This document shows, piece after piece, positions 1-64,000 of a DNA stretch of 64,000 nt. Numbering within the stretch: position 1 is the first letter of the stretch; each line of letters starts with the position of its first letter. The stretch is from Neorhizobium galegae. Its GTDB lineage: Bacteria > Pseudomonadota > Alphaproteobacteria > Rhizobiales > Rhizobiaceae. The stretch is from contig NZ_CP090095.1 in assembly GCF_021391675.1 (NCBI RefSeq), forward strand, positions 1,245,501 to 1,309,500. The letters run 5' to 3'. The notes beneath the pieces were generated by a model, which ran no database searches, was not told the DNA's origin, and was given only the letters and a program-made list of their open reading frames with translations. The position numbers and the translations under genes are program-made.

Positions 1-28
1 TACCGCCCGAGAATTGCAGATATACCCC

Positions 29-59
29 TTGACCTTCCCATGATGGGAAGCTCCACATG
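29..59 (+). promoter_or_regulatory. CueR/HmrR-type operator-promoter of copA
   Basis: A TTGACC -35 box is embedded in the dyad ACCTTCCCATGATGGGAAGC, and the -10 region lies about 19-20 bp downstream. This stretched spacing is typical of promoters activated by MerR-family copper sensors. A near-identical dyad stands in front of copZ. The encoded CueR-like regulator is the obvious binding protein. The -10 hexamer is not well conserved and was not fixed. Confidence 0.75.
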
Positions 60-83
60 GGGCGGGAAAGCGAGGTCCGTCCC

Positions 84-2516
84 ATGAACCAGACCGTCAA
101 ACCGATCCGCAAAGCCGAGCCCTTCACCGTTCCTGTCGAGGGCATGACCTGCGCTTCCTGCGTGCGCCGTGTCGAAAATGCGGCTGCGAAAGTGCCGGGC
201 GTCGAGAAAAGCGCGGTCAACTTCGCGACCAAGAAGCTGACGGTGGAATCGGCCGAGGGCTTCTTGCCGGAGGATCTCGAAAAGGCGATCCGGAAGGTCG
301 GTTACGAGATTCCGCCGGGCGCCATGGACCATGCAATGCGCGAGGCGGGAATGCTGCCGCCGGTCGCCGAGGCTGCGCATGCGGGACACGCGCATCACCA
401 CAGCCATTCCGGGCCGCAAAGCCACGAGCACATGGATCACGCCGCCATGGGGCATGACCAGTCGGGCCATGCCGGCGGGCATGACCATATGCATATGCAC
501 CAGGGCGAGGAGGGCGTGCTGAAGCGCGACCTGGTGATCGCCTTCGTGCTGACCCTGCCGCTGTTCGTGCTGGAGATGGCGGGCCACGTCTACGATCCGT
601 TCCACCACTGGCTGATGGGCGTGATCGAGACGCAAAACCTTTATTATGTCTATTTCGCGCTGGCGACGGTGGTTGTCTTCGGCCCGGGCTTCCGATTCCT
701 GAAGCTCGGCCTGCCGGCACTCGTGCGCGGCGCGCCGGAGATGAATTCGCTGGTCGCGGTCGGGGTGCTGGCGGCCTATGGTTATTCGCTGGTGACGACA
801 TTTGCCCCGGACCTGCTGCCGGAGAGCGCCCGCTTCGTCTATTACGAAGCCGCCACCGTGATCGTCACGCTGATCCTGTTCGGCCGGCTGCTCGAGGCCC
901 GCGCCACCGGCCGCACCGGCGAGGCGATCGAGAAGCTGAGCCGGCTGCAGGCCAAGACCGCCCGCGTCGAACGCGACGGCAAGCTTCTGGACATCCCCGC
1001 CGAACAGGTGGTCGCCGGGGACGTGCTGGTGATCCGGCCGGGCGAGCGTATCCCGGTCGACGGCACGGTGATCGACGGCTCCTCGAATGTCGACGAATCG
1101 ATGATCTCGGGCGAGCCGCTGCCGGTCGAAAAGGCGGCCGGCGCGACCGTGGTCGGCGGCACGATCAACAAGACCGGCGCCTTCCGTTTCCGGGCCGACA
1201 AGGTCGGCCGCGATACCATGCTGGCCCAGATCATCCGCATGGTTGAGCAGGCGCAAGGCTCCAAACTGCCGATCCAGGGGCTGGTCGACCGGGTGACCGC
1301 CTGGTTCGTGCCGGCGGTGATCTTGGCTGCCGCGCTGACTTTCGCGGTGTGGTTCTTCGTCGGCCCCGAGCCGGCGCTCGCCCATGCGCTGGTCAATGCG
1401 GTCGCCGTGCTGATCATCGCCTGCCCCTGCGCCATGGGGCTTGCCGTGCCCACCTCGATCGTCGTCGGCGGCGGTCGCGCGGCCGAACTCGGCGTGCTGT
1501 TCCGCAAGGGCGAGGCGCTGCAGGAGCTGCGCAATGTCCAGCTGGTCGTGGTCGACAAGACCGGCACCGTCACCAAGGGCCGGCCGGAGCTGACCGATCT
1601 GGTGGCGGCGCAAGGTTTTGCCGGGGACGAGGTGCTGGCGCTCGTCGCCAGCGTCGAGGCGCAGTCGGAACACCCGATCGCCGAGGCGATCGTCAAGGCG
1701 GCCGAGGCCAAGGGGCTGACTGTGCCGAAGGCGGAACGCTTCGCGTCGGTGACCGGCTACGGCATCGAGGCGGAGGCGGACGGCCGCAGGATCTCGGTCG
1801 GCGCCGACCGGTTCATGGAAAAGCTGGGGCTTTCGGTCGAAACCTTTGCGGAAGCCGCCGCCCGGCTTGGCGACGAGGGCAAGTCACCGCTTTATGCCGC
1901 CGTCGACGGCAAGCTGGCCGCCGTGATCGCGGTTGCCGATCCGCTGAAACCCTCGAGCCGCGACGCGATCAAGGCGCTACAGGCGATGGGCATCGAAACG
2001 GTGATGGTGACCGGCGACAACCGCCGCACCGCGGAGGCGATCGCAAGACAGGTCGGCATAGACAAGGTCGTTGCCGAGGTCCTGCCGGAAGGCAAGGTGA
2101 AGGCGATCCACGAGATGCGGGTCAAGGGGGAGCAGAGCGGGAAAAAGCTCGCCTTCGTCGGCGACGGCATCAACGACGCGCCGGCGCTCGCCGAGGCCGA
2201 TATCGGCATCGCCATCGGCACCGGCACGGACGTGGCGATCGAAAGCGCCGACGTGGTTCTGGTCGGCGGCGAGCTGTCGGGCGCCGTCTCGGCGATCGCC
2301 ATGAGCCGCGCGACCATGACCAATATCAAGCAGAATCTGTTCTGGGCCTTCGGTTACAACGTGGCGCTGGTTCCGGTCGCGGCCGGTGTGCTCTACCCCG
2401 CCTTCGGCTGGCTGCTGTCGCCGATGATCGCCGCCGGCGCCATGGCGCTGTCGAGCGTCTTCGTGCTCGGCAACGCGCTGCGGCTGAAGACCGTGAAAGT
2501 GGGAGAAGCGAGATGA
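84..2516 (+). CDS. copA: Copper-translocating P1B-type ATPase
   Basis: This is an inner-membrane ATPase that exports Cu(I) from the cytoplasm. It has one N-terminal heavy-metal-binding domain (CASC at residues 23-26), a His/Met-rich linker at about 90-140, then membrane helices. The transmembrane metal site reads CPCAMG, the phosphorylation motif is DKTGT, and the hinge reads [16 protein letters not shown]. Its length of 810 aa is normal for the family. An ATG 27 nt upstream is in frame, but the start at 84 has a better-placed GAGG and lies clear of the promoter. The stop overlaps the cueR start (ATGA). A CueR-type operator precedes it, so copper induction is expected. Confidence 0.95.
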
Positions 2517-2944
2517 ATATCGGCGAGGCTTCCAGCGCGTCCGGCGTTTCGGCCAAGATGATCCGTTATTACGAGGAGATCGGCCTGATCCGCCCGATGG
2601 GCCGCACCGGCAACAATTACAGGGTCTATGGTCAGGAGGAAGTGCATATCCTGCGCTTCATCAAGCGCGCCCGCAATCTCGGCTTTTCGCTGGAGGAAAC
2701 CGAGACGCTTCTGAAACTCTGGCAGGACGAGAGCCGCGAAAGCTCGGCCGTCAAGGAGGTGGCGACCGCCCATATCGGCGATCTCGAACGACGCATCGCC
2801 GATATGCAGGGCATGGTCAAGACGCTGAAACACCTCGCCAACTGCTGCGGCGGCGACAACCGCCCCAACTGCCCGATCCTCGATGATCTGGCGGGGGATA
2901 GGACGGTGGGGGATGGGGCCGTGGGGAAGAAGATTCGTGCCTGA
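2513..2944 (+). CDS. cueR: MerR-family copper-responsive regulator CueR/HmrR
   Basis: This is a cytoplasmic Cu(I) sensor and activator of 143 aa. It has an N-terminal winged-helix HTH ([20 protein letters not shown]), a long dimerisation helix and a C-terminal metal-binding loop. The loop Cys pair falls at residues 112 and 120, the spacing of CueR, with an extra Cys at 111. It is co-transcribed with copA through a 4-nt overlap. It probably controls the copA promoter and the matching operator upstream of copZ. Rhizobial literature also uses the name hmrR. The poorly conserved last 20 residues are typical variation. Confidence 0.93.
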
Positions 2945-2964
2945 CAATTTTGCGCTGGGGAACG

Positions 2965-3153
2965 CCCCTCATCCGCCTGCCGGCACCTTCTCCCCGTCTT
3001 GACGGGGAGAAGGACGCAAACCGCCCGTTCACCGCTCTTTCCGAGACGAGAGCATGAGAAATACGCCTGCTGCCTTGAGGCCAAGGGAAGCCGGCGCGGC
3101 ATATGTCCTTCTCCCCGCATGCGGGGAGAAGGTGCCGGCAGGCGGATGAGGGG
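2965..3153. repeat. Rhizobial mosaic palindromic repeat (RIME-like)
   Basis: Two long inverted arms of about 32 bp (2965-2996 and about 3122-3153) each carry a CCTTCTCCCCG-type end and the GCCTGCCGGCACC core, and they flank a divergent centre. A second copy of the family lies at 14793-14951. The structure matches the Rhizobium intergenic mosaic elements. It separates cueR from copZ and may act as an mRNA hairpin. Confidence 0.85.
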
Positions 3154-3186
3154 CATTCCCACGTGACTGACATGCCAGCCACCCAC

Positions 3187-3216
3187 TTGACCTTCCCCCC
3201 ATGGGAAGCTGCACAA
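3187..3216 (+). promoter_or_regulatory. CueR/HmrR-type operator-promoter of copZ
   Basis: TTGACC followed by TTCCCCCCATGGGAAGC repeats the architecture of the copA operator at 29-59. It lies about 30 bp before copZ. It shows that copZ has its own copper-responsive promoter despite sitting downstream of copA-cueR and a repeat element. Confidence 0.72.
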
Positions 3217-3242
3217 CACACCTATCGAACAAGGAGATTCCG

Positions 3243-3443
3243 ATGACTGCGATTTTCACCGTGCCGGACATGACCTGCGGCCATTGCGAAAAGACCGTGC
3301 GTGGCGCCCTTGCGGAAGCCCTGCCGGGTGCGGCGGTGGCGATCGATCTGACGGCCAAGACGGTAACCGTCGAAGGCGATGCCGGCAGGGCAGAAGAGGC
3401 GATCCGCGAGGCTGGATATTCACCGGAGCGGGTGGTGGCTTGA
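3243..3443 (+). CDS. copZ: Copper chaperone CopZ, heavy-metal-associated domain
   Basis: This small cytoplasmic copper carrier has 66 aa and consists of a single ferredoxin-like HMA domain. The metal motif is MTCGHC near residues 10-15. It would hand Cu(I) to CopA. The start at 3243 is preceded by AAGGAG with good spacing, so the longer in-frame upstream extension is rejected. Its own CueR-type operator lies at 3187-3216. The GG-hinge residues and final AGYSP turn are normal for the family. Confidence 0.93.
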   Translation: MTAIFTVPDMTCGHCEKTVRGALAEALPGAAVAIDLTAKTVTVEGDAGRAEEAIREAGYSPERVVA

Positions 3444-3649
3444 AGACCGGACAACTGCCCGACATGAGTGTGGGTGCCATGATGAAGCCGGAGCCCGTGG
3501 CGGCTCCGTTCCTGTTGAAAGGCGGAAACTCCCGCCGCTCTCCCAATACACCGTCATGAAAAATTCAACATTCTGACGAGCAACCGTTACACGTCCGCAA
3601 AGCTCGCGTGGCAGACAAGGGGTGGCCCGCGGGACCGGCTTTCACTCGT

Positions 3650-3678
3650 GAGGCGGGTCTTCGTTTTCCACCCGCCTC
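3650..3678 (+). terminator. Strong hairpin upstream of the phytase-like gene
   Basis: GAGGCGGGT and ACCCGCCTC form a perfect 9-bp stem around an 11-nt loop containing a short T tract. It ends 19 nt before the start at 3698. There is no terminal U run, so it could be a leader hairpin or attenuator rather than a terminator. Confidence 0.45.
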
Positions 3679-3697
3679 GAATTGCCGGACACCGATC

Positions 3698-4828
3698 ATG
3701 CTCAAAGCGCTGTTTTCAACCGTTGCCCTCGCCATCCTCTTCGCGCCCGTTGCCCATGCCGTAGAGCCAGGGGTAACGGTCGTCACCCCTTGCCCGTTCG
3801 GCGATTGCAAGGCGGCCATCGGGCTTTCCTTCGTGGGGGAATTTAGCATGCCGACCGGCACGCTGTTCGACGGCGTCGAGTTCGGCGGCCTGTCGGGGCT
3901 TGATTACGACCCGGCAAGCAACCGCTATATCGCCATTTCCGACGACCGTTCCGAACGGGCGCCGGCCCGGTTCTACGAGCTTTCGATCGAGGCGAGCGCC
4001 GCCGGCATCACCGATGTGAAAGTGGTCAAGACCGTGACCCTGAAGGACAAAAACGGCGAGGCTTTTGCGGCCAAGAGCGTCGATCCGGAATCGATCCGGC
4101 TCGGCAAGGACGGCATCTACTGGTCGAGCGAGGGCGACGTGAAGCAGCTCCTGCCGCCCTTCGTGCGGGTCGCCGGCCCGGATGGCGCCTTCCTGCGCGA
4201 GTTCGAGCTTCCCAAGGCTTTTATGCCGACCGCCGACAAGTCCGCCGGCATCCGCGACAACCTCGCCTTCGAGGGGCTCGCGACGCTGCCCGGCGGAGAC
4301 CTGATGCTGGAGGTCGAATCGGCGCTGTTCCAGGACGGCCCGATCTCCGGGCTTAGCCGCGGCACGCTCGCCCGCATGATCCGCTACGACGCGGCAAGCG
4401 GCAGGCCGAAGGCCGAATATGTCTATCCGATCGCGCCGATCCCCCAGGCGCCGACCGTCGACAAGGGCTATAACGACAACGGCGCTTCGGAAATCCTAAG
4501 CCTGGACGACCACCGCCTCCTGGTGGTCGAGCGCGGTTTTGCGCAAGGCTTTGGAAGTTCGATCAAGGTCTTTATGGTCGATACCGAGGGCGCCACCGAT
4601 GTCTCGGCCATCCCCTCGCTCGCCAATACCGACGCGGTCATCGTGCCGGTGCGCAAGGCCCAGGTGCTCGACATGCGGGCGATGGGCCTGCAGCCGGACA
4701 ATATCGAGGCCGTCACCTTCGCCAGGGGCACCGATGGCAACGACCTGCTGATCTTCGCTTCCGACAACAATTTCTCAAAGGAACAGAAGACGCAGTTCAT
4801 CGCCTTCAAGGTGCTGTCACGCCCCTGA
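3698..4828 (+). CDS. Esterase-like activity of phytase family protein, exported
   Basis: This 376-aa protein begins with a clear Sec signal peptide (MLKALFSTVALAILFAPVAHA), so a periplasmic location is expected. The mature part contains the segments GLSGLDYDP, YIAISDDRSER, DPESIRL, DNLAFEGLA and NIEAVTF. These are typical of the esterase-like phytase family, a beta-propeller-like fold defined by similarity to a phytase/esterase. The substrate cannot be deduced. The start was chosen at the signal peptide; an upstream in-frame ATG would add 30 non-signal residues. It is convergent with the outer-membrane protein gene downstream. Confidence 0.85.
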   Translation: MLKALFSTVALAILFAPVAHAVEPGVTVVTPCPFGDCKAAIGLSFVGEFSMPTGTLFDGVEFGGLSGLDYDPASNRYIAISDDRSERAPARFYELSIEASAAGITDVKVVKTVTLKDKNGEAFAAKSVDPESIRLGKDGIYWSSEGDVKQLLPPFVRVAGPDGAFLREFELPKAFMPTADKSAGIRDNLAFEGLATLPGGDLMLEVESALFQDGPISGLSRGTLARMIRYDAASGRPKAEYVYPIAPIPQAPTVDKGYNDNGASEILSLDDHRLLVVERGFAQGFGSSIKVFMVDTEGATDVSAIPSLANTDAVIVPVRKAQVLDMRAMGLQPDNIEAVTFARGTDGNDLLIFASDNNFSKEQKTQFIAFKVLSRP

Positions 4829-4854
4829 GGACGCCGGCCGGCCCTCGAAATCTT

Positions 4855-4879
4855 GCTCCACCTTGTCGCAAGGTGGAGC
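4855..4879. terminator. Bidirectional hairpin between convergent genes
   Basis: GCTCCACCTTG and CAAGGTGGAGC form a perfect 11-bp stem with a 3-nt loop. It sits between the stop of the phytase-like gene and the stop of the outer-membrane protein gene. No clear T tract follows on either strand, so it is a probable but unproven shared transcription end. Confidence 0.55.
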
Positions 4880-4905
4880 ATTGAGACGTGTCTCGAAGCC
4901 GCGGC

Positions 4906-5535
4906 TTAGAACTTCACGCCGATGCCGACGTTGATCACGTGCTGGCTGAAGTCGAAATCGGCGCCTGCGAGGCTGCCGTTGCCGAAGTCGTTGTAGCGGT
5001 ATTCGAGGCGGCCGAAGATATTGTCGGTGAAGGCGTAATCGACGCCCGCCCCGACCGTCCAGCCGTTGAGCATGTCGTCGTCGTCAAAGCCGCCGCCGTC
5101 GATATGGGCGGTGGTGGCCGTCCAGCCGGCTGCCGCGAAGATCAGCGCCCGGTCCATGGCGTAACCGACACGGCCGCGAACCGAACCGGAGAAGCCGGTA
5201 TCGATGTCTATGCCGCCGGCATAGCTGTTCTCGTTCCAGTCGTAGTTGACGTCGCCTTCGATACCGGCCACGAAACCGCTGGAGAACTGCCAGTTATAGC
5301 CGACGAAGCCGCCAAGCCTCCAGCTGTCGAAATCGTCCGAACCGCCGCCGGGGGCATCACCGTCGCCCCAGGCATATCCCGTGTGGGCACCGATATAGGG
5401 GCCGTTCCAGGTGAACGCGGCAGGCATTTCGACGGCTTGCGGCGCTTGCGGGATTTGCTCGACGGCGTCGGCTGCATAAGCAACGGAAGAGGCGGTCATG
5501 GCGGCCGACGCTGCAAGAATGAAAAGAGCCTTCAT
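4906..5535 (-). CDS. Outer-membrane beta-barrel protein, Omp25/Omp31-like
   Basis: This 209-aa protein has a signal peptide cut after SSVAYA. The barrel-type repeats include WNGPYIGAHTGYAWG near residue 43 and alternating aromatic strands. The C-terminus HVINVGIGVKF ends in Phe as outer-membrane barrels do. It resembles the small porin-family proteins of rhizobia and Brucella (Omp25/Omp31/RopB type). A GGAGGAAAA ribosome site precedes the ATG. A role in outer-membrane integrity is inferred; pore function is not shown. Confidence 0.88.
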   Translation of the reverse strand: MKALFILAASAAMTASSVAYAADAVEQIPQAPQAVEMPAAFTWNGPYIGAHTGYAWGDGDAPGGGSDDFDSWRLGGFVGYNWQFSSGFVAGIEGDVNYDWNENSYAGGIDIDTGFSGSVRGRVGYAMDRALIFAAAGWTATTAHIDGGGFDDDDMLNGWTVGAGVDYAFTDNIFGRLEYRYNDFGNGSLAGADFDFSQHVINVGIGVKF

Positions 5536-5706
5536 GGATATTTTCCTCCGAATGTTGGTGAAAACGCAAATAGGGCGATTTGCTTTGAAAGCTGTAGCTA
5601 AAATACAACATCGAAAGAAATCTGCAATTACGCCTTAAGATGCTGAAATTTCGTGATTTTAATTTTTGGCTTTTCCCTTGACCTCAATCGTGGTTGAGGT
5701 TGTAGC

Positions 5707-7131
5707 GTGCCCGGGACTGAAAAACCGGATAAGAGGCAGGGCGTGTTGCAGGACATTGATGTGGGCTGGTCGAGGCTTCTCAAGGGCCGCGAAGGGGCGA
5801 TGCTGGGGCTGATCTCGGCGGGGATCGGGCTGCATGCCTTCAACCAGTTCGCGATCGTCGCGGCGCTGCCGCCGGCGGCGAAGGAGATCGGCGGCACGGG
5901 TTATTTCAGCTGGGCCTATACGCTCTATTTCTTAGGCTCTATCGCCGGCGGCACTGGGGCTGCGGCGATGCGCGACCGGTTCGGCGCGCGCTTCATTCTC
6001 CTTCTTTCGGCGCTGGTCTTTGCAGCCGGCGGGCTGCTGGCGCTGTCGGCGCCGGCCTTTTCCTGGATCATGGCTGGGCGCCTGCTGCAGGGCATTGCCG
6101 ATGGGCTGATCGTGGCGATCTGCTACAGCCTCATCCCCGCCAACTTTCCCTCGGCCCTGATCGCAAAGGTGTTTGCGGTGGAGGCGATCGTCTGGGCGGT
6201 GGCGGCGATTGCCGGGCCGCTGGCGGGCGGGCTTCTGACCGAGGCCTATTCCTGGCGGGCGTCGTTTCTGGCCGTCTCACCCTTCGTGGCTCTGCTGGCC
6301 GTCTTCGCGCTGACCGCGAAGGTGAGGGTGACCGAGGCGGCGCCGGTACCGCTGTCGGTCGCCACCATTTCGCTCTGCCTTGCGGCCTCCTTCGTCCTGT
6401 CGCTGTCGTCGGTGGTGACCGGAGGGGCGATGCAGGCGGTGGCGGTGGTGGCTGGCGCGGGGCTGTTCCTGCCGGCGCTGAAGCTTGATGGGCGGATCGG
6501 GCCAAGACTGTTTCCGGAAGGCGCCTTCCGGCTCGGTTCGGTCCTCGGGCACGGGTTCTGGGTGCTGTTCCTGATGTCGGCGAGCCACTCGGTCGGCAGC
6601 GTCTATCTGGCGCTGATGATCGACGCCGTCTTCGGTTTCCGGCCGGCGGTGGTCGGTTATCTGGTGGTGACCATGGCGCTCTCCTGGAGTGCGGTGGCCG
6701 TGGTCGCGAGCAGGATTACCGCGCTTGCTCCGCGGCATCGGTGGATGCGCGCAGGCGCATTGTTCCAACTGGCCGGTTTCCTCTGCCTCGCCGCCGCGTT
6801 CGCGAGCGGCTCGCTGGTGCTGCTGCTTGCGGGCCAGGTGGCAATCGGTACGGGTTTCGGCGTCGCCTGGGCAAGCGTCAACCAGGCGGCGATGGAAGCG
6901 GCAGCAAGGCAGGAGCGCGATCTCGCAAGCGCCTTGCTGCCGACGATTTCGACCGCCGGTTACGCGATCGGCGCCGGGATTGCCGGCATGATCGCCGGTG
7001 CGACAGGGCTGGTTTCGGCGCTGGAAAACGGCGAGGCCAGCGGGCCGGCGCTGTGGCTCTACGGGACCGCGGCGGCCGGTGCGCTGCTAACCTTCCTCCT
7101 CGGTTTCGGGGTGCGGCTGGCCAAGCCTTGA
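5707..7131 (+). CDS. Major facilitator superfamily transporter
   Basis: This 474-aa inner-membrane protein has about 12-14 hydrophobic segments. The loop motif MRDRFGARF after the second helix matches the MFS motif A. The helix-5 region WAVAAIAGPLAGGLLTEAYSWR matches the antiporter motif C (GPLAGG), which points to drug- or metabolite-proton antiport. Only a GTG start at 5707 or later GTG codons are available; the first was kept. The AT-rich upstream region (5600-5700) is likely its promoter. The substrate is unknown. Confidence 0.87.
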   Translation: MPGTEKPDKRQGVLQDIDVGWSRLLKGREGAMLGLISAGIGLHAFNQFAIVAALPPAAKEIGGTGYFSWAYTLYFLGSIAGGTGAAAMRDRFGARFILLLSALVFAAGGLLALSAPAFSWIMAGRLLQGIADGLIVAICYSLIPANFPSALIAKVFAVEAIVWAVAAIAGPLAGGLLTEAYSWRASFLAVSPFVALLAVFALTAKVRVTEAAPVPLSVATISLCLAASFVLSLSSVVTGGAMQAVAVVAGAGLFLPALKLDGRIGPRLFPEGAFRLGSVLGHGFWVLFLMSASHSVGSVYLALMIDAVFGFRPAVVGYLVVTMALSWSAVAVVASRITALAPRHRWMRAGALFQLAGFLCLAAAFASGSLVLLLAGQVAIGTGFGVAWASVNQAAMEAAARQERDLASALLPTISTAGYAIGAGIAGMIAGATGLVSALENGEASGPALWLYGTAAAGALLTFLLGFGVRLAKP

Positions 7132-7229
7132 GCGGCGCAACAAAAGCGTATTTCGCTTGTTCGGCGGGACAGATTTCCCATATTTGAAGAAAAGGTCGCC
7201 GCATCCCGGCGGTCAAAGGAGTCCTTCCC

Positions 7230-8690
7230 GTGTTCCAGTTCGACAATTCCTATGCCCGCCTGCCGGACAGGTTTTTCGCCTCCGTCTATCCCGAGCCGGT
7301 GGAGGGGCCGAAGCTTCTGAAATTCAACGGGTCGCTGGCAGAGGAGCTGGGCGTCGAGGCGGATTTTTCCGATCCCGCCCGGCTGGCGGCGATTCTTGCC
7401 GGCAATGTCGTGCCACCCGGGGCCATGCCGATCGCCATGGCCTATGCCGGCCACCAGTTCGGCAATTTCGTGCCGCAGCTCGGTGATGGTCGGGCGATAT
7501 TGCTGGGCGAAGTCGTCGACCGCAACGGCAAGCGCCGCGACATCCAGCTGAAGGGTGCCGGGCCAACGCCCTATTCCCGTAGGGGCGACGGGCGCGCGGC
7601 TTTGGGGCCGGTTTTACGCGAATATATCGTCTCCGAGGCGATGAACGCGCTCGGCGTGCCGGCGACGCGGGCCTTGGCGGCTGTTGCGACCGGCGAGCAG
7701 GTCTATCGCGAAACGGTGGAGCAGGGCGCGGTGTTCGTGCGCGTCGCGGCAAGCCACGTGCGGATCGGCACCTTCCAGTTCTTTGCCGCCCGCGGCGACA
7801 ATGACGGGATCAAATTGCTCGCCGACTACGTCATCGAGCGGCACTATCCGGAGCTTAAAATCGCGGAAAACCCCTATCTGGCGCTGCTGCAGGGCGTAGC
7901 GGCGCGGCAGGCGGATCTGATCGCCCGCTGGATGGGTATCGGTTTCATCCACGGGGTGATGAACACCGACAACATGACGATTTCGGGCGAGACGATCGAC
8001 TTCGGGCCTTGCGCCTTCCTCGACGAATACGACCCGATGAAGGTGTTTTCCTCGATCGACCAGGGCGGCCGTTATGCCTATCGCAACCAGCCGGGCATCG
8101 GCCAGTGGAACGTCGCGCGGCTGGCGGAATGCCTGCTGCCGCTGCTGGACGCCGACGAGGAGAAGGCCGTGGAAGCGGCAAATGCCGTGCTGAAAGCGTT
8201 CGGCGAGCGGTTCCAGAAAGAGTGGATCGGCGTTTTCCGGGCAAAAATCGGCCTTACGACCGAGGCTGATGGCGATGGAGACCTGATCCAGGCGCTGCTG
8301 GCAGCCATGCACGAGGGGCAGGCGGATTTCACGCTGGCTTTCCGGCGGCTTGCCGATGCGGCGGAGGGCGGGCAAGAGGCGTTTCTGGGTTGCTTTGCCG
8401 ATCCCGACAAGGCGCAGGCCTGGCTCACCGACTGGCGCGAGCGGTTGACCACGGAGGCACGGTCGGTCGGCGAACTGGCGGCCGCCCTGCGCGCAGTCAA
8501 CCCGGCGGTCATCCCCCGCAATCACAAGGTCCAGGAGGCCCTTTCGGCCGCCAATTACGGCGATTTCAGCTTCTTCGAACGGTTGCTGGAGGCGCTGGAA
8601 AAACCTTTCGAAGAGCGGCCGGAATTCTCAGGCTACATGCACCCCCCGAAGCCTGAGGAGCGGGTGACGCAGACGTTCTGCGGGACGTGA
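7230..8690 (+). CDS. selO: Protein adenylyltransferase SelO (YdiU/UPF0061)
   Basis: This 486-aa pseudokinase-fold enzyme transfers AMP to protein Ser/Thr/Tyr. Family signatures are present: MAYAGHQFGNF, LGDGRAILLGE, GAGPTPYSRRGDGRA, and the metal-binding segment HGVMNTDN...IDFGPCAF. The length is as usual for the family, and the C-terminus CGT conserves the Cys seen in many members. It starts with GTG at 7230 behind AAAGGA. A separate transcription unit, a candidate sRNA, follows. Confidence 0.95.
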   Translation: MFQFDNSYARLPDRFFASVYPEPVEGPKLLKFNGSLAEELGVEADFSDPARLAAILAGNVVPPGAMPIAMAYAGHQFGNFVPQLGDGRAILLGEVVDRNGKRRDIQLKGAGPTPYSRRGDGRAALGPVLREYIVSEAMNALGVPATRALAAVATGEQVYRETVEQGAVFVRVAASHVRIGTFQFFAARGDNDGIKLLADYVIERHYPELKIAENPYLALLQGVAARQADLIARWMGIGFIHGVMNTDNMTISGETIDFGPCAFLDEYDPMKVFSSIDQGGRYAYRNQPGIGQWNVARLAECLLPLLDADEEKAVEAANAVLKAFGERFQKEWIGVFRAKIGLTTEADGDGDLIQALLAAMHEGQADFTLAFRRLADAAEGGQEAFLGCFADPDKAQAWLTDWRERLTTEARSVGELAAALRAVNPAVIPRNHKVQEALSAANYGDFSFFERLLEALEKPFEERPEFSGYMHPPKPEERVTQTFCGT

Positions 8691-8732
8691 CCTCGTCTAT
8701 AAATTAATTTTTGCTAATTAGGAAAATAGTCC

Positions 8733-8761
8733 TTGACGGCGTGACGGTTGTTTGGTAGGTT
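8733..8761 (+). promoter_or_regulatory. Putative sigma70-type promoter of a small RNA
   Basis: TTGACG (8733-8738), a 17-nt spacer and TAGGTT (8756-8761) form a good housekeeping-type promoter. The upstream region is AT-rich. It would start transcription near 8768, just ahead of three hairpins and an intrinsic terminator. Confidence 0.55.
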
Positions 8762-8767
8762 CTAGGC

Positions 8768-8852
8768 ACAGTCGAAGAATTGCGCCGGCGGATAGCCGGT
8801 GGCAAGACTTCCAGTCAAATTGGCCCGGTCCCAAAGCCGGGCCTTCTTTTTA
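8768..8852 (+). ncRNA. Candidate trans-acting small RNA of about 85 nt
   Basis: The stretch from the predicted start to the terminator contains three successive stems: CCGGC-GGATA-GCCGG, GACT-TCC-AGTC, and the terminator stem GGCCCGG/CCGGGCC with a T-rich tail. No ORF explains it. The promoter, compact stems and Rho-independent end are the signature of rhizobial sRNAs. I cannot assign it to a named family. It lies between selO and the GTA cluster. Confidence 0.5.
8822..8852 (+). terminator. Intrinsic terminator
   Basis: GGCCCGG (8822-8828), loop TCCCAAAG, CCGGGCC (8837-8843), then TTCTTTTT. The stem is a perfect 7 bp. It would end the candidate sRNA and could also stop selO readthrough into the GTA cluster. 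Confidence 0.85.
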
Positions 8853-8955
8853 TCTCGACAATCGGCAGCGGGGATGCGCGGCGACCGGAGACGGACGCGG
8901 CGGGATTTTCTGCGCCGAAATTTTGGCCCTCATTTTGGCCCCGGGGATATCCCAG

Positions 8956-9615
8956 ATGGATGAATTCGAGACGTTCGATCCGGCGCTTTTCGGGCTCTGG
9001 ACGGAGGCGCCGGTCTATGGCGACGCGGTCGTCATGGATGATTCGGCACTGGCCGACGCGGTGCGCGGCGTGCTGCTGGAGATCAAGTCGGCCGAGGGCG
9101 CATTCTCTCCCGGCGAGGAGCTGCGGCGGCTCTTGAACGAGATGACCGTCGAGATGCGCGACCAGTTCTCGACCTTCCGGCGGATGCGGACCTCGGCGGA
9201 GGCGGCGCTTGAGAACGGCGACGACGCCGCCCAGAAGCTGGCGCGGGCCGACGTGAAGGCCGCGACCGACGCCATGTCGCTGATCGTCCGCACGCTCGAA
9301 AAGGTCGACAGCCTGCAACGCCAGCTCGCCCGCGACCGCGACGAGGCCGCCGAGCGCGATGCGGACGAGGGCGGTTATGAGGAGGCCAAGGTCCGCTTCC
9401 TGAAAATGATCGAGGATCGCGCCAATGAAAACGCTTATCGGCTTTTCGAAGCATGGAAGCGGGATGGACCGCCTTCCCGGGTTGCCGGGCAGCTTGAGCG
9501 CCCGGCCCTCGATCCCTCGGACACAGCGAAAGGCTCTAGCGAAGATCGCGATCAAGGCCTCGAAAGGAGCGTCGCGGTTGAACCGCGGCCTGCGGACGAT
9601 CACGGCCGCGCGTGA
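8956..9615 (+). CDS. GTA-cluster first gene, possible small terminase (g1-like)
   Basis: This acidic, largely helical protein has 219 aa. The segment at about 100-160 (SLIVRTLEKVDSLQRQLARD) looks like a coiled coil. Position directly before the large terminase and the helical composition match the g1/TerS slot of GTA clusters; the function is inferred from position only. The last 40 or so residues look unlike protein, and another frame (9464-9730) is more protein-like there, so the true C-terminus may differ or a frameshift may exist. The ATG at 8956 was chosen over an upstream extension that would cross the sRNA terminator. Confidence 0.6.
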   Translation: MDEFETFDPALFGLWTEAPVYGDAVVMDDSALADAVRGVLLEIKSAEGAFSPGEELRRLLNEMTVEMRDQFSTFRRMRTSAEAALENGDDAAQKLARADVKAATDAMSLIVRTLEKVDSLQRQLARDRDEAAERDADEGGYEEAKVRFLKMIEDRANENAYRLFEAWKRDGPPSRVAGQLERPALDPSDTAKGSSEDRDQGLERSVAVEPRPADDHGRA

Positions 9616-9730
9616 GGAATATCGCGAAGCCATTACGAAAAGCACGGCCTTGAGCGATGCGATCGGGCGGAGCGCCGGGCGCGACGGCAGCTCAATCTCC
9701 CCCTTGTGGGGGAGATGTCACCAGAGGTGA
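9464..9730 (+). CDS. Small overlapping ORF before terminase, uncertain
   Basis: This frame encodes an Arg/Lys-rich helical stretch (KALAKIAIKASKGASRLNRG, then a segment ending TKSTALSDAIG), up to about 9690. It looks more protein-like than the same region of the preceding gene's frame. Its last 15 or so codons run into the mosaic repeat. It may be the true C-terminal part of the preceding protein after a frameshift, or a small separate gene. No recognised family. Confidence 0.3.
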   Translation: MDRLPGLPGSLSARPSIPRTQRKALAKIAIKASKGASRLNRGLRTITAAREEYREAITKSTALSDAIGRSAGRDGSSISPLWGRCHQR

Positions 9731-11084
9731 CAGAGGGGGGTGGCGCCGCGAACTCAACTGTCGAAGAGTGTGCGGATACACCCCCCTCTGCCCTGCCGGG
9801 CATCTCCCCCACAAGGGGGAGATCGGCCAGCCGCAGCAGCCCGACACCTCTCTGATCGGCTTCACGCTCCGTCACGAACGCGATTGGGATATAAAGGGCC
9901 GTCGCGACCAAAAGCCGCCCTCCGGCGACTGGCGCACCTGGCTGATCATGGGCGGGCGCGGCTCGGGCAAGACGCGGGCCGGCGCCGAGTGGATTCATGG
10001 GCTCGCCTCGGCCGGCAGCAGATCGCAGCTCCGGATTGCGCTGGTGGCGGAAACGCTGGGCGATGCCCGTGAGGTGATGATCGACGGGGTTTCCGGCATC
10101 TGTCGGGTTGCCCGAAGCAAACGGCCGGATTTCGAGATTTCCCGCCGGAGGCTGGTCTGGCCGAACGGGGCGATCGCGCAGATCTTTTCCTCGGAAGACC
10201 CGGAGAGCCTGCGCGGCCCGCAGTTTCATTTCGCCTGGTGCGACGAGCTCGCCAAATGGCGGCATGCGGAGGAAACCTTCGACATGCTGCAGTTCGGGCT
10301 GCGGCTCGGGGCCGATCCGCGCCAGCTGGTGACGACCACGCCCCGGCCGGTGCCGATCCTGAAACGGTTGATCGCCGATCCCGGGACACAGCTCGTGAGG
10401 ATCTCGACCCAGGCCAATGCCGGCAACCTTTCACCCGGCTTCATTTCGGCGCTGGAGGCACGTTACGGAGGAACGAGGCTCGGACGGCAGGAACTGGCCG
10501 GCGAACTGATCGAGGACCGCGAGGACGCGCTGTGGAAACGGGCCGACCTGGAGGCCTTCACGATCCGGTTTACCGGGGCGTTGCGGCGCATCGTCGTGGC
10601 AGTCGACCCGCCTTCAGGTTCGGGCGAAAACTCCTGCTGCGGCATTGTCGTGGCCGGGCTGGAGCCGAGCGGCCGGGCGGTGGTGCTGGCCGATTGTTCG
10701 GTCGAGGGCAAGAGCCCCGCCGGCTGGGCGAACGCGGTGGCGCGCGCTTATGCGCGCTTTCAGGCGGACCGGGTGGTGGCGGAAGTGAACCAGGGCGGCG
10801 ATATGGTGACGGCGATGCTGAAAAGCGTCGACGCAGGCCTGCCGGTGACGATGGTGCGGGCAACGCGCGGCAAGTTCCTGCGCGCCGAGCCGGTGGCGGC
10901 CCTCTACGAACAGGGGCGGGTGGCGCATGCCGGGCGGTTCGCCGAACTCGAAGACCAGATGTGTGATTTCGGCCCGGACGGCCTGTCTTCAGGCCGTTCG
11001 CCCGACCGGCTCGATGCGCTGGTCTGGGCGCTGACGGCGCTGATGCTGGAAGGTCATGGAGAGCCGCGCGTGCGAGGTGTTTGA
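9657..11084 (+). CDS. GTA large terminase (g2-like), repeat at its 5' end
   Basis: This is the DNA-packaging ATPase and nuclease. The Walker A motif reads MGGRGSGKT, the Walker B-like segment is HFAWCDELAKW, and the nuclease acid is in the VAVDPPSGSGEN segment, with further sites near FGPDGLSSGRSPDRLDAL. Homology-like sequence starts at about residue 65 (TLRHERDWDI). The first 60 or so codons are made of the mosaic repeat at 9694-9823, so the native start has been displaced or lost; 9657 is simply the first in-frame ATG. It heads the GTA head genes. Confidence 0.8.
   Translation: MRSGGAPGATAAQSPPCGGDVTRGDRGGWRRELNCRRVCGYTPLCPAGHLPHKGEIGQPQQPDTSLIGFTLRHERDWDIKGRRDQKPPSGDWRTWLIMGGRGSGKTRAGAEWIHGLASAGSRSQLRIALVAETLGDAREVMIDGVSGICRVARSKRPDFEISRRRLVWPNGAIAQIFSSEDPESLRGPQFHFAWCDELAKWRHAEETFDMLQFGLRLGADPRQLVTTTPRPVPILKRLIADPGTQLVRISTQANAGNLSPGFISALEARYGGTRLGRQELAGELIEDREDALWKRADLEAFTIRFTGALRRIVVAVDPPSGSGENSCCGIVVAGLEPSGRAVVLADCSVEGKSPAGWANAVARAYARFQADRVVAEVNQGGDMVTAMLKSVDAGLPVTMVRATRGKFLRAEPVAALYEQGRVAHAGRFAELEDQMCDFGPDGLSSGRSPDRLDALVWALTALMLEGHGEPRVRGV
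9694..9823. repeat. Rhizobial mosaic repeat inside the terminase 5' end
   Basis: Two CTCCCCC/GGGGGAG hairpins, at about 9694-9717 and 9801-9823, bracket a TGTCACC/GGTGACA dyad and a CCCCCCTCTGCCCTGCCGG block. The same family recurs at 53435-53590. The copy overlaps the 5' end of the terminase ORF and the 3' end of the preceding ORF. Confidence 0.85.
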
Positions 11085-11112
11085 GCGCGGCTCGCCCTTC
11101 AGGCGATGATGA

Positions 11113-11241
11113 TCAGCGCGGGGTTGCCGGCTTCGGCTGGGCGCTTTCGCGCATTTGTTTCCATTCGGATTCGATCCGCTCGACGACATGCTGCGGGATC
11201 GGCTTGGAAGGGGCGGCCGGTGCGGGCTGCTGCATCATCAT
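11113..11241 (-). CDS. Small 42-aa protein of unknown function
   Basis: The ORF starts with three consecutive ATG codons behind a strong CAGGAG site at ideal spacing. It is a Pro-rich peptide with a central amphipathic helix (HVVERIESEWKQMRES). It lies antisense between the terminase and the lysin gene. Ribosome site and composition support translation; no function can be assigned. Confidence 0.55.
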   Translation of the reverse strand: MMMQQPAPAAPSKPIPQHVVERIESEWKQMRESAQPKPATPR

Positions 11242-11396
11242 GATCTCCTGTTGTTTAGGAAGCGGACATGAACGTCGTGTGGAGACGTTGGTTCCACATC
11301 GTTAGAAAAAAGTAAACTGCCGCCTAAGGGCTTAAAACGATTTAGTTTTTCTAAACCGATTGAAATTCCGGGACGCGGTATAGGGGTAAGTCCGAC

Positions 11397-12017
11397 ATGG
11401 CTCACAACCGGCATGCTTTCTTTGATTTCGCACGGACGAAGCTCTTCAAAGGTCGGTTGATCAGGGGCCAGGTGGAGGGGCTGACGGTGATTCTCGACAC
11501 TTGGCAGGCGCGGGTCGGCCAAGGTGAGGCACCGTCGCTCGCCTATGTGCTGGCGACCGCCTTTCACGAGACGGCCGCCACCATGCAGCCCGTCCGCGAG
11601 ACCCTGGCGGCCAGCGACAGGTCGGCGATCGCGCGGCTGGACGAAGCTTTTGCGGCGGGCCGGCTCGGGTCGGTGAAGACGCCCTATTGGCGGCCGGACG
11701 CGGAAGGAAAAAGCTGGCTCGGCCGCGGCCTGGTGCAGCTCACTCACAGGCGGAACTACGAGGCGATGTCCGATGTGACCGGGATCGACCTGGTGGCCGA
11801 TCCGGGCCGGGCGATGGAGATGCCGGTGTCGGTCGCGATCCTGATCGAGGGCATGCGGCGCGGCAGTTTCACCGGCCGGAAGCTCGATGACTATTTCGGG
11901 CCGGGGCGAGCCGACTGGGTGGGCGCGCGAAAGATCATCAACGGCAATGACCGGGCGGAACTGGTGGCGCGGCATGCGCGGGTGTTTGGCCAGGCACTGG
12001 ACAGCAGGTCGCATTGA
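11397..12017 (+). CDS. GH19-type lysozyme/endolysin
   Basis: This 206-aa protein has the fold features of class-I chitinase-like lysins. They include AYVLATAFHETAATMQPV with the catalytic Glu in HET, GRGLVQLTHRRNYEAM as the conserved GxGxxQLT segment, and ARKIINGNDRAE near the end. It probably cuts peptidoglycan for particle release or entry. It has no signal peptide, as expected for a phage-type lysin. It sits between terminase and portal, an unusual place compared with RcGTA. Confidence 0.82.
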   Translation: MAHNRHAFFDFARTKLFKGRLIRGQVEGLTVILDTWQARVGQGEAPSLAYVLATAFHETAATMQPVRETLAASDRSAIARLDEAFAAGRLGSVKTPYWRPDAEGKSWLGRGLVQLTHRRNYEAMSDVTGIDLVADPGRAMEMPVSVAILIEGMRRGSFTGRKLDDYFGPGRADWVGARKIINGNDRAELVARHARVFGQALDSRSH

Positions 12018-12066
12018 TGCCCGCTGCAGGCCATGATAGCGAGGCCTCCGCATTGCTGGAGGTTCC

Positions 12067-12381
12067 ATGATACGTCACATCGTGTTTTTCACGGCGCATG
12101 CCGGCGAGATCGAGCGGGTTCGGGCGGGCCTTTCCCTGCTGACCGGCAACCCGCACGCGCTGACCCTGGAGATCGGCACCAATGTGAAGAGCGACCAGCT
12201 TGGCAACGAGGTCGATCTGGTCGTCTATGGCGAGTTCGAGGATGCGGCGGCGCTGGCCGCCTACAAGGCGCATCCGGTCTATCAGGCATCGATCGATATC
12301 GTCCGGCCGATCCGCGAGATCCGCATGGCCGCCGATTTCGACAGTGCAGCTGCGGTGAAATCACCCCTGCCGCTTCTCTAA
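12067..12381 (+). CDS. Dabb family (stress-responsive A/B barrel) protein
   Basis: This 104-aa cytoplasmic protein begins with the MIRHIVFF strand and contains the YGEFEDAAALAAYKAHPVYQ segment that defines Dabb domains. Such domains are dimeric alpha/beta barrels with varied roles. It is cargo relative to the GTA genes around it. It is close to the lysin upstream and the portal downstream, so co-transcription is likely. Confidence 0.85.
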   Translation: MIRHIVFFTAHAGEIERVRAGLSLLTGNPHALTLEIGTNVKSDQLGNEVDLVVYGEFEDAAALAAYKAHPVYQASIDIVRPIREIRMAADFDSAAAVKSPLPLL

Positions 12382-12418
12382 GGCGGGCCTTCGCCCGCGA
12401 GCGATAAGGACATCCACC

Positions 12419-13591
12419 ATGAAATCTCCATTCCGGCGCCCGTGGTTTTCCACGGGTGGGCGACGGGCCATGCCTGACATCCAGATGGCCGAGACCAAGA
12501 CGGCCTCCGGTTTCGCGATCGTCTCCAGCGAGGGGGCGGCGCAGTGGTCGGGGCGGTCCTATGCGGCGCTGGCGCGGGCCGGCTTCATGAAGAACCCGGT
12601 CGCCTATCGGGCGGTGCGGATGATCGCCGAAGCCGCCGCAGCCGTGCCCTGGCTTGCCTATGACGGGGCAACGGAGCTGGCCGAACATCCGGTGCTTGCG
12701 CTGTTGCAGCGGCCGAACGGCCGGCAGGGCGGGCCTGACTTTTTCGAGGCGCTCTACGGGTACCTGGCGCTTTCCGGCAATGCCTATGTCGAGCCGCTGT
12801 CGATCGGCGGGGACCTGCGCGAACTGCATCTGCTCCGGCCCGACCGGGTGAACGTGGTCGAGGGGCGTGACGGCTGGGTGGCGGGCTACGATTATCGCGC
12901 CGGCGGCACCACGCGGCGGCTGCCGGCGGAGACGGATGGCATCGCGCTGCTGCATCTGAAGCTGTTTCATCCGCTCGACGACCATTCGGGGTTCCCGCCG
13001 CTCGGAGCGGCGGGTGCCGCGCTCGACCTGCACGATGCGGCGGCGAGCTGGAACAAGGCGCTGCTCGACAATTCCGCACGGCCTTCCGGCGCGCTGGTCT
13101 ACCAGCCGAAGGATGGCGGCAACCTCTCCGCCGACCAGTACGAGCGGCTGAAGGACGAACTGGAGGCGGGCTATTCCGGCGCCGTCAATGCCGGGCGGCC
13201 GCTGCTCCTCGAAGGCGGGCTCGACTGGAAAGCGATGGGCCTGTCGCCGAAGGACATGGATTTCATCGAGGCCAAGAACGGGGCTGCCCGCGACATCGCG
13301 CTCGCCTTCGGCGTGCCGCCGATGCTGATCGGCATTCCCGGCGACAATACCTATGCCAACTACCAGGAGGCCAACCGCGCCTTCTACCGCCTCACCGTGC
13401 TGCCGCTGATCTCCCGCACCGCCGCGAGCTTTTCCGCCTGGCTGTCGGAGGCCTATGACGAGCGGCTGCGGCTGGAACCGGACCTCGACCGGATCGCCGG
13501 GCTGAGCGTCGAGCGCGAGGCACTGTGGGCGAGGGTCGGGGCGGCGGCGTTTCTGAGCGACGAGGAGAAGCGCGAGGCGGTGGGGTATTAA
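12419..13591 (+). CDS. GTA portal protein, HK97 family (g3-like)
   Basis: This 390-aa protein forms the dodecameric ring through which DNA enters the head. Family features are NPVAYRAVRMIAEAAAAVPW near residue 60, the central GLSPKDMDFIEAKNGAARDI and FGVPPMLIGIPGDNTYANYQEANRAFYR. Length is normal. The ATG at 12419 was kept, although an internal ATG at 12470 also works. The next structural gene (protease) is separated from it by a toxin-antitoxin pair and a repeat. Confidence 0.92.
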   Translation: MKSPFRRPWFSTGGRRAMPDIQMAETKTASGFAIVSSEGAAQWSGRSYAALARAGFMKNPVAYRAVRMIAEAAAAVPWLAYDGATELAEHPVLALLQRPNGRQGGPDFFEALYGYLALSGNAYVEPLSIGGDLRELHLLRPDRVNVVEGRDGWVAGYDYRAGGTTRRLPAETDGIALLHLKLFHPLDDHSGFPPLGAAGAALDLHDAAASWNKALLDNSARPSGALVYQPKDGGNLSADQYERLKDELEAGYSGAVNAGRPLLLEGGLDWKAMGLSPKDMDFIEAKNGAARDIALAFGVPPMLIGIPGDNTYANYQEANRAFYRLTVLPLISRTAASFSAWLSEAYDERLRLEPDLDRIAGLSVEREALWARVGAAAFLSDEEKREAVGY

Positions 13592-13610
13592 TCGGGCAAG
13601 GCGTGGTGTA

Positions 13611-13633
13611 TTTGTAATACCTTGTATTACAAA
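13611..13633. promoter_or_regulatory. Operator palindrome of the parDE pair
   Basis: TTTGTAATAC and GTATTACAAA form a perfect 10-bp inverted repeat around CTT, ending 12 nt before the antitoxin start. Ribbon-helix-helix antitoxins bind such sites to autorepress their operon. Confidence 0.75.
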
Positions 13634-13645
13634 ATGGAGGCTGTC

Positions 13646-13924
13646 ATGGCCAAGCCCACGCTTTCCGATCCGATCACCCTGCGCCTGCCGCTCGACATCC
13701 TCGGGGACATCGAGAAGATCGCCGAGACGGCGGATCGCAGCCGAAGCTGGGTGATCGTGCGGGCGCTGAAAGCCTACCTGACCACCGAGGGAAGCGAGCT
13801 TCTGGAAATTGCTGCGGCGCGCCAGGACGTGCGCGACGGCAAGGTCATGGATATGGACGACCTTCTCGACGAACTGGATGGTTTGAATACCGCGGATGAA
13901 AAGTCCCGGACCGATGCCGCATGA
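13646..13924 (+). CDS. ParD-like ribbon-helix-helix antitoxin
   Basis: This 92-aa protein has an N-terminal RHH/CopG domain (ITLRLPLDILGDIEKIAETA, then RSRSWVIVRALKAYL) and an acidic C-terminal toxin-binding tail. The ATG at 13646 follows ATGGAGG; the upstream in-frame codons overlap the operator and are rejected. Its stop overlaps the toxin start (ATGA). It neutralises the ParE-like partner and probably represses its own promoter through the palindrome at 13611-13633. Confidence 0.85.
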   Translation: MAKPTLSDPITLRLPLDILGDIEKIAETADRSRSWVIVRALKAYLTTEGSELLEIAAARQDVRDGKVMDMDDLLDELDGLNTADEKSRTDAA

Positions 13925-14226
13925 AGAAAGTCCGCATCTCCACGATGGCTGCGGACTATATCAGGTCAGAGCGAACCTATCTCGCCAGGTTCAGCACTTC
14001 GGCGGTGCAGGAGCTGAGCAGGAAATTGCGGAATGCCCAGGCGTTACTGGCGCAGTACCCGGAGATCGGCAAGGTCAAACCGGGCACCAATGGCGTCAGG
14101 GTCCTGGTCATTGCGCCCTATCTCATCGAGTACGAAATCGATTCCGACGGCGTGCTGATCCTGATCGTCAGGCACGGCAGGCAGGATGACCGGCCTGATG
14201 AGGACGAGGACGTCTACAAGGAGTAG
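13921..14226 (+). CDS. RelE/ParE-family toxin
   Basis: This 101-aa protein has the RelE/ParE fold pattern: an N-terminal helix pair (DYIRSERTYLARFSTSAVQE), the strand VRVLVIAPYLIEYEI and a terminal VRHGRQD segment. ParE proteins poison gyrase, while RelE proteins cut mRNA; the HGRQ-type end and RHH partner favour ParE. It is translationally coupled to the antitoxin by a 4-nt overlap. The pair is extra cargo between portal and protease. Confidence 0.83.
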   Translation: MKKVRISTMAADYIRSERTYLARFSTSAVQELSRKLRNAQALLAQYPEIGKVKPGTNGVRVLVIAPYLIEYEIDSDGVLILIVRHGRQDDRPDEDEDVYKE

Positions 14227-14438
14227 TCTGGGCGGCTCGGCTTTTGCTCAAAGCATCTCTTGCCGCTCACTCAACTTGAGAGCTTGCCGACTCAACCTCT
14301 CATTAGGTTGGCCCAACCGATTCTGAACATTCATGGAAACTGGATCCGCTGACCCTGCGTCGAGTGCGGAACGGCTGGTTGCATGGCAGCAGCGCCGTTC
14401 GGTCCGTATGCGTGCATCATAAACAAGAGAGATTAAAA

Positions 14439-14773
14439 ATGGCTGATCTCGGAAACGATCCGGGCGCCCTGGCCGGCATATGGGCCGCCAAGGCGGTGGG
14501 CGCCACGGCGGGAGCCGGCGTGTCGCTGATCTTCTCCTGCCGAAGAGCCGTCGCGAGGCGGCAAGCCGGTTTCTGACGGGCTTGAGCTGCGGGATGATCT
14601 TCGGCGGGCCGACCGGGCTTTGGCTGGTGGAAAGGCTGGGGATCGGCGGGGAGCTTTCCGGCGCGGAAGTGATGCTGACGGGGTCGGCGGCGGCCAGTCT
14701 TTGTGCCTGGTGGGTGCTGGGCGCGCTGGCGAGGATCGCTGTCAGATATGGCGGCCGAGGCGGCGGGGCTTAA
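14439..14773 (+). pseudogene. Frameshifted DUF6107-like GTA-locus membrane protein
   Basis: The frame starting at 14439 reads MADLGNDPGALAGIWAAKAV...GVSLIF. It then breaks near 14530, where the +2 frame continues as LLPKSRREAASRFLTGLSCG and on through two hydrophobic segments to 14773. Together they make one protein of about 110 aa with membrane helices, the small DUF6107-type protein expected between portal and protease in rhizobial GTA loci (name from memory). One base appears to be missing. A sequencing error is possible. AAGAGAG precedes the ATG. Confidence 0.65.
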
Positions 14774-14792
14774 CCTCGGTCTTCGCCCGGAG

Positions 14793-14951
14793 CCCCCATC
14801 CGCCTGCCGGCACCTTCTCCCCGCAAACGGGGAGAAGGAAGTATGACGCGCCGGTTTCCCTCATCTCCGACGCCATTGATATGCCAGGGCGTTGCCGCGT
14901 GTTCCTTCTCCCGTGACAACGGGGAGAAGGTGCCGGCAGGCGGATGAGGGG
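14793..14951. repeat. Rhizobial mosaic palindromic repeat (RIME-like)
   Basis: Inverted arms carrying CCGCCTGCCGGCACCTTCTC and its complement flank a divergent centre. It is the same family as 2965-3153. It lies between the frameshifted small gene and the prohead protease. Confidence 0.85.
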
Positions 14952-14983
14952 CCAGCTCCAATTCAAACGCTAGGAGAATACCC

Positions 14984-15565
14984 ATGCACGCTTATCGCGG
15001 GCCGCGCCCGAACGCGCGCAAATTTGCCAATCTGGAACTCGCAGGCGTCACCGGCGACGGGGTTTTCTCCGGTTATGCCAGCGTCTTCGGCGAGGTCGAT
15101 CTCGGCAAGGATACGATCGAGCGCGGTGCCTTCCGCAACTGCCTCGTCGAGCGCGGGGCGATGGGGGTGCGGATGCTCTACCAGCATGACCCTTCCGAGC
15201 CGATCGGCGCCTGGAGGACGATCCGCGAGGATGCCCGCGGGCTTTATGTCGAGGGCATGCTGTCGCCGGGGGTCGCCCGCTCCCGCGAGGTGCTGGCGCT
15301 GATGAAATCGGGCGCACTCGACGGGCTGTCGATCGGGTTTCGCACGGTCAAGGCCCGCACCGACGCCAAGACGGGCGTGCGCAAAATCCTCGAGGCCGAT
15401 CTCTGGGAAATCTCGGTGGTGACCTTTCCGATGCTGCCATCGGCCCGGGTCTCCAACGTCAAGCATGCGCGGTTCTTCCGCGACAGGGAAACCGAACTCG
15501 TCCGCCAGATGCGGCGGGCGGCGAAGATGATGATGAAATCAACCTTCAAAGGAAAAGCGATATGA
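14984..15565 (+). CDS. GTA prohead protease, HK97 family (g4-like)
   Basis: This 193-aa serine protease matures the capsid. It shows GYASVFGEVDLGKDTIERGAF at the start and the catalytic His in YQHDPSEPIGAW. The Ser region reads SGALDGLSIGFRTVKA, followed by LWEISVVTFPMLPSARV. Length fits the family. Its stop overlaps the capsid gene start (ATGA), so synthesis is coupled. The ATG follows TAGGAG. Confidence 0.93.
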   Translation: MHAYRGPRPNARKFANLELAGVTGDGVFSGYASVFGEVDLGKDTIERGAFRNCLVERGAMGVRMLYQHDPSEPIGAWRTIREDARGLYVEGMLSPGVARSREVLALMKSGALDGLSIGFRTVKARTDAKTGVRKILEADLWEISVVTFPMLPSARVSNVKHARFFRDRETELVRQMRRAAKMMMKSTFKGKAI

Positions 15566-16827
15566 CCGAGCAGGCGAGAACGATGGCAAGCGTGGCGCCC
15601 GAGGTGAAAGCCGTGCCGGAAACGGTGACGGCGGCCTTCGACGAATTCATGGAGGCGTTCGAGGCCTTCAAGGAGGTCAACGACCGGCGCCTCGGCGAGA
15701 TCGAGCAGAAGCTGACCACCGACGTCGTGACCCGCGACAAGATGGACCGCATCAACCGTGCCGTCGACGACCAGAAGAAGGTGCTCGACCAGCTGGTGCT
15801 GAAGAAGGCCAGGCCGCAACTTGGCCGCGGCGGTTCGGAGCTTTCGGCCGAGGCTGTGGAGCATAAGGCGGCCTTCGACGCTTATGTGCGTCGTGGCGAG
15901 GAGAACGGCCTGCGCGAGCTGGAGGCCAAGGCGTTTTCGGGCGGAACCGGTGCCGACGGCGGTTATCTCGTCCCGCCGGAAATCGACACGGAAATCGGCC
16001 GGCGGATTTCGGCGGTCTCGCCGATGCGGGCGCTCTCCACCGTGCGCACCGTGTCTTCCGCGGTGCTGAAGAAGCCGTTCGCGGCGGCCGGGCTTTCGAC
16101 CGGCTGGGTGGCCGAGACCACGGCGCGGCCGCAGACCAATACGCCGCAGCTCACCGAACTCTCCTTCCCGACCATGGAACTCTATGCGATGCCGGCCGCG
16201 ACGCAGTCGCTGCTGGACGACTCGGCCGTCGATATCGAGGCCTGGATCGCCGGCGAGGTGGACATCGTGTTTGCCGAGCAGGAGGGCGACGCCTTCATCC
16301 GCGGCGACGGCATCAACAAGCCGAAGGGGTTTCTGTCCTATCCGACGGTGGCGGAAGGCTCCTGGAGCTGGGGCAATATCGGCCACATCGCCACCGGCGT
16401 TGCGGGCGGCTGGAAATCCACCGGCCCTTCGGACACGCTGATCGAGGTCATCTATGCGCTGAAGGCCGGCCATCGCCAGAACGGCACGTTCATGATGAAT
16501 CGCAAGGCGCAGGGCGACATCCGCAAGTTCAAGGACGGCGACGGCAACTATCTCTGGCACCCGCCGGTATCGGCCGGCCAGCCGGCCTCGCTGATGGGCT
16601 TCCCGATCGCCGAAGCCGAAGAGATGCCCGACGTGGCGGAGAACTCGCTCTCGATCGCGTTCGGCGATTTCCGCTCCGGTTATCTCGTCGTCGACCGCGC
16701 GGGCGTGCGCATCCTGCGCGATCCCTATTCGGCAAAGCCCTATGTGCTCTTCTACACCACCAAGCGCGTCGGCGGCGGCGTGCAGAATTTCGAGGCGATC
16801 AAGGTGGTGAAGTTTGCGGCGGCCTAG
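15562..16827 (+). CDS. GTA major capsid protein, HK97 fold (g5-like)
   Basis: This 421-aa protein has an N-terminal coiled-coil scaffolding (delta) domain up to about residue 115. The HK97 shell domain follows, beginning around GGTGADGGYLVPPEIDTEI. Conserved blocks include MELYAMPAATQSLLDDS, GDGINKPKGFLSYP, MMNRKAQGDIRKFKDGDG and SLMGFPIAEAEEMPDV. The protease encoded just upstream should remove the N-terminal domain. It appears intact. Confidence 0.95.
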   Translation: MTEQARTMASVAPEVKAVPETVTAAFDEFMEAFEAFKEVNDRRLGEIEQKLTTDVVTRDKMDRINRAVDDQKKVLDQLVLKKARPQLGRGGSELSAEAVEHKAAFDAYVRRGEENGLRELEAKAFSGGTGADGGYLVPPEIDTEIGRRISAVSPMRALSTVRTVSSAVLKKPFAAAGLSTGWVAETTARPQTNTPQLTELSFPTMELYAMPAATQSLLDDSAVDIEAWIAGEVDIVFAEQEGDAFIRGDGINKPKGFLSYPTVAEGSWSWGNIGHIATGVAGGWKSTGPSDTLIEVIYALKAGHRQNGTFMMNRKAQGDIRKFKDGDGNYLWHPPVSAGQPASLMGFPIAEAEEMPDVAENSLSIAFGDFRSGYLVVDRAGVRILRDPYSAKPYVLFYTTKRVGGGVQNFEAIKVVKFAAA

Positions 16828-16837
16828 AGGTACGTCT

Positions 16838-16945
16838 CGTCATCCTTGGGCTCGACCCGAGGATCCAGCCTTTCTGGCGTGGTGCCTCTCCGCATCGATA
16901 TCCATCGGGCTCGGCCTGGATCCTCGGGTCGAGCCGAGGATGACG
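16838..16945. repeat. Long inverted repeat after the capsid gene
   Basis: Two arms of about 33 bp (16838-16870 and 16913-16945) share GATCC and CGGGTCGAGCC blocks with few mismatches around a 42-nt centre. It is a third type of dispersed palindromic repeat, seen once here. It lies in the only sizeable gap between capsid and connector genes. Confidence 0.8.
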
Positions 16946-16987
16946 GAGTATGCGGAGCGGCGTCGGCCAAGCTCTCCAAGGATCCCC

Positions 16988-17557
16988 ATGACCTACGCCC
17001 AAACCACTCCGCCTTCCGCGGAGCCGCTGACGCTTGCCGAGGTGAAGGCGCACCTGCGCCTCGATGGAAGCGACGAGGATGCGCTGCTGGCCTCGCTGAT
17101 CAGCACCGCCCGCGAACACCTGGAGCGGGAGACGGGGCTTTGCCTGATCTCTCAAGCCTGGCGGCTCTATCTCGACCGCTGGCCGGCGGACGGGGTGATC
17201 CGGATATCGAGATCGCCGGTGCAGGCGGTTGAGAACGTTACGGTTTATGACGCTGACGGGACGGCGCTTGAAGTTCCACTGGAAGATCATCTGCTCGACG
17301 GCAAGGGCCGTCCGGCGCGGTTGTGGCTGAGGCACCCGCCGGCGCCGGGCAGATCGGTCAACGGCATCGAGATCGAGTTTTCGGCCGGTTTCGGCGAGGC
17401 GGGCATCGATGTGCCGGACACGCTGAAACGGGCGATGTCGATTCATATCGGCCACATGTTCGCCTTCCGCGGCGTCGTCTCGCCGGAGAACCAGCCGGCC
17501 GGCATCCCCGACGGCTACGAGCGGCTGATCGCGCCCTTCCGGATGCGGAGGCTCTGA
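16988..17557 (+). CDS. GTA head-tail connector protein (g6-like)
   Basis: This 189-aa adaptor belongs to the gp6-like family. The conserved N-terminal block is AEPLTLAEVKAHLRLDG, then EDALLASLISTAREHLERETG, and a late helix IPDGYERLIAPFRMRRL. The start at 16988 follows AAGGA and excludes the repeat-encoded upstream extension. It would sit below the portal ring. Its stop overlaps the next start (TGATG). Confidence 0.9.
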   Translation: MTYAQTTPPSAEPLTLAEVKAHLRLDGSDEDALLASLISTAREHLERETGLCLISQAWRLYLDRWPADGVIRISRSPVQAVENVTVYDADGTALEVPLEDHLLDGKGRPARLWLRHPPAPGRSVNGIEIEFSAGFGEAGIDVPDTLKRAMSIHIGHMFAFRGVVSPENQPAGIPDGYERLIAPFRMRRL

Positions 17558-17889
17558 TGGTCCAGTTCTTCGATCCCGGGCTGATGACCGCAAGGCTCGA
17601 CCTCGAGGCGCCGCAGGCGGTGCCGGACGGGCAGGGCGGCGCGACGGTGGCCTGGGAGGTGACGCTCTCGCTGTGGGCACGCATCGAGCCGGTTTCGTTC
17701 GTGGTAGCGGAACAGGCGGCCGCGGAGGTCGGCACCATCAGCCACCGCATCTGGGTACGGTTCCGCGACGGCATTTCGGCCGGGCAGCGGTTTCGCAAGG
17801 GCGCACGGATCTTCCTGGTGAAGCTGGTGCACGATCCGGACGAGACGCGGCGTTATCTCGTCTGCCAATGCGAGGAGGAAACCCGATGA
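17557..17889 (+). CDS. GTA head-tail adaptor/stopper (g7-like)
   Basis: This 110-aa protein reads LWARIEPVSFVVAEQAAAEV and SHRIWVRFRDGISAGQRF, the beta-barrel head closure family (phage head-tail adaptor). It would close the connector and attach the tail. It is coupled to the neighbours on both sides by 1-4 nt overlaps. Confidence 0.9.
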   Translation: MVQFFDPGLMTARLDLEAPQAVPDGQGGATVAWEVTLSLWARIEPVSFVVAEQAAAEVGTISHRIWVRFRDGISAGQRFRKGARIFLVKLVHDPDETRRYLVCQCEEETR

Positions 17890-18284
17890 CGGCGGGAAAC
17901 GCGCTTCTGCAGGCGATCCATCAGACGCTTGCCAACGATGCGGCGCTGACCGCGATCGTCGGTGCCGACGGCATCCGCGACCGGCTTCTGCCGCGGGCAA
18001 AGCTGCCCTGCGTGGTGTTCGGCGAGCTGGAGACACGGGATTTTTCGACCGCCAGCGAGGCCGGTGAGGAACATCTTCTGGTTCTGGAAATCTGGTCGGA
18101 TGGCGAGGGACGGCGGCAGGCGCAGGAGATCGCCGGGCTGGTGCACGGCCTGCTGCATGATGCGGCATTGGCTCTCGACGGTGCGGTGCTGGTGAACTTG
18201 CTGCAGGTGGGCACAAGGACGCGGCGGGAGCCGAAGACGAAGTTCTATCTGGCGGAGATGCGGTTCCGGGCGGTGACGGAATAG
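17886..18284 (+). CDS. GTA tail terminator, DUF3168 family (g8-like)
   Basis: This 132-aa protein has the DUF3168 pattern: helical N-terminus with repeated Ala, the VFGELETRDFSTASEAGEEH strand pair, and a C-terminal FYLAEMRFRAVTE. It is equivalent to RcGTA g8, which ends tail-tube growth. The ATGA overlap with g7 indicates coupling. After it the structural order is interrupted by a toxin-antitoxin pair and an MFS gene. Confidence 0.9.
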   Translation: MTAGNALLQAIHQTLANDAALTAIVGADGIRDRLLPRAKLPCVVFGELETRDFSTASEAGEEHLLVLEIWSDGEGRRQAQEIAGLVHGLLHDAALALDGAVLVNLLQVGTRTRREPKTKFYLAEMRFRAVTE

Positions 18285-18338
18285 GCTTGCGTAAATTACA
18301 CATTTTGCGTATTTTAAGTGGAGCCAAGGAGCAGCTTC

Positions 18339-18593
18339 ATGACTGAACCCCTCCGCGTTGCGGCGACGGAATTCGCGCGCAATTTTGCAAGATATCAGGA
18401 CGAGGCGATCAGCGCCAAGGTGATCAGTGTCACCAGTCACGGGCGCGTAGTAGGCGCTTATCTCTCCGCCAGCGAGCTTGCCCATTACGAAACGCTGAAG
18501 CGCAAGGAACGGGAGATCCTGACTGTCGGTGAACTGGACGAGGAGACGCTCTCTGCTATCCGTGACGCCGAATACGGCTCGATTACCAAGTGA
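18339..18593 (+). CDS. Phd/YefM-like antitoxin
   Basis: This 84-aa protein has an N-terminal Phd-type DNA-binding region (VAATEFARNFARYQDEAI, then VTSHGRVVGAYLS) and an acidic C-terminal tail. The ATG at 18339 has AAGGAG at good spacing. The stop overlaps the downstream GTG start (GTGA). An AT-rich stretch with two TGCGTA-type direct repeats just upstream may hold its operator. Confidence 0.75.
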   Translation: MTEPLRVAATEFARNFARYQDEAISAKVISVTSHGRVVGAYLSASELAHYETLKRKEREILTVGELDEETLSAIRDAEYGSITK

Positions 18594-19027
18594 GCTTTCC
18601 GGAGGCCAAGCCGGGTCTCGTCATCCGTTACGCGTTCCTCTGGAGCAGCGAGGAAGATCGCGGCTCAGTGGAGGCGGGCAAGGATCGTCCCTGCGCCATC
18701 GTTGTCGCCGCCTATAACCAGGCAGGCGCGATCCAGACGATCGTGGCGCCGGTGACGCATTCGCCGCCTCATGGCGACAATCCGAAGTCCTCGCTCGAAA
18801 TACCTGCTGCGATCTGCAGAAGCCTCGGCTTCGACGACGGCCGTCATTGGCTGCGGCTGGATGAACTCAACCGGTTCCTGTGGCCCGGCTACGATCTGAG
18901 ACCGCGTCCCGACGATGCGAGCCGTTGGGACTACGGCATGCTGCCGAAGGAATTCTTCGAGCTGATGCGCGGCCGCATCATCGACCTGGATCGCGAGCGG
19001 AAGAACAGGATCATGAAGCGGGACTAG
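18590..19027 (+). CDS. PemK/MazF-like toxin, putative
   Basis: This 145-aa protein shows PGLVIRYAFLW, KDRPCAIVVAAYN, VAPVTHSPP and a later RFLWPGYDLRP. The KDRP(C/A)-and-PVTHSP pattern resembles PemK/MazF-like toxins paired with small antitoxins in alphaproteobacteria. Coupling to the Phd-like gene supports a toxin role; the RNase activity is inferred. Its 3' end overlaps the convergent MFS gene by 17 bp. Confidence 0.65.
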   Translation: MSFPEAKPGLVIRYAFLWSSEEDRGSVEAGKDRPCAIVVAAYNQAGAIQTIVAPVTHSPPHGDNPKSSLEIPAAICRSLGFDDGRHWLRLDELNRFLWPGYDLRPRPDDASRWDYGMLPKEFFELMRGRIIDLDRERKNRIMKRD

Positions 19028-20237
19028 GTTCCGCCGTCCGCGCATTCGCCCGCCGTACCAGTCCCACCAGCATCAGCACCAATACCAGCGAGATTGCCGA
19101 GAGCACGGCGCCGGTCACAAGCGCTGCCGTGACGCCGGCGCGGTCGAGGATGGCGGTGAAGACGACCGGGGCGGCGGCAGTGGCAAGGTTCTGCGGCAGC
19201 GACAGGCGGGCCGATTGCAGGCCGAATTCGCCGGGCGAGAAGAGCGACAGCGGCAGGAGCGCACGGGCGACTGCGAGCACGCCGGTGCCGAAGCCATAGA
19301 GCAGCATGAAGACCACCAGGACCGGGGCAGAGGACGTGACGGTCGCGGCGAGCAGGAAGCTGAACAGGATCAGGCCGGTGCCGACGAGCGAAGTGAGCAG
19401 CGCATTGCCGCGCCTGCCGAGAGCCATGTCGACGAAGCGGGCGGAAACGCCGATCACGCCACGCGCCGAGCCGAGCTGCAGCGCAAGCGCCGGCGAGGCG
19501 CCGGCCTGTTGCAGCAGGGCCAGCAGCGAGGGCGACAGGCCGAAGCTGATGAACGAGCTGATCGCGGTGGCAGCGGCCACCAGGAAGAAGGCACGACGGC
19601 GTTCCGGCGGGGTGAAATCGACCGGGGCCGTATCCGTGGCTTGGGTTTGCCCGTTGCGGTCGATCGGTTTGGGAAGACCGAACAGATAGAGCGGCAGGCA
19701 GATGAAGAGCTGCAGCATGGCTGAGAATACGAACGTCATCCGCCAGCCGACGAGATCGTTCATCAGCGTCAGGGCCGGCCAGAAAATGGTCGCCGAAAGC
19801 CCGGTGAACAGCATCAGGATGGCAATGACGCGCTTGCCGTCCAGGCCCTCGCGCTCGACGACCGCCGTATAGGCCGGCGCCGACAGGCCGAGCGCGCCGC
19901 CGATGCCGATGACGATCCAGGCGAGACCGTAGACCAGGATTTCGTGGGCGCTCGCCAGCAGCAGCAGGCCGATCGCGAAGATGACGGACGCGCAGGCCAT
20001 GACTTTTGCGGCGCCATGGCGGCCGAGCAGCCGGCCGGTCGCGGGACCGGCGAGCGCACTGACCAGCATCATGATCGACAGGCCGAAGAACACGACCTCG
20101 TTCGGGAGGTCGAGTTCCGGCGCGACGATGCGGCCCATGACCCCGAGCATTTCGGAGGTCGTGCCCCAGGAGATGATCTGGGTGACGGCGAGCACGGCGA
20201 TCGTCTGCGCCGAGCGCAGGGGGAGAGTTTTGGGCAT
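19011..20237 (-). CDS. MFS transporter inserted in the GTA cluster
   Basis: This 408-aa protein has about 12 hydrophobic helices (IAVLAVTQIISWGTTSEMLG at the start, ATGRLLGRHGAAKVMACASV as the motif A region). It is the only sizeable antisense gene in the GTA region and separates g8 from g9. ORF extension upstream of 20237 is not protein-like. An ATG at 20252 is an alternative start; neither has a clear ribosome site. The substrate is unknown. Confidence 0.85.
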   Translation of the reverse strand: MPKTLPLRSAQTIAVLAVTQIISWGTTSEMLGVMGRIVAPELDLPNEVVFFGLSIMMLVSALAGPATGRLLGRHGAAKVMACASVIFAIGLLLLASAHEILVYGLAWIVIGIGGALGLSAPAYTAVVEREGLDGKRVIAILMLFTGLSATIFWPALTLMNDLVGWRMTFVFSAMLQLFICLPLYLFGLPKPIDRNGQTQATDTAPVDFTPPERRRAFFLVAAATAISSFISFGLSPSLLALLQQAGASPALALQLGSARGVIGVSARFVDMALGRRGNALLTSLVGTGLILFSFLLAATVTSSAPVLVVFMLLYGFGTGVLAVARALLPLSLFSPGEFGLQSARLSLPQNLATAAAPVVFTAILDRAGVTAALVTGAVLSAISLVLVLMLVGLVRRANARTAEPSPAS

Positions 20238-20343
20238 GGCGGCGGGAGGCATTCGCGAAAGGGATGGTTGAGCGCCCGGTGCTCTAGCACCGCATTTTAC
20301 GGCGCGGAAGCGACAAACGGACAACAGCGGAAAGGACTTCCAC

Positions 20344-20751
20344 ATGGTGGCGCAGAAGGGCAAGGATCTGCTCTTGAAGATCGACAATGACGGCGCGTTC
20401 CTGACGGTGGCGGGGTTGCGCTCGAAGCGGCTGGCCTTCAATGCCGAGACCGTCGACATCACCGATGCCGAAAGCGCCGGACGCTGGCGTGAGTTGCTGG
20501 GCGGCGCCGGCGTGCAGCGCGCTTCTCTGACCGGCGCCGGTATTTTCAAGGACCAGGAAAGCGATGCGCTGGTGCGGGCCGCGTTTTTTGCCGGCAGCAT
20601 TCTGGCCTGGCAGATCCTGATCCCGGCCTTCGGCACGGTGACCGGACCGTTCCAGGTGACGGCGCTCGAATATTCCGGCGAGCACAATGGCGAGATCCGC
20701 TTTGAACTGGCACTGGAATCGGCCGGCAGCCTGACCTTCGGAGTGCTGTGA
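20344..20751 (+). CDS. GTA major tail protein, TP901-1 family (g9-like)
   Basis: This 135-aa tube protein starts MVAQKGKDLLLKIDNDGAF and shows ETVDITDAESAGRWRELLGG and LEYSGEHNGEIRFELALESA, the signatures of the TP901-1 major tail family. The protein stacks into the tail tube. It lies directly after the antisense MFS gene and begins the tail gene block. Confidence 0.92.
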   Translation: MVAQKGKDLLLKIDNDGAFLTVAGLRSKRLAFNAETVDITDAESAGRWRELLGGAGVQRASLTGAGIFKDQESDALVRAAFFAGSILAWQILIPAFGTVTGPFQVTALEYSGEHNGEIRFELALESAGSLTFGVL

Positions 20752-21098
20752 TGGCGGGCGGACACGCGAACCGCAGGCGCGGCGAGGTGGAGGCGGTGAT
20801 CGACGGCGAGCGCCGCATCCTCTGCCTGACGCTCGGCGCATTGGCGGAGCTGGAAACTGCGTTTGCGGCCGGCGACCTCAACGGGTTGGCGGACCGGTTT
20901 TCCTCCGGGCGGCTGAAGGCGGCGGACATGATCCGGCTGATCGGTGCCGGCCTGAGGGGCGGCGGCAATCTGCTCTCCGACGACGAGGTGGCGGCGATGA
21001 GTATCGAGGGTGGAATTTTAGGCTACGCGCGGATTGTCGGCGATCTGCTGGCGGCGACGTTTGGGGCGCCGTGCGGGGAGGCCGCGGCAAACCCTTGA
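20751..21098 (+). CDS. GTA tail assembly protein (g10-like)
   Basis: This protein of about 115 aa reads RRGEVEAVIDGERRILCLTL and ELETAFAAGDLNGLADRF, matching the small GTA_gp10-type tail assembly chaperone family. The ATG at 20751 overlaps the g9 stop (TGATG); a GTG at 20748 is also possible. It is followed by the second small chaperone gene with an overlap. Confidence 0.85.
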   Translation: MAGGHANRRRGEVEAVIDGERRILCLTLGALAELETAFAAGDLNGLADRFSSGRLKAADMIRLIGAGLRGGGNLLSDDEVAAMSIEGGILGYARIVGDLLAATFGAPCGEAAANP

Positions 21099-21346
21099 AT
21101 GCCGCAGTGGGATTCGGAGTGATCGCAGCAGGAGTTCCCGACACTGCGATCGAAGAGGCGAGGCGACCGTTTCCGTGGGATGCGGTGATGCATGCCGGCC
21201 TCTGCCTGCTGCGGCTTCCGCCGAGAGATTTCTGGGCGCTGACGCCGGTCGAGTTTTCTGCCATGGCCGGCGGACTGAGGGGACGTGGCGCGGGTCTGGA
21301 GAAGGCCGGGCTGGACGCGCTGATGCGGGCGTTTCCGGATGGGTGA
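21095..21346 (+). CDS. GTA tail assembly chaperone (g10.1-like)
   Basis: This 83-aa protein contains FPWDAVMHAGLCLLRLPPRD and FWALTPVEFSAMAGG, the typical pattern of the small GTA chaperone family (rcc01693-like). The TTG at 21095 overlaps the preceding stop and has GGGAGG upstream, so it is preferred over the GTG at 21071. Together with g10 it probably guides tape-measure loading. Confidence 0.82.
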   Translation: MNAAVGFGVIAAGVPDTAIEEARRPFPWDAVMHAGLCLLRLPPRDFWALTPVEFSAMAGGLRGRGAGLEKAGLDALMRAFPDG

Positions 21347-21378
21347 ATTAGGGCCGCGGCGACAAAAGGGAGTTCACC

Positions 21379-21909
21379 ATGGAAGACGACAATAGCTTGG
21401 CCGGCACGCTCTCCGGCGCGGAGGCACTGACCGGCGTGATGGCGGATCTCGAAGTGCGTTCGCAGCGCTTCGGCGCGGCGCTGACCGGGGCGCTCAGGTC
21501 CGCGACGACAGGCGGGCGCGGGCTCGAGGACGTACTCAAGGGGCTCGGCAACCGGCTTTCGGATATCGCGCTGGCCGCTGGCCTCAGGCCGCTCGAAAAC
21601 ATGCTGGGCAGTGCGATCGGCGGGCTTGTCGGGTCGGTGACGCCGTTTGCCGACGGCGGTGTCGTGCGCTCCCCGAGCTTCTTCCCGATGGGCGGCGATA
21701 TGGGCCTGATGGGCGAGGCCGGCGCGGAAGCGATCCTGCCGCTCAGGCGCGGGCCGGACGGCGCGCTCGGCGTTGCGACGGCCGGCGGCGCCACGCCGCA
21801 GATCGTCTTCAACGTGACGGCAAGCGACGCCGCGAGCTTTCGGAAAAGCGAAGGGCAGATTTCCGCCATGCTGGCCCGCAGTGTTTCGCGCGGACGGCGC
21901 GGCCTGTGA
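21379..21909 (+). CDS. GTA tape measure protein (g11-like)
   Basis: This 176-aa protein ends with the diagnostic block SPSFFPMGGDMGLMGEAGAE, then ILPLRRGPDGALGV, and has Gly/Ala-rich hydrophobic stretches in the middle. RcGTA tapes are short compared with phage tapes, and this length agrees. It sets tail length and probably takes part in membrane penetration. It appears intact. Confidence 0.88.
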   Translation: MEDDNSLAGTLSGAEALTGVMADLEVRSQRFGAALTGALRSATTGGRGLEDVLKGLGNRLSDIALAAGLRPLENMLGSAIGGLVGSVTPFADGGVVRSPSFFPMGGDMGLMGEAGAEAILPLRRGPDGALGVATAGGATPQIVFNVTASDAASFRKSEGQISAMLARSVSRGRRGL

Positions 21910-21932
21910 CGATGATGTTGCGAGGATGAGAG

Positions 21933-22571
21933 ATGAGCGGTTTTCACGAGGTTCGGTTCCCGTTGCGCCTGGCGCTCGGGGCGACCGGCGGGCCGGTGCG
22001 GCGCACCGATATCGTCAATCTTTCCAACGGGCGCGAGCAGCGTAACCAGCGCTGGCGGGATTCAAGGCGCAACTATGATGCCGGTTCGGGAGTGAAGTCG
22101 CTCACCGATCTTTATGCGGTGCTGGAATTTTTCGAGGCGCGGGGCGGGCAGCTTTACGGCTTTCGGTTCCGCGATCCGGTCGACTGGAAATCCTGCGCAC
22201 CGGGCGAGGCGGTATCGGCGACCGATCAGGCGATCGGCACGGGCGACGGGGAGACTGCAGCGTTCCAGCTCGTCAAAATCTACGCGGATGGCGCGGGGAG
22301 CTGGGTCCGGCGGATCGTCAAGCCGGTTGCAGGAACGGTCGCGTTGTCGGTGGACGGCATTGCGCAAGCGCCGGAGGCTTTTTCCGGTGATGCGGCGACG
22401 GGGATCGTCACCTTTGCCGCCGGCCATGTTCCGGCGATCGGCGCGGTGGTGCGGGCGGGTTACGAATTCGACGTGCCGGTGCGGTTCGACACCGACCGGA
22501 TCGACGTCAATCTCGCGCATTTCGATGCCGGGCGCATCCCGACCATTCCGCTGACGGAGGTTTTGGCATGA
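21933..22571 (+). CDS. GTA distal tail protein, DUF2460 family (g12-like)
   Basis: This 212-aa protein starts GFHEVRFPLRLALGATGGPV and contains RNQRWRDSRRNYDAGSGVKS and a YGFRFRDPVDWKS block, the DUF2460/TIGR02217 signature. It forms the ring at the tail end. Its stop overlaps the g13 start (ATGA). Confidence 0.92.
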   Translation: MSGFHEVRFPLRLALGATGGPVRRTDIVNLSNGREQRNQRWRDSRRNYDAGSGVKSLTDLYAVLEFFEARGGQLYGFRFRDPVDWKSCAPGEAVSATDQAIGTGDGETAAFQLVKIYADGAGSWVRRIVKPVAGTVALSVDGIAQAPEAFSGDAATGIVTFAAGHVPAIGAVVRAGYEFDVPVRFDTDRIDVNLAHFDAGRIPTIPLTEVLA

Positions 22572-23425
22572 GAACGATACCGGCTGATCTGGCCGAACAT
22601 CTGGCGCAGGAGGCAACGACCACCTGCCACGCATGGCGGGTGACGCGGCGGGACCGGGCGGTGCTGGGATTTACCGAACACGACCATGACCTGACATTCG
22701 GCGGCACGACCTTCCTGGCGGCGAGCGGGTTTTCGGCAAGCGAGGCAGAAGCGGCAACGGGGCTTTCGGCGGGTGCCGACGAGGTGGCCGGTGGGTTTTC
22801 GAATGCGGCGATCCGCGAGCAGGATTTGGCAACCGGCAGGTATGACGGTGCGCGGGTGGAACTGTTTCTCGTCAACTGGGCGGCGGCGGATCAGCATGTT
22901 CTCTTGAACGTGCGGGAGATCGGCGAGGTTTCCCGCGCCGGCGGGCAGTTTCGCGCTGAGCTGCGCAGCCTGGCGCATCGGCTGAGCCAGCCACAGGGGC
23001 GCGTCTATAACCGGCGCTGTGACGCGAGCCTCGGGGATGCACGCTGTGGTGTAGACCTTGATCTGTGGCGGGGCGAGGGGGCGGTGATCGCGGTGAAGGA
23101 TGCCAGCCGGATTGTCGTCTCGGGCCTCGGCGGTTTCGCGAGCGATTTCTTTCGGCAGGGCGTGCTGACGTTTGCGGGTGGCGTGGCGGTCGATGTCGAC
23201 GCGCACGAAAAGAGCGCGGACGGTTCGGTGGCGCTGACTTTCTGGTTGCCGCTGGAGGAGCCGGTTGCGGCGGGCCACACGTTCACGGTAACCGCGGGTT
23301 GCGACAAGTCCTTTGCGACCTGCAAGAGGCGCTTTGCGAACCATCTGAATTTCCGCGGCTTTCCTTTTCACGTTTGGAAGGAAACTGGGCAAAAACATAT
23401 GTATCGGTTTGGGCAGCTTTGTTGA
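22568..23425 (+). pseudogene. GTA tail hub protein, DUF2163 family (g13-like), 3' end replaced
   Basis: Codons 1 to about 265 encode a normal DUF2163/TIGR02218 hub. It has MRTIPADLAEHLAQEATTTC at the start, YNRRCDASLGDARCGVDLD in the middle and the Cys-rich CDKSFATCKRRFANHLNFRG near the end. Family members normally continue for another 20-30 residues after NFRGFP. Here the reading diverges at about 23365 into KETGQKHMYRFGQLC and stops. This is the left junction of the island. Most of the fold is retained, but the following tail genes are missing. Confidence 0.82.
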
Positions 23426-23884
23426 AGGTCTCGGTGACAAGTTGTTCCCTGTTCGATCCCCCGGAGGGGATCGAACCCGCCGTAAGGCGGAACTGATGTT
23501 CCCCGTCCCGATAAGCCTCGCAAGCCATGTAAGGAAATCGATGTCACCCGAAGGGCCGGAGGACGGTCGAGGGCCGTAGCCCGAGATCCGTTGACCTCGA
23601 TTTCCGTCATGGCATGCTGGTTCTCGGGAAAGGAAGAAAACAAGAGTATGCGAGCGCGCTCGCATTCCGCTTAAAACGAAGTCGGGCCGGGTCAGCGGTG
23701 CCTCATTGCTGAGCTGGCTCGGTCCGACTTCGGCTTAAAAAGAATGTCGGGCGTTAGCCCGTCCGTTTTTCTTACGACCCGAAGGGGCGTCGGACCTGCT
23801 CCGTAGCGAAGCGAAGGAGTGGGCTTTGAGAGCGGCTTCCAAAAGGCGGCTTTCGCTTGACGCAGCCGACTGAAAATTTCTGCA
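23426..23884. other. Noncoding stretch packed with hairpins
   Basis: Seven structures follow each other. They are: stem GTTCGATCCC/GGGATCGAAC at 23451-23476; CCGCC-GTAA-GGCGG at 23477-23490; GGAAC-TGAT-GTTCC at 23489-23502; a long stem CCATG..GGAAATCGA..GTCA paired with TGAC..TCGATTTCC..CATGG at 23525-23612; an 18-bp palindrome at 23648-23665; CGAAGTCGG/CCGACTTCG with inner TCAGC/GCTGA at 23677-23732; and CGGGC-GTTA-GCCCG at 23748-23761 followed by TCCGTTTTTCTT, terminator-like. No convincing ORF. It may be a structured RNA or a cluster of protein-binding palindromes. Confidence 0.6.
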
Positions 23885-24427
23885 CTACCGCGTGGACGAA
23901 TTTTGCTTACGTCCACGAAGGTTCGGCCGCGGTGCTCTTGCTTTTGAATCGTCCTGCACTGAATTCCACCGTATCGCCCAACCTGCCAGCCCTTGAGGCC
24001 GAATGAACTCAACTCCCTTGGACAGGATATGCTGAACCAAGAAAAGGCGCGTCTCACGCTCTACCGATTCTTCTTCAGCCTCGACCCTCCGAACAGTGGA
24101 CACGCTCAAACTGGCGTCGACACCCAACGACTTTTGGGAATGTTGCAACCCCACTCGAGCGGCCCGAATTAGGCGTGCTGGTACATCGCTCTCGCCTGTA
24201 TCCGCTGATTCGATGATGCTCCAGCCCTCACCATCATGCGGCGGCAGAAATCTCAGACCACGGCGCTTGAAGTAGTCGACGAGCGATCGGTGCACTGCGG
24301 GGGACGACGGGGTGGTCTCCGCACGCTGAATAGCCCGTCTCGAACGTTTGCTCGCAAGCGCCATCGCATCCTGGCTTTCACCAAGAAGCTCTCTTGCTGC
24401 TTTTAGCATTAACGGGGGCACCCTCAT
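23885..24427 (-). CDS. DNA-binding regulator with two tandem HTH units
   Basis: This 180-aa protein contains two similar halves. The first has MLKAARELLGESQDAMA, then RRAIQRAE and RRGLRFLPPHDGEGWSI; the second has LIRAARVGLQHSQKSLG, then STVRRVEAEE and SKGVEFIRPQGLAGWAI. Each half looks like an XRE-type HTH followed by a short strand. A single-protein tandem regulator is inferred. It is divergent from the DUF6634-AAA genes and probably controls the shared 24428-24580 region. An alternative start is 24409. Confidence 0.65.
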   Translation of the reverse strand: MRVPPLMLKAARELLGESQDAMALASKRSRRAIQRAETTPSSPAVHRSLVDYFKRRGLRFLPPHDGEGWSIIESADTGESDVPARLIRAARVGLQHSQKSLGVDASLSVSTVRRVEAEEESVERETRLFLVQHILSKGVEFIRPQGLAGWAIRWNSVQDDSKARAPRPNLRGRKQNSSTR

Positions 24428-24580
24428 AAGGATTGAATGTCATTGCCCCGTCCTTAAATCAAATCAGTTGACGCCGAGAATGAAAAGGCGTCTACAAAGA
24501 TCGAAAAGGCGTCCTGAAAGAATGATTTTGAGCGAATCCTTGATGCCCTTAACTCGAATCACGTTTCTAATAGGTGCCCC

Positions 24581-24892
24581 GTGCCTTCTCCAAAATTCTT
24601 CGCCGACATCGAAATCGTAGAAACGCTTGCAACAGACCTTGCAGCTCTTCGGGACGGTGCCTTCGATTTTTCACGGCTCGGGGATGCTCCGCTAATCAAT
24701 GACGCCTCTTTCGGAAAACGCGCTGCGGTCTGCCTGCGAGGATTCGTTGCAGGTCACCCACGCCTTTCAGACGGTGAGCGGGTCATGACATCTGAACTTT
24801 GGGCAACGTGCGAAGTGGGGGGACTTCTTTTCGCACGCACGCTTTCGCGTTGGTATCGCATTGAGCGCGCAGTCGATCTTGGCAAACATTGA
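24581..24892 (+). CDS. DUF6634-like small protein
   Basis: This 103-aa protein contains ALRDGAFDFSRLGDAPLIND, GHPRLSDGERVMTSELWA and ARTLSRWYRI. The HPRL..G..(V/I)xTSxLWA...ARTLSRxYR pattern is the DUF6634 family (recalled, not searched), which often sits beside AAA+ genes in rhizobia. Function unknown. It starts with GTG. It is the first gene of the presumed AAA+ operon. Confidence 0.6.
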   Translation: MPSPKFFADIEIVETLATDLAALRDGAFDFSRLGDAPLINDASFGKRAAVCLRGFVAGHPRLSDGERVMTSELWATCEVGGLLFARTLSRWYRIERAVDLGKH

Positions 24893-24984
24893 AACCTGCA
24901 CCCGTTCTCGCCGCCTCTCTTCTCCCTCCACCCCCTGAGCCCTTGTTTTCAATTTGCCGTCGCCGGCGGCTCGGAGACCTATTA

Positions 24985-25140
24985 ATGAAGAACCGTATCG
25001 CTCCCGTCGAGTTTTCCGAACTTCGGCGAAACCCCGCAAAGTTCATGATGACCTGCGCGCTAAAAGCTGCCCTTCGTCAGACGCCACAGTTTCAGCAGAA
25101 TGCAAAGGGCATAATGCTCTGTATTGTTGACAAGAACTGA
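24985..25140 (+). pseudogene. N-terminal fragment of the AAA+/M41 protein, ended by in-frame TGA
   Basis: This fragment of 51 codons starts at an ATG behind GGAGAC and ends at the TGA at 25138-25140. The reading frame continues without a shift into the AAA+ protein, which otherwise lacks a sensible start. The fragment is rich in Ala/Leu helices (MMTCALKAALRQTPQFQQN), as in the N-terminal domains of such ATPases. It is best read as the true N-terminus separated by one stop codon. Confidence 0.6.
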
Positions 25141-25167
25141 ATCTGGCACGCGAAGGCCGCAGCATCG

Positions 25168-26850
25168 TTGTTGCTGACCGCAAGTCGCGAGGTTTTCAGC
25201 TTTGATGATTTTCGAACGCCGGTTCAGGTGTACGGCGTGCACTCCTCTCGGTCAAAATCGAAAGATGCCGAGTTCGTCTCAATCATTCGTCCAGAGCATC
25301 AAGCGATCTACCTTGCCCCTTCGCTAAGCGCCTTCCCAAACGCTCTCGTCCTCGCTGCTGATCAGACCGTTTATGTCGCTCCGCCGAACGGTCGGCATTT
25401 CAGGGCGGCGCGTAGGGTTTGTGGGGGCAAAGACGTCTCGATCGACGTCGCGAACGAGATTTCCAGACAGGAAGCCGAGATCGTGACCGGTCTCGCCGCA
25501 CGAAATTCGTTGTCAACTTTCGACCTCTCGCTTCTTGAGAGGCCAGCAGCGGCGGCGCTTCCTGACCGAGGACCGAAGCTTTCCGATCTTCCGGGTTATC
25601 GCCCCGCGCGCGCGTGGGCGGCAGACCTTGGACAGGACATAGAGGATTGGCGCGATGGAGGGCTAGACTGGTCGGCCGTCGACAAGGGTTTCCTTCTTGC
25701 CGGACCTCCAGGCACGGGCAAGACACTCTTCGCCACCGCACTGGCGAACGAGCTGGGATTTGATCTCATTTCGACCAGCGTAGGCGACTGGCAGGGGAAG
25801 AAGGACGGCCACCTCGGGAACCTGTTGCGCGCAATGTCCGAATCCTTCGCCGACGCCGGTTCGCGCAAGGGTGCGGTTCTCTTCGTCGACGAACTGGACT
25901 CACTTGGCGACCGGAGCAGGATGAGAGAGGACCACGCCTACTACGAGGGCAATGTGATCAACCGGTTTCTCGAGTTGGTCACGCAACTCTTCCAGCAAGA
26001 AGGCGCGATCCTCATCGGAGCAACCAACCATCCACAGCTTATCGATCCGGCTGTCTTACGGTCCGGCCGACTGGAAACGCACGTCTATCTTGATCTTCCG
26101 GATGACGTCGAGCGGTCGGAGATACTCTCGTATCATCTCGATCGTATCCTTTCGCCGCAGGACCTCCGACTACTTACGGACAAACTCACGCTCGCGACCG
26201 CGTCCGATCTCGAAAAGCTTGCCCGCAAGGCGAAGAGAACTGCGAGAGCTCGCAAGGGGTCGATCACCACCGGCGATGTCCAGGCGTCGCTGCCCGCGCA
26301 GCTTCCGCTTCCCGAGTCTGTGCTTCATCGGATTTGTGTGCACGAGATGGGGCACGCCCTCATGGTGATGTCGTCCGGAGTGGCCGATGTCATCGATATC
26401 CGGGTTGAATCCCATATGGTCGAAGGCACCCCCATCCAAGATGGAGGGCGTGTGCGGTATGAGATGCATAATGCAGCACTTCCGACGGAAAAGGATTTGC
26501 TGGCAAAAATAAGAATTTTCCTCGGGGGAACTGCTGCCGAGGACGTCGTGTTCGGCGTCAGGTCTATCGGCGCCGGCGGCAGCGAAGGAAGCGACCTCGA
26601 CCAGGCAACGAGACTCGCCTACCGGTTCGTCGGGAGCTACGGGTTGGGCAAGTCGCTGCGGTATCAGGTGGACGCCTCCAAAGTTGACAATCGGTTTGTG
26701 CCGTCCGCGGAACTTCGACAGGAGGTCGACGCAATCCTTGCACGCGAATATCGCGCCGCGAAGGAACTAATGGCGAAGGAGAAGGCCCGGCTTCTGCGAT
26801 TGTCGGCAGAACTCGTCGTCGACCGCAAGATGCGGATCGAGAAATCGTAG
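25168..26850 (+). CDS. Soluble FtsH-like AAA+ ATPase with M41 zinc peptidase domain
   Basis: This ATP-dependent protease of at least 560 aa has an N-terminal domain (1-140) and an AAA+ module. The module shows Walker A GPPGTGKT at 179-186, Walker B VDELDS at 240-245, sensor/arginine-finger segment GATNHPQLIDPAVLRSGR and lid helices. The peptidase domain carries the zinc site HEMGH at 392-396, with Asp 476 as likely third ligand. No membrane helix is visible, unlike FtsH. The only start is TTG; the first ATG is near residue 222. The frame is open back to a TGA at 25138 and beyond it to 24985, so the gene may be a nonsense-split allele. Confidence 0.82.
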   Translation: MLLTASREVFSFDDFRTPVQVYGVHSSRSKSKDAEFVSIIRPEHQAIYLAPSLSAFPNALVLAADQTVYVAPPNGRHFRAARRVCGGKDVSIDVANEISRQEAEIVTGLAARNSLSTFDLSLLERPAAAALPDRGPKLSDLPGYRPARAWAADLGQDIEDWRDGGLDWSAVDKGFLLAGPPGTGKTLFATALANELGFDLISTSVGDWQGKKDGHLGNLLRAMSESFADAGSRKGAVLFVDELDSLGDRSRMREDHAYYEGNVINRFLELVTQLFQQEGAILIGATNHPQLIDPAVLRSGRLETHVYLDLPDDVERSEILSYHLDRILSPQDLRLLTDKLTLATASDLEKLARKAKRTARARKGSITTGDVQASLPAQLPLPESVLHRICVHEMGHALMVMSSGVADVIDIRVESHMVEGTPIQDGGRVRYEMHNAALPTEKDLLAKIRIFLGGTAAEDVVFGVRSIGAGGSEGSDLDQATRLAYRFVGSYGLGKSLRYQVDASKVDNRFVPSAELRQEVDAILAREYRAAKELMAKEKARLLRLSAELVVDRKMRIEKS

Positions 26851-26944
26851 CCGTGCGGCGCATAGCAATGGCGATATCGCTCCACTCACCCAAGGATTCG
26901 ACGGTCATGCAATCCTTCTGCAGCCCGATCAAGGGACGACTTTC

Positions 26945-27418
26945 ATGATCCGAATTTCAGAAATTGCGGCTCGATATCCGCGTCTGTTCTTGAGCCATCT
27001 ACCGTTCGGCGTCGAATGTGGAGACGGCTGGGCGGACATTATCTACGCGTTCTTCGCAACCGTCGAGGAAGTGGTCGCGGCGGAGGGCGGGACGTTTCAT
27101 CTGCTTCAGATCAAGGAGAAGCTCGGAGCATTGAGAATCTATTTCCGAACGACTGAGATTCCCAACAGGGGCGTCGCGGCGATAGATCGGGCCTATGGAT
27201 TGGCCGAGGCTCGTTCATTTCACATTTGCGAGCATTGTGGTCGCCGGGGTTGTCTCACGTATAATGGGATGATGTATGCCACGCGGTGCGGTGAACATGC
27301 TGAAGAACTGGAATCCCAGCCAGTGCTTCCGACACCACGTATTACCATCGTGACTGCGGCAAGGGCCGTGCTTTACGATCCCGACGCCGATCCGTTCGTC
27401 GCCATGCGATCAATTTGA
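26945..27418 (+). CDS. Conserved hypothetical protein with zinc-ribbon-like Cys cluster
   Basis: This 157-aa protein has a segment FGVECGDGWADIIYAFFATV, then LLQIKEKLGALRIYFR, and a Cys cluster CEHCGRRG...TRCGEH near residues 98-120. The same layout (GDGW..I....L, VKEK.G.LR.Y, CE.CG) occurs in a widespread uncharacterised family, some members of which may be immunity-like proteins; this is recollection. Downstream of the AAA+ gene in the same direction. No function is assigned. Confidence 0.6.
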   Translation: MIRISEIAARYPRLFLSHLPFGVECGDGWADIIYAFFATVEEVVAAEGGTFHLLQIKEKLGALRIYFRTTEIPNRGVAAIDRAYGLAEARSFHICEHCGRRGCLTYNGMMYATRCGEHAEELESQPVLPTPRITIVTAARAVLYDPDADPFVAMRSI

Positions 27419-27677
27419 TTGAGCGGCAACGGGAGATGATGCGTAGGACGGTTGCAGTTTGCCGTGCCCAAGTCTGCAAAACGTTTTTGGTTCTTCAGCA
27501 TTCGCTGTTATAAAACCTTGAAGGTGAGCGAATATTTACGCTGCAACCAAGCGTCGTATTTGTTCGCACCCCTGCCACGCCAAGCGCGCGTTCGCGGGCT
27601 TCAGTAACCCAAGCAAAAGTGCAATCCTTAAGCGCGGGTATACAGGCAGCCGGAGCCCCTGACCATGAGAGGGTGAC

Positions 27678-27884
27678 ATGGCAGAGGAGACGTTCATGGT
27701 CAGGAAGTCAGTGGATCTAAGGAACGCGGAACAAAAGGAACGGCAGCGTTTGCTGCGGGAGAGGCAGAAGGCCGAGCGCCGACCGGGGTGCGATGATGTC
27801 GCCCGCGTCGCGCTGCACTGGCTCATCTCGAAGGCGGTCAACACTGGCGCGTGTATTCGGATTCGACCGATGTATGACGGATGA
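27678..27884 (+). CDS. Small basic hypothetical protein
   Basis: This 68-aa ORF has an N-terminal highly charged helix (NAEQKERQRLLRERQKAERR) and a second helix (VARVALHWLISKAV). The ATG follows GAGAGGGTGAC. Composition is protein-like, but coding is unproven. The flanking 27419-27677 shows nothing convincing. Confidence 0.4.
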   Translation: MAEETFMVRKSVDLRNAEQKERQRLLRERQKAERRPGCDDVARVALHWLISKAVNTGACIRIRPMYDG

Positions 27885-28457
27885 CATGAAGAACTGCATC
27901 GGATCGGCCCATCCTGTCGCACACGCCCTTGGCCACCGGCTGTCGCTGTGTCCGCCCTGGTTTACCAGTTGAAACCATCTCGGTTGGTGGTGGTGCGATT
28001 CCTATGTCCGGGTAATCGGTAACGGTGGCGGCACGTCTGCTGTCGATCGTCGTCGCGCGCCTCGCCCCTGATGGCCCCTTTGTTATCGGAATGACGACAT
28101 CATCGAGCGTCGATGGGGACCGTGCATTGCGGCCGGTGACACCTACATCGACCCGGTACGCTCAAGTCACGGATATATTCAAGGCGCTCGACTCGAGGGC
28201 ACGGCGATCGGGTTTCCTCTCTCTTCGTTATGCGGTTATGCGCGCTTACTGTTCGAGAGAAAATAGCACCGGCACGTGGGAAGAAGGTTAAGACGTCGTT
28301 GTACGTGCTAGAATAGAGGGGTTCTAGTAGACGTTCACTAGCGGCTCTGTGGAGGGAATATTACGGTAAACTAATCTGTTGACTTTTTTCGGTTGTCATA
28401 GAATGATGAATGCGCGCATTTGTTGATTTTCATATTTTTTTATATGGGAGAAGTCCG
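27885..28457. other. AT-rich intergenic region ahead of the RiPP locus
   Basis: No credible gene was seen; a short ORF at 28025-28291 lacks a ribosome site and protein-like composition. GC falls sharply from about 28290 onward, marking the start of the RiPP segment. TTGACT (28379-28384) and TAGAAT (28399-28404) are promoter-like but only 14 nt apart. GGGAGAAG at 28446-28453 is the ribosome site of the precursor gene. Confidence 0.5.
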
Positions 28458-28664
28458 ATGAATGATGATGACGTTACAAGACAACTTAACGCACTTCGCG
28501 ATGGTATTGCCCCACATATAACTCCTGAGATGCTTTCTGGGCTAGAAAATCTAACTGTGAGAGAGGTTAGAAAGTTTGCTACAGAGCCTGGTGAGGCGAG
28601 TTCTCAAGGAGAGAAGCCCGCGAGCATCGTTACTGTTGTAATTTTAGTTTTCGCTGCGACATAA
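28458..28664 (+). CDS. Putative RiPP precursor peptide
   Basis: This 68-aa peptide follows a strong GGGAGAAG site. Residues 1-48 form a charged leader (MNDDDVTRQLNALRDGIAPH at the start, then LTVREVRKFATEP). The C-terminal 15 residues, PASIVTVVILVFAAT, are hydrophobic and beta-branched with Ser 56, Thr 59 and Thr 68. There is no Cys. Its TAA stop abuts the ATG of the radical SAM gene. Position, size and the downstream LanB and B12-rSAM enzymes argue for a precursor; no known leader family is recognised. The cleavage site is not evident (no GG motif). Confidence 0.65.
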   Translation: MNDDDVTRQLNALRDGIAPHITPEMLSGLENLTVREVRKFATEPGEASSQGEKPASIVTVVILVFAAT

Positions 28665-30650
28665 ATGCCTGCGAAGTTGGACAAATGGCCCAGACCTTTT
28701 GCGGTAAGTGACAACGGCAATTGTAAAGTATTGCTTGTGGTAATGCCTTGGTCACCCCCGCAATTTCCAGCGCTCGGAGTTACGCTCTTGCAGAGTATAC
28801 TCAGACGCGATGGTATCGAATGTGATCAGCTTTTTGCAAATGTTATCTTTTCAAAGTTTCTCGAAGATGACATTAACATCGAGCGCCAGCTAACCCGATT
28901 GCCGGTTAGCGAGATCGCGTTCACCCCGTTTTATTTTGATACCGAGATTGAAGTGGCGGCAAAGCTGCTGCAAGATTATATTGCCCCATTTGCGGTCGAT
29001 CCCTCTTTGTACCCACTGGATCGTTTCACCAAGGTTGTCTCTGCGGCTGGCGACTTGCTTGACTATCTTGCTAGCAATGTCGACTGGCAAGCCTACGACG
29101 TAATTGGCTTTTCCGTCATGATGCAGCAGACGGTGCCGTCACTCGCACTTGCAAAGCGCATAAAAGCGATAAGCCCGAACAGCTCAATAGTGTTTGGTGG
29201 TCCCAATACATCCAGCCCGATGGGTGAGGAAATTCTACGATCGTTCGGAGGTGTCGTTGATTATATTGCCGAAGGAGAGGTAGATGGAACAATCACGCAA
29301 CTTGTCCGACACATAAGAACGAAAGGGGTGGGCGAAAAGCTCCCTCCTGGTATCTGGTATCGTGACGACGATGGAAAGGTAGTGAGTTCCGGAAGTCCGA
29401 CGCCATTTCACTCACTTGACTCGTTGCCGATGCCCAATTTCGACCCCTTCTTTGACCAACTCTCTCTATTCGACGTGCAACATATCGCGCCGTTCATTCC
29501 GTTTGAGACATCACGTGGCTGCTGGTGGGGAGCTAAACATCACTGCACTTTTTGTGGTATTGGTGATGACATCATGCGATTTAGGTCAAAATCGGACGAA
29601 CGCGTTCTTGAAGAAATCCGATATTTGACGTCACGGCACACACTGCCTGACATGTTTGCTGTCGATAGTATTATTAACTATAGGTTCTATCAAACTCTAT
29701 TGCCTGCACTTGCGGCCGATCGCGAGCGTGACGAGAGTGATATAGCGTTTTTTTTCGAATGCAAATCAAACATCCGAAGAGAACACGCCGTCATCTTTCG
29801 AAAAGGCGGCGTCCGTGAAGTACAGCCTGGGATCGAAAGCTTTAGCGATCACATACTAGAGTTAATGGACAAGGGAACGACGGCTGCGAGGCAATTGCAG
29901 TGCCTGAAAGTTCTCGCTGAGCAGCACATTTCTGTTGCATGGAACATTATTTATGCAAACCCTGGGGAGACTGTCGAGGATTACCAGGAAATAATGGATG
30001 CGATCCCGTATATGCATCACATCCCTCCGCTGCACGCGGGCGGATACATCCCGATGCAGGTCAATAGGTACGCGCCATATCACGAACGTCCTGAGAGTTA
30101 TGGGGTCACGAATATCACCCCTAGGCCGTATTACAAACAGTTGTTTCCAGACCCGACTGTTGATCTTGATAAGATCGCGTTTTATTTCGACTACGAACTT
30201 GAGGGAGGGTGGTCAGAGGAGTTACTTCTTGCGCATCGCCGCCTGCGGGACGCTTTGGATGATTGGCGAAGTGTCTTTATTCCGGAATCGCTAGTTCAGA
30301 AGCGGGGTCCCGGTTTCACTGTGATTACTGACAAGCGCGTCCTGAGCTTGAATTGCGGAATGCCGGACAAGGTTGAATTATTGGGAATAGAGCATGAAGT
30401 ATTCGCCGCCTGTGATGAACTAACAACGGTAGACGAACTTGTTAGTAATCTTAGCCCGCTTTTCGATGATGCGTTGATCCGGATAACGCTGTCAGACTTG
30501 GTAGCGAAGCGATTTATCTACCGCTCGAAATCAGGACAATTGGTCAATACGCCTCTGCGATTCGAGGGCGACGGCAGTAGTATGAGGACACTGCAAAAGA
30601 AAAATCGTTCCGTGTTCGCCAAAACAGTAATGGTGGAAGCGAGCGTCTAA
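28665..30650 (+). CDS. B12-binding radical SAM enzyme, RiPP maturation C-methyltransferase type
   Basis: This 661-aa protein has an N-terminal cobalamin-binding-like domain (about 20-230, with VMPWSPPQFPALGVTLLQ and SIVFGGPNTSSPMG). The radical SAM core carries Cys 286, 294 and 297 as CX7CX2C. This spacing is characteristic of the RiPP maturation radical SAM 1 family, which includes peptide C-methyltransferases of the PoyB/PoyC type. The core continues through QPGIESFSDHIL and AWNIIYANPGETVEDYQEI. The last 100 or so residues form a separate domain (RGPGFTVITDKR...) that recurs in the next protein. It probably methylates unactivated carbons of the precursor. It overlaps the next gene by one base (TAATG). 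Confidence 0.85.
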   Translation: MPAKLDKWPRPFAVSDNGNCKVLLVVMPWSPPQFPALGVTLLQSILRRDGIECDQLFANVIFSKFLEDDINIERQLTRLPVSEIAFTPFYFDTEIEVAAKLLQDYIAPFAVDPSLYPLDRFTKVVSAAGDLLDYLASNVDWQAYDVIGFSVMMQQTVPSLALAKRIKAISPNSSIVFGGPNTSSPMGEEILRSFGGVVDYIAEGEVDGTITQLVRHIRTKGVGEKLPPGIWYRDDDGKVVSSGSPTPFHSLDSLPMPNFDPFFDQLSLFDVQHIAPFIPFETSRGCWWGAKHHCTFCGIGDDIMRFRSKSDERVLEEIRYLTSRHTLPDMFAVDSIINYRFYQTLLPALAADRERDESDIAFFFECKSNIRREHAVIFRKGGVREVQPGIESFSDHILELMDKGTTAARQLQCLKVLAEQHISVAWNIIYANPGETVEDYQEIMDAIPYMHHIPPLHAGGYIPMQVNRYAPYHERPESYGVTNITPRPYYKQLFPDPTVDLDKIAFYFDYELEGGWSEELLLAHRRLRDALDDWRSVFIPESLVQKRGPGFTVITDKRVLSLNCGMPDKVELLGIEHEVFAACDELTTVDELVSNLSPLFDDALIRITLSDLVAKRFIYRSKSGQLVNTPLRFEGDGSSMRTLQKKNRSVFAKTVMVEASV

Positions 30651-31411
30651 TGGTCGTATCAATCAGTCCATTTGATTTTTATTTACAACGTGCGGCTGAC
30701 GATCAGTCGTTGAGTGTTGACTTGGGATTGATAGACCTGTCTGTCCCGGAAACGCTTGACCTTATGTCCAATTTCAGGACGGCTAGATCCCGTCAATCGT
30801 TGGCTTTTTCGATTAGGTGCCAACTTCGGCTGAGCGATGCCACGCGGTATAACCTCAAAGAGTTGTCAACAGCGGGCGTAACACAAGTAACGTTGTCCGA
30901 CCCAAACCAGTGGCGTCAGTTGCCCCATCGAGATGTGATGGTTTTGCGAGCGATAAGAGCAGCCAACGAATACGCGATCGAAGTGATTTGGTTATTGCGT
31001 GAATTCGCAGAAATTGCCGGTATCGACTCGAACTACGCCGCTCGCCTTTTTCATCTAAGTCCTCCAACTTACGACCCCAAAAATCCGTCGTTCAGTGTAT
31101 CTTGGCGAGAATCTCTTCTTCCTCGCTCCCTGACACATGCGCGAGGTCCCGGTTTTATTCGTATCTTTGATCAGCGAAATAACTCGCGTTTTGTTACGTT
31201 GGCCGGGCTGCAGTACCGTCTGTGGCAGTTGGCAGAGGGCGGAATTTCACTCGATCAAATACTGGAAGTAGGCGGCGGCGGGCGTTCGACCATCGCAAGA
31301 TTTTTTACGGCACTGGAAGCACAGGAACTTGTATATATTTCGGATGGATTTGTGGTTCCACTGTCTCTTCGCCGCAGCTTGTCAGAGAGTTGGACCTCAG
31401 GCCTACAGTGA
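30650..31411 (+). CDS. RiPP-locus accessory protein sharing a C-terminal domain with the rSAM enzyme
   Basis: This 253-aa protein has no catalytic motif. The N-terminal half (1-150) is unrecognised. The C-terminal 100 residues align by eye with the end of the radical SAM enzyme: SLTHARGPGFIRIFDQR against SLVQKRGPGFTVITDKR, followed by comparable helices (GLQYRLWQLAEGGISLDQIL). The shared part may bind the leader or partner enzymes. It resembles the DUF5825-type neighbours of RiPP rSAM genes, but I cannot confirm this. It is coupled on both sides (TAATG and GTGA). Confidence 0.7.
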   Translation: MVVSISPFDFYLQRAADDQSLSVDLGLIDLSVPETLDLMSNFRTARSRQSLAFSIRCQLRLSDATRYNLKELSTAGVTQVTLSDPNQWRQLPHRDVMVLRAIRAANEYAIEVIWLLREFAEIAGIDSNYAARLFHLSPPTYDPKNPSFSVSWRESLLPRSLTHARGPGFIRIFDQRNNSRFVTLAGLQYRLWQLAEGGISLDQILEVGGGGRSTIARFFTALEAQELVYISDGFVVPLSLRRSLSESWTSGLQ

Positions 31412-33726
31412 GAAACAAAGCTACGGTCGTACTTGCACCCTATTTTATTCAGAGGCGGGCGATCATAAGAGGATCGTCGTTTGAGAGCATATTTGAAACT
31501 GAGTTTCATAGCGAGCTCATTAAACTCTCAGGACTCGAGCACAGAATCACCGATGCCGCTGCAGGGCTTGCCGACGCAATATTCAAACGTGTAAGAGGTG
31601 AACAAGATACCGACCTCCGTCGACGCTTGCTGGCTGCGAAAAGAGGTATCCACAACCACGCTGCGGTCAGCATTGAATCTCTCGACATCGAAACAACCTT
31701 ATCGTCCGGGATGCGTTCTTGGAACATGCTGCTGGAAACGCGCGATGCACTCCACGCTGAGGTCGCTGCCTTATATTCTGCCTGCATTGCCAGCGTAGGC
31801 TACCGAGCCTATGAACTGAGCAAATCCTTCCCGCTTCAGCGGTCGTTGAGAGTTTTGAACCCGCGGCTTGCGGATGCTAAAGTCTCGTCTCTTCTTGGAA
31901 AGAATGGGCTTTCCCGTATCGGCTTATCACTCGTATCTTATGCTGTCAGAGGGCTGACGAAGGCTGACCCGTTTGCCGGGTTGGGTCACATAACAGTCGG
32001 AACGTTCCCAGACGTCCAGAGCATACACTCGCCAAGGCGGTGTGGCGCAACGCTAGACCAGTCGAGAGCAATCTGCTGCGAAGAGGGCCAAGCCAATGCT
32101 AATAACTCGTTGTGGATCGTAAACCCAACAATTGAGATCCAACCAGAGACTGGAGAAGCTCGATACTTTGACACTGAGTGGCATACCGGCGACGATGCTC
32201 TCAATACGATGTATCTGCCCGAAATATGGAGACTTCTCTTGCAATCCGTTCTGGCTCCCCTCGGCCCATCGGATTATCTAAAAATCAAGCGGCAAGTCGC
32301 TATGGTCCTTTCCCTCCAAGATAGTGATGCCGATTATTTGATAGCTCGGCTTGAGAAGCTGGGTCTTTTGATTCGGTGTGACGGTCACCTTCCTAATAGC
32401 TCCGCTTTTGAATACCAACACCTCGGAGCGATCCACGCAAATAATAGTTGTGCGAAAGGCGGAATGACAACTGAAAGAGACATAGTTCCTCCGCCCAGTG
32501 AATTTATGCCAATTTGCAACATATTACATCTTTTCAACTATCAAATGGCGTGGATCGATTCTGTCTCAGAGTTTTTTTTAAGCAGATGGGGTGAGAATGG
32601 CGAAACTGGGTTGCTTCAATTCTTCGAAGAGTTCTGGCAGCATTCAAAGATCAACAACGCTCTTCTGACTTTTGAGTCAGAGACGCATGGCTATAAGGAG
32701 ATGAAGCGCCAGAGAGGTGAACTCATATCAAAGCTGGCATCGATACTTGAAGTCGAATGTGGCCAAGAGGTCTCCGTCAGCGAATTGTTTCAAAACTACG
32801 CAGCCGAACGACCCGGTGCCGCCGTTATGCGAAGCTCCGCATTCTCGGGGCATATTCTGGATAGACGGTTCATTCTTGATCGCGTGCTGCCAGGGTATGG
32901 AGCGATGTTCGCAAGATGGAGTTCGGATGATCATGGGCCGAACTCTGCATCGGAGCTTTTACGATTACTACGCACCAATCTCGTCAACCAACAAGGGTCG
33001 AATGAATTTATCGAGCTTGTGGGCAGTTTTGGATTCGAGCCTCAGGTCAACCCGCGGGTGACCGCGCGACGCCTAATTCACCCTTCAGATCTTAAGCGAA
33101 CTGGGGCCGATCCCAATATTAAATTTGGCGACGTTCGTGTCGTGTTCGACGAACGCGAGCATCGGGTGTTTATGATGGATCGTCTGAGTGGAAAGTACTT
33201 GGTTCCGATCCCCATGGGTACTATTGGGCCACAGCATACTCCGCCGCTTTATCGTTTCCTATGCGCTATTGGAACTGCGTTTTGTCCCGAACTACCTCTA
33301 TTAGAACACCTCGAAGCTAGGATGCCGCCACTGGCCCACCAACAAGTGCGACGCTACCCCCGTCTGACCGTAGGCCCAATAGTCGTGATGCGGAGCAGTT
33401 CTTGTGTCGCCACAGTTGAGCTATGTAGCATCCTTCAACTCAACAACCCTGTATTGCGGGCGAAAGAGCTTTTGAAGTGGCTCGACGAGCGCAGATTACC
33501 GTCCCAATGTTTTGTTAGGAGCTTGCTCGCACACTCTGCACCGAATAGACGCACTGCCTCTGCCCACAAGCCGTTGTTTGTAAATTGGCAAAATCCAGCC
33601 TCAGTGGAACTGTTACGCAAGCACATTGGGAGGATGGGCGCAGAGATTTCGATTACCGAATCGCTCCCGACCCTAAGCAAAGAGAGCGAACCGGTCACCG
33701 AAACAATAGTCGAATTATTCTGGTGA
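31408..33726 (+). CDS. LanB-type lantibiotic dehydratase, glutamylation part
   Basis: This 772-aa protein is the size of the tRNA-Glu-dependent glutamylation unit of split dehydratases. It begins near APYFIQRRAIIRGSSFESI. The signature YAVRGLTKADPFAGLG at about 179-193 matches the conserved R..(T/F)K..PF...G block of LanB proteins. C-terminal sequence includes RLTVGPIVVMRSSS. It would activate precursor Ser/Thr by glutamylation. The GTG at 31408 overlaps the previous stop (GTGA); an ORF extension to 31222 lies inside the previous gene and is rejected. It is coupled to the elimination gene by another GTGA. Confidence 0.82.
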   Translation: MRNKATVVLAPYFIQRRAIIRGSSFESIFETEFHSELIKLSGLEHRITDAAAGLADAIFKRVRGEQDTDLRRRLLAAKRGIHNHAAVSIESLDIETTLSSGMRSWNMLLETRDALHAEVAALYSACIASVGYRAYELSKSFPLQRSLRVLNPRLADAKVSSLLGKNGLSRIGLSLVSYAVRGLTKADPFAGLGHITVGTFPDVQSIHSPRRCGATLDQSRAICCEEGQANANNSLWIVNPTIEIQPETGEARYFDTEWHTGDDALNTMYLPEIWRLLLQSVLAPLGPSDYLKIKRQVAMVLSLQDSDADYLIARLEKLGLLIRCDGHLPNSSAFEYQHLGAIHANNSCAKGGMTTERDIVPPPSEFMPICNILHLFNYQMAWIDSVSEFFLSRWGENGETGLLQFFEEFWQHSKINNALLTFESETHGYKEMKRQRGELISKLASILEVECGQEVSVSELFQNYAAERPGAAVMRSSAFSGHILDRRFILDRVLPGYGAMFARWSSDDHGPNSASELLRLLRTNLVNQQGSNEFIELVGSFGFEPQVNPRVTARRLIHPSDLKRTGADPNIKFGDVRVVFDEREHRVFMMDRLSGKYLVPIPMGTIGPQHTPPLYRFLCAIGTAFCPELPLLEHLEARMPPLAHQQVRRYPRLTVGPIVVMRSSSCVATVELCSILQLNNPVLRAKELLKWLDERRLPSQCFVRSLLAHSAPNRRTASAHKPLFVNWQNPASVELLRKHIGRMGAEISITESLPTLSKESEPVTETIVELFW

Positions 33727-34583
33727 AAAGTCGTTGGCATTCCTTTCATCTTTTTTCGGACGGTCCCTTGGGTGACGTCGTCATGGCCCTGCGCCCGTGT
33801 CTCGAGCGTGCCTCGAGCCACGGCATTCCTTGGTTTTTCGTAAGGTATTGGAACGGCGGTAATCATATCCGCTTAAGACTATTTTCGACCGAGGCCGAAA
33901 TTGCTTCACTACGCCCCTTGATCTGTTCTGTAGCCGGGTTGCCCAAACCGAGGAGGGAGCGCGAAAAGACGTATGCCGAAACAATCTCTCGAATGTCTAG
34001 GGTCGAAAATCTTGGCCTCGGTATGTCAGAGGTTGCAGAGGATCTAATGCCGAGCGGGGCCGTACAGGAGCGCGACTATTTTTACGATGAATATCGATAT
34101 GGTGCTTGGAGCAGAGAGGACCTCGAAAGGCACTTTTGCGCCTCTAGTGCAATCGCATTTGAGGTACTAACTAGGGTAGGCCACCAGCGAGAGCGCCTGA
34201 TTGCCGAGTCATACGCGCTATCATACTCAGGCCTACTAGCACCTTTTGACGAAGATTGCCCCATTGCCGAACTGCAAAACCTTCTGGCATCAGCAAAGTC
34301 ACTATGGTCTATAGAGCCCCGTCTGAAGGAAAATGAAGTTCAATGGTTAAACAACATCAGTAGAAGATTTCGGACGACCAAGACACTGTACTCATTTTGG
34401 GCAACAGAAGTTGAAGGTCTGCTGTCGAAGCTGATGTTAGACGATAGACAAAATCGATCTCGTCTTCGATCCTTGCGTTTAGATCTTTGCCATCTCCTAA
34501 ACAATAGGCTCGGTGTGTCTATTCAGGACGAGCTTAGCATGTACGCAGCTATCGCTGAGGCACTGAAACGAACCCAAATCTGA
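33723..34583 (+). CDS. LanB C-terminal elimination domain protein (thiopeptide-type)
   Basis: This 286-aa protein corresponds to the SpaB-C/thiopeptide-type biosynthesis domain. WHSFHLFSDGPLGDVVM opens it, and FFVRYWNGGNHIRLRLFS at about 38-55 matches the conserved FxRY....H.R.R motif. RDYFYDEYRYGAWSRE matches the YxxExxRYGG-type block. It should eliminate glutamate from glutamylated Ser/Thr to give dehydroamino acids, completing the split LanB. A homologous fold also forms thiopeptide pyridine synthases, but no azoline enzymes are present. GTG start at the GTGA overlap. Confidence 0.82.
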   Translation: MKSRWHSFHLFSDGPLGDVVMALRPCLERASSHGIPWFFVRYWNGGNHIRLRLFSTEAEIASLRPLICSVAGLPKPRREREKTYAETISRMSRVENLGLGMSEVAEDLMPSGAVQERDYFYDEYRYGAWSREDLERHFCASSAIAFEVLTRVGHQRERLIAESYALSYSGLLAPFDEDCPIAELQNLLASAKSLWSIEPRLKENEVQWLNNISRRFRTTKTLYSFWATEVEGLLSKLMLDDRQNRSRLRSLRLDLCHLLNNRLGVSIQDELSMYAAIAEALKRTQI

Positions 34584-34703
34584 TTTGAGCCCGTGAGCAT
34601 CAAAACGCAAGAAACCTACCAAGACTTAAACAAAGTGCGAGCAGCGAGACGCCCGACACCACCGCGGCGCGGAGACGATTCCGCTTCCCGTTACGTTTTG
34701 CGG

Positions 34704-35022
34704 CTACTCGGCGAAGTCGACGAGATACTCAGACCCCGGCCGCTGGCCGGTAAGAACCAGATGTCCCCTGCTCGGGTGCAAGCCACGTAGAGCAGCCGCC
34801 GTTCCGTCTCGTATACGTCGTCAAGCTCGGCTGCGTCGGCGGCAATCTTGCCACCGATCGCCGTCGCGAGGATCTGGTTGTAGAGTTTCTGTTTCGGGAA
34901 GTCGTCCCCACCAAGACGCTGGTCCAGTATCCAAAAAACCGTCTTTCCTTATGACGCCCAAGTTAAGAGGTCTGTCGCCAGCACCTTCCTGCTTCAGATT
35001 TAGGCCAGCTTGCCTATAGAGC
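34704..35022 (-). pseudogene. 3' remnant of a UvrD-like helicase, two frameshifts, cut by IS21
   Basis: On the minus strand three frames must be joined: AGDRPLNLGVIRK, then KTVFWILDQRLGGDDFPKQK...ETERRLLYVACTRA, then HLVLTGQRPGSEYLVDFAE and a stop. The ERRLLYVACTRAR.HLVLTG stretch is helicase motif VI of the UvrD/Rep superfamily. Shifts lie near 34945 and 34770. The 5' part of the gene is lost at the left end of IS21 (35023). A 65-codon plus-strand ORF at 34593-34790 overlaps it and is probably spurious. Confidence 0.65.
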
Positions 35023-35120
35023 TGTGTTCCGGCGTGCAAATTTGACCCCGTTGGCGGGGTAATCGGCGTCCAATTTTGCCCCCCTCAGATTTCATCTGAC
35101 CATCCGGCTTTTGACGGCGG

Positions 35121-36632
35121 ATGGAGCGGGAGTTGAAGCGAGTGGATACGATTGCGCGTGTTCGACGGGCCTTCCATGTGCAGGGCTGGTCGGTGAAGAA
35201 GATTGTCCGGGAACTCCACGTGTCGCGCAACACGGTTCGCAAGATTCTGCGTTCCGACGAGACCGATTTTGCCTATGAACGCGAGCGACAACCGCTGCCG
35301 AGGGTCGGAGCCTGGAAGGCCGAGATCGAGCGGTTTCTGGTTGCCAATGAGGGCAAGCCGTCGCGTGAACGGCTAACGCTGATCCGGATTTACGAGGAGG
35401 TTCGGGCACTCGGCTACGATGGCAGTTATGACGCGATCCGGCGATACGCCAAGACCTGGGCGAAGAACCGGGGAGCCGTGACGGCGGAAGCCTATGTGCC
35501 CCTCTATTACGCGCCAGGAGAAGCCTACCAGTTCGACTGGAGCCACGAGATCATTCTGGTCAACGGGGTGACAACGACCGTGAAGGTCGCGCACGTCCGG
35601 CTCTGCCACAGCCGGATGATGTTCGCCCGAGCCTATATGCGTGAGAGCCAGGAGATGGTGTTCGATGCCCATGACAAGGCCTTCGCCTTCTTCCGTGGCA
35701 CCTGCACGCGCGGCATCTACGATAACATGAAGACTGCGGTCGAGGCGGTGTTCGTCGGCAAGGAGCGACAATACAATCGCCGCTTCCTGCAGATGTGCAG
35801 CCACTATCTGGTCCATCCCGTTGCCTGCACGCCCGCATCCGGATGGGAGAAGGGACAGGTCGAGAACCAGGTCGGTCTCGTGCGCGAGCGCTTCTTCACG
35901 CCACGCCTACGGGTCAAAAGCCTGGAGGAGCTGAACGTCTGGCTGCTCGACAAATGCGTCGCCTACGCCAAGGCACACCGCCATCCCGAGCAGACCGAGC
36001 GGATGATCTGGCAGATTTTCGAGGAGGAGCGCGGCAGCCTGGTGCACTACGTTGGACCGTTCGATGGCTTCCACTGCGTTCCCGCCTCGGTGTCGAAGAC
36101 CTGCACGGTCCGCTTCGACAACAACAAATACTCGGTCCTATCGACGGCGGTCGGCCGCCCTGTTGAGGTTCACGCCTATGCCGAGAAGATCGTCATCAGG
36201 CAGGACGGCGTGAACGTCGGTGAGCATCCTCGTTGCTTTGGCCGTGGCGAGGCGATCTACGATCCCTGGCATTACGTCCCTGTTCTGGCTCGTAAACCCG
36301 GTGCTTTGCGCAATGGTGCGCCGTTCCGGGAATGGGTCTTACCCGCAGCGATGGAGAAAGTGCGCCGGCGGCTGAAGAGCGTCCATGATGGTGATCGGCA
36401 GATGGTCACCATCCTCGGCTGTGTTCCCACCGACGGTCTGGCGGCTGTCGATGCTGCCTGCCAGGAGGCTTTGGATCACGGCGTCTGCTCAGCCTCGGTG
36501 ATCATCAACATTCTGGCCCGCAGCCGTGATCCGGCTCCGGCCGCAACCCTGCAAACCCCGGATGCGCTGCGTCTGACCCATGAACCGGTCGCCGATTGCG
36601 CACGCTATGACAGCCTCAGGAGGGCAAGCTGA
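35121..36632 (+). CDS. istA: IS21 transposase IstA
   Basis: This 503-aa DDE transposase has an N-terminal HTH ([20 protein letters not shown], then SRNTVRKIL). The integrase core has the first Asp in YQFDWSHEI, the second in [10 protein letters not shown] and the Glu in [14 protein letters not shown]. The C-terminal DNA-binding domain is present. Length is standard. It overlaps istB by one base (TGATG). It appears intact. Confidence 0.95.
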
Positions 36633-37366
36633 TGGAACGCACGCAAGTTCTCGAACTGATGAGCACGCTGAAGCTCTATGGAATGCGCAGCGCCTACGAC
36701 GAGGTCATGGGCAACGGCATCAAACGGCAGCACGAACCGCCGCGCATCGTCGGCGATCTCTTGCAATCGGAGATCGCCGAGAAGCAGGCACGCTCCATTC
36801 GCTACCAGCTCAGCATCGCCAAGCTGCCGCTCGCCAAGGACATCGATGACTTCGACTTCGCCGATACGCCCGTCAATGAATCCCTGGTGCGGGAGCTGGC
36901 AACCGGCACCTTCGTCGCCGATCAGCGCAATGTCGTTCTCGTCGGCGGCACGGGAACCGGAAAGAGCCACCTCGCCATCGCAATTGCCCGTGCGTTGATC
37001 CGCAACGGAACACGCGGGCGCTTCTTCAACGTCGTCGATCTGGTCAATCGGTTGGAAACGGAAACGCGTAGCGGCAAGCAAGGGCGGACGGCCGACTATC
37101 TCAACCGTCTCGACTTCATCATCCTCGACGAACTCGGATACCTGCCTTTCGCCCAGGCCGGAGGTCAGCTCCTGTTCCATCTGATCAGCAGGCTCTACGA
37201 GCGCACGTCGATCATCGTCACCACGAACCTGGCGTTCGGCGAATGGCCATCAGTGTTCGGGGACGCCAAAATGACGACAGCACTTCTGGACCGTCTGACC
37301 CATCATTGCGAGATTGTCGAAACCGGAAACGAGTCCTGGCGCTTCAAGAACCGCTCTCAAGGCTAA
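36632..37366 (+). CDS. istB: IS21 helper ATPase IstB
   Basis: This 244-aa AAA+ helper for IstA is DnaC-like. It has Walker [12 protein letters not shown], Walker [14 protein letters not shown], sensor 1 IIVTTNLAF and the LLDRLTHH region near the end. It controls target selection and strand transfer. Complete length. Confidence 0.95.
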
Positions 37367-37442
37367 AGCCGAAGACGATCATCACCCGCACTTGGCCTAC
37401 CCTCTGCAACCCCGGCCAGCGCCGGGCAGGCCAAGCGCTGAT

Positions 37443-38483
37443 CTACACCACCAGGGGGGCAAAATTGGATGCCGATAAGGGGGGAATTTTGGACGCCGAT
37501 TGACAGCGTTGGGCGTAATATGAACGCAGGCACGTCCGCGAGAAGCCTGTTTCGAAATCTATGCTGATGATCGCGTAGCCGTTGTACCATTGCTTCCGGT
37601 GGGTAAATACCGCGCCTGCCTGGTTCGAAAGGAGCTTGCCCTCGAAGCCGATGACCTGCTTGGTCTTGGGGTCATGCATATGCCCGAACAGATGCAGGTC
37701 AGCATGCTTTTCGAGGATGCGGCCGAGGTAAGCGCCGCCCGTTTCCGTGAAAGCCGCGAGCGGGTGGTGGGTCGTGAATATCTTGAATGCGCCGTCGGTG
37801 AGATACGGCAACGCTTCCTCAATCGCGAACTCGGGAATTACCATCCTCCCCTCATCGGCGCCGAAGTCGGAGTGCCCGCCGGTCGAAAGCATCGACGAGT
37901 TTAGAACGACGACGTTCGTGTTCAACGCCTCGATGTAGGTCACTGTGCAGAAGAGGTTTTCGAATACCGCCTTGCTGCCTGATATATACGCCTGCAGGTT
38001 GAGATATTTCGCGAATTTCGCAGCATGGGCGGGCTGGAATTTACCCTTGTCGAAGAAACCATTGATGTTGTCGAGATCGTCGGCCTTCGCCTGCCACTCT
38101 ACGTGTTCAGCCTTGTAGTCAATGATCGTGTCCTGCTGGACGTCGTGGTTACCAGGAACGATGAAAAGCCGTTCGTTCGTGGTATTCGTTGCCTTCAGTA
38201 GCGGAGCGAGCAGAAAGTCGTAAGCTGCCGCATGCTCGTCCACGGGAGGGCCGTTCGTGAGGTCGCCGCTGAAGAGAATGATGTCCGGCGTTTTGTTGCC
38301 GACGCACTGTGATTTGACGTCTTGGAGCAAGGCATCCACGACCATCTTCTGGTCTCGAAGCTTCTTGCCGCTGAAATGGAAGTCGCTGATATGCAGTATG
38401 GTTATGCGCTCGGGTGAGGTCATGCGGTCGGGATTCTCTAACATGCTAGTCGACATCGTGGTTGCGCCGGCGAAATTTGTCAT
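37443..38483 (-). pseudogene. Calcineurin-like metallophosphoesterase, 3' end cut by IS21
   Basis: The protein has all five metal motifs: DFHF, GDLTNGP, PGNHD, TTHHPLAAF and GHMHDP. The first is close to the N-terminus (ITILHISDFHFSG). Native sequence runs to about LRSYYAQR at 37506. The last 20 or so codons (CQSASKIPPLSASNFAPLVV) are IS21 end sequence. The N-terminus is uncertain: ATGs at 38483, 38456, 38444 and 38423 are all possible and none has a strong ribosome site. It may be a phosphodiesterase or nuclease partnered with the broken helicase. The catalytic core is intact, so activity is not excluded. Confidence 0.72.
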
Positions 38484-38961
38484 CTGATTTACAGGATGGA
38501 GCGGGTCCGAAACTTCCGCAATACCATTCCGCGAACATACAACGTTTAACCAGTGCTTCCTGCGATCAGTAGTTGCGACGCAGCGGAGCCATGATTTCCC
38601 GAGCAAAGGCGGTGCGGCTTGTCAGAATTCAACTTTCCATTATGAGCTGTCGATCAGTGAAGGAAGTCCAACTACGCTTTTTCGTGGCTTCTGAGGTTCT
38701 CCGTAAGCGGCTTGTCCTCAGTTCGCTTGCGTCGGATATTGTCCGCAATTGAGCAACGAACAAGTTCCAGCTGGGTTTCCCAGGCCTCGCGAGGATTGTC
38801 GAAAAGCTCTACAGAGCATTCGATAAAGATGTGTCCGAATGGAAAGGAATTCTGACCGACGTCAGACTTCTGTTGATGCCTGAGGAAAAAGCTTAGACCG
38901 CGACGGCGGCCGGCGGATAAGTGATCACATCTAAGTTCTCATCATCGCGACGGGCCTGAAT
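38484..38961. other. Gap between metallophosphoesterase and qatD
   Basis: No complete gene is visible. On the plus strand, 38762-38896 reads as the tail of a helical protein (LARIVEKLYRAFDKDV, then WKGILTDVRLLLMPEEKA, stop) with no start codon, so it may be a gene remnant. The rest shows no clear structure. The minus-strand promoter of the metallophosphoesterase should lie near 38500-38600. Confidence 0.35.
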
Positions 38962-39717
38962 CTACGATGTTTTGAGCGAGAAATTTTCGGCTTGCTCACC
39001 CAAAGTCCTGAGGTTCGTCTGAAGTTGCAGGCGTGTTTCATGCTCATCGCAATTCCACAAGCGAGATAAAGCGGCGACGGTTTCAGTTACCGCTGCCGTT
39101 GGATAGTGTTCTCCAGAGGTCGAAGCGAAGGGAGCATCGGTTTCGGTTAGTACCCTATCGCGTGGGAGCCGTTTCATAAATGAGGCTGCTCGTTTGCTCC
39201 TCAACATCGGGAGGCCGACCGAGAACCACGCTCCGATATCAACGGCATTGTCGGCATGCGATAAGGGGCCAGAGAACCAGTGTAGGATCGCCAACCCAGC
39301 GTTACGCCGTCTGGCTAACGCCTCGACCACTTCTCCGCTAGCGTGTCTGCTGTGAATGGACATCACACGCCCGCCCGCCGTAGCGCACGCCAGGAGAATT
39401 TCGTCGAAGACCTCTCTTTGAAGCTTGAGATGCTGGGCATGCTCGTCGCCGCCGTCGATCCCGATCTCCCCGACGTAGCGCGTCTCGCCGAGAAGTCTCC
39501 GGAAAAGACCCATTTCACCGTGGCGCTCCGACACGAGTTGGGGATGAAGCCCCAGAGCCGTCCTGATCCGTTTCTTTCCCTTGGCGAGCAGCGCCGTCTT
39601 CGGGAAAGCTTTGGGCGTGTTCGTCACGGACAGTACATATGTGCCGGAACGATCGATCTCGTCCGCCGCGCGTTCCGGCGACGGAAACAGGTCTACATGG
39701 CAATGGAAGTCGATCAA
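38962..39717 (-). CDS. qatD: QatD, TatD-family nuclease of the Qat defence system
   Basis: This 251-aa metal-dependent hydrolase has TatD ligands in order: DFHCHVDL at the very start, VGEIGIDG, SIHSRHAS, ILHWFSG and TETDAPF. TatD proteins are DNases; in Qat this is the fourth component. The start is a TTG that overlaps the qatC stop (TTGA). It is the last gene of the operon. Complete. Confidence 0.9.
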   Translation of the reverse strand: MIDFHCHVDLFPSPERAADEIDRSGTYVLSVTNTPKAFPKTALLAKGKKRIRTALGLHPQLVSERHGEMGLFRRLLGETRYVGEIGIDGGDEHAQHLKLQREVFDEILLACATAGGRVMSIHSRHASGEVVEALARRRNAGLAILHWFSGPLSHADNAVDIGAWFSVGLPMLRSKRAASFMKRLPRDRVLTETDAPFASTSGEHYPTAAVTETVAALSRLWNCDEHETRLQLQTNLRTLGEQAENFSLKTS

Positions 39718-41033
39718 TTCGCGAAACCTTGGGTCTTCAGGAAGGCGGCGACCTCTTCAAGACCTCGTTTGTGGACACCGAACCAGTTTTCGCGTTCTAC
39801 CGGATCGAACGGCAAGGGTCCACTCGCTATGGCGCGCTGTCTCTGGCTGCGCTCGTCCCGGCCTGCCGCGACCAGCGTAGCCATTACGTCGTCGCGAATA
39901 TCGGGCCGATCCCATAGTTTTCCCAGGTCCGGGAACTGGTAGGGCGTGGTGTCCACAACGCCGGCTTTCGCAAAGGCCGCACGCCTGATCAGACAAGGCA
40001 CGCAATGGCCGCATTGCTTGCTCTTACGCTTCCATTTACCGCAAGAAACCGTGGATACAGCGGCCTGAGCAACGACGGCGCTAGGCAGCATCTCACAGAG
40101 CATCTCACCCTTCGTCATGTGCCGATATCGGTTCTGTAGTCGGACAGGCAGTCCGACCTTGTCGAGGACGGACTGGATTTGCGACAGGAAGCTTGGGTGT
40201 GTCGTGCGGGTGCTGTGAGAACCCACACGACGTCGTGTCAGCGGAGCGTTCAGGGCGATGAAGCCGTTTTCAGGAACGAAGAGGTCGATGACCCCCGCAG
40301 AGGGTTTTTTAGCGAGAACAGCGTTCGCTGACACGACACCGTAGGCCAGGAAGCCGAGGCTTCGTGTCCGCATGGTGGTATCGTTCGTATTCTGACCACC
40401 GAACACGGGATTGGCATTCGCGGCGAAACGAGGGAGGGTCTTCCCGAGGCGCGGTGCAAGATAGTCCTGGTAGCTTTGGTCACCCCGATAGGAATGACTG
40501 ACCAAGAGGGGTGTCCTCCCTTCGTCAGCGAGACGACGAGCGCCGATGAGGCTGTCGAGCCCACCGGAAAACAGGCACGCACAATCGGCCGATCCAACCG
40601 GGATATGCTTTATAAGTCTCGAGATGTCCTTCTTGGTAGGCGGCTCGATCCCGCCGTCCCGAAACAATAGCGACCAGCGATCCCCGCTGAGGAAGTTCAG
40701 CGCATGCTCAAGGTCGGCCGCCACGTCTTGCCAAACCCTCGGCCGCGCTAGCGGAACGTCCAGGATGAATTCCCGTGTCCAGCCATTAGCGGAGAAGGAC
40801 TCGCGGCTGACGAAGGTGTCCGCAGCGACGACGGCTAGGGCGATGGACAGGAAGTCGAAGGACCTTGTGTCGACGGGGACGGCCAGTCTAGCCACCGCCA
40901 CTTCCAGCCTTCCGCCGATCGAGCCTGTTCCAAGGCGCGCCGGACGCTTGCCGTATAGAAAGACATGCGTCGTGCCGTTTGTATCCGCGGCGGGTATCTT
41001 CGCCTCGTCGACGTGGAATACGAGTTTATTCAT
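39714..41033 (-). CDS. qatC: QatC, QueC-like PP-loop protein of the Qat defence system
   Basis: This 439-aa protein has the PP-loop motif SGGLDS at 156-161 and a zinc cluster CGKWKRKSKQCGHCVPC near 340-356, as in QueC. The N-terminal 120 residues are absent from QueC and typical of QatC. No other queuosine or deazapurine gene is nearby, so a housekeeping role is unlikely. It is coupled by overlaps to qatB (8 nt) and qatD (4 nt). QueC-type chemistry modifies a carboxylate to amide or nitrile; the Qat substrate is not known to me. Confidence 0.9.
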   Translation of the reverse strand: MNKLVFHVDEAKIPAADTNGTTHVFLYGKRPARLGTGSIGGRLEVAVARLAVPVDTRSFDFLSIALAVVAADTFVSRESFSANGWTREFILDVPLARPRVWQDVAADLEHALNFLSGDRWSLLFRDGGIEPPTKKDISRLIKHIPVGSADCACLFSGGLDSLIGARRLADEGRTPLLVSHSYRGDQSYQDYLAPRLGKTLPRFAANANPVFGGQNTNDTTMRTRSLGFLAYGVVSANAVLAKKPSAGVIDLFVPENGFIALNAPLTRRRVGSHSTRTTHPSFLSQIQSVLDKVGLPVRLQNRYRHMTKGEMLCEMLPSAVVAQAAVSTVSCGKWKRKSKQCGHCVPCLIRRAAFAKAGVVDTTPYQFPDLGKLWDRPDIRDDVMATLVAAGRDERSQRQRAIASGPLPFDPVERENWFGVHKRGLEEVAAFLKTQGFAN

Positions 41034-41784
41034 CGTAGCTCTCCCATTCGCGCCAGACTTCGGTGACGGCCTCGCGCATGAAGCGGTGGACGTCAGATTT
41101 GGTCATGTTGCCTGCGTCGGCCAGTCGCGGCCCCAGGTTCTTGTCCACCACGACACGAATAACCTCGAGAAGATCGGCCTCCGCCTCCGCTGTCCTCTGC
41201 TCGTCGGGAGCGTTGGCCCATGAACCGCCGACTTCCTCGACGATTTCCTGGAATACCGACTGTGAAAGGTACTCTCCGAGAACCCGGTTTATAGTCTCGG
41301 CGTCAAGTTGCGTGGGATCGAAGTCGCCATCGCCGAGAACCTCCAGCATCGCCTCATCAATGGCCGCGCGAATTCGGTCACTATCACCGTTCTCAGGCGC
41401 AAGCGCTTCAGCCAGACGCTGACACACGACATCGAGTGGCTGCCCCGCGAGGGATGCCTGCGAGAGGCCCTGTTCCGCTGCGGCCGTTCCGTCGCCCGCA
41501 AGTGAATTCAGGACGTCGTAAAGCTGGCCGCCGGTCGTATAAACAGAACCAAAGCGCCGCGGACCGACAGCGTTTCCTCCGGTCGAGGTCCTCGCATAAT
41601 GGCCGAGTGACCTCCGAAGGTCACTGCCCTCGCCACCCTTCAGGTACTTCCCAAATGAAGTTCTGAAAGCCTGAAAGCGCTTTGGGGGCGCGGGAGGCAC
41701 GGGTGTGCCGGGATCATCGTCCCCCCAAGGCGGAACCATTGGCTGCTTCGGACCAGACCCTTTTGCCGACGCTGAAGTTCCCAT
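41026..41784 (-). CDS. qatB: QatB component of the Qat defence system
   Basis: This 252-aa protein has a Pro-rich disordered N-terminus (PMVPPWGDDDPGTPVPPAPP) and a helical body (FRTSFGKYLKGGEGSDLRRS, then LGHYARTSTGG). No enzyme motif is visible, as expected for QatB. The ATG at 41784 overlaps the qatA stop (TGATG), so a 19-residue upstream extension is rejected. Assignment rests on operon position and general features. Confidence 0.85.
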   Translation of the reverse strand: MGTSASAKGSGPKQPMVPPWGDDDPGTPVPPAPPKRFQAFRTSFGKYLKGGEGSDLRRSLGHYARTSTGGNAVGPRRFGSVYTTGGQLYDVLNSLAGDGTAAAEQGLSQASLAGQPLDVVCQRLAEALAPENGDSDRIRAAIDEAMLEVLGDGDFDPTQLDAETINRVLGEYLSQSVFQEIVEEVGGSWANAPDEQRTAEAEADLLEVIRVVVDKNLGPRLADAGNMTKSDVHRFMREAVTEVWREWESYDE

Positions 41785-43559
41785 CAGGCACCGCTCCCCG
41801 TCGCGTCGGCTGTTTCGTCCTTCATCAAAGCCTTCATCCACCTTGGACGGCTCGGAAGACTCGTAACGAAGCTGACCAGTTTTTCATGAGCAATCTCGTC
41901 ACTCGTGGCGAGCAAAGACGCCCCTCGGAAGTCATCGCGCGCTTTCGACCACTCCGGATTACGTTTCATCGTCGCGATGATTTCGTCCATTGCTTCTCCG
42001 ACTTCGGCTGGGTCGATTTCCCTGATGGCCGTCTTGGTGGCAAGTGAACTCAGGGTCGCAGTCTTCAGGATGACTTCGATGGCCTTCAACGTCTTCGCGC
42101 TGATGCGTTGCGGAGACATCTTGACTGGCATGGTCTCCTTGGAAAGATAGACCGCAGGACGCAAGTCGGTGCCGCCAAGGGGAGGGTGAAGCTTGAGCCA
42201 ATCCGAAACGAAGTCCGGATATTTTTGCCATTCCTTCGGAAGCTTGTCTGGAGCCACCGCATCGCCGAGTGCCTCGAGCTCCAAGAAGATCGGGGCTTTT
42301 CCACCTGGTGCGGCGCTGATCAAAGCGTTCAATGCCCGGATAGCACTCTCGTCAGTGCATCGCTCAAAGAGGGCGAGCTTTGCGATGGTGGACTCATCCA
42401 ACGCCATACCGCGACGGCGCGCGACGAGGCCGCGCATCCGCACGACATTCAGCAACCGTTTCACGATACGCGGATTGCCGTTCACCTGTTTCGAATGTGC
42501 GAGCAGTCCCGCAAGACGATCCATGGTTTCGAGGGTTCCGCGAAGCTCGTGGCCCGTCGCGACGCCCAGGTGAAGAGCCGCTTGGTTGACGTCGAATGGA
42601 GGGGCATCGGACCAGCTGTGCCGGAGCTTCTCGATGAGATAAGTCCGCAAGGCCTCGATTTTCTCAGCAGCGACTTCGGATTTCGTGGCAGCAAGCATAA
42701 ACAGGTACGCTCTGACTTCCTGGAGGCCGAGTTTCGGCACGCGAAGAGGTATCTGGATCAGCTTGTCGAGGTAGTCAGTGATGTGCTGGCTGCCGGGGTC
42801 TTTGAAATGTTTCTCGACCGACAAACGGATCATGTCCTCGTCGGCAGCTACGATAAACACCGTATTCGGCATGAACAAGAAAAGGCGCATCGCCTCGAGT
42901 GTCGCGATGGCGTTCGCCGGCAGGCACCGATCAAGGTTGTCAACGAAAACTACTAGACGTCGCTCGAGATTGCCAAGAAGGTCGCTGAATTCTTTGCGGA
43001 AAGCGATAATCTCTTCCGGAGCGTTACGTTTCTCTTTGGGCTTTAGAAGACCAGATGCCTTCTTTCCGGCCTCTGTGGTGGCTTCCCTCACCGCAGAAAC
43101 GTCGTCTTCGTCGGCTGTGCCTTCCCACATATCTCCTGCAGAACCCGCAGCCCTGGTGAACATTCCCATCGTCGGAATGCCGGCGAACAAAGCGCCCACG
43201 TCCACGGCCATTCCCAAAACCTTGAGCTTGTTGACTCGCCGATAAAAGTTCGCCGCCTTGTCCTTCAGAGAATCAGGGGCGGCCTCGTAGATGGCCTTCG
43301 CTATGACCGTCATGAGGGCAGACTTGGCTTCTTCAAAGTCTTGGTAAAGCCACGCATCGAACAGGACGACTAGATTGCGCTCTTCCGCCTCCAGCTGCGT
43401 GCCGACCAACTGTAGAATGCTGGATTTTCCAACGCCCCAGGTACCGTAGACACCGAGTGAAATGGGAAGCATGGCATCATCAGACACCAAGTCGCAGATC
43501 ATCTCGGAAACCTCAGAATAATTCAGGTAGTCTACTTTGCTTTCGCTATCCGCCCACAT
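41784..43559 (-). CDS. qatA: QatA, KAP-family P-loop ATPase of the Qat defence system
   Basis: This 591-aa NTPase has Walker A GTWGVGKS at 39-46 and Walker B LVVFVDNLDRCLP at 202-214, the KAP pattern. A weakly hydrophobic Gly/Ala-rich stretch lies near 114-138, where KAP proteins often have membrane inserts. It is the first gene of qatABCD, which protects against phages in published work. The promoter must lie in 43560-43800. Confidence 0.88.
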   Translation of the reverse strand: MWADSESKVDYLNYSEVSEMICDLVSDDAMLPISLGVYGTWGVGKSSILQLVGTQLEAEERNLVVLFDAWLYQDFEEAKSALMTVIAKAIYEAAPDSLKDKAANFYRRVNKLKVLGMAVDVGALFAGIPTMGMFTRAAGSAGDMWEGTADEDDVSAVREATTEAGKKASGLLKPKEKRNAPEEIIAFRKEFSDLLGNLERRLVVFVDNLDRCLPANAIATLEAMRLFLFMPNTVFIVAADEDMIRLSVEKHFKDPGSQHITDYLDKLIQIPLRVPKLGLQEVRAYLFMLAATKSEVAAEKIEALRTYLIEKLRHSWSDAPPFDVNQAALHLGVATGHELRGTLETMDRLAGLLAHSKQVNGNPRIVKRLLNVVRMRGLVARRRGMALDESTIAKLALFERCTDESAIRALNALISAAPGGKAPIFLELEALGDAVAPDKLPKEWQKYPDFVSDWLKLHPPLGGTDLRPAVYLSKETMPVKMSPQRISAKTLKAIEVILKTATLSSLATKTAIREIDPAEVGEAMDEIIATMKRNPEWSKARDDFRGASLLATSDEIAHEKLVSFVTSLPSRPRWMKALMKDETADATGSGA

Positions 43560-43786
43560 GATTCCTCCACCCTTTCACTTGAGAGATTGGGTTCGGGAAA
43601 TTCCACGGTCAAGGAGGTCGGCGACCTTTCTGGTGCAACGTACGGCTTATGCACTAGAAGTTTTACACGCAGCCTAGTCGACTCGACGCTGAGCATGAAC
43701 TCGCTGTCTACGGGTACTCCCGAAGGTCAATTGTATCCAAAGCTCTGCTACGGCTCGAGCCCGATGAAGAACTCGAAATCAGAGCG

Positions 43787-44047
43787 ATGGTGAACATCAC
43801 ATTCCAAAGACTTAGTGGCGAGGATGAGATGTTCGACGGCATCGAATGCGAGTTAGACGGTGCCTGTGTCGAGATCGATCTAGGGGACATCAATGTCTTG
43901 AGCCGGAGGACTACGATCAACCCGATTGAATGCCTTCCTCAAAATTGCCGAGTCACAAGCTGGCATTGGAGGCTCAGTGACCAGAGGCCGACAACTGTCA
44001 GTCCGCCGAAAGTTCACAAGGGAATGCCGCAATCTCGGATTCTCTAA
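43787..44047 (+). CDS. Small hypothetical ORF at the island's right edge
   Basis: This 86-aa ORF has an acidic stretch (RLSGEDEMFDGIECELDG, then ACVEIDLGDINVL). The same frame is open upstream to about 43658 with protein-like sequence (SRRSIVSKALLRLEPDEELE) but without an ATG. It may be the rest of a truncated gene. No family recognised. Confidence 0.3.
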   Translation: MVNITFQRLSGEDEMFDGIECELDGACVEIDLGDINVLSRRTTINPIECLPQNCRVTSWHWRLSDQRPTTVSPPKVHKGMPQSRIL

Positions 44048-44133
44048 CAGGGGTATGTGCTAAAACAGTTAGAGGTATGCCAGAAAGCCACACCCTAAGT
44101 CCTTGATTTCCTGCCTAAGCCTCTCAAGCGTAG

Positions 44134-46218
44134 TTGCCGCGCCACACGTGGGTATTTCGTTACAAGGATCTCTTGGGATGGTGGTCGAATGACCATCATG
44201 ACCGTGCGGGCGGGGCCGAGAATATAATACCCACGGACTGGGTGCCCGGTATGAAGCCGATCTGGTTTACCGAACTCGGGTGCCCGGCGGTCGACAAGGG
44301 CGCCAATCAGCCGAACGTCTTTACCGACCCGAAATCGGCTGAAAGCGCTCTGCCGTATTTTTCGAGCGGCGGGCGGTCGGACAGCATGCAGCGGCGGTTC
44401 CTGGAGGCGCATCATGGCTGGTGGCAGGGCGACGCGCTGCCGGCCGGCATGGTCGACCGGGATCACGTCTTCGTCTGGACCTGGGATGCCCGGCCTGTTC
44501 CGGCCTTTCCCGGCGATCTTTCGGCCTGGAGCGATGGCGGCAACTGGCGCACGGGCCATTGGCTCAATGGTCGGCTGGGAGGAACTACGCTTGCCGATGC
44601 CATCGCCGCGATCCTGACGGAACATGGTTTTGAAGATTTCGACGTTTCGGCGGTGAGCGGCGACCTGACTGGCTACGTACAGGGCGAGGTGACCTCCGCG
44701 AGGGCGCTTCTGGAGCCGCTACTCGAGGTCTTTCAGGTGGATGTCGCCGAAGACGGCGGCAGACTGCGCTTCCGGTCGCGGTTGACGGCAAGCCTGGCGG
44801 CGAAGGAGATCGCCGTCATTGCCGATATCGAGGATGAGCCGCTGTGGTCGGAAAACCGGGGGCATGACAGCGATTTTGCGGCTGAGGCGGTGCTGACCTC
44901 CTACAATCCGAGCCTGGACTACGAACAGGCGGGTGTGCGATCGCGGCGGGCGCGGGCGGAAAGCCAGCGTATCCTGAGCTACGACCTACCGGCCGTGCTG
45001 CCGGAGGAGACGTCGCTCGGTGCGGTCGAGACGCTGCTGCGCACGCACAGGGTCGCGAGGCGGTCGTTGAGTTTTGCGCTTTCGCCCGCCGATATTGCCG
45101 TCGAGCCCGGCGATGCGGTGCGGCTGGCTCTGCCGGATGCGAGCGGCCCGGAGGGGACGTTCATCGTCGAACGGGTCGAAGAAGGCGCGGCGCGGCGGAT
45201 CGAGGCGCGGCACCACGCGCCGCTGGCGCCGTTGAACTATGCTGTCGGCGAGGGGCACAGAAATGGCGGTAGCGCCGTCTCCGACGGATTTGCGCCTGTA
45301 CTGCACTTTCTTGATCTGCCGCGGTTTACGCCGGGCGAGTCAGCGAGCTTCGCCCGCGTTGCGGGCTTCTGCCGGCCGTGGCGGCGGATGGCGCTATCCT
45401 CCTCCGTGACGACGGAAGGGTATCGCACGCACTCGGCGCTCGACCGGCCGGCAAGGGTGGGTGTTCTGGCGACGCCGCTTTCGGGCGGCGTGATCGGGCG
45501 TTTCGATCGCGGTGTGGTCATGGAGATCGAACTGTTTTTCGGCGGCCTGTCGTCGGCGGACGAGCAGGCGGTGCTGAATGGCGAAAACCGTATTGCGGTG
45601 AAAGCGCAGAACGGCGCCTGGGAAGTGCTCGGCTTTGCCGTAGCCGAAGAGATCAGCCCGAATCGCTGGGCGCTGTCGAACCTGTTGCGCGGGCTGGCGG
45701 GGACCGGGGATGCCATGTTGGCGGGCGCCACGGCGGGTGCAGCCGTCGTCGTGCTCGATGAAGCCGTTGTGCCGCTGGGACTGTCGGCGGAGGAGCGTGG
45801 TCTGGCCATGAACTGGCTGGCGGAAAGCCTGGGGCAGGCGGGCGGACGTTCCAGCCCACATGGATTTGCGGGGGGCATGCGCGCCGAGACGCCGCTTTCG
45901 CCGGTCCATATCCGCGGGGAGCGGCCGGTCGGCGGCGATGCCCGCCTGACCTGGGTGAGGCGTGGCAGGGTCGAGGCGGACAATTGGGACGGGATCGAAA
46001 TTCCACTGGACGAGCCGGAGGAGCGCTACCGGCTCGAGGTGCTGGACGGCCCCACCGTCAGGCGCATGGTCGAGGTGACGGAACCCGCTTTCACCTATCC
46101 GGCGGCCGACGAGATTGCCGATTTCGGCGGTATCCAATCGAGCCTTTCGCTGCGGGTCCGGCAGATGGGCCGGGCGGTCCCGCTCGGGGTCCCGGCCGAG
46201 GCGGCCGTTGTATTCTAG
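44134..46218 (+). pseudogene. 3' half of the GTA TIM-barrel tail-tip protein (g15-like)
   Basis: About 694 codons remain of a protein that is usually near 1300 aa. The first recognisable sequence is FRYKDLLGWWSNDHHDR, then WVPGMKPIWFTELGCPAVDK, the end of the GTA TIM-barrel domain. It is followed by the phage-tail and receptor-binding part to the normal C-terminus. The frame is preceded by an in-frame TAG just before 44134, and TTG at 44134 has no ribosome site. This is the right junction of the island. Receptor-binding and fibre-attachment function should be lost. Confidence 0.85.
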
Positions 46219-46238
46219 GTTGAAACAAGGAGATGAAC

Positions 46239-46451
46239 ATGGATGGCATGAAGGTGTGGTATCAGTCGAAAACGGTCTGGGGCGGGTTGATTGCGGTCGC
46301 CGCCGCGCTTCTGCAAATCACGGGAATTCAGCTCGGAGCAGATGTCCAGGCAGACATCGCAGAGCTTGCGGTGACGCTGGCGGGAGCTGCCGGCGGGTTT
46401 CTCGCGATCTACGGTCGTATCGCGGCCCAGACCGGAATCAGGGGAAAATAG
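46239..46451 (+). CDS. Small membrane protein at the end of the GTA cluster, holin-like
   Basis: This 70-aa protein has one to two hydrophobic helices (WGGLIAVAAALLQITGIQL and ELAVTLAGAAGGFLAIYG) and a basic tail. It resembles short phage holin-type proteins; the role is inferred. The ATG at 46239 has AAGGAG at ideal spacing, better than the ATG at 46233. It follows g15 and may serve with the lysin at 11397. Confidence 0.65.
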   Translation: MDGMKVWYQSKTVWGGLIAVAAALLQITGIQLGADVQADIAELAVTLAGAAGGFLAIYGRIAAQTGIRGK

Positions 46452-46568
46452 CCCCATGAAGGAAAGCACTACGGACCATTCATTTGCCATTCAGCCGCCT
46501 TTGGCTACATAATCCATCACATGCTTTGGACATGAATCCTGTTTGTCTTGTGAGTGGAAATTGTACCC

Positions 46569-46835
46569 ATGGCGCGACTGCCAATCATCGCGATACTGAC
46601 CGCCGGCCTTGCCGGTTTCGCCGGCTTTTTGCCGGAAAAGGTCGATGCGCGTGATTACCTCGTCCTCGTCGCAGGCGATTGCGGCTCGGCGGCGTCTCGC
46701 GTGGTGCGGGAAACCGGCGGCCAGCTTCTTTCCGCTCAGCCCTCCTCAGATGGCCAGACCTGTGTCGTGACGGTGCTCGTCCAAGGCGATGGCAATCAAA
46801 GACCGCGCAAGGTGACCGTCAGGGTTCCGATGTAA
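46569..46835 (+). CDS. feuN: FeuN-like small periplasmic regulator
   Basis: This 88-aa protein has a signal peptide (MARLPIIAILTAGLAGFAGF) and a short mature domain with two Cys (DCGSAAS, QTCVVTVLV). It sits 50 bp upstream of the FeuP/FeuQ pair. In Sinorhizobium, FeuN is a small periplasmic negative regulator of the FeuPQ system; identity here rests on position, size and export signal. Confidence 0.75.
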   Translation: MARLPIIAILTAGLAGFAGFLPEKVDARDYLVLVAGDCGSAASRVVRETGGQLLSAQPSSDGQTCVVTVLVQGDGNQRPRKVTVRVPM

Positions 46836-46885
46836 AGCGGCTCCGGCGGCGATCAGCCGCCGGCATATCATTCGAGGGGCGGTGC

Positions 46886-47557
46886 ATGCGCATTCTGGTG
46901 GTCGAAGACGATGTCAATCTCAACCGGCAGCTTTCCGACGCCCTGAAGGAGTCGGGTTATGTGGTCGACCAGGCTTTCGACGGCGAGGAAGGCCATTATC
47001 TCGGCGAAACCGAGCCTTATGATGCGGTGATCCTCGATATCGGCCTGCCGGTCATGGACGGCATCACCGTCGTCGAGAAATGGCGTGCCGGAGGCAAGGG
47101 CATGCCGGTTCTGATGCTGACCGCCCGCGACCGCTGGAGCGACAAGGTGGCAGGCATCGATGCCGGTGCCGACGACTATGTCGCCAAACCCTTCCATGTG
47201 GAGGAAGTGCTGGCCCGCGTTCGGGCACTGATCCGCCGGGCGGCGGGGCATTCATCCTCCGAAATCGTCTGCGGGCCCGTGCGGCTCGATACCAAGGCTT
47301 CCAAGGCGAGCGTCGAAGGCGTCGCCCTGAAGCTCACCTCGCACGAATTCAGGCTGCTGTCCTACCTGATGCATCACATGGGGCAGGTCGTTTCCCGCAC
47401 CGAGCTTGTGGAGCATATGTATGATCAGGATTTCGACCGCGATTCCAATACGATCGAAGTTTTCGTGGGCCGGCTTCGCAAGAAGCTCGGTGTCGACCTC
47501 ATCGAGACGGTCCGCGGACTCGGTTACAGGATGCAAGCGCCAAACGATGCGCCCTAA
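46886..47557 (+). CDS. feuP: Response regulator FeuP (OmpR/PhoP family)
   Basis: This 223-aa protein has a receiver domain (Asp pair in VVEDD, phosphoacceptor Asp 51 in VILDIGLP, Lys in DYVAKPF) and a C-terminal winged helix (LTSHEFRLLSYLMHHMGQVV, DSNTIEVFVGRLRKKLG). With the kinase downstream it forms the FeuPQ system, known in rhizobia for control of cyclic glucan export and osmoadaptation. Its 3' end overlaps feuQ by 11 nt. Confidence 0.88.
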   Translation: MRILVVEDDVNLNRQLSDALKESGYVVDQAFDGEEGHYLGETEPYDAVILDIGLPVMDGITVVEKWRAGGKGMPVLMLTARDRWSDKVAGIDAGADDYVAKPFHVEEVLARVRALIRRAAGHSSSEIVCGPVRLDTKASKASVEGVALKLTSHEFRLLSYLMHHMGQVVSRTELVEHMYDQDFDRDSNTIEVFVGRLRKKLGVDLIETVRGLGYRMQAPNDAP

Positions 47558-48971
47558 ATTCCGGATGATCGGACCAAGATCGCTGACTGCCCGCGTGCTG
47601 CTTCTGGCCACGTTGTGGTCGGCGCTGGCTCTGGTCGTCATTTCGATCGTCATCTCGCAGCTCTACCGGCAATCGGCAGAGCGCGCCTTCACCGACCTCC
47701 TGCGCGCCCAGCTTTATAATGTCATCAACTCGATCACGATCGGTGACGACAACAAGCTCGCCGGCAGCCCTCAGCTCGGCGACCTGCGCTTCTCGCAGCC
47801 TGAGACCGGCTGGTACTGGATCATCGAGCCGCTCGGCACCTTTGCAGCGACGCCGCTGTCATCCTCCTCGCTCGGCACCTCGAACATCAGCGTTCCGTCG
47901 ATCCTGGCGGTGCCCTTCAACAATCGCTATGAGCGCTTCTACCCCGCGATCGACGCCTACAAGAATCATGTTCTGGTTGCCGAAACCGAAGTCGTCCTCG
48001 ACGGCGAAGGCCGCGCCGCGCGCTTCCGCGTGTCGGGCAATCTCGCGGTTGTCGAGGAGGATATCCAGGCCTTTACCCGCAGTCTCTATATCGCCCTTGC
48101 CGTCTTCGGTTTCGGCAGTCTGGTCGTCAACGGTCTGGCGATCCTCTACGGGCTGCAGCCGCTTGACGGCGCACGGCGCTCGCTCGAAAGGGTGCGGCGC
48201 GGCGAGGCGGAGCGGCTGGAAGGGGAATTTCCGCGCGAAATCATGCCGCTTGCGAGCGACATCAACGCGCTGATCGAAAGCAACCGCCGCATCGTCGAGC
48301 GGGCCCGCATGCAGGTCGGCAATCTCGCCCATTCGCTGAAGACGCCGATTGCGGTTCTGCTCAACGAATCGCGTGCCGTCGAAAAGGTGCAGTCGGACAT
48401 GGTGCGGTCGCAGGCGGAGGGAATGCAGGCGCAGGTGCAATCCTACCTGAACCGCGCGCGCATCGCCGCCCAGCGCGAATCGCTGCTCGCCCGGACCGAG
48501 CTTGAGCCGGTGCTGGAACGCCTGGTCAGGGTGATGCGGCGACTCAATCCGGAAAAGGAGTTCCACCTGTCGGTCTTTCCGCCGGGCGTGGCGCTTGCCA
48601 TGGAACAGCAGGACGTCGAGGAGACGGTCGGCAACCTGCTCGAAAACGCCGCGCGCTTCTGCGAAACCGGCGTGTGGATCACCGCGACGCCAACATCAGG
48701 CCCCCAATCCGGCGAAGGCGAAACCGTGCGGCGCTCCTGGGTCGAGGTCGCTGTCGAAGACGACGGCCCGGGGCTGGAGCCGGATCAGATCCGGGAGGCG
48801 ATGAAACGCGGCAGGCGGCTCGACGAGAGCAAGCCGGGCGCTGGGCTCGGACTGTCGATCGTGCGCGAAATCACCGGCGAGTATCAAGGTTCCGTCGAGC
48901 TGACGCGCGGGACGCGGGGTGGCCTGAGGGCGCAACTTCTGCTTCCCGGCGTCGCCAAGGAAGGTCCGTGA
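47547..48971 (+). CDS. feuQ: Sensor histidine kinase FeuQ
   Basis: This 474-aa inner-membrane kinase has two helices (VLLLATLWSALALVVISIVI and LYIALAVFGFGSLVVNGLAI) enclosing a periplasmic domain of about 150 aa. A HAMP-like region follows, then an H-box with phosphoacceptor His in NLAHSLKTPIAVLLNES, and the ATPase with N box NLLENAARF, G1 DDGPGL and G2 GAGLGLS. The ATG at 47547 overlaps feuP; 47565 is an alternative. FeuN probably represses it from the periplasm. Confidence 0.87.
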   Translation: MRPKFRMIGPRSLTARVLLLATLWSALALVVISIVISQLYRQSAERAFTDLLRAQLYNVINSITIGDDNKLAGSPQLGDLRFSQPETGWYWIIEPLGTFAATPLSSSSLGTSNISVPSILAVPFNNRYERFYPAIDAYKNHVLVAETEVVLDGEGRAARFRVSGNLAVVEEDIQAFTRSLYIALAVFGFGSLVVNGLAILYGLQPLDGARRSLERVRRGEAERLEGEFPREIMPLASDINALIESNRRIVERARMQVGNLAHSLKTPIAVLLNESRAVEKVQSDMVRSQAEGMQAQVQSYLNRARIAAQRESLLARTELEPVLERLVRVMRRLNPEKEFHLSVFPPGVALAMEQQDVEETVGNLLENAARFCETGVWITATPTSGPQSGEGETVRRSWVEVAVEDDGPGLEPDQIREAMKRGRRLDESKPGAGLGLSIVREITGEYQGSVELTRGTRGGLRAQLLLPGVAKEGP

Positions 48972-49237
48972 TCGTCCGATATTCACAACATGGTCCAGCA
49001 GGACTGTGGCGCAAGGGCAACATCGGCCTATTCCCTGCCATTGCTTATGGACGGATGGATCGCCTGCTATATCTTTGTCGGAAGAGACATTTCTATATAT
49101 CTGCTAATATGCGGGGAGACTGAAAGATCGTCGGATTTGTGTGTTTTCCCAATGACGCCATAATGATGCCATGCCGGGACCGGACCAGTCTCGGCGAGAT
49201 TTCCGAAGAAAACGAGCCGCGACCGGTTTCCGACACG

Positions 49238-49672
49238 ATGCGATTATTGAGCCTTCGAAATACCGTTTCATCGCTTGTGGTTGCCGGCCTGCTGGCGGGC
49301 TGCGGCACGTCTTCAGGAGCGGGGACCGGCGGCACGCGCGGCCTGCTGACACCACGGCCCTCGCCATCCGCATCCTATATTTCCGCGCTGCAGGGCGGCA
49401 TCGTCGGCCGCAGCGGCGCGACGCTTTCGTCAAGCGACCGTTCCCGCGCCCTCGAGGCGGAATATCGCGCGTTGGAAGGGGCGGCCGGCGGCGAGGCAAT
49501 CACCTGGAAGGGTGACGACGCGAACGGCCAGGTGATCGCCAACGCCCCCTATCAGGTGGGCACTCAGAACTGCCGTCAGTATCGCCATACGGTAACCATG
49601 AACGGCCGCGACATGACGGCGCGGGGCGCTGCCTGCCGCAATTCCAACGGCACCTGGACGCCGCTCACCTGA
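49238..49672 (+). CDS. Surface-antigen-type lipoprotein (RT0821/Lpp0805-like)
   Basis: This 144-aa protein has a lipoprotein signal with lipobox LLAGC (SSLVVAGLLAGCG). The mature part ends with CRQYRHTVTMNGRDMTARGA, then ACRNSNGTW, the C-terminal pattern of 17-kDa/RT0821-type surface proteins. It should be anchored in the outer membrane. The start at 49238 places the signal correctly. Upstream 48972-49237 shows no gene. Confidence 0.8.
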   Translation: MRLLSLRNTVSSLVVAGLLAGCGTSSGAGTGGTRGLLTPRPSPSASYISALQGGIVGRSGATLSSSDRSRALEAEYRALEGAAGGEAITWKGDDANGQVIANAPYQVGTQNCRQYRHTVTMNGRDMTARGAACRNSNGTWTPLT

Positions 49673-49820
49673 TTTCCTCTGCGGCTGTTTGACATGGGTC
49701 ATGGCCGCCAGATCGGATCGGCCCCATATGCAGGTTTGAACTTGCGGCCAAAGGCCTCAAATTCGCGTCAACGCCGGCTGCGCTGTTGGAAAGCGCGGGC
49801 CGTTGCAGTATTGGGCCACT

Positions 49821-50957
49821 ATGGTTTTATGGATCATCCTCGCAGCTCTGACGGCGGCCGTTGCGGCAATCCTCATCCTGCCTTTCGCCCGAGCCGCCAA
49901 AACAGCATCCGCTGACCGTGCCGGAGAGGTCGCCGTCTATCGCGACCAGCTGGCCGAACTGGACCGGGACCAGGCCCAGGGCCTGATCGAGCCGCAAGAG
50001 GCCGAATACGCCCGTGCGGAGATCGGCCGCCGGCTGCTGGCCGCGGCCGCTGCCGGGGAGGGCAAGGAGATCGCCGCTCCTAAGGCGCGAAAATATGCGC
50101 TCGCCACCACTGTGGTCACGCTGGTTCCGCCCCTTGTCGGGCTCTGTCTTTACCTGGCGCTCGGCAATCCCGGGCTGCCGGACCAGCCGCTCGAAGCGCG
50201 GCTTGCCAATCCTGGCAACAATGTCGCCCTGCTGGTCGCCAAGGCGGAGCGGCATCTTGCCGAAAATCCCAATGACGGCGCCGGCTGGGATCTGCTTGCG
50301 CCGATCTATTTCCGCTCCATGCGGCTTGGCGATGCCGAGATGGCCTATCGAAATGCGATCCGCATTCTTGGGCCAAGTCCCGTCCGGCTGGCCGGGCTCG
50401 GCGAAACGCTGGTCGCATCGAATGACGGGATCGTCACCGAGGATGCGCGTTCCGCCTTCGAGCAGGCGGTGAAGCTCGATCCGGACAATCCGCGTTCACG
50501 TTTCTATGTCGGCCTCGGCTTCGAACAGGCCGGCAGGGCGGCAGAGGCGAGGGCGCAGTTCGAGACGATTGCCAAGGGCTCGCCGGCCGATGCGCCGTGG
50601 ATGCAGCTCGTCAACCAGCATATCGTCAAGAACGGCGGCACCATCGCGACGGGACAGGACACGGCGCAGGCGCCCGGCAATCCGAGCCAGGCGGATGTCG
50701 CGGCGGCCGCAAACATGTCGCAGGGCGATCGGCAGGCGATGATCCGCGGCATGGTCGAGAGCCTTGCGGAACGGCTGAAACAGGACCCGAACAATCTCGA
50801 AGGTTGGGTGAGGCTGGTGCGCTCCTATTCCGTGCTCGGCGACAAATCCAGTGCCGAGGAGGCCCTGAAGAGCGGCCTCAAGCAGTTCCCGTCATCAGGC
50901 GAGCTGGTGGCGCTCGCCAACGAGATGGGGATCACCGTCGAAGGAGTGGCGCAATGA
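49821..50957 (+). CDS. ccmI: Cytochrome c biogenesis protein CcmI (CycH)
   Basis: This 378-aa membrane protein has two N-terminal helices ([20 protein letters not shown] and [17 protein letters not shown]) around a cytoplasmic loop, then a periplasmic TPR domain with repeats such as [20 protein letters not shown]. It chaperones apocytochrome c to the CcmF/H ligation complex. An in-frame TTG at 49803 is less likely. The stop overlaps ccmE (ATGA). First gene of the cycHJKL-type operon. Confidence 0.93.
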
Positions 50958-51439
50958 CGCGCAAACAGAAACGGCTGGCGGTGATCGCGGGCGGCATGAG
51001 CTTCATTCTCGTGGCGGTGCTGCTCGTCATGTTCGCCTTCAGCCAGTCGGTGGCTTATTTCTTCATGCCGGCCGATCTTGCCAAGTCCGATGTCAAACCC
51101 GGCACCCGCATCAGGCTCGGCGGGCTGGTCGCCGAAGGGTCGGTGAAGCGCGGTCAGGGCTCGACCGTGAGTTTTACGGTAACCGACGGAACCGGTAGCG
51201 TGCCGGTCACCTACACGGGCATCCTGCCGGACCTGTTTCGCGAAGGCCAGGGCGTGGTGACCGAAGGCGCGTTCGACGCGGCATCGCGCGGTTTCGTGGC
51301 CGACAGCGTGCTCGCCAAGCATGACGAGAACTACATGCCCAAGGAAGTCGCGGACCGGCTGAAGGCGCAGGGCGTCTGGAACGAGGGTCAAGGCAACCAG
51401 AGCCAGCCCGATGGCGCCAAGGGGACGGCAACGAGATGA
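50954..51439 (+). CDS. ccmE: Cytochrome c maturation heme chaperone CcmE (CycJ)
   Basis: This 161-aa protein has one N-terminal membrane anchor ([20 protein letters not shown]) and a periplasmic OB-fold. The heme-binding segment reads [13 protein letters not shown], with the covalent-heme His in KHDENY. It passes heme to CcmF. Coupled by ATGA overlaps on both sides. Confidence 0.95.
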
Positions 51440-53424
51440 TCATCGAGATCGGTCATTATGCACTTGTTCTGGCGCTCGCAACCGCGCTGATCGTCTCGGT
51501 GCTGCCGGTCGTCGGCGCCCGGCGCGGCGATGTCGCGATGATGGCGCTGGCCCCGACCGGCTCGCTGGTGCTGTTCGCGCTCGTGGCCTTTTCCTTCGGC
51601 GTGCTGACCTGGGCCTATATGGTCTCGGATTTCTCGGTTGCGAACGTCTGGGAGAATTCCCATTCGCTGATGCCGCTGATCTACAAGTTCTCGGGCGTCT
51701 GGGGCAATCACGAAGGGTCGATGCTGCTCTGGCTGCTGATCCTGGTGTTCTTCAGCGCGCTCGTCGCTGTCTTCGGCCGCAATCTGCCGGATACGCTGAG
51801 GGCCAATGTTCTGGCCGTTCAGGCCTGGATCTCGACCGCATTCCTGTTCTTCATCCTTTTGACTTCCAATCCGTTCCTTCGCCTCAACCCGGCGCCGGCC
51901 GAGGGACAGGATCTCAATCCGGTGCTGCAGGATCTCGGCCTGGCGGTTCATCCGCCGCTTCTCTACCTGGGTTATGTCGGCTTTTCGGTCTGCTTCTCGT
52001 TCGCCGTCGCGGCGCTCATGGAAGGCCGCATCGACGCCGCCTGGGCCCGCTGGGTGCGGCCGTGGACGCTGGCCGCCTGGACCTTCCTGACGGCCGGCAT
52101 CGCCATGGGTTCCTACTGGGCCTATTACGAGCTCGGCTGGGGCGGCTGGTGGTTCTGGGATCCGGTCGAGAACGCCTCCTTCATGCCCTGGCTCGCGGGC
52201 ACGGCGCTGCTGCATTCGGCGCTGGTCATGGAAAAGCGCGAGGCGCTGAAGATCTGGACCGTGCTGCTGGCGATCATGACCTTTTCGCTGTCGCTGCTCG
52301 GCACCTTCCTGGTGCGCTCCGGCGTGCTGACCTCGGTGCATTCGTTTGCGACCGATCCGACCCGCGGCATCTTCATCCTCTGCATTCTCGGCATCTTCAT
52401 CGGCGGCGCCTTCGCGCTGTTTGCCTGGCGGGCGCCGATGCTGAAGGCGGGCGGCATTTTCGCGCCGATCTCGCGCGAGGGCGCGCTGGTGCTCAACAAC
52501 CTGATCCTGACGGTGGCAACGGCAACGGTGCTGACCGGCACGCTCTATCCGCTCGTCCTCGAAACGCTGACCGGCGAAAAGATCTCGGTCGGCGCGCCGT
52601 TCTTCAACATGACCTTCGGCCTGCTGATGCTGCCGCTCCTGGTCGCCGCGCCGTTCGGGCCGGTGCTCGCCTGGAAGCGTGGCGATCTCCTGGGCGCCCT
52701 GCAGCGGCTCTATGTCTTCGCGGGCCTGGCGCTGGCAGCGGGCCTTGCCTTCTTCTACATCCAGAACGGCGGACCGGTTCTGGCGATCTTCGGCCTGGTG
52801 CTGGGTTTCTGGGGCATGATCGGCGCATTCGCCGACCTCTGGTATCGCGGCAATTTTTCGAAAGTCGGGCTTTCGGTCGGCCTGAGGCGGCTGGCCGGCC
52901 TGCCGCGTTCGGTATTCGGCACGGCGATCGCCCATTTCGGCCTCGGGGTCACGGTGCTCGGCATTTTCGCCGCGACGACCTTCGGCACCGAGACGGTGGT
53001 CGAGATGAAGCAGGGTACTTCCGTCGACGCCGGCGGTTATTCGCTGACCTATGACGGGCTGCGCGATGCCATCGGGCCGAACTACACCGAACAGCGTGGG
53101 CATTTTGCCGTCAGCCGTGGTGGCGTCCAGGTGGCGGATGTCTGGTCGTCGAAGCGGCTCTATACGGCGCGGCGGATGCCGACGACGGAAGCCGGCATCC
53201 TGACTTTCGGCCTCAGCCAACTCTACGTGTCGCTCGGCGATGCGATGGACAGCGGCGGCATGGTGGTACGCATCTGGTGGAAACCGTTCATCCTCTGCAT
53301 CTGGGGCGGCGCGCTGGTGATGATGGTCGGCGGGTTTGTCTCGCTGTCGGATCGGAGGCTCAGGGTGGGAGCGCCGAGCCGCAAGGCGAAGCCGGTCAAG
53401 GCGACGCTGGAGGCTGCGGAGTGA
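51436..53424 (+). CDS. ccmF: Cytochrome c heme lyase subunit CcmF (CycK)
   Basis: This 662-aa polytopic membrane protein has the tryptophan-rich WWD heme-handling segment ([20 protein letters not shown]) and conserved PLL/HPP regions ([13 protein letters not shown]). Length is normal. It ligates heme to apocytochrome c with CcmH. A long antisense ORF across it is a GC-driven shadow. A mosaic repeat has inserted immediately after it. Confidence 0.96.
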
Positions 53425-53434
53425 TGGCGAACTC

Positions 53435-53590
53435 ACCCCCCTCTGCCCTGCCGGGCATCTCCCCCTCAAGGGGGGAGATCGACTCGTGGCCATCTCCCGC
53501 CCCAAACAAACGCTGCGATTGGAGCAATGTCGGTGCGTCTTGCCAATCTCCCCCCTTGAGGGGGAGATGCCCGGCAGGGCAGAGGGGGTG
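53435..53590. repeat. Rhizobial mosaic repeat between ccmF and ccmH
   Basis: Inverted arms CCCCCTCTGCCCTGCCGGGC (start) and its complement (end) enclose CTCCCCC/GGGGGAG hairpins. Same family as 9694-9823. It separates two genes that are normally coupled and reaches the ccmH start. Confidence 0.88.
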
Positions 53591-54043
53591 TTCTGGGTCG
53601 TTCTCGCGATGATCCTGGCGCTCCTCGCCCCCCTGCCGGCCTTCGCCGTCAACCCCGACGAGGTGCTCTCAAACCCCGTGCTCGAACAGCGCGCCCGAAA
53701 TCTTTCGGCGCAGTTGCGCTGCATGGTGTGCCAGAACCAGTCGATCGACGATTCCAATGCGGAGCTTGCCCGCGACCTGCGGGTGCTGGTGCGCGAGCGG
53801 CTGACGAACGGCGATGCGGACGATCAGGTGATCGACTACGTCGTGTCCCGCTACGGCGAATTCGTGCTCCTGAAACCGCGGTTCAGCGCCAAGACGATGA
53901 TCCTGTGGGCCACTCCCGTCCTGCTACTGCTGGTCGGTGGCGTGGCGATCCTGGTTTTTGTTCGCACGCGCCCCAGCCAACGCTCGGTCGCGTCGCTGAC
54001 GGCCGAGGAACAGGCTCGCATCGAAGAGCTTTTGAACAAATAG
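53588..54043 (+). CDS. ccmH: Cytochrome c maturation protein CcmH (CycL)
   Basis: This 151-aa protein has a signal peptide ending PLPAFA, the thiol-redox motif [20 protein letters not shown] and a C-terminal membrane helix ([20 protein letters not shown]). It reduces the apocytochrome heme-binding Cys pair. The mosaic repeat runs up to the GTG at 53588, so the native start has been replaced; 53609 (ATG) is the alternative and would leave a very short signal peptide. Downstream degP is a separate unit. Confidence 0.9.
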
Positions 54044-54189
54044 GCGCCCGAAACAGACCGCCGCAAACATTACCAATAATTCATTCGTCCGCCACCTGCA
54101 GTTAACCTGCGAGCGCCTATATCTCTCCTCATCCACCGCTTGGCTGACCTCCGGCCAAAATGACTGAAGAGAAGAAGGTAGCTTAAAAC

Positions 54190-55779
54190 ATGCGCAATAT
54201 CGGACGTCCCTCTCTGAAGACCGTCTTGAAGACCACCACGGTTGCTGGTCTTGCCGCGGTCATGCTCTCGAGCGGCATCCCGGGCCAGGTCGTGCAGTCC
54301 TTCGCGGCTCCGGTCAGCGTTACCGCACCGCAGGCCCCGAGCTTTGCCGATGTCGTTTCGGCCGTTTCTCCCGCCGTCGTTTCCGTCCGCGTCCAGTCCG
54401 ACGCACAGCCCGTTTCCGATGACAGCAGTTCGTTCAGTTTCGGCGGCCGCGGCTTCGACCAGCTTCCTGATGACCATCCGCTGAAGCGGTTCTTCCGTGA
54501 ATTCGGTGGCCAGGTACCGGGCGCTCCGGGTGCTCCGGGCGACCGCAACAACCGCAACCAGGATCGCGCCGACCGCAACGGCCCGCGGGGCCAGGACGGA
54601 AACCGTCCTCACCGCCTGCGCCCGGCGGCACAGGGCTCCGGGTTCTTCATTTCCGAGGACGGCTATGTCGTCACCAACAACCACGTCGTTTCGGATGGTT
54701 CCGCCTACACGGTCGTTTTGAATGACGGCACGGAACTCGAAGCCAAGCTGGTCGGCAAGGACAGCCGCACCGACCTCGCCGTGCTCAAGGTCGACGCCAC
54801 CAGCCGCAAGTTCACCTATGTCAATTTCGCGGACGACTCCAAGGTCCGGGTCGGTGACTGGGTGGTTGCCGTCGGCAATCCGTTCGGCCTTGGCGGTACG
54901 GTTACCGCTGGCATCGTTTCGGCCCGCGGCCGCGACATCGGCTCCGGTCCCTATGACGATTATATCCAGGTGGATGCGGCGGTGAACCGCGGCAATTCCG
55001 GCGGCCCGACCTTCAACCTCTCCGGCGAAGTCGTCGGCATCAACACCGCGATCTTCTCGCCGTCGGGCGGCAATGTCGGCATCGCCTTTGCGATCCCGTC
55101 TTCCACCGCCAAGGACGTCGTTGCCGACCTGATGAAGGACGGCAAGGTCGATCGCGGCTGGCTCGGCGTACAGATCCAGCCGGTCACCCAGGATATTGCC
55201 GACTCGCTCGGCCTGAAGGAAGCGACCGGCGCCCTTGTCGTTGCTCCGCAGGAAGGCTCTCCGGGTCAGAAGGCCGGCATCAAGGAAGGTGACGTGATCA
55301 CCGCCGTCAACGGCCAGCCGATCAAGGATGCCCGTGACCTCGCCAAGCGCGTCGCCGCCTTCGGCCCGAACACCAAGGTCGATGTCGACCTGTGGCGCGA
55401 CGGCAAGGCGCAGAAGATCCCGGTCACGCTCGGCAATCTCCAGAGCGATGAAGCTTCGGCGGCCGAGCCGAAGCAGCCCGACGCTCCGGCGCCCTCCAGC
55501 GACAAGGCGCTTGCCAGCCTCGGCATCACCGTCGCTCCGGCCGAGGACGGTTCCGGTCTCTCGGTCACCGATGTCGATCCGGATAGTGAAGCCGCTGCCC
55601 GCGGCCTGAAGACCGGGGAAAAGATCGTCTCGGTCAACAACCGCAAGGTCACCAGCGCCGCCGATGTCGGCAAGGTTCTCGACCAGGCCCGCAAGGATGG
55701 CCGCACCCGCGCGCTGTTCCAGGTGGCTGGTGAAAACAATACCAGCCGCTTCGTCGCCCTGCCGATCAACGAAGGCTGA
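54190..55779 (+). CDS. degP: DegP/Do-type periplasmic serine protease
   Basis: This 529-aa protein has an N-terminal signal region and a Gly/Pro/Arg/Asn-rich insert at 110-145. The trypsin-like domain has the triad His 165 (VTNNHVV), Asp 195 (SRTDLAV) and Ser 270 (NRGNSGGP). Two PDZ domains follow, at about 330-430 and 440-525. It degrades or refolds misfolded envelope proteins. In rhizobia degP follows the ccm genes, as here. An intrinsic terminator follows. Confidence 0.94.
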   Translation: MRNIGRPSLKTVLKTTTVAGLAAVMLSSGIPGQVVQSFAAPVSVTAPQAPSFADVVSAVSPAVVSVRVQSDAQPVSDDSSSFSFGGRGFDQLPDDHPLKRFFREFGGQVPGAPGAPGDRNNRNQDRADRNGPRGQDGNRPHRLRPAAQGSGFFISEDGYVVTNNHVVSDGSAYTVVLNDGTELEAKLVGKDSRTDLAVLKVDATSRKFTYVNFADDSKVRVGDWVVAVGNPFGLGGTVTAGIVSARGRDIGSGPYDDYIQVDAAVNRGNSGGPTFNLSGEVVGINTAIFSPSGGNVGIAFAIPSSTAKDVVADLMKDGKVDRGWLGVQIQPVTQDIADSLGLKEATGALVVAPQEGSPGQKAGIKEGDVITAVNGQPIKDARDLAKRVAAFGPNTKVDVDLWRDGKAQKIPVTLGNLQSDEASAAEPKQPDAPAPSSDKALASLGITVAPAEDGSGLSVTDVDPDSEAAARGLKTGEKIVSVNNRKVTSAADVGKVLDQARKDGRTRALFQVAGENNTSRFVALPINEG

Positions 55780-55805
55780 TTTCTCAAATAGGTCGCAAGG
55801 TCAGG

Positions 55806-55840
55806 GGCGCCGCCGGCAACGGTCGGCGCCTTTCTTCTTT
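55806..55840 (+). terminator. Intrinsic terminator after degP
   Basis: GGCGCCG (55806-55812) pairs with CGGCGCC (55824-55830), followed by TTTCTTCTTT. The stem is a perfect 7 bp. It ends the degP transcript before the two-component genes. Confidence 0.85.
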
Positions 55841-55935
55841 CCATGGAGCGAGTGATGGAGACGGATACCCGATATTCTGCCGGCACCGCAGATTCCCGTA
55901 GTGCAAAGACCGGCGCGGACGCTATTGTCCCGCAC

Positions 55936-56613
55936 ATGAAGATTCTGGTGATAGAAGACGACTTGGAGGCGGCAGCCTACATGACCAAGGCCTTTCGCGA
56001 GGCCGGGATCGTGGTCGATCATGCAAGCGACGGCGAGAGCGGTCTGTTCATGGGGACCGAGAATTCCTACGACGTGATGGTCATCGACCGCATGCTGCCG
56101 CGCCGCGACGGGCTGTCCGTCATCAGCGAATTGCGCAAGCGCAGCATCAATACCCCGGTGTTGATCCTTTCGGCGCTCGGGCAGGTGGACGACCGCGTGA
56201 CCGGCCTGCGCGCCGGCGGCGACGACTATCTGCCTAAGCCCTACGCCTTCTCCGAGCTTCTCGCCCGCGTCGAAGTGCTCGGCCGCCGCAAGGGGACGCC
56301 GGAACAGGACATGGTCTACCGGGTCGGTGACCTGGAGCTCGACCGGCTGTCGCACGAGGTGAAGCGCGCCGGCAAGGAAGTGCTGCTGCAGCCGCGCGAA
56401 TTCCGTCTGCTCGAATATCTGATGAAGAATGCCGGCCAGGTGGTGACCCGCACCATGCTGCTCGAAAACGTCTGGGACTACCATTTCGATCCCCAGACCA
56501 ATGTCATCGACGTGCATGTCTCGCGGCTGAGATCGAAGATCGAGAAGGATTTCGAAAAGCCGCTTCTGAAGACCATTCGCGGGGCCGGCTACATGATCAA
56601 GGACGAGGGGTAA
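55936..56613 (+). CDS. OmpR-family response regulator
   Basis: This 225-aa protein has a receiver (VIEDD, phosphoacceptor Asp 51 in VMVIDRMLP, Lys in YLPKPYAF) and a winged-helix output (LLQPREFRLLEYLMKNAGQV, TNVIDVHVSRLRSKIEKDF). It is paired with the kinase 6 bp downstream. An ATG at 55843 would add 31 residues before the receiver strand and is not preferred. The regulon is unknown; proximity to degP suggests envelope stress. Confidence 0.92.
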   Translation: MKILVIEDDLEAAAYMTKAFREAGIVVDHASDGESGLFMGTENSYDVMVIDRMLPRRDGLSVISELRKRSINTPVLILSALGQVDDRVTGLRAGGDDYLPKPYAFSELLARVEVLGRRKGTPEQDMVYRVGDLELDRLSHEVKRAGKEVLLQPREFRLLEYLMKNAGQVVTRTMLLENVWDYHFDPQTNVIDVHVSRLRSKIEKDFEKPLLKTIRGAGYMIKDEG

Positions 56614-56619
56614 GCCGAG

Positions 56620-58032
56620 TTGCTGGCACGTGCCCGCCTGATGTTCCGCTCGACGGCCGTGCGGCTTTCGGCGCTCTATATCCTGCTCTTCGCCTTGTGT
56701 GCGGCCTTTCTGGTCATCTACGTCACGGCGATGTCCGAAAGGCTGCTGGCGCAGCAGACGCGCCAGTCGCTACAGGAGGAAGTGCAGGAGATACAGCGCG
56801 CCTATGAGCGCGGCGGCGTCAGCCTTCTCCTGCGGATGATGGAGCGGCGAGCCCGTCAGCCGGGCGCCAATCTCTATGTCATCGCCGGTCCCAACGGCGA
56901 GATGCTCGCCGGCAATGTTGCCGCGGTGCAGCCTGGCGTGCTCGACGAGCAGGGCTGGACGGACATTCCTTTCACCTATGAACCCTATACGGAAGTGGAC
57001 CGTCGCGGCCGGCATCTGGCGACCGCCAACGTCATCCGCCTCGACAACGGTCTGCGGATGCTGGTCGGTCGCGATCTCGGCGACCCGAGCCGGTTCCGCG
57101 GCATCGTGCGCCGGGCACTGATGGTGGCATTGGCCATCATGGGCGTCGGAGCGTTGGTGATCTGGTTCGGCATCGGCCGCAACGCCTTGAAACGCATCGA
57201 CCGCATGTCGGCGGCGAGCCAGAAGATCATGGCGGGCGACCTTTCGCAGCGCCTGCCGGTCGGCAAGTCCGGCGACGAATTCGACCGGCTGTCGGATTCG
57301 CTGAACGCCATGCTCGGACGCATCGAGAAGCTGAACGAGGGTCTGCGCCAGGTTTCCGACAACATCGCCCACGACCTGAAGACGCCGCTGACGAGATTGC
57401 GCAACAAGGCCGCCGATGCGCTGGGCGAGGATCGTGCGGATGTGCGCCGCGCAGCCCTTGAAGGCATCATCGCCGAATCCGACCAGCTTATCCGCACCTT
57501 CAACGCGCTTTTGATGATCTCCCGCGTCGAGGCGGGATCGATCGCGGCGGAAATGTCCGATGTCGATCTGTCAGCGATCTCCGCCGACAGCGCAGAGCTT
57601 TATGAGCCCGCGGCGGAGGAGGCGGGTCTGTCGCTCACCACCGAGCTCGAACCGGGTCTCGTGGTCAACGGCAACCGGGAGCTCATCGGCCAGGCGATCT
57701 TCAATCTCCTCGACAATGCGATCAAATATGCTTCCGAGGGAAGCCAGACGCCAAAGATCGGCGTGAAGCTCGCCAGGAGCGACGGCACGCTCAGGCTCTC
57801 CGTCTGCGACAACGGCCCAGGCATCCCGGCCAACAAGCGGGGCGAGGTGACCAAGCGGTTCTTTCGCCTGGACGAAAGCCGCTCCAAGCCTGGCACCGGC
57901 CTCGGCCTCTCGCTGGTCGAAGCGGTGATGGAGCTGCATGGCGGCTCGCTGGAACTTTCCGCCACCGACGAGACGAATACCGCAGCGCCCGGCCTGACAG
58001 TCACCATGGTCTTTCCGGTGCCGAAGCCGTAA
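56620..58032 (+). CDS. Sensor histidine kinase, partner of the preceding regulator
   Basis: This 470-aa kinase has two membrane helices (LSALYILLFALCAAFLVIYV and ALMVALAIMGVGALVIWFGI) with a periplasmic sensor of about 120 aa. HAMP follows, then the H-box DNIAHDLKTPLTRLRNKAAD, and the ATPase with N box FNLLDNAIKY, G1 DNGPGIP and G2 GTGLGLS. The TTG at 56620 is used; ATG at 56641 is also acceptable. Confidence 0.92.
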   Translation: MLARARLMFRSTAVRLSALYILLFALCAAFLVIYVTAMSERLLAQQTRQSLQEEVQEIQRAYERGGVSLLLRMMERRARQPGANLYVIAGPNGEMLAGNVAAVQPGVLDEQGWTDIPFTYEPYTEVDRRGRHLATANVIRLDNGLRMLVGRDLGDPSRFRGIVRRALMVALAIMGVGALVIWFGIGRNALKRIDRMSAASQKIMAGDLSQRLPVGKSGDEFDRLSDSLNAMLGRIEKLNEGLRQVSDNIAHDLKTPLTRLRNKAADALGEDRADVRRAALEGIIAESDQLIRTFNALLMISRVEAGSIAAEMSDVDLSAISADSAELYEPAAEEAGLSLTTELEPGLVVNGNRELIGQAIFNLLDNAIKYASEGSQTPKIGVKLARSDGTLRLSVCDNGPGIPANKRGEVTKRFFRLDESRSKPGTGLGLSLVEAVMELHGGSLELSATDETNTAAPGLTVTMVFPVPKP

Positions 58033-58064
58033 GTTTCGCCAGGGAAGAATCACGGGAGGTGCCA

Positions 58065-61016
58065 GTGTCGGAGACCGGAAATCGGCTCGATACGGTGAAG
58101 GCGGGGGTGATCCGCCCGCTGAACCAGACGGAAACCAAGGCGGCCATGGCGGCCTTGAAGGATATCGGCAAGTCCGAGCCTTCCGTCGCGGAACTGATTG
58201 GCAGGGATAGCGCGCTCAAGGATTTCATCGTCGCCGCCTTCACCCTCTCGCCTTACCTGCGCGATACTGCGGTCATCACGCCAAAACTTCTGTCGACTGC
58301 GATCACCGAACCGTTGGAGCCGACGCTCAACCGTCTGGTCGATACGGCGCGGCGGGCATGGCAGCTGAAGGACGGCAAGGCGCCATCCGAAAACGAGGTG
58401 ATGACCGCGCTGCGTGCCGGCAAGCGTGCCCTGAGCTTCCTCGTCGCGCTTGCCGATCTCGCCCGTATCTTTTCCGCCAGGGACACGACGCGCTGGCTGA
58501 GCCTGTTTGCCGAAGCGTCCCTCGCGGCGGCGATCGATCACCTTCTGGTCGCCGGTCACGAGAGCGGCAAACTGAAGCTCGCCGACCTCGAAGAACCGAG
58601 CAAGGGCGCGGGCCTCATCGTGCTCGGCATGGGCAAGCTCGGCGGCCGCGAGCTCAACTATTCCTCCGACATTGATATCGTCGTCTTCTTCGACCCCGAA
58701 GCGGGCATCCTTGCCGATCCTCTCGATGGGTCGGAAGTCTACGGCCGGATGATGCGGCGGCTGATCCGCATCCTGCAGGAACGCACGGCAGATGGCTACG
58801 TGTTCCGCACCGACCTGCGCCTGCGCCCGGATCCCGGCTCGACGCCGCTCGCCGTCTCGCTCGATGCGGCGCTGATCTACTACGAGGGCCGCGGCCAGAA
58901 CTGGGAGCGGGCGGCCTTTATCAAGGCGCGGCCGATCGCAGGTGATATTGCCGCTGGCGAAAATTTCATACGGCTGCTGACCCCCTTCGTGTTTCGCAAA
59001 TATCTCGATTATGCGGCAATCGCCGACATCCATTCGATCAAGCGGCAGATCCATGTCCACAAGGGCCACGGCGCGATCGCCGTGAAGGGCCACGACGTCA
59101 AGCTCGGTCGCGGCGGCATCCGCGAGATCGAGTTCTTCGCCCAGACCCAGCAACTGATCGCTGGAGGCCGCATGCCGCCCCTGCGGGCTCGCGAAACGGA
59201 AACGGCGCTGAAGGCGCTCGCCGAGGCGCGGTGGATCACGCCTGACATCGCCGCCGAATTGACCGAGGCCTACTGGTTCCTGCGTGATGTCGAACACCGC
59301 ATCCAGATGGTCCACGACGAACAGACCCACAACCTGCCGGAAACCGAGCCCGAACTGAAGAGTATCGCCTTCATGCTCGGTTTTGCAGATACCGCCAGCT
59401 TTTCCGCCAGGCTGGAATATGTACTGAAGACTGTCGAAAAACGTTATGCCCGGCTGTTCGAACAGGAGGCAAAACTGTCCGGCGGCGACGGCAATCTCGT
59501 CTTCACCGGCCAGCAGGACGATCCGGGCACGCTGAAGACGCTCGCCTCGCTCGGCTTCGAGCGGCCGGCCGACATTTCCCGCGTTATCCGCACCTGGCAT
59601 TACGGCCGCTATCGCGCCACGCAATCGGCCGAGGCACGCGAGCGGCTGACCGAGCTGATGCCGGCGCTGCTGATGGCGTTCGGCGAGAGCAAGCGTGCCG
59701 ACGAGGCGCTGCTGCGGTTCGACAGTTTCCTGAAGGGCCTGCCGGCCGGCATCCAGCTCTTCTCGCTGATCGGCAACAACCCGCCGCTGCTGGCGCTGAT
59801 CGTCACGATCATGTCCTCGGCGCCGCGGCTTGCCGATATTATCGCCTCCAAGCCGCATGTCTTCGACGGCATGCTGGATCCCGGCCTGATGGCCGAACTG
59901 CCGACCCGCGACTATCTTTCCTATCGCCTGGCCGCATTCCTCACCGCCGGCCGGCACTACGAGGAAAAGCTCGACCGGCTGCGCATCTTTGCAGCCGAGC
60001 AGCGGTTCCTGATCGGCATCCGGCTGCTGACGGGGGCGATCTCGGGTGCTCAGGCGGCACGTGCCTTCACCCATCTCGCCGACCTCCTGATCGATGCGGC
60101 GCTGAAGGCGGTGACGGCGGAGATCCGCAGCGCCCATGGCCTTTATCCGGGCGGCCGTGTCGCCGTCATGGGCATGGGCAAGCTCGGCAGTTTCGAACTG
60201 ACTGCCGGGTCCGACGTCGATCTCATCCTTCTTTACGATTACGATAGCGAGGCGACGGAAAGCGAGGGCGACAAGCCGCTCGATTCCAGCCGTTATTTTA
60301 CCCGTCTGACGCAGCGGCTGGTCGCGGCGCTTTCGGCGCCGATGGCCGAGGGGGTGATCTTCGAAGTCGATCTGCGCTTGAGGCCGTCGGGCAACAAGGG
60401 GCCGGTCGCCACCCGTATCAATGCATTCGGCAAATACCAGCGCCAGGAGGCCTGGACCTGGGAACACATGGCGCTCACCCGCGCCCGGCTGATCTGCGGC
60501 GAGGAAAGCCTTGTCGACGAGGCGAAAGGCCTGATCCGCGAAGTTCTGTCGACCAAGCCCGATATCGCGAAGGTCGCCAAGGACGTTGCCGAGATGCGCG
60601 AGCTGATCGAGAAGGAAAAGCCGCCGCGCGATATCTGGGATTTCAAGCTGGTCTCCGGCGGCCTGATCGATATCGAGTTCATCGCCCAGTATCTGCGGCT
60701 GATAGCGCCGGCCAGGGGCGTGACGCTCGATACCTATGGTTTCAGCACGGAAGAAGCCCTGAAGGCGCTCGGCGAAAAGCTGATGAAGCCCGCCGACCTC
60801 GATATATGCCTGGAGGCGCTACGGTTTTTCACCGAGCTTTCGCAGATCGTCCGGCTCTGCGTCGATGGACCGTTCGATCCGGGCGATGCGCCCGCAGGGC
60901 TCGTCGAGCGCGTCTGCCGGGCAGGAGACTGCCCGGATATCCGCACGCTGGAGGGCGAGGTAAAGCGGCTCTCGAAGGCGGTGCGGGGAATATTCCATTC
61001 GGTTGTACGGAAGTGA
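58065..61016 (+). CDS. glnE: Bifunctional glutamine synthetase adenylyltransferase/deadenylase
   Basis: This 983-aa cytoplasmic enzyme adjusts glutamine synthetase activity to nitrogen supply through PII signals. It has two nucleotidyltransferase domains: GMGKLGGRELNYSSDIDIVV at about residues 190-210 and GMGKLGSFELTAGSDVDLIL near 705-725. Each is followed by a helical domain. The GTG at 58065 has GGGAGG at good spacing; a GTG at 58059 is inside that site. Intact. Confidence 0.95.
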   Translation: MSETGNRLDTVKAGVIRPLNQTETKAAMAALKDIGKSEPSVAELIGRDSALKDFIVAAFTLSPYLRDTAVITPKLLSTAITEPLEPTLNRLVDTARRAWQLKDGKAPSENEVMTALRAGKRALSFLVALADLARIFSARDTTRWLSLFAEASLAAAIDHLLVAGHESGKLKLADLEEPSKGAGLIVLGMGKLGGRELNYSSDIDIVVFFDPEAGILADPLDGSEVYGRMMRRLIRILQERTADGYVFRTDLRLRPDPGSTPLAVSLDAALIYYEGRGQNWERAAFIKARPIAGDIAAGENFIRLLTPFVFRKYLDYAAIADIHSIKRQIHVHKGHGAIAVKGHDVKLGRGGIREIEFFAQTQQLIAGGRMPPLRARETETALKALAEARWITPDIAAELTEAYWFLRDVEHRIQMVHDEQTHNLPETEPELKSIAFMLGFADTASFSARLEYVLKTVEKRYARLFEQEAKLSGGDGNLVFTGQQDDPGTLKTLASLGFERPADISRVIRTWHYGRYRATQSAEARERLTELMPALLMAFGESKRADEALLRFDSFLKGLPAGIQLFSLIGNNPPLLALIVTIMSSAPRLADIIASKPHVFDGMLDPGLMAELPTRDYLSYRLAAFLTAGRHYEEKLDRLRIFAAEQRFLIGIRLLTGAISGAQAARAFTHLADLLIDAALKAVTAEIRSAHGLYPGGRVAVMGMGKLGSFELTAGSDVDLILLYDYDSEATESEGDKPLDSSRYFTRLTQRLVAALSAPMAEGVIFEVDLRLRPSGNKGPVATRINAFGKYQRQEAWTWEHMALTRARLICGEESLVDEAKGLIREVLSTKPDIAKVAKDVAEMRELIEKEKPPRDIWDFKLVSGGLIDIEFIAQYLRLIAPARGVTLDTYGFSTEEALKALGEKLMKPADLDICLEALRFFTELSQIVRLCVDGPFDPGDAPAGLVERVCRAGDCPDIRTLEGEVKRLSKAVRGIFHSVVRK

Positions 61017-61054
61017 TGGGCGTCTCCGCCCCTCATCCGGTTTCGCGGTCGACC

Positions 61055-63418
61055 TCAGGCCACCCGCTTGCGACCGGCCAGCATCGGCTGGTCAGGGATG
61101 AGCAGCGAGACGACCGTGCCTTCGCCGACCCGTGAACGGATCCGCATCTTGCCGCCGTGCAGGCCGATCAGCGAGCGGGAAATGGCAAGTCCCAATCCCG
61201 AGCCGCCCTTGCTCTTGGCATACTGGCTCTGTACCTGCTCGAACGGCTGGCCGATCTTGTTGAGCGCTTCCATCGGAATGCCGATGCCGGTATCGGCGAT
61301 CGTCAGCAGCACCCCTTTTTCCATCTTGCGGGCACGCAGTTCGATCCTGCCGCCGTGGTTGGTGAACTTGACCGCGTTGGAGAGGATGTTGAGCATCACC
61401 TGCTTCAATGCGCGGCGATCGGCCACCATGTGGAGGCTGTCGCACAGGCGCTGATGGATGGCGATCTGCTTGTCCTGGGCCGAGATCGAGGTGAGGCGCA
61501 GGCTTTCTTCGATCAGCGGCTTCAGGTCGACCGCCTCGCACTGGATGCGCATGTGGCCAGCCTCGATCTTCGACATGTCGAGAATGTCGTTGATGACGTT
61601 GAGGAGATGTTTGCCGCTGTCGTGGATGTCCTTGGAATATTCCGAATATTTCGGCGAGCCGAGCGGTCCGAACATGCCGTTCGTCAGGATTTCCGAGAAG
61701 CCGAGGATCGCGTTGAGCGGGGTCCTCAGTTCATGCGACATATTGGCGAGGAATTCCGACTTGGCCTTGTTGGCGGCCTCCGCACGATCCTTTTCCGCCT
61801 GATAGTTGGCGTTGGCGATCGAAAGTTCGGACTTCTGGCGCTCCAGCTTCTTCTGCGAAGAGGAAAGATCGCCGATCGTCGCCATCAGGCGGCGCTCGCT
61901 GTCGCGCAGCCGTTCCTGGTGGCGCTTCAGCAGCGTGATGTCGGTGCCGACCGAGACCAGGCCGCCGTCGCGGGTGCGGCGCTCGTTGATCTGCAGCCAG
62001 CGCTCATCGGCGAGCTGCACTTCCGTGGTGCGCGAAAGGCCGCTGCCGTCCGGATCGGCGACGCGGCGCTCGATGACCGGCCGCGCGGCGGCGGCGTTGA
62101 CGGCGTGACGCTCGGTGCCGGGCACCAGCACGCTGTCGGGCAGGCCGTAAGCCTGCTGGAAATGAGTGTTGCACATCACCAGGCGGTCGTTCTTGTCCCA
62201 CAGCACGAAGGCTTCCGACGTGCATTCGATCGCGTCCGCAAGACGCTGGTCGGCCTCTGCATAGCGCTGGGCAAGGCGATGCTGCTCCGTGACGTCCATG
62301 GCGATGCCGATGACGTGGGTACGGCCCTGGCTGGTCTTCACCAGCTGGGCGCGGGCGCGCATCCAGACATAGTGGCCGGCCGCATGGCGCATGCGAAAAA
62401 CCTGGTCGACCTGCTTGGCATTGCCGCGGCTGATGGCGCGGGCGAGCGCGTAGATATTGCCGTCTGTCGGATGCATCATCCGTGCGGCATCGGTAAACGA
62501 GATGACGTTGCCGGCAGGCGGCAGGCCGAGCATCTCGTACATCGAACCCGACCAGAACAGGCGCCGGTTGCTGACGTCGAAATCCCACAGCCCGCAACGG
62601 CCGCGCGACAGCGCCGTCTCGATGCGCAGATTGGATTCGACGAAGGTTTCGTCGGCCTCGCGGGCGCGTTTCACCTGCATGTAATAGGCGTAGAGGATGA
62701 CCAGCAGGATTGCAGAAATGCCAGTGAAGAGCGTGACGTTGAGGGACACGTCGTGACGCCACGCAAGATTGATGCTCTCCAGCGAATAGGCCGCCACGAT
62801 CAGCACGCCTTCGCTGCCGACCATCTCGATGGCCGCGTAATGCGGAACTTCACCGAAATAGGTCTCGATCACGCCGCTCTCGTCGCCGAACCGCCGCAGT
62901 GCCGCGGTTTCCGGCAGGACGGAGGTCAGGCGCCTGCCGATATAGCTGGCGGCCTGCTTGGTCCCGCCGAAGATCCGGCCGGTTTCGTCGACGAAGAGGA
63001 AGAAGGCCTCGGCCTCCAGGCGTTCCTGCGGGAGAAAGGTTCCAAGGCGTTTTTCTGCGGCGGCGCGGTCCCGACCGATGAGTGCCGTTGCGTCGCCTGA
63101 GAAGGCGGCACTCGCGGTGGCCGCCATCAGCGCGGTCGCCTGCCGTGCGGCATCTTCCATCCGCGTGTATTCGGAGACGATGCCGAGAATGCGCGACGCG
63201 GCAACGACGGTGAGGAATGCGATGATAAGAAGGGGGATCGAACGCTTGAGAACGAGTTCCACCCGCGGCAGCTGCCGCGCGATGGGCTTGACGGAGAGTC
63301 GGGCCTCATCCGGGATGACCCGCCGCAAACTTCCAAGGCTTGGAAATTTAAGACGCAGCCGCCCCTCGGCCGCGGTTGCCCGCTGCACGTCCGACATGGT
63401 TTTCATGGTGTCCCTCAT
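61055..63418 (-). CDS. pleC: PleC-like PAS sensor histidine kinase (PleC/DivJ/PdhS family)
   Basis: This 787-aa membrane kinase has helices near 60-80 and 225-245, enclosing a periplasmic sensor. Two PAS domains follow (GLWDFDVSNRRLFWSGSMYE; EAFVLWDKNDRLVMCNTHFQ). The H-box domain of the PleC/DivJ/PdhS type reads FLANMSHELRTPLNAILGFS, then GPLGSPKYSEYSKDIHDSG. The ATPase has G2 SGLGLAIS. This family controls DivK/CtrA and cell polarity. PleC rather than DivJ, CbrA or PdhS is inferred from the periplasmic domain and the glnE neighbourhood. Confidence 0.8.
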   Translation of the reverse strand: MRDTMKTMSDVQRATAAEGRLRLKFPSLGSLRRVIPDEARLSVKPIARQLPRVELVLKRSIPLLIIAFLTVVAASRILGIVSEYTRMEDAARQATALMAATASAAFSGDATALIGRDRAAAEKRLGTFLPQERLEAEAFFLFVDETGRIFGGTKQAASYIGRRLTSVLPETAALRRFGDESGVIETYFGEVPHYAAIEMVGSEGVLIVAAYSLESINLAWRHDVSLNVTLFTGISAILLVILYAYYMQVKRAREADETFVESNLRIETALSRGRCGLWDFDVSNRRLFWSGSMYEMLGLPPAGNVISFTDAARMMHPTDGNIYALARAISRGNAKQVDQVFRMRHAAGHYVWMRARAQLVKTSQGRTHVIGIAMDVTEQHRLAQRYAEADQRLADAIECTSEAFVLWDKNDRLVMCNTHFQQAYGLPDSVLVPGTERHAVNAAAARPVIERRVADPDGSGLSRTTEVQLADERWLQINERRTRDGGLVSVGTDITLLKRHQERLRDSERRLMATIGDLSSSQKKLERQKSELSIANANYQAEKDRAEAANKAKSEFLANMSHELRTPLNAILGFSEILTNGMFGPLGSPKYSEYSKDIHDSGKHLLNVINDILDMSKIEAGHMRIQCEAVDLKPLIEESLRLTSISAQDKQIAIHQRLCDSLHMVADRRALKQVMLNILSNAVKFTNHGGRIELRARKMEKGVLLTIADTGIGIPMEALNKIGQPFEQVQSQYAKSKGGSGLGLAISRSLIGLHGGKMRIRSRVGEGTVVSLLIPDQPMLAGRKRVA

Positions 63419-63560
63419 GGTGATTCGGCGCGCCGCTCGCCCGAATCTGCCTTAATGAATCATTAGTGATTCTTCGTGTCCAGAGGCTTGCTAAGATTTT
63501 TTTAACGATTTGATTCAATTGCGAATCGGAAGAGTCCCGCGGGGCGGCAAACCGACCGTC

Positions 63561-64000
63561 TCAGGAGACGGCCGGGCTTTCGGAAAGGTTAGCGCGTGTA
63601 GCCGCAATCGAAATCACCGCCAGCGTGATGATTGCACCACCATAGACATACGCGGTATTGGAGAGGCCGAGCGTCGGAGCGATCAGTCCGGCGACAATCG
63701 CCGGGATCGAAAAGGCGAGGTAGCTCTCGACCAGGAAGGCTGCGAACAGACCGGCTCTTTCATGGCTCTCGGCAAGCGGCAGGACGACCTTCAGAATGTT
63801 GGAAAAGATCGATCCGAACCCGAGGCCGGCCACCGCCGTGCCGAGGAAGAGGAGCCAGACCGCCTGCAGGTGTACGCCTGAGAGCGTGATCAGGACGCCG
63901 ATCATCAACGCGGTCGTGCCGGTCGACAGAACCCGCTGGGGCGTCCATGCACGGAACACGAAGACCGAGGCGGTGGCGCTCAGCATCAGCGTCGCGACGA
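63561..64000 (-). CDS. MFS transporter, 3' portion only
   Basis: The gene enters from beyond the right edge of the window. The visible C-terminal part (at least 141 residues) has about four hydrophobic helices (WLLFLGTAVAGLGFGSIFSN, ESYLAFSIPAIVAGLIAPTL) typical of MFS permeases. Gly-rich helix GLGFGSIF supports this. The substrate is unknown. The 63419-63560 gap should hold the pleC promoter. Confidence 0.75.
   Translation of the reverse strand, partial: VATLMLSATASVFVFRAWTPQRVLSTGTTALMIGVLITLSGVHLQAVWLLFLGTAVAGLGFGSIFSNILKVVLPLAESHERAGLFAAFLVESYLAFSIPAIVAGLIAPTLGLSNTAYVYGGAIITLAVISIAATRANLSESPAVS

Follow-up and report, generated by a model that had tools for sequence, protein, structure and literature searches.

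A five-gene locus of Neorhizobium galegae that may combine clavusporin-type C-methylation with split LanB dehydration on one RiPP precursor

A cluster of five genes on an acquired part of the Neorhizobium galegae chromosome is, with somewhat better than even confidence, a RiPP operon in which two modules are combined, one for C-methylation of the clavusporin type and one for dehydration by a split LanB of the thiopeptide type. It is located in a window of 64,000 nt, which is the whole stretch of DNA analysed (GCF_021391675.1, NZ_CP090095.1 positions 1,245,501-1,309,500, forward strand). The two enzyme sets are known separately, and no description of their combination was found in the literature searched, where coverage of subscription journals is incomplete. 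The first-pass annotation had suggested that the locus may represent an undescribed RiPP class. Its C-methylation half is not new and corresponds to the B12-rSAM/DUF5825 pair reported for clavusporins in the available part of PMC12257519.

Gene order and precursor

The cluster extends over 6.1 kb (28458-34583), all on the + strand, and its five frames contain no internal stops (Table 1). The TAA of the precursor gene directly abuts the ATG of the rSAM gene, the rSAM and DUF5825 genes share a TAATG overlap, and GTGA overlaps are present at the DUF5825/LanB_N and LanB_N/LanB_C junctions. Reading frames and family matches bear out this gene list and layout as first annotated, with the fifth gene unnamed there, and the TIGR03975, LanB_N and LanB_C matches agree with the proposed RiPP locus with C-methylating and Ser/Thr-dehydrating enzyme sets. 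The promoter-like site is only a candidate, because the region has 6 such sites compared with 6.5 +/- 2.3 in shuffles. Scans of the window with Rfam (gathering threshold) and for tRNAs gave no matches.

Table 1. Features of the locus, in positions of the window.
Feature	Positions	Strand	Remarks
RiPP precursor	28458..28664	+	68 aa, no Cys, GGAG 5' of ATG
Predicted core ASIVTVVILVFAAT	28620..28661	+	residues 55-68, after Lys-Pro; inferred from the style of DUF5825-locus precursors
B12-binding radical SAM C-methyltransferase (rSAM_ocin_1 family)	28665..30650	+	661 aa, TIGR03975
DUF5825 protein; C-terminal domain RRE-like in fold; predicted to bind the leader as partner of the rSAM	30650..31411	+	253 aa, PF19142
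LanB_N, glutamylation half of split class I dehydratase	31408..33726	+	772 aa
LanB_C / SpaB_C, glutamate-elimination half	33723..34583	+	GTG start, 286 aa, PF14028
Weak promoter-like site TTGACT, 17 nt, AATGAT	28379..28407	+	candidate
Low-GC island carrying the cluster, interrupts gene-transfer-agent gene cluster	23365..44148		boundaries agree against three relatives

The sequence confirms that the precursor is free of Cys and has a hydrophobic core, as claimed before. In the best 10-mer of the core 8 of 10 residues are V, I, S or T, a value that was equalled in 542 of 20000 shuffles. The position of the precursor ahead of the rSAM and the style of its core resemble the clavusporin type, not by sequence homology: the leader is unrelated, and with 54 aa it is longer than whole precursors at DUF5825 loci (26-42 aa), which counts against the two-module reading. 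Pfam and NCBIfam, including Nif11/NHLP leader models, returned no match to the precursor, although such scans have little power with only 68 aa.

The rSAM/DUF5825 pair

The rSAM scores 493 bits with TIGR03975 (cut-off 282) and 55.8 bits with PF04055; PF02310 is just under its cut-off (31.4 versus 32.1 bits). A CX7CX2C motif is found at residues 286-297, and the C-terminus matches DUF5825. The adjoining DUF5825 protein matches PF19142 with 38.7 bits (cut-off 25). Structure prediction for this protein gave one good model out of five, from which an RRE-like fold and a role as leader binder are predicted for the C-terminal domain. Foldseek with the model found no match at E <= 0.001; this and the single good model count against the reading with two modules. 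Within the literature searched, DUF5825 is named in one work (preprint and article).

For comparison, DUF5825 loci were collected with one GPGF-type pattern. This yielded 145 stretches, 116 of which were confirmed, and the best 80 were taken, so that all 80 hold a GPGF-type motif by construction. A TIGR03975 rSAM directly beside the DUF5825 protein, as found here, is present at 78 of these 80 named loci (best 80 of 116). A precursor pattern composed after viewing the precursors left 18 of the 80 without a match. The Streptomyces clavuligerus locus L007, by inference the clavusporin cluster, shares with our locus the TIGR03975-type rSAM adjoining a DUF5825 protein and a precursor without Cys that precedes the rSAM and has a V/I/T-rich stretch behind Lys-Pro. 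In contrast, it has no LanB, its whole precursor comprises 39 aa compared with 68 aa here, and an alpha/beta-fold hydrolase gene lies upstream that is missing at our locus. We take this hydrolase for the prolyl oligopeptidase MpcP described in the available part of PMC12951456. An MpcP-type hydrolase occurs within 6 kb at 63 of the 80 loci (best 80 of 116); that such a hydrolase, taken for the leader peptidase, was not seen at our locus is a further point against the favoured reading. One match lies elsewhere in the N. galegae genome (32% over query residues 333-583).

The split LanB pair and competing readings

LanB_N reaches 25.6 bits with PF04738, under the cut-off of 28. A profile comparison with eight LanB_N proteins of thiopeptide-like loci (nine loci were at hand; L118, without annotation, was left out) gave E 3.9e-29 and prob 99.8, whereas the controls, reversed LanB_N and three shuffles of residues 1-380, gave E values of at least 0.43. 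The best PDB match is TbtB (6ec7; 44.5 bits over residues 531-754). R16, Y178, R181 and K185 are kept, and of the NisB positions Y80, R83, R87 (as Lys), R786 and R826 are kept in the LanB pair. Residue 187 deviates, being Asp compared with Ser in 8 of 8 comparators and T89 in NisB; the available part of the source gives a loss of about one dehydration for NisB T89A. This exchange counts against the two-module reading, as do the score under the Pfam cut-off, the length of 772 aa compared with 859-912 aa (87-140 aa shorter) and the pLDDT of 37.5 of the AF2 model.

LanB_C matches PF14028 with 89.7 bits (cut-off 24.4) and contains the motifs HIRLR (48-52), YDEYRYG (121-127) and HLLNNRLG (257-264). 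With TIGR03891 it remains just under the cut-off (46.0 versus 48.45 bits), again to the disadvantage of the favoured reading. Judged by sequence, the separate glutamylation and elimination proteins conform to the split (LanB-B) dehydratase arrangement.

The C-methylation half could also work alone and yield a clavusporin-like methylated peptide, with a LanB pair that is decayed, recently arrived or non-dehydrating. Such a reading is consistent with the short LanB_N, its deviation at Asp187 and its score under the Pfam cut-off, and with the distribution of LanB: using four query proteins and up to 10 kb per side (several loci are shorter), no LanB was found at 78 of the 80 DUF5825 loci (best 80 of 116). 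However, neither LanB gene is disrupted, each overlaps the adjacent genes, and LanB_C retains HIRLR and YRYG; we consider this alternative unlikely.

The two loci with LanB, L067 (Streptomyces noursei A-2-1) and L083 (Streptomyces sp. ASQP_92), are thiopeptide clusters that contain split LanB_N and LanB_C, rSAM and DUF5825 together. They differ from our locus in a YcaO-like gene (read by eye), a second LanB_C-like protein (in L083 with 85.9 bits for NF045556, cut-off 325), thiazolyl-peptide precursors with Cys and, in a scan that covered L083 only, an NshR/TsnR methyltransferase. The dehydratase half of our locus is likewise a thiopeptide-type split LanB.

These clusters lend some weight to a pyritide- or thiopeptide-like macrocycle, in which the LanB halves dehydrate, two dehydroresidues form a pyridine and the single LanB_C acts as, or instead of, a pyridine synthase. 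TbtB is the best match of LanB_N, and the top PDB hit for LanB_C, despite its motifs, is the pyridine synthase TbtD (21.1 bits, E 0.0013). Pyritides arise from LanB clusters without LanC and with Cys-free precursors, as at our locus, according to the available part of PMC11002830; they differ in that a C-methyltransferase is present and no separate pyridine synthase was found here. The genome encodes a single PF14028 protein, and NF045556 returns this same LanB_C alone, with 25.8-26.5 bits far under the cut-off of 325. In a tree of 13 proteins LanB_C is separated from the pyridine-synthase types with a support of 0.993, and it keeps the NNRLG motif, which these lack. LanB_C may also contain the equivalent of NisB H961. 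With this assignment tentative and TbtD as the top PDB hit, the two-module reading is slightly weakened and the macrocycle gains slightly, although we still regard the latter as very unlikely.

Equally improbable is a pearlin, for which LanB_N would act as a peptide aminoacyl-tRNA ligase and extend the precursor C-terminus by an amino acid that the B12-rSAM later methylates, as with TmoB/TmoD. A LanB-like protein (PEARL) with a B12-rSAM is known from the tmo cluster in the available part of PMC11002830. PEARLs, however, typically lack an elimination domain (PMC11962472, available part), whereas LanB_C and DUF5825 are additionally present here, with an rSAM that belongs to the TIGR03975/DUF5825 type.

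Lanthipeptide membership was dropped on account of the Cys-free precursor and of LanC, which, as first annotated, is absent (no PF05147 match in the genome). A proteusin seems improbable, as the leader gave no match in scans of little power for so short a peptide and an epimerase was not seen, and a thiopeptide was rejected as YcaO is not in the window and a separate pyridine synthase was not found in the genome (PF14028, NF045556). Both YcaO genes of the genome lie outside the window, in line with the first-pass statement that the locus has none. With no YcaO in the window, a bottromycin-like product presumably falls as well. Another rSAM/LanB-type dehydratase RiPP cluster differs by two rSAMs, an alcohol dehydrogenase and one precursor with a His-Xaa-Ser motif. 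The rhizobial clusters L010 and L011 have an rSAM of the same family (29-32% identity) with an epimerase, and L011 also a Nif11-type precursor and an NHLP exporter, instead of LanB and DUF5825.

Distribution, island setting and proposed product

The idea of a class common to rhizobia was not supported: of 100 related genomes 2 have rSAM relatives at E <= 1e-40, and among 385 genomes of the class DUF5825 was detected in 1, both counts including the own genome. In the phylum DUF5825 was detected in 2 of 398 genomes, the second being G732, where the match is the rSAM C-terminus alone and below cut-off. The rSAM of G732 has an RGPGF stretch; within the surrounding 19 kb LanB_N had no match and LanB_C a chance-level one (E 0.5). 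A search of 5.8 billion proteins with the precursor, the DUF5825 protein and LanB_N, which required shared 5-residue words, returned the precursor itself alone (one candidate) and no relatives of the DUF5825 protein or of LanB_N (7997 candidates scored), a result that counts against the two-module operon. The first annotation had held that a precursor conserved nowhere next to these enzymes would refute its reading; by sequence the precursor is indeed alone, but other loci do have comparable enzymes and cores in the style of the family. LanB_C gave 47 pattern matches and zero relatives in genome contigs and nothing in plasmids, where LanB_N found a single LanB with 19.8% identity; the rSAM gave nothing in viral contigs. 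The DNA from 27400 to 35100 matched 11 of 60 related genomes, the own one included, and those in other genomes fall at query 338-407 or from 7446 onward, with zero in the five genes.

Around the cluster the GC content is 0.49-0.53 compared with about 0.61-0.67 outside the island, and an IS21 element adjoins. Phage defence is also encoded on the island. As previously stated, no exporter was detected among the island proteins scanned, which include part of the small frames, and this too counts against the favoured reading; an MFS protein (19011-20765) was rejected as it lies outside the island. An AAA/M41 protein 1.6 kb upstream (25168-26850) appears FtsH/IetA-like and was dropped as leader peptidase. 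The island setting, the IS21 element, relatives not found and an exporter and leader protease not seen nearby would suit a remnant in decay that arrived by horizontal movement and yields no product in this host, a reading which overlaps in part with methylation alone. Five frames open over 6.1 kb with their overlaps kept argue against decay, which we consider quite unlikely.

The analysis shows the genes, their families, the operon layout, several motif residues and a fold match; for the operon joining both modules we infer substrate, modification sites, order of steps, linearity, release and activity as follows. Leader residues 1-54 would be bound by RRE domains, one at the C-terminus of the DUF5825 protein and perhaps a second in the related rSAM C-terminus. 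The B12-rSAM would methylate unactivated carbons in the V/I-rich core, LanB_N would load glutamate from Glu-tRNA onto core Ser/Thr (S56, T59, T68), and LanB_C would eliminate it to Dha/Dhb. A host protease may free the product behind Pro54. The product would be a dehydropeptide of about 14 residues, hydrophobic and C-methylated. It is expected to stay linear because Cys is missing, neither LanC nor a separate pyridine synthase was found in the genome, and the window has no YcaO.

More tentatively, and at somewhat less than even confidence, the locus could represent an undescribed RiPP class of linear peptides C-methylated on Val/Ile by the B12-rSAM and carrying Dha/Dhb made by LanB, in which DUF5825 is a detached RRE partner derived from the methyltransferase's own C-terminal half; it would so far be found once, as island cargo in a gene-transfer-agent cluster. 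If true, this would be a natural joining of two peptide-tailoring modules on one short hydrophobic substrate with no enzyme for ring formation. The effect of dehydration where the cyclase is missing could be read from it, and the five genes (6.1 kb) would provide a minimal set for C-methylated dehydropeptides. The predicted RRE-like fold of DUF5825 gives a family named as of unknown function a testable role in leader binding.

Five-gene locus and island

The first-pass annotation had described a RiPP locus with a new precursor, a B12-binding radical SAM protein (rSAM) and a split LanB without a cyclase. Its coordinates and gene list were confirmed: five genes on the plus strand overlap or abut between 28458 and 34583, and none of them contains an internal stop. 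The rSAM matches TIGR03975 at 493 bits (cut-off 282). For LanB_C the mechanical frame runs from 33585 and overlaps LanB_N.

Features of the locus and of the surrounding island (window coordinates)
Feature	Position	Strand	Size	Remarks
Precursor	28458-28664	+	68 aa	uninterrupted reading frame
B12-binding radical SAM protein	28665-30650	+	661 aa	TIGR03975 match
DUF5825 protein	30650-31411	+	253 aa	
LanB_N	31408-33726	+	772 aa	glutamylation part of split class I lantibiotic dehydratase
LanB_C	33723-34583	+	286 aa	elimination part of the same; GTG start at 33723
Low-GC island	23365-44148		20.8 kb	from alignment to relatives and GC
AAA and peptidase M41 protein, FtsH-like	25168-26850			also matches IetA defence ATPase models
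IS21-type element	35019-37500			istA, istB at 35121-37366; within island, downstream of cluster
Calcineurin-like phosphoesterase	37443-38606	-		candidate defence model PDC-S60, 144.2 bits; adjoins Qat genes
Qat anti-phage system, complete	38962-43559	-		QatA 648.8, QatB 221.2, QatC 368.1, QatD 280.5 bits

GC is 0.49-0.53 around the cluster and rises to about 0.61-0.67 beyond the island. Alignments of three relatives to the window run through 23364 and resume at 44147-44149, with agreeing boundaries, and the 20.8 kb therefore occupy the site of about 2.6 kb of a gene-transfer-agent cluster. The tail/host-specificity gene of this cluster retains a frame of 694 aa at the island, compared with 1267-1360 aa in five relatives with loci, and no second copy was found in the own genome. 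The IS21-type element shows 93-96% identity to plasmid copies (best 15 of 209 records), and its left end has four more matches in the own genome. The peptide and the defence genes are linked by position alone.

Methylation module and precursor

The methylation module, consisting of the B12-rSAM and the DUF5825 protein, is already known, having been reported for clavusporins (PMC12257519). Using a DUF5825 alignment to scan named genomes, 116 relatives were confirmed and the best 80 were kept. In these 80 loci, all found through one GPGF-type pattern, the rSAM lies beside DUF5825 on the same strand in 78; in the remaining two (L033 and L052) 128 and 70 bases separate the start of the DUF5825 frame from the edge of the locus. 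The Streptomyces clavuligerus locus, which we infer to be the clavusporin cluster, has a 39-aa precursor immediately 5' of the rSAM gene, followed by DUF5825. A relative of its alpha/beta-fold hydrolase, taken for the leader peptidase MpcP, is located within 6 kb in 63 of the 80 loci; MpcP is a prolyl oligopeptidase according to PMC12951456. In another genome of the host's phylum, an rSAM with a DUF5825-like RGPGF stretch at its C-terminus was seen near a possibly TOMM-like gene, as judged by eye (L127, G732; 8028-9932 and 11835-13499).

With a pattern devised after inspection of the precursors of these loci, a short precursor 5' of the rSAM was found in 62 of 80, and 18 gave no match. Five loci (L018, L019, L020, L022 and L025) carry two differing short precursors in tandem 5' of a single rSAM. 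The 55 distinct precursors are 26-42 aa long and contain no Cys; 52 have a Phe near the end or a [VI]P[FIL]R motif, 37 an Arg/Lys-Pro-type Pro ahead of the core, and 33 a richest 10-mer with at least seven V/I/S/T. The window precursor ends in GEKP-ASIVTVVILVFAAT, also without Cys. Its richest 10-mer has 8/10 V/I/S/T, a level reached by 542 of 20000 shuffles; this richness within the last 16 residues occurs in 3 of 344 window ORFs of 40-110 aa, the precursor frame included. The resemblance to the DUF5825-locus precursors concerns style and does not prove homology.

Dehydratase module and thiopeptide clusters

The dehydratase module is thiopeptide-type. LanB_N reaches 25.6 bits with PF04738, under the cut-off of 28, and the lantibiotic dehydratase 6ec7, which we take to be TbtB, is its top PDB hit (44.5 bits, residues 531-754). 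A profile alignment with eight comparators, LanB_N proteins of thiopeptide-like loci, gave E 3.9e-29 with the whole protein and E 2.3e-9 with residues 1-380 alone, compared with E 0.43 or worse for the reversed sequence and three shuffles. LanB_C matches PF14028 at 89.7 bits (cut-off 24.4) and TIGR03891 at 46.0 bits, under the cut-off of 48.45. In a tree of 13 sequences it is separate from three pyridine-synthase-type proteins (support 0.993) and adjoins L120c (0.932); the pyridine-synthase side also takes in L119c and the poorly aligned L123d, and two inner nodes have low support (0.155 and 0.166). Counter to this placement, the top PDB hit of LanB_C is the pyridine synthase TbtD, at 21.1 bits across 70 residues.

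According to PMC4341554, dehydration by NisB is abolished by Y80F and H961A and reduced by R83A/M and R87A, T89A loses about one dehydration, and D299A is close to wild type. R786A, R826A and H961A allow glutamylation without elimination (PMC4979651). In alignments, Y178, R181, K185 and Asp187 of LanB_N stand at the positions of Y80 (Tyr in 4/8 comparators), R83 (alike in 8/8), R87 (Lys in 8/8) and T89 (Ser in 8/8), and R52 and R125 of LanB_C at those of R786 and R826. Presumably, H257 in the LanB_C motif HLLNNRLG is NisB H961, and R16 of LanB_N is R14. LanB_N, at 772 aa, falls short of the comparators (859-912 aa) by 87-140 aa, chiefly because a stretch past its middle part is missing, and AF2 yielded no usable structure for it. 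Activity of the LanB pair is therefore likely but falls short of certainty.

In the available stretches of the 80 DUF5825 loci, LanB was found in two, L067 (Streptomyces noursei A-2-1) and L083 (Streptomyces sp. ASQP_92). Thiazolyl-peptide precursors that score above their cut-offs mark the two as thiopeptide clusters, and in each a YcaO-like gene lies 5' of LanB_N, as judged by eye. The B12-rSAM/DUF5825 pair thus occurs inside Streptomyces thiopeptide clusters. Like the window, they combine LanB_N, LanB_C, rSAM and DUF5825 in one cluster, but they carry in addition a second LanB_C-like protein. In the scan, which covered L083 of the two, this protein matches the pyridine synthase model NF045556 at 85.9 bits, under the cut-off of 325, and an NshR/TsnR methyltransferase scores above cut-off. 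The window LanB_C matches the first LanB_C of both clusters, which have Lys at the position of R125, and not the second (E <= 1e-3).

Proposed product and distribution

In the proposed mechanism, RRE domains would hold leader residues 1-54, the rSAM would methylate Val/Ile carbons within residues 55-68, and LanB_N with LanB_C would convert S56, T59 and perhaps T68 to Dha/Dhb. Release may occur behind Pro54, which would match the Pro junction of many DUF5825-locus precursors (37 of 55); the S. clavuligerus hydrolase has one match in the own genome (32% over query residues 333-583). Since the own genome shows no LanC, a single PF14028 protein, no match to NF045556 other than the same LanB_C (26.5 bits, cut-off 325) and two YcaO proteins, both beyond the window, the simplest interpretation is that the product is linear.

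The searches did not support a class that extends through the host's relatives. Among 5.8 billion proteins the precursor (E 0.01), the DUF5825 protein and LanB_N (both E 0.001) each found only themselves. Relatives of the rSAM at E <= 1e-40 were present in two of 100 related genomes, one of the two being the own genome, and plasmid relatives share 28-34% identity (best 40 of 57 records). In the literature searched, no description was found of both modules joined without azoles, pyridine or thioether; among the nearest published cases is a cluster of Mucilaginibacter in which two rSAMs accompany a thiopeptide-like dehydratase (PMC9062424). Taken together, both modules are known separately and co-occur also in two thiopeptide clusters, and on these searches the locus looks like a singleton and not like a class common to the relatives of its host.
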